The notes beneath the pieces were generated by a model. It did no database searches, was not told the origin of the DNA, and saw only the letters and a program-made list of their open reading frames with translations. Source: a virus. From it: 26,842 nucleotides of DNA. This document shows positions 1 to 26,842 of this stretch, piece after piece. The stretch is from IMG/VR virus record IMGVR_UViG_3300020457_001911, positions 1 to 26,842 of that record; one strand, given 5' to 3'. The translations under genes were made by a program, and so were the position numbers. Numbering within the stretch: the first letter of the stretch is position 1; every line of letters starts with the position of its first letter.

Positions 1-2084
1 TTCTTAGGTGCTTCTGTATATAAGGTATTATCATCAGAATCAACATACTGAGATTTAAGGATTGTTAAATCAGAAACTACTGTAGGATTTTTAGTTCCTG
101 TTGTTGTTGGTAAATTACCAATGGCAACTCCAGTAACAGTTGTAATTCCAGTTACAGTTATACTTGCATCACCAACTGCAGTAACTCTTACAAATGAAGA
201 CGTATTTGCTGCACCAACTCCACCAAAAGAAAGTATGTCACTAACTTTTACATTTGACGGGAATCTTCCATTTGGACTTGTAATGGTGCTTAATCCAGTT
301 GATCCATTAACAGATGTTATTGTGGCATCACCAATAACTTCACTAGATTTTTGAATAACATCAGCAGAAAAAGTTCTTGCAAAACCTACATTTCCTAAAT
401 CAGGACCACCATAAATTGACTTAACATCTTTTATTCCATATTGTGTTAAAGCAACGGAAACACGACCATCTTCAATGCCATTAAATTCAAATGGTTCATT
501 AACTAGAAAAGTACCTTGGGTATTATAAAGAACCATACCCTTACTATTACTAGTTGCACTTCTTACATAGCCTGTTGCTCCACTATATCTACCTTTTACA
601 TGAGTTGGAATGGTAAGAGTTGCTGCCTCATTTAAATTAATATCAGTAAATGGTTGAATATCATAAAGAGCAATATCCCATTGATTAGTATCAGAATTAG
701 ATGCTGAATATGATCCAGACTCTAATGCAAAATCATAAACTCGTGCAACACCAATTTCACTACCTGGTGCAGATATGATATTTGCAGCACTTTTTGCCCC
801 TTGTCTTTGATCCCTTAAACTTACAATATAAGTGTTACCTACTCCAATTTCTGGTGCCCCATTAACTCTATTAACTTCTAACGTTCCACCAGTGTTATAA
901 TTTATTGCTTGACTCGCTAAGAATTTTGCATTTCTTGGTTTAGGACAACTTAGTTGTGTTGTTGAAACTGTATTGATTTCATAACCTTTAACAAATGCCT
1001 TACCAGCAGATACCTGATATAGTCCAAGATTGTCGCTTGCTTGCTGTCCAGTCTCTGTGACATCTCCAGCCTGATAAAGACCATTATTACCTAAACCATT
1101 ATTGAGAGAATTTTTAAACGATATATTAAAAGGTTTAACGGTATAATCACCAGATTCTGCAAAAGTTCTACGAGCAAGTTCATCTGCAAATATATTATAA
1201 TCTGTAGATGAAGCGTTTTCTGTTTTTAATACGCCATTTTTAATACTACCTAATTCAACAAAATTATTATCATTTAAATCATCAAGAGGTTTTTTAAGTA
1301 AAGAACAAGAAATCTTTAAACGATCCGCACCTGGTGCAGCAAAATTGTTAAATCCTTTTGAATTATCATTTAAAGTTTCATCTTCATCAGAATTTATAAT
1401 TTCCTCTATAACTCTTAATCCAACCCTACACGAAGGTAAGTTATCATATTGAGATAATATTATTGTTTCTTTCTGTACATTAACAAATTGACCCCTAACA
1501 AAATATACACCATCAGCTATAGAAAACGCAGTTCCTGTTGATGTGGCATCTTCAGAAATACATGATGCAAAAGATTCACCTGCAGGAATAAAAGTATCGT
1601 TATCTGGACCAGAACTTATATCTGCATTGGAAGATAATAATTCTCCATCAATAAACGATTCTAAGTTACTATTTTGAACACCAGAGGAAATATATTGAAC
1701 GTATATTGTTAGACTATCTCTTTCAGAATCTTCTGCTTTTAAACATTTATCTATAATTGCAGAAACACCAGATGATTGTCCAACTATTTTTTTACCAACT
1801 AATTGCTCAAGATATGAAATAACAGGAATTCCTAAATGAGTTTCATTTATTTCAACTGCAAAATAATTTTTAGTATATAAAGTATTACCTGGAATTACTC
1901 TTGAACCCTCTTTAAAGAAATGCTGTCCAAATCTTTCTATTTGATTTTGTAAAATAGATTGTAGACCAGTTAATTCCCTTGCTTGAACAGGATAACCAGG
2001 CTTAAACAGTACTTTGTGATAATTCTGATTGTCAGAAAAATCATCAAAGTATGGTGATACGTTGAGATTAGTTGTTTGAGCCAT
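1..2084 (-). CDS. DUF4815-type virion structural protein, partial
   Basis: This frame is open from an ATG at 2084 to the left edge (694 complete codons), so the C-terminus lies outside the window. The N-terminus reads MAQTTNLNVSPYFDDFSDN, followed by YHKVLFKPGYPVQARELT and LQNQIERFGQHFFKEGS. This is the signature I associate with the DUF4815 family of T4-like cyanophage virion proteins, which is thought to be baseplate or tail associated. The rest is rich in Ser, Thr, Gly and Asn, as expected for a beta-rich structural protein, and I see no catalytic motif. It starts 6 nt after the gp8 stop with no promoter between them, so it should be co-transcribed with gp8. The family call is strong by motif. 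The exact place in the virion is inference. Confidence 0.85.
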   Translation of the reverse strand, partial: MAQTTNLNVSPYFDDFSDNQNYHKVLFKPGYPVQARELTGLQSILQNQIERFGQHFFKEGSRVIPGNTLYTKNYFAVEINETHLGIPVISYLEQLVGKKIVGQSSGVSAIIDKCLKAEDSERDSLTIYVQYISSGVQNSNLESFIDGELLSSNADISSGPDNDTFIPAGESFASCISEDATSTGTAFSIADGVYFVRGQFVNVQKETIILSQYDNLPSCRVGLRVIEEIINSDEDETLNDNSKGFNNFAAPGADRLKISCSLLKKPLDDLNDNNFVELGSIKNGVLKTENASSTDYNIFADELARRTFAESGDYTVKPFNISFKNSLNNGLGNNGLYQAGDVTETGQQASDNLGLYQVSAGKAFVKGYEINTVSTTQLSCPKPRNAKFLASQAINYNTGGTLEVNRVNGAPEIGVGNTYIVSLRDQRQGAKSAANIISAPGSEIGVARVYDFALESGSYSASNSDTNQWDIALYDIQPFTDINLNEAATLTIPTHVKGRYSGATGYVRSATSNSKGMVLYNTQGTFLVNEPFEFNGIEDGRVSVALTQYGIKDVKSIYGGPDLGNVGFARTFSADVIQKSSEVIGDATITSVNGSTGLSTITSPNGRFPSNVKVSDILSFGGVGAANTSSFVRVTAVGDASITVTGITTVTGVAIGNLPTTTGTKNPTVVSDLTILKSQYVDSDDNTLYTEAPK

Positions 2085-2090
2085 AGTTAA

Positions 2091-3641
2091 TTAAAACTGC
2101 AATATAACTTTGATATCCTCTTTTTGATTAGAAGATCTTGTGATAGCTGGTCTATTATCAATATAAATCATACTTCCAGAATATTTTTTAACCTCTGGAT
2201 TTGATAAACCATCTGTAAAGGATTGACCAAGGTAATATGTTCTATTATTTATTGAGGTCGAAAGACCACTGAAATCAGTGCTTATTGATAAATTAGTGCT
2301 TCCACCAACTACGGTTAAACTACCACCAGTGGTGATTTCTTTGGTAAATCTATTCAAATTATATCCATATTCAGTGACAGTTTGAGCAATTCCTGCAGTA
2401 GTAAATCCTGCAAGAGTTCTATCCTGCCAATATTTTAAAACACCAGTAGTTTCATCATAATTGATAACTCTACCAACAGCAGTAACACCAGCACCTATTG
2501 TCTGAGTGATAAGAGAATCACCTGTAAATGAAGCACCACTCCAACCAGCACCTGTTAAACGTAACGCATATGCTGCACTAGCTTTATCAAGATCTAACTT
2601 AGATGTACTTCCAAATTGTACTGGATTTTCAATAATACCTATTCTAGCAAATTGATTACCAGTAACAAAATCTGGATTTTCAACATCATTCTCAATTCTT
2701 GCATAAAGTAAAACATTGGTTGCACCCAATTCACGGTAAATGTCTTTTCCATGACCTCCTTGAGGTGGAATAATGACATCTAAAGAAGGAACAGTGGTGG
2801 GGATAGGAACTCCACCAGCAGTCAAATCAACATTACCAAACGTATAACCAGACCCTTGATTTGAGATGGTTACAGATTCAACTTTAGAATCATTATTAAT
2901 AACAACTGTGCATTCTGCTCCTGTACCATCTCCCTTGATTGGCACTCTAGTGTATGTTCTATTTGCAGTTCCTACACCAACACCACGATTTTTAATAACT
3001 ACAACTTTGATACCACCATCAACTGCATTATCTCTAATTGCTTCATGATCTGAGTTAGTTTCCCAATCTAATGGAACTGGTATAAATTCTGTAGAATCAA
3101 ATTTGGTTAGTTCTGATGGTTTAATTGTATAAAGATATTTCCATATATAACCATCACCACTTGTTCCAGCTGCTCTTGGTTCTAAATCAGTAAATGTTGG
3201 TTCATCTAATGATGGTTTGCCATTTGGAGTTTCAGGATTAGATCCATTTTGTAAACATATATATACTCTAAAATCAGTATTTACAACGTAATAATTTGCA
3301 CGATATAAACTTGTTCCTTGAGAATTTGGAGGTATATTGGTAATATCATAGTCTGGACGATAAAAATCGTAAGTGGTACCAGATGTCCAATCGTTTTTCT
3401 TTACCACCTGCATTACATCACTAGAAGATATCTTCTTTAGTGCTAAAATAGTATCCCAATTATTATTCACCTTATCAAAACTATCAATAGGTGCTGGTGG
3501 ATCATTATCCCAATCAGACTGAATACTTGTTGGGTTTGGAAGTCCTACAAATGCATAGTAAGAATTATCGGAAGTTGTAATTCCCGAAATAAAGTTTTTT
3601 GCATTTAGTATTCTGATCTGATCAGTTATAATTGCAGACAT
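2091..3641 (-). CDS. 8: Baseplate wedge protein gp8 (T4-like)
   Basis: This 516-aa protein resembles T4 gp8, a baseplate wedge subunit that packs with gp7 and gp10. Two blocks support this. Residues 162-170 read GDGYIWKYL, matching GDGYVWEYL as I recall it from T4 gp8. Residues 487-516 contain SGSMIYIDNRPAI and end in an acidic/aliphatic tail, matching the T4 C-terminus SGEMIYMENRPPI. T4 gp8 is about 334 aa, so this copy is some 180 aa longer. Much of the excess lies between these blocks. Part of it, at about residues 210-290, contains a GSGY-type module (SVTISNQGSGYTFGN) that also occurs in the neighbouring giant protein. A GATAAATA late-type promoter lies 17 nt upstream of the ATG. The order giant (gp7-like), fibre, gp8 matches the wedge gene order of T4-like phages. 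Confidence 0.9.
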   Translation of the reverse strand: MSAIITDQIRILNAKNFISGITTSDNSYYAFVGLPNPTSIQSDWDNDPPAPIDSFDKVNNNWDTILALKKISSSDVMQVVKKNDWTSGTTYDFYRPDYDITNIPPNSQGTSLYRANYYVVNTDFRVYICLQNGSNPETPNGKPSLDEPTFTDLEPRAAGTSGDGYIWKYLYTIKPSELTKFDSTEFIPVPLDWETNSDHEAIRDNAVDGGIKVVVIKNRGVGVGTANRTYTRVPIKGDGTGAECTVVINNDSKVESVTISNQGSGYTFGNVDLTAGGVPIPTTVPSLDVIIPPQGGHGKDIYRELGATNVLLYARIENDVENPDFVTGNQFARIGIIENPVQFGSTSKLDLDKASAAYALRLTGAGWSGASFTGDSLITQTIGAGVTAVGRVINYDETTGVLKYWQDRTLAGFTTAGIAQTVTEYGYNLNRFTKEITTGGSLTVVGGSTNLSISTDFSGLSTSINNRTYYLGQSFTDGLSNPEVKKYSGSMIYIDNRPAITRSSNQKEDIKVILQF

Positions 3642-3658
3642 TTTTATAATTTTTTAGT

Positions 3659-3666
3659 TATTTATC
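3659..3666 (-). promoter_or_regulatory. T4-type late promoter GATAAATA upstream of gp8
   Basis: The minus strand reads GATAAATA in the 30-nt gap between the fibre gene stop and the gp8 start, 17 nt before the ATG. It matches the T4 late -10 element TATAAATA at seven of eight positions, and no -35 element is expected for this class. Its placement in a gap also used by other genes in this window supports the call. Confidence 0.55.
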
Positions 3667-3671
3667 ATGAA

Positions 3672-5837
3672 TTAAATGGAAGGATAAATTACAATGCTTC
3701 CTAACATGCTACTATGATTAGTACATTGATATACTAATGTATTTGGTGCAGCAAAAGGAACTTCAAATTTAATGGTTCCACTTGATGCTGCATTATTAGT
3801 TACACCAGTATTATATGCAGATCCACCATCAGATACACGAATCTCGAATGGATGACTTCCACCAGAGTTATTAACAAACTCATAAGTTTGTCCTCTTGCA
3901 AGATAAATTGTTGGATCAGTTGCAGCACTCAATCCACCAGGCCCTGTGAAGGTGTAATGACTAGATCCAGAGGCACCTAGTGTCCATTGGGATGTTACAA
4001 AATTTCCATCTCCACCACCAACAAATGAGGAAGAATTAACGCTGGTTGCTGTTAACACTCCAACATTTACTCTCTCTGTCCCGACACCAATGGAGTCAGC
4101 AGCCACATTTGTTTTGCTTACTAACTCATACCATGCTGCAGCATGTGCGAAATATCCTTTTCCTATGTTATGAACATGAGCAAAGGCACCATGATATGTA
4201 GACGCAGATGGTAGATCAGAGAAATTGTTGAATAAGAATGGTATAACATTATCAGTTGCAATACCAGTGATTTTTCCACTTAGATTGACTACATTAAATC
4301 CAGATGTTCCTGTCGTACTAATACCAGCGACAGATGAAGCAGTAATACCAGTAAGTGCTGAACCATCAATAGCAGGTAAGGCACCAGATAATTTTGATGA
4401 AGTAAGCGTTGTTATTCTTGCATCAGCAACAGTTCCTGTTAATTGACCAGCAGGTATTGATGTTAATGATGCACCAGAACCACTGAATGTTGTGGCAGTT
4501 ACTATACCAGCGATAGACGCTGCAGCACCAACTATATTGGTTAATTCAACTGAAGGAGAACCACTTAATCCAGCAGCAGTGCCTGAAGTATCTTGATTTA
4601 AAGTAGCGACTCTTGCAGCAGCAACAGTTCCTGATGAAATATTAGATCCGTTAAGATTAGTTAAACTGGCACCAGAACCACTGAATGTTGTAGCAGTTAC
4701 TATGCCAGCAATAGAGGCTGCAGCACCAACTATGTTAGTTAATTCAACTGAAGGAGAACCAGTCAGACCAGCAGCAGTTCCAGATGTATTTTGGTTTAAT
4801 GTAGCAACTCTTGCAGCAGCAACAGTACCAGAACTAATATTACTTCCACTCAATGCGGTTATACTTGAACCATCACCATCAAATGAAGTAGCGGTAACAA
4901 TACCAGCAATAGAGGCTGCAGCACCAACTATATTAGTTAATTCAGCATCACCAACAAATGTAGATACTCCACTTACACGTAAATTAGTGAAACTAGATGT
5001 ACCAGATGTATTGATACCTGGAAGATTACTTAATCCAGAACCATCACCAAGGAATTTATTTGCAGTTACAACACCAACAATATTAACTCCATTACTAATG
5101 TGTAAATCACCTATTATCGTAGCTCCCGTACTAATAGTTTCAAATTTACGTTCATTATTATGGAATAATTTAACTGGGCCATCTGTATTAAACTCTGCCA
5201 TAGTTTCGGCAGCACCAGCTTTAGTAATCTTGACAGCACTTCCATTTGAGTCTAAGTATAGATTTCCTGTTGCTTGATCTTTAACCCAACTGTGGCTAGC
5301 ATCATGATATAAAGTTAGATCAGATCCAGCACCAAAAGCAATTTTTGCATTGTCTGCAAATTCTAAAGTATCTACGGATGCATCCCACATTGCCGTATAA
5401 TTATCACCACTAATATTAATATCTCCACCAGAAAATGTTGTTACACCAGATACATTTAAATTTAAAGTTGTAACTCCTTGTCCAACTTTAACATTAGCTA
5501 AGACACTAAGACCATTATTCTCAGCAGTTGTCGTTCCAATACCAACACTACTTAAAGTATGAATACCTGTTGAGTTTGTTGCAAATTTACCAGATCCTGC
5601 TACAGCACTAGATGATATTTCAATCGCTCCTGTTGGTCCACCAGAAAGAGATATATTTGTTCCTGCAGTTATAGATGTTACAATACCTGAGAGAAGAGTA
5701 GTTCCTGTATTTCCTGCACCAGTTAACAAACTATAAACTTCATCAAAATTTGCATTAATTTTTCCAGCACCAACTCTCAGACTATCGCCTGTTCCGTCAT
5801 CCGCAGAGGATCCTGTGTTTATGCCTAACTTTGCCAT
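3672..5837 (-). CDS. Tail-fibre/baseplate-attached protein with tandem repeats and C-terminal cupredoxin-like domain
   Basis: This 721-aa protein is probably a virion fibre or decoration. The N-terminus (LGINTGSSADDGTGDSLRVG followed by KINANFDEVYSLL) is the attachment-type start seen in many T4-like cyanophage fibre proteins. Residues 170-240 contain LTLYHDASHSWVKD and TGNLYLDSNG, common in marine phage fibre shafts. Residues 298-459 hold a 66-aa unit repeated two and a half times. Residues 620-721 look like a cupredoxin fold with H662, C705, H708 and M711 placed like type-1 copper ligands. The gene sits between the gp7-like giant and gp8, has its own CTAAATA promoter 22 nt upstream, and begins ATGGCAAAG. 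No enzyme motif is visible. Fibre or baseplate decoration is inferred from composition and position, and I cannot name a T4 equivalent. Confidence 0.7.
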   Translation of the reverse strand: MAKLGINTGSSADDGTGDSLRVGAGKINANFDEVYSLLTGAGNTGTTLLSGIVTSITAGTNISLSGGPTGAIEISSSAVAGSGKFATNSTGIHTLSSVGIGTTTAENNGLSVLANVKVGQGVTTLNLNVSGVTTFSGGDINISGDNYTAMWDASVDTLEFADNAKIAFGAGSDLTLYHDASHSWVKDQATGNLYLDSNGSAVKITKAGAAETMAEFNTDGPVKLFHNNERKFETISTGATIIGDLHISNGVNIVGVVTANKFLGDGSGLSNLPGINTSGTSSFTNLRVSGVSTFVGDAELTNIVGAAASIAGIVTATSFDGDGSSITALSGSNISSGTVAAARVATLNQNTSGTAAGLTGSPSVELTNIVGAAASIAGIVTATTFSGSGASLTNLNGSNISSGTVAAARVATLNQDTSGTAAGLSGSPSVELTNIVGAAASIAGIVTATTFSGSGASLTSIPAGQLTGTVADARITTLTSSKLSGALPAIDGSALTGITASSVAGISTTGTSGFNVVNLSGKITGIATDNVIPFLFNNFSDLPSASTYHGAFAHVHNIGKGYFAHAAAWYELVSKTNVAADSIGVGTERVNVGVLTATSVNSSSFVGGGDGNFVTSQWTLGASGSSHYTFTGPGGLSAATDPTIYLARGQTYEFVNNSGGSHPFEIRVSDGGSAYNTGVTNNAASSGTIKFEVPFAAPNTLVYQCTNHSSMLGSIVIYPSI
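3675..3980 (-). other. Cupredoxin-like domain with apparent type-1 copper ligands
   Basis: This encodes residues about 620-721 of the fibre-like protein. The segment contains IYLARGQTYEFVNNSGGSHP, then a strand-rich stretch, then LVYQCTNHSSMLGSIVI. H662 and the C-x2-H-x2-M cluster (C705, H708, M711) give the His/Cys/His/Met set of a type-1 copper site. The C-x2-H-x2-M spacing is the one I recall for amicyanin. The His-to-Cys distance is 43 residues, within the range of small cupredoxins. Whether copper is bound is unknown. The fold could be kept only as a stable beta-sandwich tip. Confidence 0.65.
4461..4946 (-). repeat. 198-bp tandem repeat (2.5 copies) in fibre gene
   Basis: Two full copies (4946-4749 and 4748-4551) and a partial third (4550-4461) encode the unit beginning (A/V)ELTNIVGAAASIAGIVTAT and containing NISSGTVAAARVATLNQ. 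The anchor sequence beginning aactat recurs at 4530, 4728 and 4926, exactly 198 nt apart. The copies differ mainly at synonymous or conservative positions, so the duplication is fairly recent or is kept homogeneous. It keeps the reading frame. Confidence 0.9.
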
Positions 5838-5859
5838 TATAGTGTCTTAGTTATAAAGA

Positions 5860-5866
5860 TATTTAG
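5860..5866 (-). promoter_or_regulatory. Late-type promoter CTAAATA upstream of fibre gene
   Basis: The minus strand reads CTAAATA in the 37-nt gap between the giant gene and the fibre gene, 22 nt before the ATG. The same heptamer occurs before the glycosyltransferase-like gene and before the 48-aa gene, and related ATAAATA versions precede gp8 and gp25. It is read as a T4-type late -10 element. Confidence 0.5.
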
Positions 5867-5874
5867 ACGGTATA

Positions 5875-8800
5875 TTATGTAGAATAGTTTTTAAACTTCA
5901 TTTTTGGAGTTCTTATGACATTATCTCCTGTTGTAATACCAACTGCACCCTTGTCATTGAAAGACTCGAATGAATTTGTAGCAGATGCTCTATCAACAAG
6001 GACAATTTTACCCCAACTAAATTCACCAAAGAAATAATCAGGACCAATACGTCCAGTTGGTGTACTAAACGCAGAATAATTTGTCGCAATTCCACCAGCG
6101 AATGCTATTCCACCACCAGCATTATCAAAAGTATAATTTGTATCATCAAAGGTAATTGTAGAAACATCAAATTTAATTGTTCCAATTCCTGAAATGTTTG
6201 CATTTACCTGTCTAACGTGAGTAGTCACACCAGAGGGATATCCATGTCCAGTTATGAACGTTTCTACATCATGATAATCAGCAACTTGATAAACACAATC
6301 AATATTGTTACCAACATAATCACCATTTAGAATAAAGTGAGTTGTAAATCCAATTTGTGTTCCATCTCTTCTTGCAGTCGCAAACGTGGTTGATCCTATA
6401 CCAACAGTTGAATTCCTAACCACAAAGTAGTCACCCGTCTGAATGCCACTAAGTGCAGAATTTCCAAGGCCTGGATTTGTTATATCTCCGTCTCTAAGAG
6501 GAGATTCTGCAGGAATGAAGAATTGGAATACTGCTTGATTGTTTGCACCAGATGCAGTTGTTCCAAATCCAACAATAACACCCTGATCACCAAAGTAATT
6601 TGAAACAGTATTCTTTTCAATAACTGAAGGTGTTGTTGGTGGACTGATCAAAACAAGTGGTGGGTTTGCAGATGTATAACCAGTTCCTGTGGTATTGAAC
6701 TCTGATGTTCCACCGTAGGATACAGTTATCGTTGTAACTATGCCAGATGTTATAGAAGCAGTTGCAGTTGCTCTTAATGTAGTTCCCAATCCTACAGGAT
6801 TTTCTATTGTAACTTCAGGTGCAGTTAAGTAACCAGATCCACCATCAGATATTACAATAGAAATCACTTCAGAAGTATCATCATTAACGACAGCTGTCGC
6901 AGCAGCACCAGATCTATTAGTTTCTGATTTAAATGTTATTTCTTTTTGGAAATCTACACTAACTTCATTTTCATTCTTAGGGTTAAAGAATGGTCTTGCA
7001 TTATCAACATAAACAACAGTAGAACCAACACCAACAGGTTGAGTTAGATATGATGTTGGATGAATTATTGGTTCATATAATTCACGATCTTTAGCAACTC
7101 TCTTACCACTAATAAACTTATCTTCAGTCTGTCTACACCACACAACTGGACGTAACATTCTACTGTTGTCAGTTAAACCTGGCCCGTAGTATGGATAAGT
7201 ATCAACAGTGCTAGATGAAATTACTTCAGTAACTGTCCTAGCATCTTGTTGTAAGAATTTATCTTGAGGAATATCAAATGGATTTTGATTTAATCTGCGA
7301 TCTGATTCAATTGTAAGATCATCACCTTGTTTAACAGTATCAACAACATCAACATCCACAACGTCTACACCACCAGTTCCTTTATAGAAGAGGAATTTCA
7401 AACTATCACCTTCATAAGAACCATCTGTGGCAGATCCTTTAGGTGCCTCTTCAAATGTTATCTTACTTCCACCTTCAAAGAAATATGATTCACCTGGAAC
7501 TTGTAAAATATCATTAATAAAGATAAGAAGACAATCACGAACACTTACTAAAGATCCTGGTTTTGCTTGAATTGATAATGAATCACCATCCTTAGAAATT
7601 GGGAAAGTTTTTCTAATTCCATCAAATAGATTAGAAAAATCGTCAAGAACTTCTAATTGACCAAGAGACCATGCAGTGAATACATCATTGTCAATATTCT
7701 CTACAGTTAATTGGAATTCATCAGTGCTAATATCATAACCTGAGAATGTTGGTATTCCAGTTGTTCCTCCAGTTGGAACTGTTAATATATGACCCTCACC
7801 ATAACCATATCCAGTATTTGTAATTTCAAAATCTACAACACTAGATCCTTGACCAACAACAACAGAAACTCTTGCTTGTTGTCCACCTTGTGATGGTGAA
7901 GTGTCGCTATATTCTAAAAATAGATCTTCATAAGATAATGGATCATCAATAACAACCTTCGTTAATTTATCAACTCTACCACCTCTAGAATACCTATGAT
8001 TTCTCGTAGATATCCCAGTGTTAACTTCAAATGTTCTACTATTTAATACTTTAGTGATTGTTGTTCCATCAAATGCCACATCCTGCTTACTTGCAGAGTT
8101 ATTATTTGATCTAGGTGCGATAATTGTTGGTTGAGCAGTTCCTCCACTTACGTATTGAGTTGGAACAGTAGAAATACCAACATTAACAGTGAATTGAGTA
8201 TCACTAGCAACACCTACAACAGCAGCACCAACATAATTTGGATCACCTTCTCTCGGATATCTATGTTGAGTTGCATGACCATCTTTAGAACATGTAAATC
8301 TTAAAGACTCTTTTGCTATCTTAATACTTTTTTCAGTTGTTAATTCATGTGTTTGTCCAATGGTTAATTTGAGAAGCCCATCAGTCTCATCATATTGAGC
8401 GTCAGATACGTCAAAAAATACTAAAGGACTAGTTCCAACATTAACGGTTAATGTATTTGTTGTAGCAGCAGTAATAGTGGTATTAACACCAGCCACAGGA
8501 TCACTAGCACGAGGATATGGATGATCACTACCATAATTATCCATCTCACAAGTGAATACAATAGATCCAGTAGAAATTCCTATTGTATCATTAGTTCCCA
8601 ATCCATGTGCAGGAATTGTAAGAACTAAATCACCAGTAATAGCATCATATGTCGCATTTGTTGGTGTAAATTGTGTTCCAAAACCAGTGGCAACACCATC
8701 TTCCACAGCATATCTAAATGCGTGAGGATAAGCACCACCAGTAATAACTGCACTAGATGCAGCACCTACAAATGTGTGAGTATATTGATCTCCCTTCTTA

Positions 8801-11800
8801 CCTGCAGTTACATTTACTGTTATAGTTCCGTCGTTATATGTTAATCCATTAGTTGTTGCGGATTTAAAGGTGTGGATTCCTGTATTTGTAGAAGGAGTTG
8901 TTGGTAATGTTGTAATACCTAGAACATTAATTACAAATGTATTTGTGGTTACACTAGTAATTCCTAACCACTGACCATGAATAGGATCATGAGATCTTGG
9001 ATAGGGATGATCAGTTGTATGTAAATCCTTATCACATGTGAATACTAGAGAATTATCAGCAAGTTTAATCTTATCACCATTAGAGAATCCATGACTTGTA
9101 ATAGTGATTGTTGTGATACCAGTTGTTGCAGTATAATCAGCATTTTCTACTGTATATGCTTTACCATCACTAACAATTCCAACTGCAGTATCAAAAATAG
9201 AATCTCTATTTCTTGGATAGATGTGATTAACCGTTGCACCTAATCCACAAGTCATTGCAAGACCTGTTAACACAACATGACTTTGTTTTCCTGAAGTTGA
9301 TAATCCATGAGCAGCCAATGTTGTCACAGTCATAATACCAGTAGTATTGGTATAAACTGCACTTTGAATTCCTACAGCAGGTGCATAATTACAAGTAAAT
9401 CCAATACCAGATAATACAACCTCTTCACCTAATTTTAAATTATGATCAGTGGCAGTGGTAATTGTTGTTAGCCCTGTTATTGAACTATACCCAACATTTC
9501 TTATATCTCTTGGTTTATAGAATACTTGTGGATTAGTAATATTAATACTAGTAACAAAACCAGCAACGACAGTGGCAAGACCAATACTCGTAATACCAGC
9601 TGATCCAAGACTTTCTGTTTGTAATCCAACAGTAACAGTCTGAATACCAGATCTATATCCAGAACCGCTATTACCAATCGAAACCGTTGTAACAGTTCCT
9701 GCTAATGATACAATCGCAGTTCCTCCAGCAGATACAAGTGGTTGGTAATTAAATCCATGACTTGATGCAAGAGAAACAATAACTCCACCAACAGGAATGT
9801 TTGCAGTATTAACATCAGCAGCAGTGGAACTTGCAGCACCAGTAAATCTAATACTGGATATACCAGCACTTTCTTCTACTATTTCATAATTTGCATTTGC
9901 ACCTGGTTGTTGGAATACACCATTAATCATGATGACACCATTAATAGTTGTCATACCAGATACGTTGGTGTTATTCGCTGTTAACGAGAATGTTTTATCT
10001 TTTCCAGTGAATTGTTGAGAAATATCATCATAAAGATAATTATCAGTATACGTTTCTTCTGTTCCATTTATTACACCAGATCGAGTAAAGACTCTTCCTT
10101 GGAAACTTGAAGATGTAGTAATACCTTCCCAGTGTCTTTCATCGGGAGCTGCAGTAGAAGTAGAAAGTGGTTGCTTACCATGAGGTGGTTCAATAAAGTT
10201 TATTGTATTTTCAACAATGTTGTAGTTACCTCTAATCTTAGTTACTGTTGCTCCTGAACTATGTGCTGCTAAAGTAGTTCCTAACCAATTACGTCTTACT
10301 CTAAGAACATTGGTGCTTCCAATACCAACAGACATAATCTTCATTATTTCATCATCAATCTGCACATATTCACCACCAGATATAGATGTTATTCCACTAA
10401 AGGTAACAGTATCCTCTGTAACAAGAAGAGGTTTTGCTAAAGTTGTAGTAACCGAAGTTCCTGCAACTGGTGATTGAATTGCATTATCAAGAGCTACAAG
10501 AACTTTTGTATTTTGATTTTTTGCAGTAAAGAAATGTTGAGTTGTAATACCTACAGAAAGTATTTCAAAAGGAACAGGAATTCTTTTTAAAGCATCCTCT
10601 GCTGATTTTGCAAGTTTTATTGTATTTTCACTTATCTTGATAACAAAAACATCTGGAGGTAAAACATTAGTATTACCAATACCAGAAACATTTGTTGTTC
10701 CTATACCTATTGAATTGGTTCCAACTCCACTAGATGGTGCATATGAAATTTCTTGACCAGTCACAAAGAAATGATTTGGAACAACGATTGTGGAATCAGT
10801 TCCATCAACTTTAACTATAGAACTACTAGATCCATCAAACTCTCTCTTAAATATAGGATCTTCCTTATGAGTTAAATCAAATGCTCTCTTAATAGTATTT
10901 TCAGTTCCTTCATAGAAACCCTCTTGGCTGGTAATAGACCCTTGTTCAAGATCTAATACTGACTCTCCACCTACTGGTCTAGCAGCAGGGAATAATGATG
11001 TATTTTCATCAATTCGTAAGGCGTTCATAAAGGTTTTAACCTCTATATCAATACCTGAATTTGGAGTAAATGTTATCTCAGTAAGACTATTACCAACACC
11101 TGTTCTTCTAGCACCAATAGTTCCTAATCCACTAACAGGAGCATTTTTAGTAACAACACTACCATACTCTGTGAAAAATACTTCTTCAGGAAGACTTCCA
11201 TCAAAATCATCAGCTACGAGAACCTCTTTAAATTCGTAGGCATCATTAGTTAAATCTGATATTTGAACTAAACAATATGCAGCATCAAAATCATCAGCAT
11301 ATGTTGCTACACCAACTTGTTCAGGAACACCAGTTGCATCAATTCGTTTTTGTTCAACAAGAATTGAACCAAATGACATATCATAAGTTCCAACTCCAAC
11401 TGATGATTCTGAAGAAATACCAATTGTAAGTGTGCTAACTCTTGCAGTCGTAATTCCTGCATTAGGGAAATAATCTAATTTTAATACTGATCCATCTAAG
11501 TATGATCTATATGTTCCCAAATCACCTGCAGAAGAGAATGAATCTGTAACAGAGTGAATTGTTAATTGACCATATTGTAAAAGTTCTGTATCTTCACCAT
11601 CATGAATAATATTAAGTTCATCAAATTCTGCATCAGCTTCACTAGTTTCAACACTTACTAATATTTTTGCAGATCTACAATTATTTCTATCGGTTGCACC
11701 GATTCCTGCTATAGATACAACAGTTGCAGAACTTCCTCCTGCAATTAAAACATTAGAAGAAGCGACACTAACTAAAGACTCTGTAAATGATCCTGTTGAT

Positions 11801-14800
11801 ATACCAATAGTTGTTGAACCAACAGATGCAACAGTATTTGTTCCAATACCAATTCCATCAATATTAAATGCCCATGTCACTACATTATAATTGTTAAATT
11901 CAAATTTTGTAGGATAGAATTGTAAAACACCATCACTTCCATCAAGTCTATAATCAAAACTACCAAGATCAAGAACAGACTCAACTCTACCATACTGGTT
12001 AATCATTGAGAAACCACGACCAATATCATTGTAAACTGTAACCATCATCAATTGTCTTTCACCCGTGAAAGATCTATCTCTTACATAAGTAACAAACTTT
12101 TGAAGTCTACCATCAGCTGCTCTATGAGTATGAACATCTGCAAATCTTGTTGATCTTGCATTACTATTAAATTGATCACTAAAATCATCAATAGTAAGAA
12201 CTCTGTTGCTTAATGATTCTGAGAAATCAGTTAATGTTTGAGTGCTGAATGTTATTTCATTTGAAAATGGTTGATCAGAACCTTGTAAATGATTTTCACT
12301 AACTAAATCAAAATTATATTCACAGTTTAAATTTTCACGTCCAATCAATTGTAATTGATTAGTTACCTTTGATGTAGAACCAACACTAATGGGTTGACTA
12401 ATGGTTGATTCAATTTGAAGTTCACTAAATTTCTTAAATCCAGAGGTATGATTTATAGAACTTACAACATTCTCCCATTTTTCTACAGGAACTCTAGATT
12501 TTATTGAATATGAGAAATTCTGATAGTAATCATTATCATGAATTCTTTGATGTTCATTATTGAGGAAACCTGTTAGATATTCCCATCCATTTTCAACAAC
12601 TGAGAAATAATCTAATTCATATCTTGATTCAAAAGATTCTCTTTCGCTTATTAATCCTTTATCCCCAGTATCAGGAGAAACAAGGATTTTTCCAACTTCA
12701 AAATCACCAGAACTCTCTACAGTTAATAATTTTACATCTGGTAACCAATCACCAACAGTTCCTTCAGAAAATCCATCAGTTACACGATCTGAAGTTCTAA
12801 ATCTATTTGCTTGTAATTTTATATCAAATTGAGGGAACAATCCTTCAGGAACTAATGAGGCATCAGAAGTGGTGCTATCAAATCTTCCTGGAGTTTCTCC
12901 CACTCCAAGATGTCCACCTAGATTATAAGTTACAGTTCCAATACCACCAAGATTTGTAGCGATTCCTGTAAGTTTAAATCTAGTGTAACCATACGCTTTA
13001 GAATTAAATCCTTTAGCTGTTGATCCAATACCAACACTTGCGTTTTCTACTAAAACATTATCACCAAGTCTAAGTGGGAAAGTGTCCAGAGTGCTATAGG
13101 TATCTCTTAATGTTACTGAAACATCATCAGTGTCCGAATCATATACGATGTTTGAAACTCTAATACCATTTGGATTATCAACAGGTATTATTATTGGTGT
13201 TGTGTCTGATAAATCATTTGTATTTTTAAGAATATCAACATCTCTTCTATCAGGATGATATCTTATATCAATATCTTGAACTTGATTCTTAGTTCTTCCA
13301 TCAAGAACAACTAATCCTGGAGAACTATTATATCCTCTTCCAAAGGAAGTAACACCAATAGATTTAAATCCAGTTAAAGGTTCAATTTTTAATATTTGTG
13401 GGAATCTAACATCTGGTCTTAATGTCAAATCTGAAGGATAGTCAAATCCAATATTTTCTATTTTTGTTTTAAGTGCTTTACCTATTGTTCTAGTGGAAGC
13501 TTTTAATACAGCACCAGAACCAACATCTGATGTAACAGTTGAAATTCCTGGTAATTTAGTATATCCTCTTCCACCATCACTCAAATGGATTTTTGAAATC
13601 GCTCCATATGCAAAAGGAGATATTGTTTCATACGAAATCTTAGCACCATCCTCACTTGCAGTATAAGTAGATTCTTCAGGTACTCTACCAAGATCATAAC
13701 TGAATGTAGTTCCACCAGTAGAAATTATTTTAAATCTACCATTGTATCTACTATTTTCAAATACAATTTGATTATTATTATCAATCTCATCATCAACAAC
13801 AATCTCTTTATTTACAATAGGATTGTCACTTAAATTTAATGGAACTAAACGATAGTAAAGTAAATGTGGTGTAAAATCGTTAACAGTAACTGTTACTTTG
13901 GCATTGGCTGTAACTCCAATAGTTCCAGTTTGTTTTACTTCAAAATTTTCAAATTGATTATTAGTTTCGTATATTTCAGAGTAATTTGAATCTCTGTATA
14001 ATTCAAATTTAAATGCAGGATAACCTGTTGTATTCTGAACGTAACCCAAAGAAGAATCTGACAGATCAAATATTATAGATGATTTCTTATATACTGTAAT
14101 TGGTGGGTTAACTGGGAAAATTGTACCACCATCATTAGCACTAGATAATCCAACAAAAGTAGGGATACCTTTAGTTGTTTGAAATTTAGTCGTAGCTAAT
14201 TTAATAGTATTTTTATCAATAACATAAACAAAATATTGATCTTCATTTGTCAGACCAACGACAGGATTAGAAGACTGATAAACAATTTTCTGTCCAGTGT
14301 TTAATTTATGATCAGGAATATTAATTGAATCTGGTATTCCTGTAGTTGATGTTGTGGTTGTTATTCCTGAACCTTCAAAGGATAATCCATTAGTTAATAA
14401 TTTTCTGTTATGTTTATTATAAGTTACATTAATGGTTGTAGTTACTCCTGGATTTACATCAACAAATACAGTATCATTATTAGATAATCCATGAGTTGTA
14501 GCAGTAGAAACAGTTACTTTATTTTTAGATACTTTGCCAGTTAAAACATTTGGGTTATTAACTAATTTGAAACTATGATAGGTACCAGTTCCAATTCCTA
14601 CAAAGAACATTAAACCAGTATTTTTATTAGTTTCTGCTATTCCAATATATTCACCTAAAGTACCAATACCAACAGATGCAAGACCAACTCTTACCGTGGA
14701 CAAACCAATTAAATCTGGAGTTAATGCAGCAACAAATAATGGACTATGATTCGTAAGAGGATCATCACTAACACCAATAGTACCAGCCATATCAGTGTTA

Positions 14801-17800
14801 GTTGCAATTCCTATGGATGCACCACTATTAGTTTGATATGTAACTTCATCCCCAGTTTCTAATCTATGATTAGGAAGAAATATTGTTTGTGTTGGCACAA
14901 ATAGTTGTGTTACACCAACACCTGGATTAGAGAAACTTAGAGTTGTTCCTATACCAACCCCACGAGCAGTTCCTAATCCAATCGACTCTTTAGGATCAAA
15001 ATATATTTCCTTAGTAAATCTTTGTGATGATCTTCCTTTAAATCCAGCATCAACAGTAAATCTTCTCTCAAGATTTTCTATTCTAGTGGTTGCAGTGTGA
15101 CCAGCACCAATAGAACCAACTCCAACAGGTTTAGCAGCAGTTGCGTTGTATGCTCTTAAAACTCTTAATCTTGAACCAGCAAGATCAACATTAAGAACTT
15201 TAACTTGTTCTTGAGTTTGACCAGCACCTATCTGTAATATATCATTCTCCAATATAAATGGAGTTCTTAAATTACCATCTACTGGAATGTATGTAACTAT
15301 ACCAGAATTGTGTTTTTGTGCAGTGCCAATTCCTTGGGATAAACTTAAAACACTTGTAGAAATTCCAATCTTAAACGATCCATTTAATAAAGTATTTGTA
15401 GTGGTTAATCCAGAAATAATAACAGTAGAACCATTAATAAATCCATGTGGTCCAGTATGAATTCCAAGGAATCTATTCGTTAAAGGATAGAATTGAACAT
15501 CATTTAATTCAGTAATTTCAGTGTAAATTGAAGATACACCTGCACCAAGAACTCTAGTAACTTTAGCCCTTGCTGGATACGTATTATCAATTTCATCTTC
15601 AAAAACAATGTTATCATTTACTTTATAACCTAAACCCCCTGTAAGGATCCCTACAGCGTCTACAGACCCCTTCTGAACTGATTTGATTATAGAGTCCTGC
15701 TCAACGAAATCATTCGATTGTAGGACATAATCGTAACCACTATTTTTTTTATCAAGAGATAGTGGGAAAGTATTTCTAGAGAAATTTGTCTCATTTAAAT
15801 TTATATTATTTTGATCCGAATTAGTCCTATAATTAAATTCAATTGGTTTGGACTTAAATGAATCTCCTACTAGATATGGGAATTTTGGTCTCTTAAAATT
15901 CTTAAATACACCATCAGAAGTAGGAGTAGAATCAATAGTTGCAAAGTATGCATATGTTCCATTAGGAAATTCTGGTGTTACACAAAATCTTCCATTGTGA
16001 ATATCAAGAACACCCTCATCAGTAGAATTATTCCAAGTAAAGTCCTCAACAAAATATTCAGGAGGAAAAACACTAGTAGGAGGTCTGTTTTGTTTTAATT
16101 CAATTTTATATCCAGATCTGAGTTGTACAATTGATCCACCAGATTTTTCTGCATATCCATAAGGTCCATAAATGGGATTACCATCATAAGCCCAACCAAT
16201 TATTGGAGAGTGATATTGATTACTTGACTCTTCTCCATTTAAGAATACTAAGTCAGATTTACCAAATACAGTATTTCCCTCGCTATCAGTAGCATAAACA
16301 ACTTGTCTTAAACTTCTAGGTGCATATACATATGAACATTCTAATTCTTTATTATCATCAAGTGAAACATCTATAAAGACATCATCATCAGTAATATTTT
16401 TTTCATTTTTCTTAAAGTCATTTACTCTCCAAGTCTGTAGAACTGGTTTAAACTTAGCTCCCAATCCTGATGCAGTTACTCTTAAAGTAGTTGTAGAAAC
16501 TCCGTATCCAATACCTGCAGAATTAACTTTTATAGATGATAACCTACCATTTTCTAATATTGGAGTTAATTCTGCTCCTGTTCCAATACCACTAACCGAT
16601 ATCGCAGGTGGAGAATTATAATCAGTTCCAGCAGCTCCAACAAATACATCTACGATTGATCCTTCATGAATAACTGCAGATGCTTCACTTTCTCTTCCAG
16701 TATTAACATTTACATCACATGGTCTTTCAAAATTCAATATATCAGATGCACCATAACCAACACCATTATCACTTAGATGTACAGATGTTATTTCTCCCCT
16801 GACTATGGGTTGAACTATAGCATGAAAATCTTTACCCCCAAGAGAAGATACTCCAACATTACCAATAACTTCTACATTAATTGGTTTGTAATTAAAATTA
16901 TGTGTTCCAACACCAATTGAAGTTATATTTTCATATATTTTTTGATCAAAGTTAAATGTTTTTGTAGTTGTTCCAAGTCCTACAGCAGATAATTTAAAAT
17001 GATCAGAATCAACTACAGTAACATAATAATCTGTTGAAGTTGAAAGTCCTGTAACAGCAACAGATGCAGATCCTAGATCAGGAGAATATTGAATAATTTC
17101 TCCAGTTTTATAATCATGATTTTTTATATTAATAACATTTAAAGCCGTGTTTATACCTACAGGATCACATGTTCTTTGTTTGTTTTCATAACCAGATCCA
17201 GGATTTGTAATTACTATGGAATTTAGAACAAGTTTTCCACTAACCGATTCAAATGAGTGTGTCCCTGAACCATAGTCCGTGAAAAATACTGTGTTTATTC
17301 CTACTAAAGCATCACCCTCTTTTTTATGAAGTTTTATGGTATGTGGGTTTATTATACGAGCAAAATAAGAGTTTCCAGTGTCAAGTCCAACTAATGCCTT
17401 TCTACCAAAAGTATTATATTTAATTTTTTCAGCATCTCTAAATTTATGGAACGTTGTAAATCCAATACTCGACTCTGTTCCTATACCAGCAAGGTCAGGT
17501 ATGATGGAAGTGATACCTGTGGTGTTAACTGACAATTCGTGAGGAATAGTTAGTAACTTCGCCCTAGCTACAGCACCTTCACCATTTCCTCCAGTAATTT
17601 TTATAATTGGTTGTTCAATATAATCAAAACCAGTATCCACCAATCTAATTTCTTTAAATTCACCTTTAACTGCACAGAAACCTGTTGCACCTGCACCTAC
17701 ACCATCATTAATTATCAATTCTGGTGGATTTATGACATCATAATCACTTCCACCAGAAACAACTTCTATGGAGTTAACTTGACCATAATGAACAACATCT

Positions 17801-20166
17801 CTTGACTTATAATTTTTAACTTCTACTCCATTAATAAGTATTCCATTATATCCAGTGGGAGTTTCATAATTTTGACCATCATTTACTGGATTAGATATTT
17901 TTCTTAGTAAATTTTGATTTCTTATGGACTTATTATGTAATTCAAACTTTTCTAAAGTCTGATTTCCTAAAGTTGCAGTATTAGTTGGTATTAATACCTT
18001 TACAAAAATATTATTATAAAGATTTGATCTACTCTTTGCTAATTTGATAGTGTTAGAATCTATTCTTTTAATAAAATATATACCTTCTCCACCATCAGCT
18101 AAACCATCTGTTATGCCACGACCTTCTTGAAATGTAGAAAATAAACTGCTTAATATTTCAACTCTTTCATATGATTCATATTGTTGTTGCAAAGTTTCTT
18201 GATCAAATCCAGATGATCTGAATAATAATTGAACTCTTTTTTCTGGAGTATAGTAAACAGCATCACCCGTAAAAAAGTTATGATCAATTCCATTTGTTAT
18301 TGGTATTTCTTCTTGATTTTGTGCAACTACACCAGAAAAAACTACTTTTTGAGTTTTTGGATTTAATTTTAAATTAGTACCGAATAAAGATACAGATGGT
18401 AATGAATGTGTTGCAACTAAAATATCTTCATCGTCAATATAAACATTCTGAATATTAGCTGTATAGTTATTTAAATTATCATGTAGATCTGAATCAACTT
18501 TGGATATCTGTCTTGTTACTTTACCTATAATGGAAAGATCAGTTAAACCTTGACCACGAATTAGGAAACTAGTGTTATTGAAAACATCAGTAACAATAAA
18601 TCTACCATCTATTTTAATATCATTAACATCAGTCAATGATACATAATCACCTGTTCTTAAAATAGAATTATCTTTTGTAGTTATTTTATACGTCTTGTTT
18701 ACATTGTCAACAAGAACAATTGATAATATATCATATGATTGTGCAGTATTAAAGAACCAATTATTTTGTTTAAAATTATCTCCTATTTTACCTAAAGATT
18801 TAATTTTAGCTTTTGCACCAACGGTTTGTCTAGCTGTGTATTCTGGTGTCTCTAATTCGTTTAGAACAGATCTAATTTTAACTCTTACAGCACTATCAGT
18901 ACCCACACCACTAGAATAAGCAAATGTATTCTGTTGTAAGATAGCACCATCAGAAATATCCTTTTCAACACCTCTTGTTGGTCTAGGATCAAATATTAAT
19001 GGATTTTTTACAAAAGCAACTTCTGTAAATTGAGTTAATGTCTTATCTCTATAACTACAAACACCAACACTTCCATCTTTGTATATAACTTCAAATGTTC
19101 CAGATCTGGGGAATCCAACAGTTGAATCTACATCAACAATTGTTTGACCAACACTAACCTTTCCGTCTTTTTGCCCAGAAATATCACCAATAACTTTTGT
19201 TTTTGCATGAGATGTAAATGTTCCAAATAAAGCTTCACTAGAACCTTCAAAATTTTGTGTAAATGAAGCGTCAATACTGACTTTATAGAAAGTGTTTGTT
19301 AAAATACCAACGTTAATTTTTTCAACATTTGATACAGGTGCATATGCCTCAGAAATATTTTCATAAGGGTCTTGAAAAAGAGTTTGATTTACTAATTCTT
19401 CTGGATTTCCTAATATTGGTTCTACAATAAGATCTCTTGTTCTTCTCCAGTTTGCATTAGATGGAGAAACAAGAAATTCCTTTGGTCTTATGATATTGAC
19501 TTCTTCATCATATAATGCTTTGAATAAAATACTAAAAGATTCGTCAGTTCCTCTAGTAGAATAAAGATCCTTTGTATGTCTAAGAAAATGTGCCTGTATC
19601 TTACTATCAAAATCAACTCCTTCTAATCTTGGTGCTAATTGAACACGAATTTTCTTTAAAAATTGCTCTAAAAATAAAATACTTAAATTTTCTACCTTAG
19701 ATCCTTTCGTATGAGGAGTTGCTTGATTAGAAGAAAAAACTAAATTTTCTGGATCATCTGGATTCTCATATGATGCTATTCCACTGAATCCTCTCTTACA
19801 ATTTTTAAAATTAAATATATCTTTACTTTCATATGTTATAATTTCATCTCCAATTTTAAGCAATCCCCATGATTCAGGGAATCCAACAGTTCCTGTTCCA
19901 CCAATATTGAAATTAGCTATTGGAATATCTGTGCTTGTTTCATCAATGTCAGCATCTAATATCGTATCTTTAATATATTTTCCATTCTCAGATATTTTTA
20001 AATATTCATCAATATTTGCAATTAAATCAATAGAGGCACCTTGAACTTCTTGTCCAAAATAATACTGCGATAAAAATTCACCAATTAAAGGAAACTCCTC
20101 CCTAACATAGGCAGGAAGTTGACTTTTTACGATTCGACTAAATGGTATTTTTTTTGAATCTAGCAT
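5875..20166 (-). CDS. Giant virion protein (4,763 aa): gp7-like N-terminus plus a very long repeat arm (VrlC-like)
   Basis: This is one uninterrupted 14.3-kb frame starting ATG CTA GAT, one base after the gp6 stop. Residues 1 to about 320 resemble the C-terminal part of T4 gp7, the wedge protein that binds gp6, gp8 and gp25: at 201-223, LYSTRGTDES and ILFKALYDEEV match FYSTKGIEAS and FLFKVLYNEEV in T4. The remaining 4,400 residues are beta-rich repeat modules: H-x-TGD modules ending NTIKLA, GxGY modules, HxYPRxxDP modules, LIFIND-type fibre modules and a YHYH-like domain at about 1261-1435. No transmembrane segment, protease site or enzyme signature stands out. Cyanophages are known to carry large virion proteins called VrlC, and I place this there. 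It is probably the wedge backbone extended into a long arm or surface net. The function of the arm is inference. Confidence 0.85.
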   Translation of the reverse strand: MLDSKKIPFSRIVKSQLPAYVREEFPLIGEFLSQYYFGQEVQGASIDLIANIDEYLKISENGKYIKDTILDADIDETSTDIPIANFNIGGTGTVGFPESWGLLKIGDEIITYESKDIFNFKNCKRGFSGIASYENPDDPENLVFSSNQATPHTKGSKVENLSILFLEQFLKKIRVQLAPRLEGVDFDSKIQAHFLRHTKDLYSTRGTDESFSILFKALYDEEVNIIRPKEFLVSPSNANWRRTRDLIVEPILGNPEELVNQTLFQDPYENISEAYAPVSNVEKINVGILTNTFYKVSIDASFTQNFEGSSEALFGTFTSHAKTKVIGDISGQKDGKVSVGQTIVDVDSTVGFPRSGTFEVIYKDGSVGVCSYRDKTLTQFTEVAFVKNPLIFDPRPTRGVEKDISDGAILQQNTFAYSSGVGTDSAVRVKIRSVLNELETPEYTARQTVGAKAKIKSLGKIGDNFKQNNWFFNTAQSYDILSIVLVDNVNKTYKITTKDNSILRTGDYVSLTDVNDIKIDGRFIVTDVFNNTSFLIRGQGLTDLSIIGKVTRQISKVDSDLHDNLNNYTANIQNVYIDDEDILVATHSLPSVSLFGTNLKLNPKTQKVVFSGVVAQNQEEIPITNGIDHNFFTGDAVYYTPEKRVQLLFRSSGFDQETLQQQYESYERVEILSSLFSTFQEGRGITDGLADGGEGIYFIKRIDSNTIKLAKSRSNLYNNIFVKVLIPTNTATLGNQTLEKFELHNKSIRNQNLLRKISNPVNDGQNYETPTGYNGILINGVEVKNYKSRDVVHYGQVNSIEVVSGGSDYDVINPPELIINDGVGAGATGFCAVKGEFKEIRLVDTGFDYIEQPIIKITGGNGEGAVARAKLLTIPHELSVNTTGITSIIPDLAGIGTESSIGFTTFHKFRDAEKIKYNTFGRKALVGLDTGNSYFARIINPHTIKLHKKEGDALVGINTVFFTDYGSGTHSFESVSGKLVLNSIVITNPGSGYENKQRTCDPVGINTALNVINIKNHDYKTGEIIQYSPDLGSASVAVTGLSTSTDYYVTVVDSDHFKLSAVGLGTTTKTFNFDQKIYENITSIGVGTHNFNYKPINVEVIGNVGVSSLGGKDFHAIVQPIVRGEITSVHLSDNGVGYGASDILNFERPCDVNVNTGRESEASAVIHEGSIVDVFVGAAGTDYNSPPAISVSGIGTGAELTPILENGRLSSIKVNSAGIGYGVSTTTLRVTASGLGAKFKPVLQTWRVNDFKKNEKNITDDDVFIDVSLDDNKELECSYVYAPRSLRQVVYATDSEGNTVFGKSDLVFLNGEESSNQYHSPIIGWAYDGNPIYGPYGYAEKSGGSIVQLRSGYKIELKQNRPPTSVFPPEYFVEDFTWNNSTDEGVLDIHNGRFCVTPEFPNGTYAYFATIDSTPTSDGVFKNFKRPKFPYLVGDSFKSKPIEFNYRTNSDQNNINLNETNFSRNTFPLSLDKKNSGYDYVLQSNDFVEQDSIIKSVQKGSVDAVGILTGGLGYKVNDNIVFEDEIDNTYPARAKVTRVLGAGVSSIYTEITELNDVQFYPLTNRFLGIHTGPHGFINGSTVIISGLTTTNTLLNGSFKIGISTSVLSLSQGIGTAQKHNSGIVTYIPVDGNLRTPFILENDILQIGAGQTQEQVKVLNVDLAGSRLRVLRAYNATAAKPVGVGSIGAGHTATTRIENLERRFTVDAGFKGRSSQRFTKEIYFDPKESIGLGTARGVGIGTTLSFSNPGVGVTQLFVPTQTIFLPNHRLETGDEVTYQTNSGASIGIATNTDMAGTIGVSDDPLTNHSPLFVAALTPDLIGLSTVRVGLASVGIGTLGEYIGIAETNKNTGLMFFVGIGTGTYHSFKLVNNPNVLTGKVSKNKVTVSTATTHGLSNNDTVFVDVNPGVTTTINVTYNKHNRKLLTNGLSFEGSGITTTTSTTGIPDSINIPDHKLNTGQKIVYQSSNPVVGLTNEDQYFVYVIDKNTIKLATTKFQTTKGIPTFVGLSSANDGGTIFPVNPPITVYKKSSIIFDLSDSSLGYVQNTTGYPAFKFELYRDSNYSEIYETNNQFENFEVKQTGTIGVTANAKVTVTVNDFTPHLLYYRLVPLNLSDNPIVNKEIVVDDEIDNNNQIVFENSRYNGRFKIISTGGTTFSYDLGRVPEESTYTASEDGAKISYETISPFAYGAISKIHLSDGGRGYTKLPGISTVTSDVGSGAVLKASTRTIGKALKTKIENIGFDYPSDLTLRPDVRFPQILKIEPLTGFKSIGVTSFGRGYNSSPGLVVLDGRTKNQVQDIDIRYHPDRRDVDILKNTNDLSDTTPIIIPVDNPNGIRVSNIVYDSDTDDVSVTLRDTYSTLDTFPLRLGDNVLVENASVGIGSTAKGFNSKAYGYTRFKLTGIATNLGGIGTVTYNLGGHLGVGETPGRFDSTTSDASLVPEGLFPQFDIKLQANRFRTSDRVTDGFSEGTVGDWLPDVKLLTVESSGDFEVGKILVSPDTGDKGLISERESFESRYELDYFSVVENGWEYLTGFLNNEHQRIHDNDYYQNFSYSIKSRVPVEKWENVVSSINHTSGFKKFSELQIESTISQPISVGSTSKVTNQLQLIGRENLNCEYNFDLVSENHLQGSDQPFSNEITFSTQTLTDFSESLSNRVLTIDDFSDQFNSNARSTRFADVHTHRAADGRLQKFVTYVRDRSFTGERQLMMVTVYNDIGRGFSMINQYGRVESVLDLGSFDYRLDGSDGVLQFYPTKFEFNNYNVVTWAFNIDGIGIGTNTVASVGSTTIGISTGSFTESLVSVASSNVLIAGGSSATVVSIAGIGATDRNNCRSAKILVSVETSEADAEFDELNIIHDGEDTELLQYGQLTIHSVTDSFSSAGDLGTYRSYLDGSVLKLDYFPNAGITTARVSTLTIGISSESSVGVGTYDMSFGSILVEQKRIDATGVPEQVGVATYADDFDAAYCLVQISDLTNDAYEFKEVLVADDFDGSLPEEVFFTEYGSVVTKNAPVSGLGTIGARRTGVGNSLTEITFTPNSGIDIEVKTFMNALRIDENTSLFPAARPVGGESVLDLEQGSITSQEGFYEGTENTIKRAFDLTHKEDPIFKREFDGSSSSIVKVDGTDSTIVVPNHFFVTGQEISYAPSSGVGTNSIGIGTTNVSGIGNTNVLPPDVFVIKISENTIKLAKSAEDALKRIPVPFEILSVGITTQHFFTAKNQNTKVLVALDNAIQSPVAGTSVTTTLAKPLLVTEDTVTFSGITSISGGEYVQIDDEIMKIMSVGIGSTNVLRVRRNWLGTTLAAHSSGATVTKIRGNYNIVENTINFIEPPHGKQPLSTSTAAPDERHWEGITTSSSFQGRVFTRSGVINGTEETYTDNYLYDDISQQFTGKDKTFSLTANNTNVSGMTTINGVIMINGVFQQPGANANYEIVEESAGISSIRFTGAASSTAADVNTANIPVGGVIVSLASSHGFNYQPLVSAGGTAIVSLAGTVTTVSIGNSGSGYRSGIQTVTVGLQTESLGSAGITSIGLATVVAGFVTSINITNPQVFYKPRDIRNVGYSSITGLTTITTATDHNLKLGEEVVLSGIGFTCNYAPAVGIQSAVYTNTTGIMTVTTLAAHGLSTSGKQSHVVLTGLAMTCGLGATVNHIYPRNRDSIFDTAVGIVSDGKAYTVENADYTATTGITTITITSHGFSNGDKIKLADNSLVFTCDKDLHTTDHPYPRSHDPIHGQWLGITSVTTNTFVINVLGITTLPTTPSTNTGIHTFKSATTNGLTYNDGTITVNVTAGKKGDQYTHTFVGAASSAVITGGAYPHAFRYAVEDGVATGFGTQFTPTNATYDAITGDLVLTIPAHGLGTNDTIGISTGSIVFTCEMDNYGSDHPYPRASDPVAGVNTTITAATTNTLTVNVGTSPLVFFDVSDAQYDETDGLLKLTIGQTHELTTEKSIKIAKESLRFTCSKDGHATQHRYPREGDPNYVGAAVVGVASDTQFTVNVGISTVPTQYVSGGTAQPTIIAPRSNNNSASKQDVAFDGTTITKVLNSRTFEVNTGISTRNHRYSRGGRVDKLTKVVIDDPLSYEDLFLEYSDTSPSQGGQQARVSVVVGQGSSVVDFEITNTGYGYGEGHILTVPTGGTTGIPTFSGYDISTDEFQLTVENIDNDVFTAWSLGQLEVLDDFSNLFDGIRKTFPISKDGDSLSIQAKPGSLVSVRDCLLIFINDILQVPGESYFFEGGSKITFEEAPKGSATDGSYEGDSLKFLFYKGTGGVDVVDVDVVDTVKQGDDLTIESDRRLNQNPFDIPQDKFLQQDARTVTEVISSSTVDTYPYYGPGLTDNSRMLRPVVWCRQTEDKFISGKRVAKDRELYEPIIHPTSYLTQPVGVGSTVVYVDNARPFFNPKNENEVSVDFQKEITFKSETNRSGAAATAVVNDDTSEVISIVISDGGSGYLTAPEVTIENPVGLGTTLRATATASITSGIVTTITVSYGGTSEFNTTGTGYTSANPPLVLISPPTTPSVIEKNTVSNYFGDQGVIVGFGTTASGANNQAVFQFFIPAESPLRDGDITNPGLGNSALSGIQTGDYFVVRNSTVGIGSTTFATARRDGTQIGFTTHFILNGDYVGNNIDCVYQVADYHDVETFITGHGYPSGVTTHVRQVNANISGIGTIKFDVSTITFDDTNYTFDNAGGGIAFAGGIATNYSAFSTPTGRIGPDYFFGEFSWGKIVLVDRASATNSFESFNDKGAVGITTGDNVIRTPKMKFKNYST
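8190..9430 (-). repeat. Array of HxYPRxxDP modules in the giant protein
   Basis: This encodes residues about 3580-3993 of the giant. The unit is a beta segment ending (V/R)FTC-x-(K/M)D, then H-x-YPR-x(2)-DP, then a T-rich segment ending (F/L)TVNVG. Clear copies include FTCDKDLHTTDHPYPRSHDP, FTCEMDNYGSDHPYPRASDP and FTCSKDGHATQHRYPREGDP. A more diverged copy reads TCGLGATVNHIYPRNRDS, and an upstream remnant keeps only FTCNYAP. Each clear copy keeps one Cys, one or more His and the YPR core, so the array may bind metal or sugar or may only be structural. Confidence 0.75.
10580..18295 (-). repeat. Dispersed H-x-TGD ... NTIKLA modules in the giant protein
   Basis: At least six copies are spread over residues about 625-3190. 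Each has an opening H-x(2)-(x)TG(D/E/Q)-x-(V/I)-x-Y and a closing (Y/F)(F/V)-x-(V/I)-x(2)-NTIKLA. Examples are DHNFFTGDAVYY with IDSNTIKLAKS (near 18295-18010), DHKLNTGQKIVYQ with IDKNTIKLATT (near 14330-14180) and NHFFVTGQEISYA with ISENTIKLAKS (near 10785-10580). Weaker copies lie near 17455-17300, 17130-16970 and 14880-14670. They look like one domain duplicated many times and since diverged. Confidence 0.75.
15860..16385 (-). other. YHYH-like domain embedded in the giant protein
   Basis: Residues about 1261-1435 resemble the YHYH domain family. The run IIGWAYDGNPIYGPYGY is the typical core. It is followed by HNGRFCVTPEFPNGTYAYF and FPYLVGDSF, the order expected for the family. The position that gives the family its name reads YAYF here instead of YHYH, so both histidines are missing. 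The fold is probably kept without the histidine site. The role of YHYH domains is unknown to me. Confidence 0.75.
19210..20166 (-). other. gp7-like wedge module at the N-terminus of the giant protein
   Basis: Residues 1 to about 319 match, by recalled sequence, the C-terminal third of T4 gp7. LPAYVREEFPLIGEFLSQYY has the character of the gp7 helix before the core. The stretch 193-228 (FLRHTKDLYSTRGTDESF, ILFKALYDEEV) aligns without gaps to the T4 FYSTKG/LYNEEV block. The run ending LVNQTLF recalls LVGQTIY in T4. The T4 N-terminal region of about 650 residues has no counterpart upstream. Confidence 0.75.
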
Positions 20167-20167
20167 T

Positions 20168-22099
20168 TTAACTTCTTACAAGAACTCCAGTGTTGTAACT
20201 AGGACTAACAATGTAATTTGATCCTGATGGGTCAAGTCCAGAACTAATTTCATCAACAATCATTTCAACGGTACTTCTATCTAGTTGTAAATAAAGATCT
20301 TGCAATCCAATTACATCATTTGATTCTGGAAAACCTGATATTTCTAAAATTTGTTGACCAGACTTTTCTTTTCCAGATACGATGTTAATTGGGTTTAATG
20401 TAATACGACCTTTTTTATAATCAATAACTCCGATACCCTTTCTTCTTACTATAGGTGTTGTTCCATCTTCTGAAGAGAGAGAAAACATATTAATTGTTCC
20501 AGTTTTTTTATCATTATTTGGTTTGTCAAATAAGTAAACTGTTTCATTTACATCAGCAACTTTAAAACCACATGTTCTAATGTTAAATCCATTCATCGAG
20601 GAAATATGAAATTCATTACCAAAATCAATCGCATATTCTGCAAATTGATTTAATGCCAATCTCAAATCCCTTCTCATTTGAACGGTAGTAATATTTGATG
20701 TTATAGCTTGATGACCTTGATCAATAATCTTCAGCATCTTACTATATTTGAATCTTGCACCATATCTATTTAGCTCACTAGATTGAGCGTACTTATTGAT
20801 ATTATTTTGAACAATTGTAGATACTGCTGCTGCGTTTGGTGCAAGTCCCGTGTTGTAATATACTTTACTATCAGTTTCTAAGAACAAATATTTAAGATCT
20901 AAAATTTCAGGTACAATTCCTGCAACTGCATATTTTTTAAGGTCTCTTTTAATGTTTTGTTTTACTGCATTTGATACAAAATCACCAGTTCTTGGTTTTA
21001 TACTGATAAAAACTTTTCCAAATTGTGGTGGAACTAATTCTTCACCACCAAACACTGAAATTGATTCTGTTTCTGGAAAAATTTTATTTGGTATCAATAT
21101 TTCATAATCATTTGCAGTCAATGCTCTATTTTGTGTTGCAAACATCTGAGGTGCAAACTTTCTAACAGAATCAACACTCTCAATTTCTTCACCACCAGAG
21201 GAAGGATCATCACTTGTCACTAAAGAAATACCACCAGTGATATTAAACACTTGACTTCCTAAAGTATATGTTAATCTACCACTAAAAGTAAAATCAGATA
21301 TACCATTTGCAGCTTGTGCATTAGTTGTAATGTATGTGGTTGTTATTTTATCATTACCTCGTATTTTTCTACCAAAAATACCATCACCAAAGATTACTTC
21401 ATATCTTTCATCTGCAATTTCTTGTAAAAAGTAAATATTTGAAGATCCATTTATAGTTCTTCCTGTTACAGGATTGAAAAGATCATCTTGTAGTGAATAT
21501 TTGATTTTTGTGGAGTCAGAGGTACCAACTCTAACTATTAAAGTATCAATATCAACACCTGGATTCTCTAAAATAAATTTTTGTTCTATATTTGTTGGAT
21601 CGACTTCATAATTTTGTTCAACAACGGTTCCTTCAAACACTTCTACTTCAAAAAACTCAGCAAAACCATCTTTAACGGCAACTGTCTTATCTTCAGTTAT
21701 AGAAAAGACAAATGATTGATCACCAAACTGATTTCCAGATGTTACAACAGGGCCTCTCCTTAAAGTAAGAGATGATGGAGTAACACCAACATTTCTACAG
21801 TCAACAACGAAACTTATTTTGGTTCTTGATGATTTTCTAGACCTTGGTAGGTATCCAATGTTCCTTGCAAGTGCTACAACGTTTTCTCTTAAAGTTGCAC
21901 TGTCAATAAAACATTCATTTGATACCATATTGGTATTATATGAATTAATATAAGTGTTATATGCTAATACATCAATAATTGTTGACAAATTAGACCCCTC
22001 GAAGTCATAATCCGTAAAATCAGAGTTAGATTTTAAATAATCTGTGATTGTGATCTTTATTTGATCAAAATCCAAATTAGCGAAGTTTAAAAGGGCCAT
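20168..22099 (-). CDS. 6: Baseplate wedge protein gp6 (T4-like)
   Basis: This 643-aa protein has the length and start of T4 gp6, the wedge protein that forms the inner baseplate ring around the hub and holds gp7 and gp25 (Baseplate_J-related fold). The N-terminus contains NFANLDFDQIKITITDYLKS and LSTIIDVLAYNTYINSYNTN, the conserved gp6 opening. The segment FAPQMFATQNRALTANDYEI in the middle is the conserved hinge seen in gp6/gpJ proteins. The gene begins directly after the gp25 stop with no gap (ATG at 22099) and ends one base before the giant gene, so gp25, gp6 and the gp7-like giant form one translation unit, as the assembly order of the wedge would suggest. Nothing looks truncated. Confidence 0.93.
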   Translation of the reverse strand: MALLNFANLDFDQIKITITDYLKSNSDFTDYDFEGSNLSTIIDVLAYNTYINSYNTNMVSNECFIDSATLRENVVALARNIGYLPRSRKSSRTKISFVVDCRNVGVTPSSLTLRRGPVVTSGNQFGDQSFVFSITEDKTVAVKDGFAEFFEVEVFEGTVVEQNYEVDPTNIEQKFILENPGVDIDTLIVRVGTSDSTKIKYSLQDDLFNPVTGRTINGSSNIYFLQEIADERYEVIFGDGIFGRKIRGNDKITTTYITTNAQAANGISDFTFSGRLTYTLGSQVFNITGGISLVTSDDPSSGGEEIESVDSVRKFAPQMFATQNRALTANDYEILIPNKIFPETESISVFGGEELVPPQFGKVFISIKPRTGDFVSNAVKQNIKRDLKKYAVAGIVPEILDLKYLFLETDSKVYYNTGLAPNAAAVSTIVQNNINKYAQSSELNRYGARFKYSKMLKIIDQGHQAITSNITTVQMRRDLRLALNQFAEYAIDFGNEFHISSMNGFNIRTCGFKVADVNETVYLFDKPNNDKKTGTINMFSLSSEDGTTPIVRRKGIGVIDYKKGRITLNPINIVSGKEKSGQQILEISGFPESNDVIGLQDLYLQLDRSTVEMIVDEISSGLDPSGSNYIVSPSYNTGVLVRS

Positions 22100-22501
22100 T
22101 TATCGTGTCGGTAACAAGACGAATTCTAATTGCTGTGGTGGAACGTCAATTCCAACTATTTTATAATTAATTCTCACGTTAAATTCATTATTATCAAAAT
22201 CTGGTTCAACATCCACCTCTTCCAACTCTACTCTTGGTTCATAATTTCTTATTGAGGTTTCAATTTCATCTTTTATGTCGATTGCGACAATATCATCAAC
22301 AAGTTCAAATAATATTTTTGAAAGATTTGAACCAAAGTCAGGATTAAAGGGTTTTTCGCCAGGAGACGTAAAAACTATGTTTCTAATAGAGCGAGCTATG
22401 GCAGATTCATTTTTTAACAGAATTAAATCGTCATTTAAAGGATTAACTTTAAACGACATGCTTAAATCTTTAAAACCTTTACTAACTCTCTCTACAGGCA
22501 C
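22100..22501 (-). CDS. 25: Baseplate wedge protein gp25 (gpW/gp25 family)
   Basis: This 133-aa protein belongs to the gp25 family, a small wedge subunit that, with gp6 and gp7, joins the baseplate to the tail sheath; TssE of type VI secretion is related. Diagnostic segments are SIRNIVFTSPGEKPFNPDFG followed by SNLSKILFE, and the EPR triplet in IRNYEPRVELEEV. The start is a GTG at 22501 giving MPVERVSKGFKDLSMSFKVN, which keeps the conserved N-terminus of cyanophage gp25. The only early ATG would remove 14 residues of it. An AATAAATA late-type promoter lies 21 nt upstream. It is the first gene of the structural block. Confidence 0.93.
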   Translation of the reverse strand: MPVERVSKGFKDLSMSFKVNPLNDDLILLKNESAIARSIRNIVFTSPGEKPFNPDFGSNLSKILFELVDDIVAIDIKDEIETSIRNYEPRVELEEVDVEPDFDNNEFNVRINYKIVGIDVPPQQLEFVLLPTR

Positions 22502-22522
22502 TAGAATACGGCAATTATATTT

Positions 22523-22530
22523 TATTTATT
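22523..22530 (-). promoter_or_regulatory. Late-type promoter AATAAATA upstream of gp25
   Basis: The minus strand reads AATAAATA in the 41-nt gap between the 48-aa gene and gp25, 21 nt before the GTG start. It matches the T4 late -10 core (ATAAATA) and would drive the baseplate operon. Confidence 0.55.
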
Positions 22531-22542
22531 AAGGATTTATGA

Positions 22543-22689
22543 CTAATATTCTGCTAAAACAGTGTAATCACTCTCATAGTCTAATCCATCATCTTCATTT
22601 TTCTCATAAATCTCAGTTTCCACGAAAAAATCTGACTTTTTTGGAGTCAGTTTATCGTTCGAGATCTCCCGAAGCATCTTTTTTTCCAT
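22543..22689 (-). CDS. 48-aa acidic hypothetical protein
   Basis: A small frame starts ATG at 22689 and ends TAG at 22543. It begins MEKKMLREISNDKLTPKKSD and ends DYESDYTVLAEY. The N-terminal half is basic and the C-terminal half is strongly acidic (NEDDGLDYESD), with no Cys, His or membrane segment. I do not recognise the family. Support for a real gene is the CTAAATA promoter 28 nt upstream, the fit between the zinc-ribbon stop and the gp25 promoter, and the lack of any competing frame. Its position just ahead of gp25 suggests late expression. Confidence 0.65.
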   Translation of the reverse strand: MEKKMLREISNDKLTPKKSDFFVETEIYEKNEDDGLDYESDYTVLAEY

Positions 22690-22717
22690 TTTTTTCTTTT
22701 TTACAAGAATTATAACT

Positions 22718-22724
22718 TATTTAG
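22718..22724 (-). promoter_or_regulatory. Late-type promoter CTAAATA upstream of 48-aa gene
   Basis: The minus strand reads CTAAATA immediately after the zinc-ribbon stop codon and 28 nt before the ATG of the 48-aa gene. It is the same heptamer as at 5860-5866 and 24940-24946. Confidence 0.5.
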
Positions 22725-22943
22725 TCAACAACCTTCTGAATCATGAGTATATTCCTCTGCTGGTTCGACTTCTATTAACTTTACCTTGGGTTGTTTCTTA
22801 TGATACACCTCTACTAGTGCCCCACATGAGGTACAATGGAGGTTTGTAACCATATCATAGACCACATTCTCCTCTAAAAGGTCTTCTGTCATGTCCTGAT
22901 CGTTGTCCCAGATCAGTTCAGAGTCGCAGTGCCAACATTTCAT
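22725..22943 (-). CDS. Small zinc-ribbon protein
   Basis: This 72-aa protein begins MKCWHCDSELIW. It has two CxxC knuckles, C3-x2-C6 and C37-x2-C40 (NLHCTSCGALVEVYHKK), separated by 30 mostly acidic residues, the layout of a zinc ribbon. No catalytic domain is attached. I chose the ATG at 22943 because it forms an ATGA overlap with the DUF1257 stop and puts the first knuckle at the N-terminus; a TTG three codons upstream is also possible. It ends a coupled run with DUF2997 and DUF1257, so the three may work together. The zinc ribbon is seen directly. Its partner or nucleic-acid target is unknown. Confidence 0.8.
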   Translation of the reverse strand: MKCWHCDSELIWDNDQDMTEDLLEENVVYDMVTNLHCTSCGALVEVYHKKQPKVKLIEVEPAEEYTHDSEGC

Positions 22944-23332
22944 GGTGTCCAACAGGTAACGGTTAATTCAATGGAGCCATCGTCCATTTCCCACTCTTCC
23001 TGAACCTCATATCCGTCCTCTTTTACAGTAGAATGGATGAGCATTCGGGCATATTGTTGATTTACCTTATCTATAAACCTTTCAACTGGCACATTTTCGT
23101 TCCAAGTTTGTAAATCTGTGACTAATTCATAAGAATTGGTGTTAGGATTAAGTCTAAACCCAATATCTTTAGCAATTGCAAGGTCTGCATTAACAATTTG
23201 ATGATTTTTACCATGAGGACCACTTACTTTTAGCTCTTGATCCTCCTTCACATCATATTGAAGGAGTTCAAGTGCCTCAACTAGTGGTTTTTTATACCTA
23301 ATTTCCGTTTTGATCGTTGTGAAGTGGGACAT
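22940..23332 (-). CDS. DUF1257 / Ycf35-like protein
   Basis: This 130-aa protein opens MSHFTTIKTEIRYKKPLVEA and continues LELLQYDVKED and DIGFRLNPNTNSYELVTDL. This matches the Ycf35/DUF1257 family found in cyanobacteria, algal plastids and other bacteria, function unknown. It starts inside the end of the DUF2997 gene (35-nt overlap) and its stop overlaps the zinc-ribbon start, so translation is probably coupled on both sides. DUF1257 and DUF2997 genes are also neighbours in cyanobacterial genomes, as I recall. The phage copy is about the usual family length. A host-derived accessory gene acting on plastid or cyanobacterial metabolism is plausible but unproven. Confidence 0.85.
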   Translation of the reverse strand: MSHFTTIKTEIRYKKPLVEALELLQYDVKEDQELKVSGPHGKNHQIVNADLAIAKDIGFRLNPNTNSYELVTDLQTWNENVPVERFIDKVNQQYARMLIHSTVKEDGYEVQEEWEMDDGSIELTVTCWTP

Positions 23333-23516
23333 TTTCCTCGTTTTTGGTTGTGTTAGGGTTATAGTATTGAGGTTTGAACAATTTTTGAGTAACCTTACCT
23401 AATTTATCATCAATTGAACGTGTAAGATTCTCACATTCTTGTCCAACGGCACCAATAACCTCTTCAGTTACAGTGCCATCTTGTCTTATTGTGAATTTTA
23501 TGGTATTTTGCTTCAT
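23298..23516 (-). CDS. DUF2997 protein
   Basis: This 72-aa protein begins MKQNTIKFTIRQDGTVTEEV and continues IGAVGQECENLTRSIDDKLG. The pattern (I-x-F-x-I-x(2)-DG-x-V then G-x(2)-C-x(2)-LT and a helix) is that of DUF2997, a small family of unknown function that accompanies DUF1257. Residue C28 is the conserved Cys. The tail after residue 55 is Asn-rich and overlaps the DUF1257 start by 35 nt. Its ATG overlaps the stop of the preceding 94-aa gene (ATGA). Gene context, not biochemistry, links it to DUF1257. Confidence 0.82.
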   Translation of the reverse strand: MKQNTIKFTIRQDGTVTEEVIGAVGQECENLTRSIDDKLGKVTQKLFKPQYYNPNTTKNEENVPLHNDQNGN

Positions 23517-23797
23517 TTTTTCACCTTTACTTCTACTTTTTCCTCTACAACTTTCTCTTGATGATATAAATTTTCAACAGTTTGTTCTTTTTCGACCCAA
23601 GGAACACTATAATCTATGGTTTGTACAGTATCAAACGTCTCTTCTGGGTTTCCTCGGCAAATTTTCTTCAATCTAACGTGAATTTCGTCTCTTTTAAAGG
23701 TAGGATTTGGTGTAACTATCCTACCAAGCTCTACAATTTCAAGAAATGAGGTTGATTTTGGTTCCACAACGGGAACATATGCTTTTTCTTTAGGCAT
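23513..23797 (-). CDS. 94-aa hypothetical protein with Lys/Glu-rich tail
   Basis: I place the start at ATG 23797 (MPKEKAYVPVVEPKSTSFLE), one base after the stop of the preceding His-rich gene. A TTG 39 nt upstream would add 13 residues overlapping that gene and is less likely. The middle, RIVTPNPTFKRDEIHVRLKK, has a beta-strand and basic pattern, and the tail (VVEEKVEVKVKK) is charged and probably flexible. I do not recognise a family. It ends in an ATGA overlap with DUF2997, so it is the upstream member of that coupled run and may be functionally tied to it. Confidence 0.7.
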   Translation of the reverse strand: MPKEKAYVPVVEPKSTSFLEIVELGRIVTPNPTFKRDEIHVRLKKICRGNPEETFDTVQTIDYSVPWVEKEQTVENLYHQEKVVEEKVEVKVKK

Positions 23798-23798
23798 T

Positions 23799-23972
23799 TT
23801 ACCAAGTTTTAGAGTGAGTATTGATGTCTCCATCAATATGATTGTGGTCTACATGGTCTATTTGTTCAATATGACCATGATCAATGCTGATATGAACATT
23901 ACTTTCAAGAATTTTAGCAATTCTTTCGAGTGCATCCGCTATTCTATCGGCAGGAGACGAAGAAGAGATCAT
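23799..23972 (-). CDS. 57-aa histidine-rich microprotein
   Basis: The protein starts MISSSSPADRIADALERIAK. Its N-terminal half is a likely amphipathic helix. The C-terminal half alternates hydrophobic and polar residues with seven histidines (27, 32, 34, 40, 43, 45, 53) and several Asp, as in HISIDHGHIEQIDHVDHNHI. The ATG overlaps the stop of the 50-aa gene (ATGA) and the gene ends one base before the 94-aa gene, so it sits exactly within a coupled series. No family is recognised. Metal binding or a small trimeric beta structure is possible on composition alone. Confidence 0.75.
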   Translation of the reverse strand: MISSSSPADRIADALERIAKILESNVHISIDHGHIEQIDHVDHNHIDGDINTHSKTW

Positions 23973-24121
23973 TTTCCTTGACCTCTATACTTCTTTTTAA
24001 CTCCATTACGAGAAGTTGCGGATAGTTTTGTTCGAGCCGAGCGGCCTTGACGAGTTTTTTTGGGGATTGCTTGAATGTAATCACCAGTACCAAAACCACC
24101 CATTTTAGTTTTAACAGCCAT
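23969..24121 (-). CDS. 50-aa basic hypothetical protein
   Basis: The protein starts MAVKTKMGGFGTGDYIQAIP and continues KKTRQGRSARTKLSATSRNG, ending KKKYRGQGK. It is strongly basic (Lys and Arg make up over a quarter) and Gly-rich, with no predicted membrane segment, so nucleic-acid binding is possible. A GGAG Shine-Dalgarno-like run lies about 8 nt before the ATG, one of the few clear ones here. It begins 14 nt after the glycosyltransferase-like gene and overlaps the next gene by ATGA. I have the impression of close relatives in other T4-like cyanophages but know of no function. Confidence 0.8.
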   Translation of the reverse strand: MAVKTKMGGFGTGDYIQAIPKKTRQGRSARTKLSATSRNGVKKKYRGQGK

Positions 24122-24135
24122 TTAGAGTTTCTCCA

Positions 24136-24903
24136 TTAAATAACACGAGTTTTTTCGTGACCAACACGAATACGAGGGTCACACCAGATCTCATAACCTT
24201 CATCCTTGGCATCAAGACAGAATGAGACATCCTCACCACACATGTCTTGAACATCACCAGACTCAAAGATTTGCATCTTAGGTGCAAACCAAGGATACTC
24301 AAGGTTCTCAAAAACACCATTCTTAATTAATACCCAACCGAAACCAGTATAATCACAAGTGAATGGCTTCTTACGCTTACTCATAGACTCGACAGTCTCG
24401 TGATTCATCACTCCCCCATTCTTACGGAAGTCATCTTCTTCTAACCAGTGTGCGATAGATGTAGTCTGACCGTCTTCAGTTGCATACCAACCAGCAGTAA
24501 TTTCTCTTTCTTCACCTTCTGCTGGAACTGCGAGATCACATAACTGCCAGAACTTATTTGTATCAAATACAATGTCAGAGTCAATCCACAACTGATAGTC
24601 ATACTTAAGTTTTCCATCCCAAGGTACTTGCTTAGGCCCACGAAGAACATTTGCACCCAATACCTTACAACGTGCAAAGTTTACCATTGAAGAGTAATCC
24701 TGTGATATCTGAATACTCATTCCGTTCTGAACCATGTCAAAACATAATTGCACGAAGTTCTTTAAGAAAATGAAAGAACATCCTCTACCAGGTAGGCAGA
24801 AGACGATTGCCTTTCCTTTCATTCTTTGTTTAATTGCATCAATATCCCAATCGGGTGCTTTCTTCTTTGGTGCAACCGTTTTAACAGTAAATCCTTTTGC
24901 CAT
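24136..24903 (-). CDS. Glycosyltransferase-like protein (GT-A fold, GT2-like)
   Basis: This 255-aa protein has the outline of a GT-A enzyme. The N-terminal region carries AIVFCLPGRGCSFIFLKNF and a segment suited to nucleotide-sugar binding. A DxD-type motif sits at D108-S109-D110 in YQLWIDSDIVF. The region at 222-249 contains GEDVSFCLDAKDEGYEIWCD and a terminal RVGHE, like the GED/ExD acceptor-side motif and final His of many GT2 enzymes. Such enzymes transfer a sugar from a nucleotide donor using a divalent metal held by DxD. The acceptor here could be phage DNA, a virion protein or a host glycan. It has its own CTAAATA promoter 36 nt upstream and leads the small-gene cassette. The fold call is moderate; donor and acceptor are unknown. 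Confidence 0.65.
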   Translation of the reverse strand: MAKGFTVKTVAPKKKAPDWDIDAIKQRMKGKAIVFCLPGRGCSFIFLKNFVQLCFDMVQNGMSIQISQDYSSMVNFARCKVLGANVLRGPKQVPWDGKLKYDYQLWIDSDIVFDTNKFWQLCDLAVPAEGEEREITAGWYATEDGQTTSIAHWLEEDDFRKNGGVMNHETVESMSKRKKPFTCDYTGFGWVLIKNGVFENLEYPWFAPKMQIFESGDVQDMCGEDVSFCLDAKDEGYEIWCDPRIRVGHEKTRVI

Positions 24904-24939
24904 AATTGCTTGGTTAACCTCAATTCAATTTTATCAGTT

Positions 24940-24946
24940 TATTTAG
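24940..24946 (-). promoter_or_regulatory. Late-type promoter CTAAATA upstream of glycosyltransferase-like gene
   Basis: The minus strand reads CTAAATA in the 49-nt gap between the 78-aa gene and the glycosyltransferase-like gene, 36 nt before the ATG. It separates the desaturase transcript from the downstream cassette. Confidence 0.5.
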
Positions 24947-24952
24947 CAATTG

Positions 24953-25189
24953 TCAATAAGAATCTTCCTCCCATGATGGTGTTGAAACAATTCTTCCTGG
25001 CCCACCTACACCACATTTTGGCCCTAATTTAATATATGATAAATCTTCTTCTGTATATTCTGTTGATATTAAATCTATCATTACATTTAGCATCTGCCAC
25101 TTCTCTTCAAAATCATCTTCATTCAAATTCCAATACACACAATTGTCTTTTAAGTAAATATGATATGTTGTATTACTATATTCAGTCAT
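24953..25189 (-). CDS. 78-aa hypothetical protein coupled to the desaturase
   Basis: The protein begins MTEYSNTTYHIYLKDNCVYW and continues LNEDDFEEKWQMLNVMIDLI. It is small, acidic and soluble, with an alternating strand-then-helix pattern and a Gly-rich tail (KCGVGGPGRIV). I recall similar short proteins beginning in this way in other cyanophages but no function. Its ATG overlaps the desaturase stop (ATGA), so it should be made from the same transcript. Whether it acts with the desaturase is unknown; shared transcription is the only link. Confidence 0.78.
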   Translation of the reverse strand: MTEYSNTTYHIYLKDNCVYWNLNEDDFEEKWQMLNVMIDLISTEYTEEDLSYIKLGPKCGVGGPGRIVSTPSWEEDSY

Positions 25190-25989
25190 AAAACCTCATT
25201 ATTTGTATTATTTATTTTGGGTACTCTAACATTAGTTGCTAATCTTAAAGCACGTAATACTACTATAATATACCATGTCAAATCAAACTGTCCTTGTAAA
25301 CCATGTTTTGCAGATGTAGGATATGCATGGTGATTATTATGCCATCCTTCTCCAAATGCTAACCAACCCATGATACGATTATTTCGACTATTATCATTAC
25401 TTTCAAAAGGTTGAGTACCCCATGTATGAACAACTGAGTTAATACACCATGTTAAATGATATACCACTACCATTCTGAGAGGTATACCCCATAGTACCCA
25501 GTGCCATCCACCAAGATAAAACAAAACAATACCAAGGGGGATTTGTAGTAATAAAAAATACTTGTCTAACCATCTATAATAAGGATCCTTTCTTAAGTCT
25601 GCTGTATATCTTCTAACTCTCTTCTCACCAGGTACATGATATAACATCCATCCTATATGAGCCCACCAGAAACCACGATTGATATTATGTGGGTCTAACT
25701 CTTGATCTGAAAACTTATGATGCTGGCGATGTAATCCTACCCACTGTATTGGACCATACTCTGCACTTAAGGCACCAAAGGTCGCAAAGACTCTCTCTAA
25801 CCACTGAGGTACACTGAAACTCCTATGAGAAAGTAGACGATGATATCCTAATGTCAACCCAAGGCACCCCGTTACCCATCCCAAAAAGATAAGCATTAAA
25901 AAAGCACTCCAACTAAACTGCTGAAGTGCAACAATACCTAATACATGAATAAGGAAAAAGAAACTAATTGTAGGCCATTCTAATTTCAT
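25186..25989 (-). CDS. desC: Acyl-lipid delta-9-type fatty acid desaturase (DesC-like)
   Basis: This 267-aa membrane enzyme has the three histidine boxes of the acyl-lipid desaturase family: H50-x4-H55 (HRLLSH), H87-x2-HH91 (HRQHH) and H217-x2-HH221 (HNNHH). These hold the di-iron centre. Surrounding sequence is typical of cyanobacterial DesC: LGLTLGYHRLLSHRSFSVP, GPIQWVGLHRQHHKFSDQ and DPHNINRGFWWAHIGWM. Hydrophobic segments lie near 8-48 and 143-186. The enzyme inserts a double bond at about C9 of fatty acids bound to membrane lipids, using O2 and electrons from ferredoxin. Cyanophage lipid desaturases are known auxiliary metabolic genes, so presence here is expected. A sigma-70-like promoter about 220 nt upstream suggests host RNA polymerase reads it early. 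I see no clear Shine-Dalgarno before the ATG. Confidence 0.93.
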   Translation of the reverse strand: MKLEWPTISFFFLIHVLGIVALQQFSWSAFLMLIFLGWVTGCLGLTLGYHRLLSHRSFSVPQWLERVFATFGALSAEYGPIQWVGLHRQHHKFSDQELDPHNINRGFWWAHIGWMLYHVPGEKRVRRYTADLRKDPYYRWLDKYFLLLQIPLGIVLFYLGGWHWVLWGIPLRMVVVYHLTWCINSVVHTWGTQPFESNDNSRNNRIMGWLAFGEGWHNNHHAYPTSAKHGLQGQFDLTWYIIVVLRALRLATNVRVPKINNTNNEVL

Positions 25990-26208
25990 AAAACTTACGG
26001 GGGATTTTTTTTCTGGCCGTTATTTTTTATATGGCTCTCGATCTGTCACCTCTGTAGGTTAGGGATGTTCAGCTTTTTAATAACCGCATCGCCCGCCACA
26101 AACAAATAACAACGCCCGCAAATAACTGCCGATACGCATCATTTAACGACTGCTAATTAGCCATTCGTTGTTGTTACTAACTGTGTGCTTGCTAAGTGTT
26201 ACTTAAGT
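25990..26208 (-). other. Untranslated leader of the desaturase transcript
   Basis: These bases lie between the promoter at 26209-26237 and the desaturase ATG. The segment is visibly richer in G+C than the flanking genes and contains a near direct repeat: CGCCCGC at 26090-26096 and 26113-26119, each followed by AAATAAC (26104-26110 and 26120-26126). The only ATG-started frame of note is 21 codons (26142-26077), with no Shine-Dalgarno, which I do not call. No tRNA cloverleaf was recognised. The leader may hold a regulatory RNA structure; that is inference. Confidence 0.4.
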
Positions 26209-26237
26209 ATTATAACATAAAGGGGCATAAGTGTAAA
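26209..26237 (-). promoter_or_regulatory. Sigma-70-type promoter upstream of desaturase
   Basis: On the minus strand TTTACA (26237-26232) and TATAAT (26214-26209) are separated by exactly 17 nt. The -10 is a perfect consensus and the -35 differs by one base. No other promoter-like element was noticed between here and the desaturase, so this is its probable start. The -35 lies in the hairpin at 26222-26249. Confidence 0.7.
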
Positions 26238-26249
26238 GAACTTCGCCCC
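26222..26249 (-). terminator. Terminator-like hairpin overlapping the desaturase promoter
   Basis: On the minus strand GGGGC (26249-26245) pairs with GCCCC (26226-26222), and inside it AAGT pairs with ACTT after a small internal loop. The stem is followed by TTTATGTTAT, a weak T-rich tail. It lies 23 nt after the stop of the 34-aa gene and would end that transcript. It also contains the -35 element of the next promoter, so ending one transcript and starting another may compete. Confidence 0.4.
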
Positions 26250-26371
26250 AATATGCAGTTAATTTGTGTTACTTATAGTACTGTATCTTCTACCTCTAAA
26301 ATATCATCGAGAACTGATAAGATTTCATTACCATTGTTTGCATTTTCGAGCAAGAATAGGGCGAAGTTCTT
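26236..26371. repeat. 13-bp perfect inverted repeat flanking the 34-aa gene
   Basis: AAGAACTTCGCCC at 26236-26248 is the exact reverse complement of GGGCGAAGTTCTT at 26359-26371. The right arm is the first codons of the 34-aa gene and the left arm lies after its stop, next to the following promoter. In RNA the two arms could pair and close off nearly the whole small gene. Confidence 0.85.
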
Positions 26372-26377
26372 AGACAT
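26273..26377 (-). CDS. 34-aa microprotein
   Basis: ATG at 26377, TAA at 26273. The product begins MSKNFALFLLENANNGNEIL and ends in an acidic helix (VLDDILEVEDTVL). It has no Cys or His. I recall short proteins of this style (a start such as MSKNFALFLL, then NGNEIL) near early cyanophage genes, so a real gene is likely. There is no clear ribosome site; the upstream 66 nt could be read through from the promoter at 26661-26689. Its start codons form one arm of an inverted repeat. Function is unknown. Confidence 0.6.
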   Translation of the reverse strand: MSKNFALFLLENANNGNEILSVLDDILEVEDTVL

Positions 26378-26442
26378 AATTAAGAAGAAATAAGTGGTCA
26401 ATTTGTGTAACTTTAGGGCGAACACATTCCCAGACAATAATG

Positions 26443-26616
26443 TTAATAACTGTCTGAAATATCAAGCGTTTCAGTATAACTTTGTACCGACTCATTGGGC
26501 TCTAATTGTAATACTTTTCCCCAGTCAATTTGGTGTGGATTAAAGTCATTTAGCACGTCAATATCCAGAGTGATTCTATACCTTTGTGTGGTCTGATTGT
26601 AGTAAGAAATTGACAT
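26443..26616 (-). CDS. 57-aa hypothetical protein, first gene after the early promoter
   Basis: ATG at 26616, TAA at 26443. The product begins MSISYYNQTTQRYRITLDID and continues VLNDFNPHQIDWGKVLQLEP. It is soluble and acidic, with a strand-rich first half. Its start is about 38 nt downstream of the expected transcription start of a consensus sigma-70 promoter, which strongly supports expression. No family is recognised. Position suggests an early protein, perhaps acting on the host, but nothing in the sequence shows that. Confidence 0.7.
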   Translation of the reverse strand: MSISYYNQTTQRYRITLDIDVLNDFNPHQIDWGKVLQLEPNESVQSYTETLDISDSY

Positions 26617-26660
26617 TGTACTAAGAAGGATTAGAGGACAATTTAGTTTACTTAAGGCTC

Positions 26661-26689
26661 ATTATATACGATTTTTCATTATCTGTCAA
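26661..26689 (-). promoter_or_regulatory. Consensus sigma-70 promoter (minus strand)
   Basis: On the minus strand TTGACA (26689-26684) and TATAAT (26666-26661) are separated by 17 nt, a perfect match to the bacterial housekeeping consensus. It would drive the 57-aa and 34-aa genes using unmodified host RNA polymerase, as expected of an early phage promoter. Confidence 0.8.
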
Positions 26690-26725
26690 GTTTTGTATTT
26701 GACCCCGCATAATGTTAACGAGGGG

Positions 26726-26755
26726 TTGACAATTTACGGGCGTTCGTGTTATAAT
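26726..26755 (+). promoter_or_regulatory. Sigma-70 promoter pointing right
   Basis: On the plus strand TTGACA (26726-26731) and TATAAT (26750-26755) are separated by 18 nt. It is divergent from the minus-strand promoter 36 bp away and should drive a gene beyond the right edge. The 87 bases that remain hold no start of a long frame. Confidence 0.7.
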
Positions 26756-26787
26756 ACGCTCGCTAAGATCACTATAAAAACTATCAT

Positions 26788-26835
26788 TTATTCCACAGAT
26801 TAACCACACATTCTTAACACTTAATCCACAGATTA
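26788..26835. repeat. 15-bp direct repeat 33 bp apart, DnaA-box-like
   Basis: TTATTCCACAGATTA at 26788-26802 and TTAATCCACAGATTA at 26821-26835 differ at one base and are spaced 33 bp (about three helical turns). Between them TTAACCACA resembles the same core. The sequence is close to, but does not equal, a DnaA box (TTATCCACA). It could be a regulator site for the rightward gene. Confidence 0.55.
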
Positions 26836-26842
26836 CATTCAG

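Follow-up and report, generated by a model that had tools for sequence, protein, structure and literature searches.

This locus raises the question of whether a phage tail protein can end in a copper-binding domain of the blue-copper (cupredoxin) type and, if so, what such a domain would do on a virus particle. The DNA analysed here (the window, 26,842 bases) is the IMG/VR record IMGVR_UViG_3300020457_001911, which is an uncultivated cyanophage-like T4-type myovirus. Based on fold prediction, on the conservation of four candidate metal ligands and on the way in which these ligands are lost, we consider, with a probability of about 0.65, that the C-terminal ~105 residues of a 721-residue protein form a genuine cupredoxin whose type-1 (blue) copper site is intact, displayed on the virion as an exchangeable binding module.

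Gene context of the 721-residue protein

The genes surrounding the protein of interest all lie on the minus strand, in the order gp25, gp6, gp7-like, 721-aa protein, gp8 and DUF4815/phrog_358 protein:

3-2084, minus strand: DUF4815/phrog_358 protein
2091-3641, minus strand: gp8
3672-5837, minus strand: gene of the predicted virion protein, 721 aa (open reading frame; PHROG 677, 4e-43; phrog_958, 4e-7; gene slot of phage RB11-B)
5460-5822, minus strand: T4 gp9/gp10-like N-terminal region of that protein, residues 6-126, predicted to serve baseplate attachment (PF07880)
5875-20166, minus strand: gp7-like baseplate wedge protein, 4763 aa (phrog_2885)
20168-22099, minus strand: gp6
22100-22501, minus strand: gp25

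The N-terminus of the 721-aa protein matches PF07880 with E=5e-5, its 23.8 bits falling narrowly short of the gathering score (25), and its C-terminus falls under PHROG 677, named "baseplate wedge tail fiber protein connector". With this N-terminal homology and its place in the gp25-gp6-gp7-gp8 cluster, the protein belongs with the T4 gp9/gp10-like connectors. The initial annotation had called it a phage fibre protein; a baseplate-wedge/tail-fibre connector fits better than a proven fibre tip. By annotation and homology it is a predicted virion protein, and virion proteomes have been published (PMC3037559).

The same gene order is found in Synechococcus phage RB11-B, where a 548-aa protein takes the slot flanked by gp8 and the giant gp7-like gene. 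In phage syn9 the corresponding slot is occupied by gp102 (406 aa, annotated as T4 gp10-like), the C-terminal end of which is the same cupredoxin-like domain, and in S-SM2, the nearest phage by gp6 (62% identity), gp8 follows directly after gp7. Two further observations concern the window itself: the 4763-aa gp7-like protein is far bigger than T4 gp7, and a fatty acid desaturase gene (PF00487, 7e-24; 25186-25989, minus strand), possibly an auxiliary metabolic gene, lies among the phage structural genes.

The predicted fold and the candidate copper ligands

The features of the C-terminal domain, as predicted, are the following:

3675-4016, minus strand: cupredoxin domain, residues 608-721 (AlphaFold2, Foldseek, PF00127, plastocyanin sequence matches)
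3852-3854, minus strand: H662, predicted copper ligand 1, in an S/G-H-P-F motif (conserved in 75/75 homologues; aligns with the ligand His of 1b3i)
3723-3725, minus strand: C705, predicted copper thiolate ligand (conserved in 75/75; sole Cys of the protein)
3714-3716, minus strand: H708, predicted copper ligand 3 (conserved in 75/75; lost with Cys in 11/11 ligand-deficient representatives)
3705-3707, minus strand: M711, predicted axial copper ligand (conserved in 75/75; C-x2-H-x2-M as in amicyanin)

Modelled with AlphaFold2 from 47 homologues, residues 608-721 gave a mean pLDDT of 93.9 and a pTM of 0.86, with nine strands and zero helices. When the model was compared with the PDB using Foldseek, all of the best 50 matches were copper proteins (50/50), including rusticyanin (top by E-value, 5e-6), three-domain nitrite reductase, plastocyanins and amicyanins, as well as purple cupredoxin, auracyanin, AcoP and laccase. 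The TM-scores of these matches are moderate (0.42-0.60, by query length), which points to a distant member of the cupredoxins, and the predicted model, by its nine strands and its Foldseek matches, has the eight- to nine-stranded Greek-key beta-sandwich of that fold. A cupredoxin domain at the protein's end, as initially proposed, is therefore borne out by a predicted fold that matches copper proteins only (in the best 50) and by a conserved ligand set. The range first given for it, 3675-3980, was right in location and too short in extent, the domain covering about residues 614-718 (3684-3998).

At the level of sequence, the best PDB matches are plastocyanins (1bxu, E=0.006; 1b3i, E=0.007), and in the alignment with 1b3i (Prochlorothrix plastocyanin) the four candidate ligands fall on its four copper ligands. 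The PF00127 (Copper-bind) model gives E=0.005, with 17.6 bits for the domain alone and 13.7 for the full protein, below its gathering score of 21.2, and it matches 29 of 47 relatives at E<=0.1. PF25489 matches 15 of the 47 phage domains (best E 4e-5) and also the bacterial relatives. The curated subfamily models score far under their cut-offs (plastocyanin TIGR02656, 15.9 bits against 87.85; halocyanin TIGR03102, 20.3 against 93.8), and strict membership in the amicyanins or plastocyanins was rejected on such cut-offs.

The complete His/Cys/His/Met set named at the outset (H662, C705, H708 and M711) is found at exactly these positions in the ORF translation, and the C-x2-H-x2-M spacing does equal that of amicyanin, CTNHSSM here being matched by CTPHPFM at residues 92-98 of 4p5r. 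In the numbering of the 114-aa fragment that was modelled, the ligands are H55, C98, H101 and M104, with model strands at 93-98 and 105-111; the Cys is thus the last residue of the penultimate strand, with the second His and the Met in the loop that leads to the last strand, and the first His is just ahead of an earlier strand, so that the cupredoxin arrangement His...Cys-x2-His-x2..4-Met is present with its usual strand and loop placement. Together with the Foldseek matches, this placement speaks indirectly against the second refuting condition of the initial annotation, a lack of clustering of the four residues in the predicted structure. In plastocyanin and amicyanin the first ligand His is followed immediately by Asn; here, the residue after H662 is Pro663, invariant in 75/75 homologues. 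M711 is among just four Met in 721 residues. Exactly one Cys is found in 255 of 279 homologous domains, with 0.26 Cys per 100 aa outside the domain in these proteins, and since there is one Cys per domain (the only one in 721 aa here), a disulfide is not the reason for the conservation of C705.

Just upstream of the cupredoxin domain, the same protein contains an H-x-H motif (FAHVHNIGKGYFAHAAAWYEL; residues 554-556, window 4170-4178, minus strand). HxH is the motif proposed as iron-binding in phage tail fibres (PMC11705849), and, judging from sequence, the 721-aa protein may bear two kinds of metal site (HxH and cupredoxin).

Conservation, spread and concerted loss of the ligand set

The alignment of homologues that the initial annotation had suggested as a check came out in favour of the site: all four residues are identical in 75/75 first-round homologues (about 55-95% identity), and they make up 4 of the 15 invariant columns of this alignment. 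One query pattern of this first scan contained the Cys-His-Met motif, and the scan was therefore redone with query pieces free of all four ligands, namely the segment that precedes the first His and, from three subfamilies, the region linking His and Cys. All four ligands were intact in 155 of the 164 distinct domains retrieved in this way, and conservation as an artefact of the motif-bearing pattern is thus ruled out, the result being unchanged with ligand-free queries. In the pooled set, 270 of 283 distinct domains (95%) have the four ligands, and among cellular domains all 22 do. These frequencies come from a pattern-based sample in which the best matches were kept, and carry the bias of that choice; the domains were extracted with a profile that includes the ligand columns, which adds a slight bias against ligand-free members.

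The domain is widespread in marine phages. In INPHARED, 360 records match, nearly all from phages of Synechococcus and Prochlorococcus, the others including a pelagiphage and marine single-cell viruses, and a single scan of IMG/VR contigs gave more than 500 matching stretches. None of the matches listed (about 120 INPHARED rows) has a copper-binding annotation, the labels being tail fibre, connector, protease or hypothetical. The position of the domain varies (C-terminal, internal or N-terminal), as do its carriers, which include connectors (syn9), spikes (P-SSM2, N-terminal), podovirus proteins (P-SCSP2) and, by fold match, S8/S53 peptidases of ACG-2014e and ACG-2014h (BFVD A0A0E3F583, V5URI3). 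Four matches were found in P-SSM2 and five in P-HM1, some of them distant or partial, and some ligand-free members are located in proteins that also bear an intact copy. No detectable copy was found in the genomes of S-PM2 and S-SM2, from which it follows that the domain is dispensable for this phage group.

Several side observations belong here. In P-SSM2, a PF00082 protease gene adjoins the domain-bearing spike gene (PSSM2_297/298); a protease plus a copper domain on virions would be odd. A distant branch in large phage structural proteins of P-HM1 and P-SSM2 (L466, L469, L471, L472) keeps His...Cys-x2-His-x2-Met, with motifs such as HPFRFSE...YYCTMHSRM and THAIYFSE...YVCQNHLAM. Giant-virus "Beta-sandwich proteins" (Marseillevirus, Pithovirus; BFVD A0A481YY19, A0A481YWX9, A0A481Z7Q7) are strong fold matches to the domain. 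An origin from host plastocyanin or phage petE is unsupported, since 193 of 201 Prochlorococcaceae genomes have no match and the 8 matches are divergent.

In cellular genomes, 21 loci were found, including ones on large contigs of Flavobacteriaceae, Marivirga and Paraliomyxa. The bacterial relatives are secreted proteins, the flavobacterial ones being fused to Lipoprotein_15 secreted repeats. In one flavobacterial locus (L089), the gene immediately preceding that of the cupredoxin encodes an HMA heavy-metal domain, which contains the motif CASC and scores slightly under its cut-off (E=3.5e-4), and the pair lies within a block of YceI and DUF5777 genes. An HMA gene adjoins the cupredoxin gene in five flavobacterial genomes, with the larger block in four of these; among the other cellular contigs, some may be mis-binned phage DNA. 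The block (L089:2854-8267 and matching parts of L088, L091, L094 and L095, that of L091 in part) has the order YceI, tRNA_anti-like, DUF5777, HMA, Lipoprotein_15+cupredoxin, tRNA_anti-like, YceI, DUF5777, and resembles a redox or metal system of the envelope that is as yet uncharacterised.

The members that have lost ligands are informative about the site. Reduction at 70% identity left 100 representatives, 88 of them intact, 11 with losses and 1 clipped by the alignment. In all 11 loss representatives both Cys and the second His are gone, in 9 of them the first His is gone as well, and 6 keep the Met, probably because Met or another hydrophobic residue suits the core. Loss of a single ligand was seen in none of the 99 complete representatives, and the first His, although 43 residues away from the Cys, is nearly always lost together with it (table of Cys by first His, 9/2/0/88; p=3e-11 by Fisher's test). 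When the columns were shuffled, the observed number of multiple losses was equalled once per 20,000. Kinship inflates both figures, and a tree was therefore built from 102 columns; poorly resolved, it gives 8 changes and 5 phylogenetically independent pairs on well-supported branches. The first His tracks the Cys in 4.6 of these 5 pairs with 0 discordant, the pairs being too few for significance alone. The branches of three of the 11 loss members (L062, L188, L458) are very long and their alignment is uncertain; when these are set aside, Cys and the second His are missing from 8/8 and the first His from 7/8. Additionally, the second copy in RB11-B (outside the count of 11) has F, A, V and M at the four positions, its first copy being intact.

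While the ligands go, the fold appears to stay. In the loss set, P642, G649, Y652, F654, P663, I666, P698 and Y703 are retained at 91-100%, and the model of one ligand-free member has a pLDDT of 96.9 and still matches cupredoxins, which indicates that the ligands are not required to specify the fold. All-or-none loss combined with retained fold residues marks a metal site as being under selection, and the pattern is that of ligands kept or dropped as a unit, as would be expected of a functional metal site at times abandoned. We regard it as very probable that the metal site of H662, C705, H708 and M711 is real.

Possible functions and relation to known systems

A cupredoxin fold, a full ligand set and recurrence in marine phages, taken together, suggest that virus particles may carry copper. 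In the mechanism that we propose, the gp9/gp10-like connector would display the predicted copper domain at the periphery of the baseplate and, if its copy number follows the six trimers of T4, each particle would have about 18 sites. Because the protein is made in the cytoplasm, copper loading would come after lysis: the domain would be assembled apo within the host and acquire copper once released, or at the surface of the cell. The metal would then fix the ligand loops in the shape that docks on a partner, which could be a component of the host surface or a neighbouring tail protein. Given a metal, we lean towards docking over a redox function, since the shuffling of the domain among fibres, spikes, connectors and proteases favours binding over a dedicated electron path.

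The type-1 sites of known cupredoxins are mostly electron carriers, which makes a redox use the main functional rival, one that we consider possible and rather unlikely: the domain could exchange electrons with a redox protein of the host surface, or sense redox state and so gate baseplate firing. The resemblance to PF25489, named for the plant protein At5g54830 (a CYBDOM redox protein), and the YceI-family genes that neighbour the bacterial relatives are in its favour. A redox device might also underlie light-dependent cyanophage adsorption. P-HM1, which has several divergent copies, is a relative of P-HM2, a phage unable to adsorb in the dark (PMC7112961). The case of S-PM2 speaks against this reading. 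This phage is a light-dependent adsorber and has no detectable copy, so that the domain is not necessary for such adsorption and is at best not its general explanation.

If the site binds a metal, its identity has to be considered. That the physiological metal is zinc or another ion, acting as a purely structural clamp, is in our view unlikely. Sequence cannot tell metal identity, and cupredoxin sites also take Zn, Hg and Co; against this, the complete Cys/2His/Met set is typical of blue copper, and the bacterial relatives adjoin an HMA-domain gene, though HMA domains handle other metals too. We take copper in particular to be the probable metal of the predicted site.

A docking domain holding copper could also work as a Trojan horse, tail copper being offered to a copper-uptake or copper-binding receptor of the host, as has been proposed for iron in the Ferrojan Horse. 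There is a precedent for tail-bound iron in HxH sites (PMC11705849), metals are scarce in the sea and the domain would be exposed on the tail; the presence of the domain inside proteins and on proteases runs counter to the idea, which we judge quite improbable.

Equally little weight can be given to a non-metal reason for the four residues, such as a buried hydrogen-bond or packing cluster at the loop end. The adjacent Pro, Tyr and Gly are indeed conserved equally, but the residue types and the amicyanin spacing are exact, copper proteins are all of the best matches of the fold that holds them, and residues 43 positions apart are co-lost while packing residues remain. Least probable by far is a recycled beta-sandwich, purely structural or adhesive and with the H/C/H/M set as a functionless relic: ligand-free members do persist in phages, are predicted to keep the fold and in some cases share a protein with an intact copy, but a relic would decay residue by residue, whereas this set is 95% intact and lost only in concert, and the vestigial-site idea was rejected on the all-or-none loss seen among homologues retrieved with ligand-free queries.

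A copper site of this kind would have several consequences. If virions hold copper, they would make up a share of the sea's organically bound copper that has so far gone uncounted, and the adsorption of phages could hinge on copper supply, chelation or redox state. A metalloprotein-based, redox-active step of phage entry would, if true, have no described parallel that we found. The wider proposal, that blue-copper proteins are at work on many marine phage tails and that copper or redox chemistry takes part in host recognition or in the triggering of infection, is tentative. Cultured phages with the domain (syn9, P-SSM2, P-HM1) and without a detected copy (S-PM2, S-SM2) both exist, and the natural ligand-free variants are built-in negative controls.

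What would be new here is a divergent cupredoxin branch deployed on virions, cupredoxins and the iron-based Ferrojan Horse being already known; in the largely open-access literature searched, we found no paper that connects cupredoxins to tail or virion proteins of phages. With T4 gp9/gp10 and PHROG 677, the phage protein shares its N-terminus, the gene order and the PHROG 677 name, and T4 gp9 and gp10 are not known to have a cupredoxin domain. PF25489 (At5g54830-like) probably forms one broad family with the phage domain, although it was described from a plant membrane protein and the matches scored individually fall below its 27-bit cut-off. Rusticyanin (1gy2, 1rcy), the top fold match, is larger, has a longer ligand loop and shows ~20% identity in the fold alignment. 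Plastocyanin (1bxu, 1b3i; PF00127) is the best PDB sequence match, and all four ligands align with those of 1b3i, but the loop of the phage domain is two residues shorter and its scores are under the curated cut-offs; the cyanophage auxiliary gene petE is a separate small gene (PMC2984593) and not this domain. With amicyanin (4p5r, 1aac), also a fold match, the domain shares a C-T-x-H-x-x-M loop of identical spacing, and positions 54-82 of the NCBIfam amicyanin model align with residues 82-110 of the 114-aa fragment, the two stretches having equal lengths. Nevertheless, the TIGR02657 score is 16.1 bits against a cut-off of 110.2, the phage His is followed by Pro, and amicyanin is a free periplasmic carrier, whereas the phage domain is part of a predicted virion protein. 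Finally, in the case of the Ferrojan Horse (PMC11705849), too, an exposed tail protein of marine phages bears metal ligands in its HxH sites, but these are iron and trimeric His sites, where the present protein has a predicted blue-copper site within a single chain.
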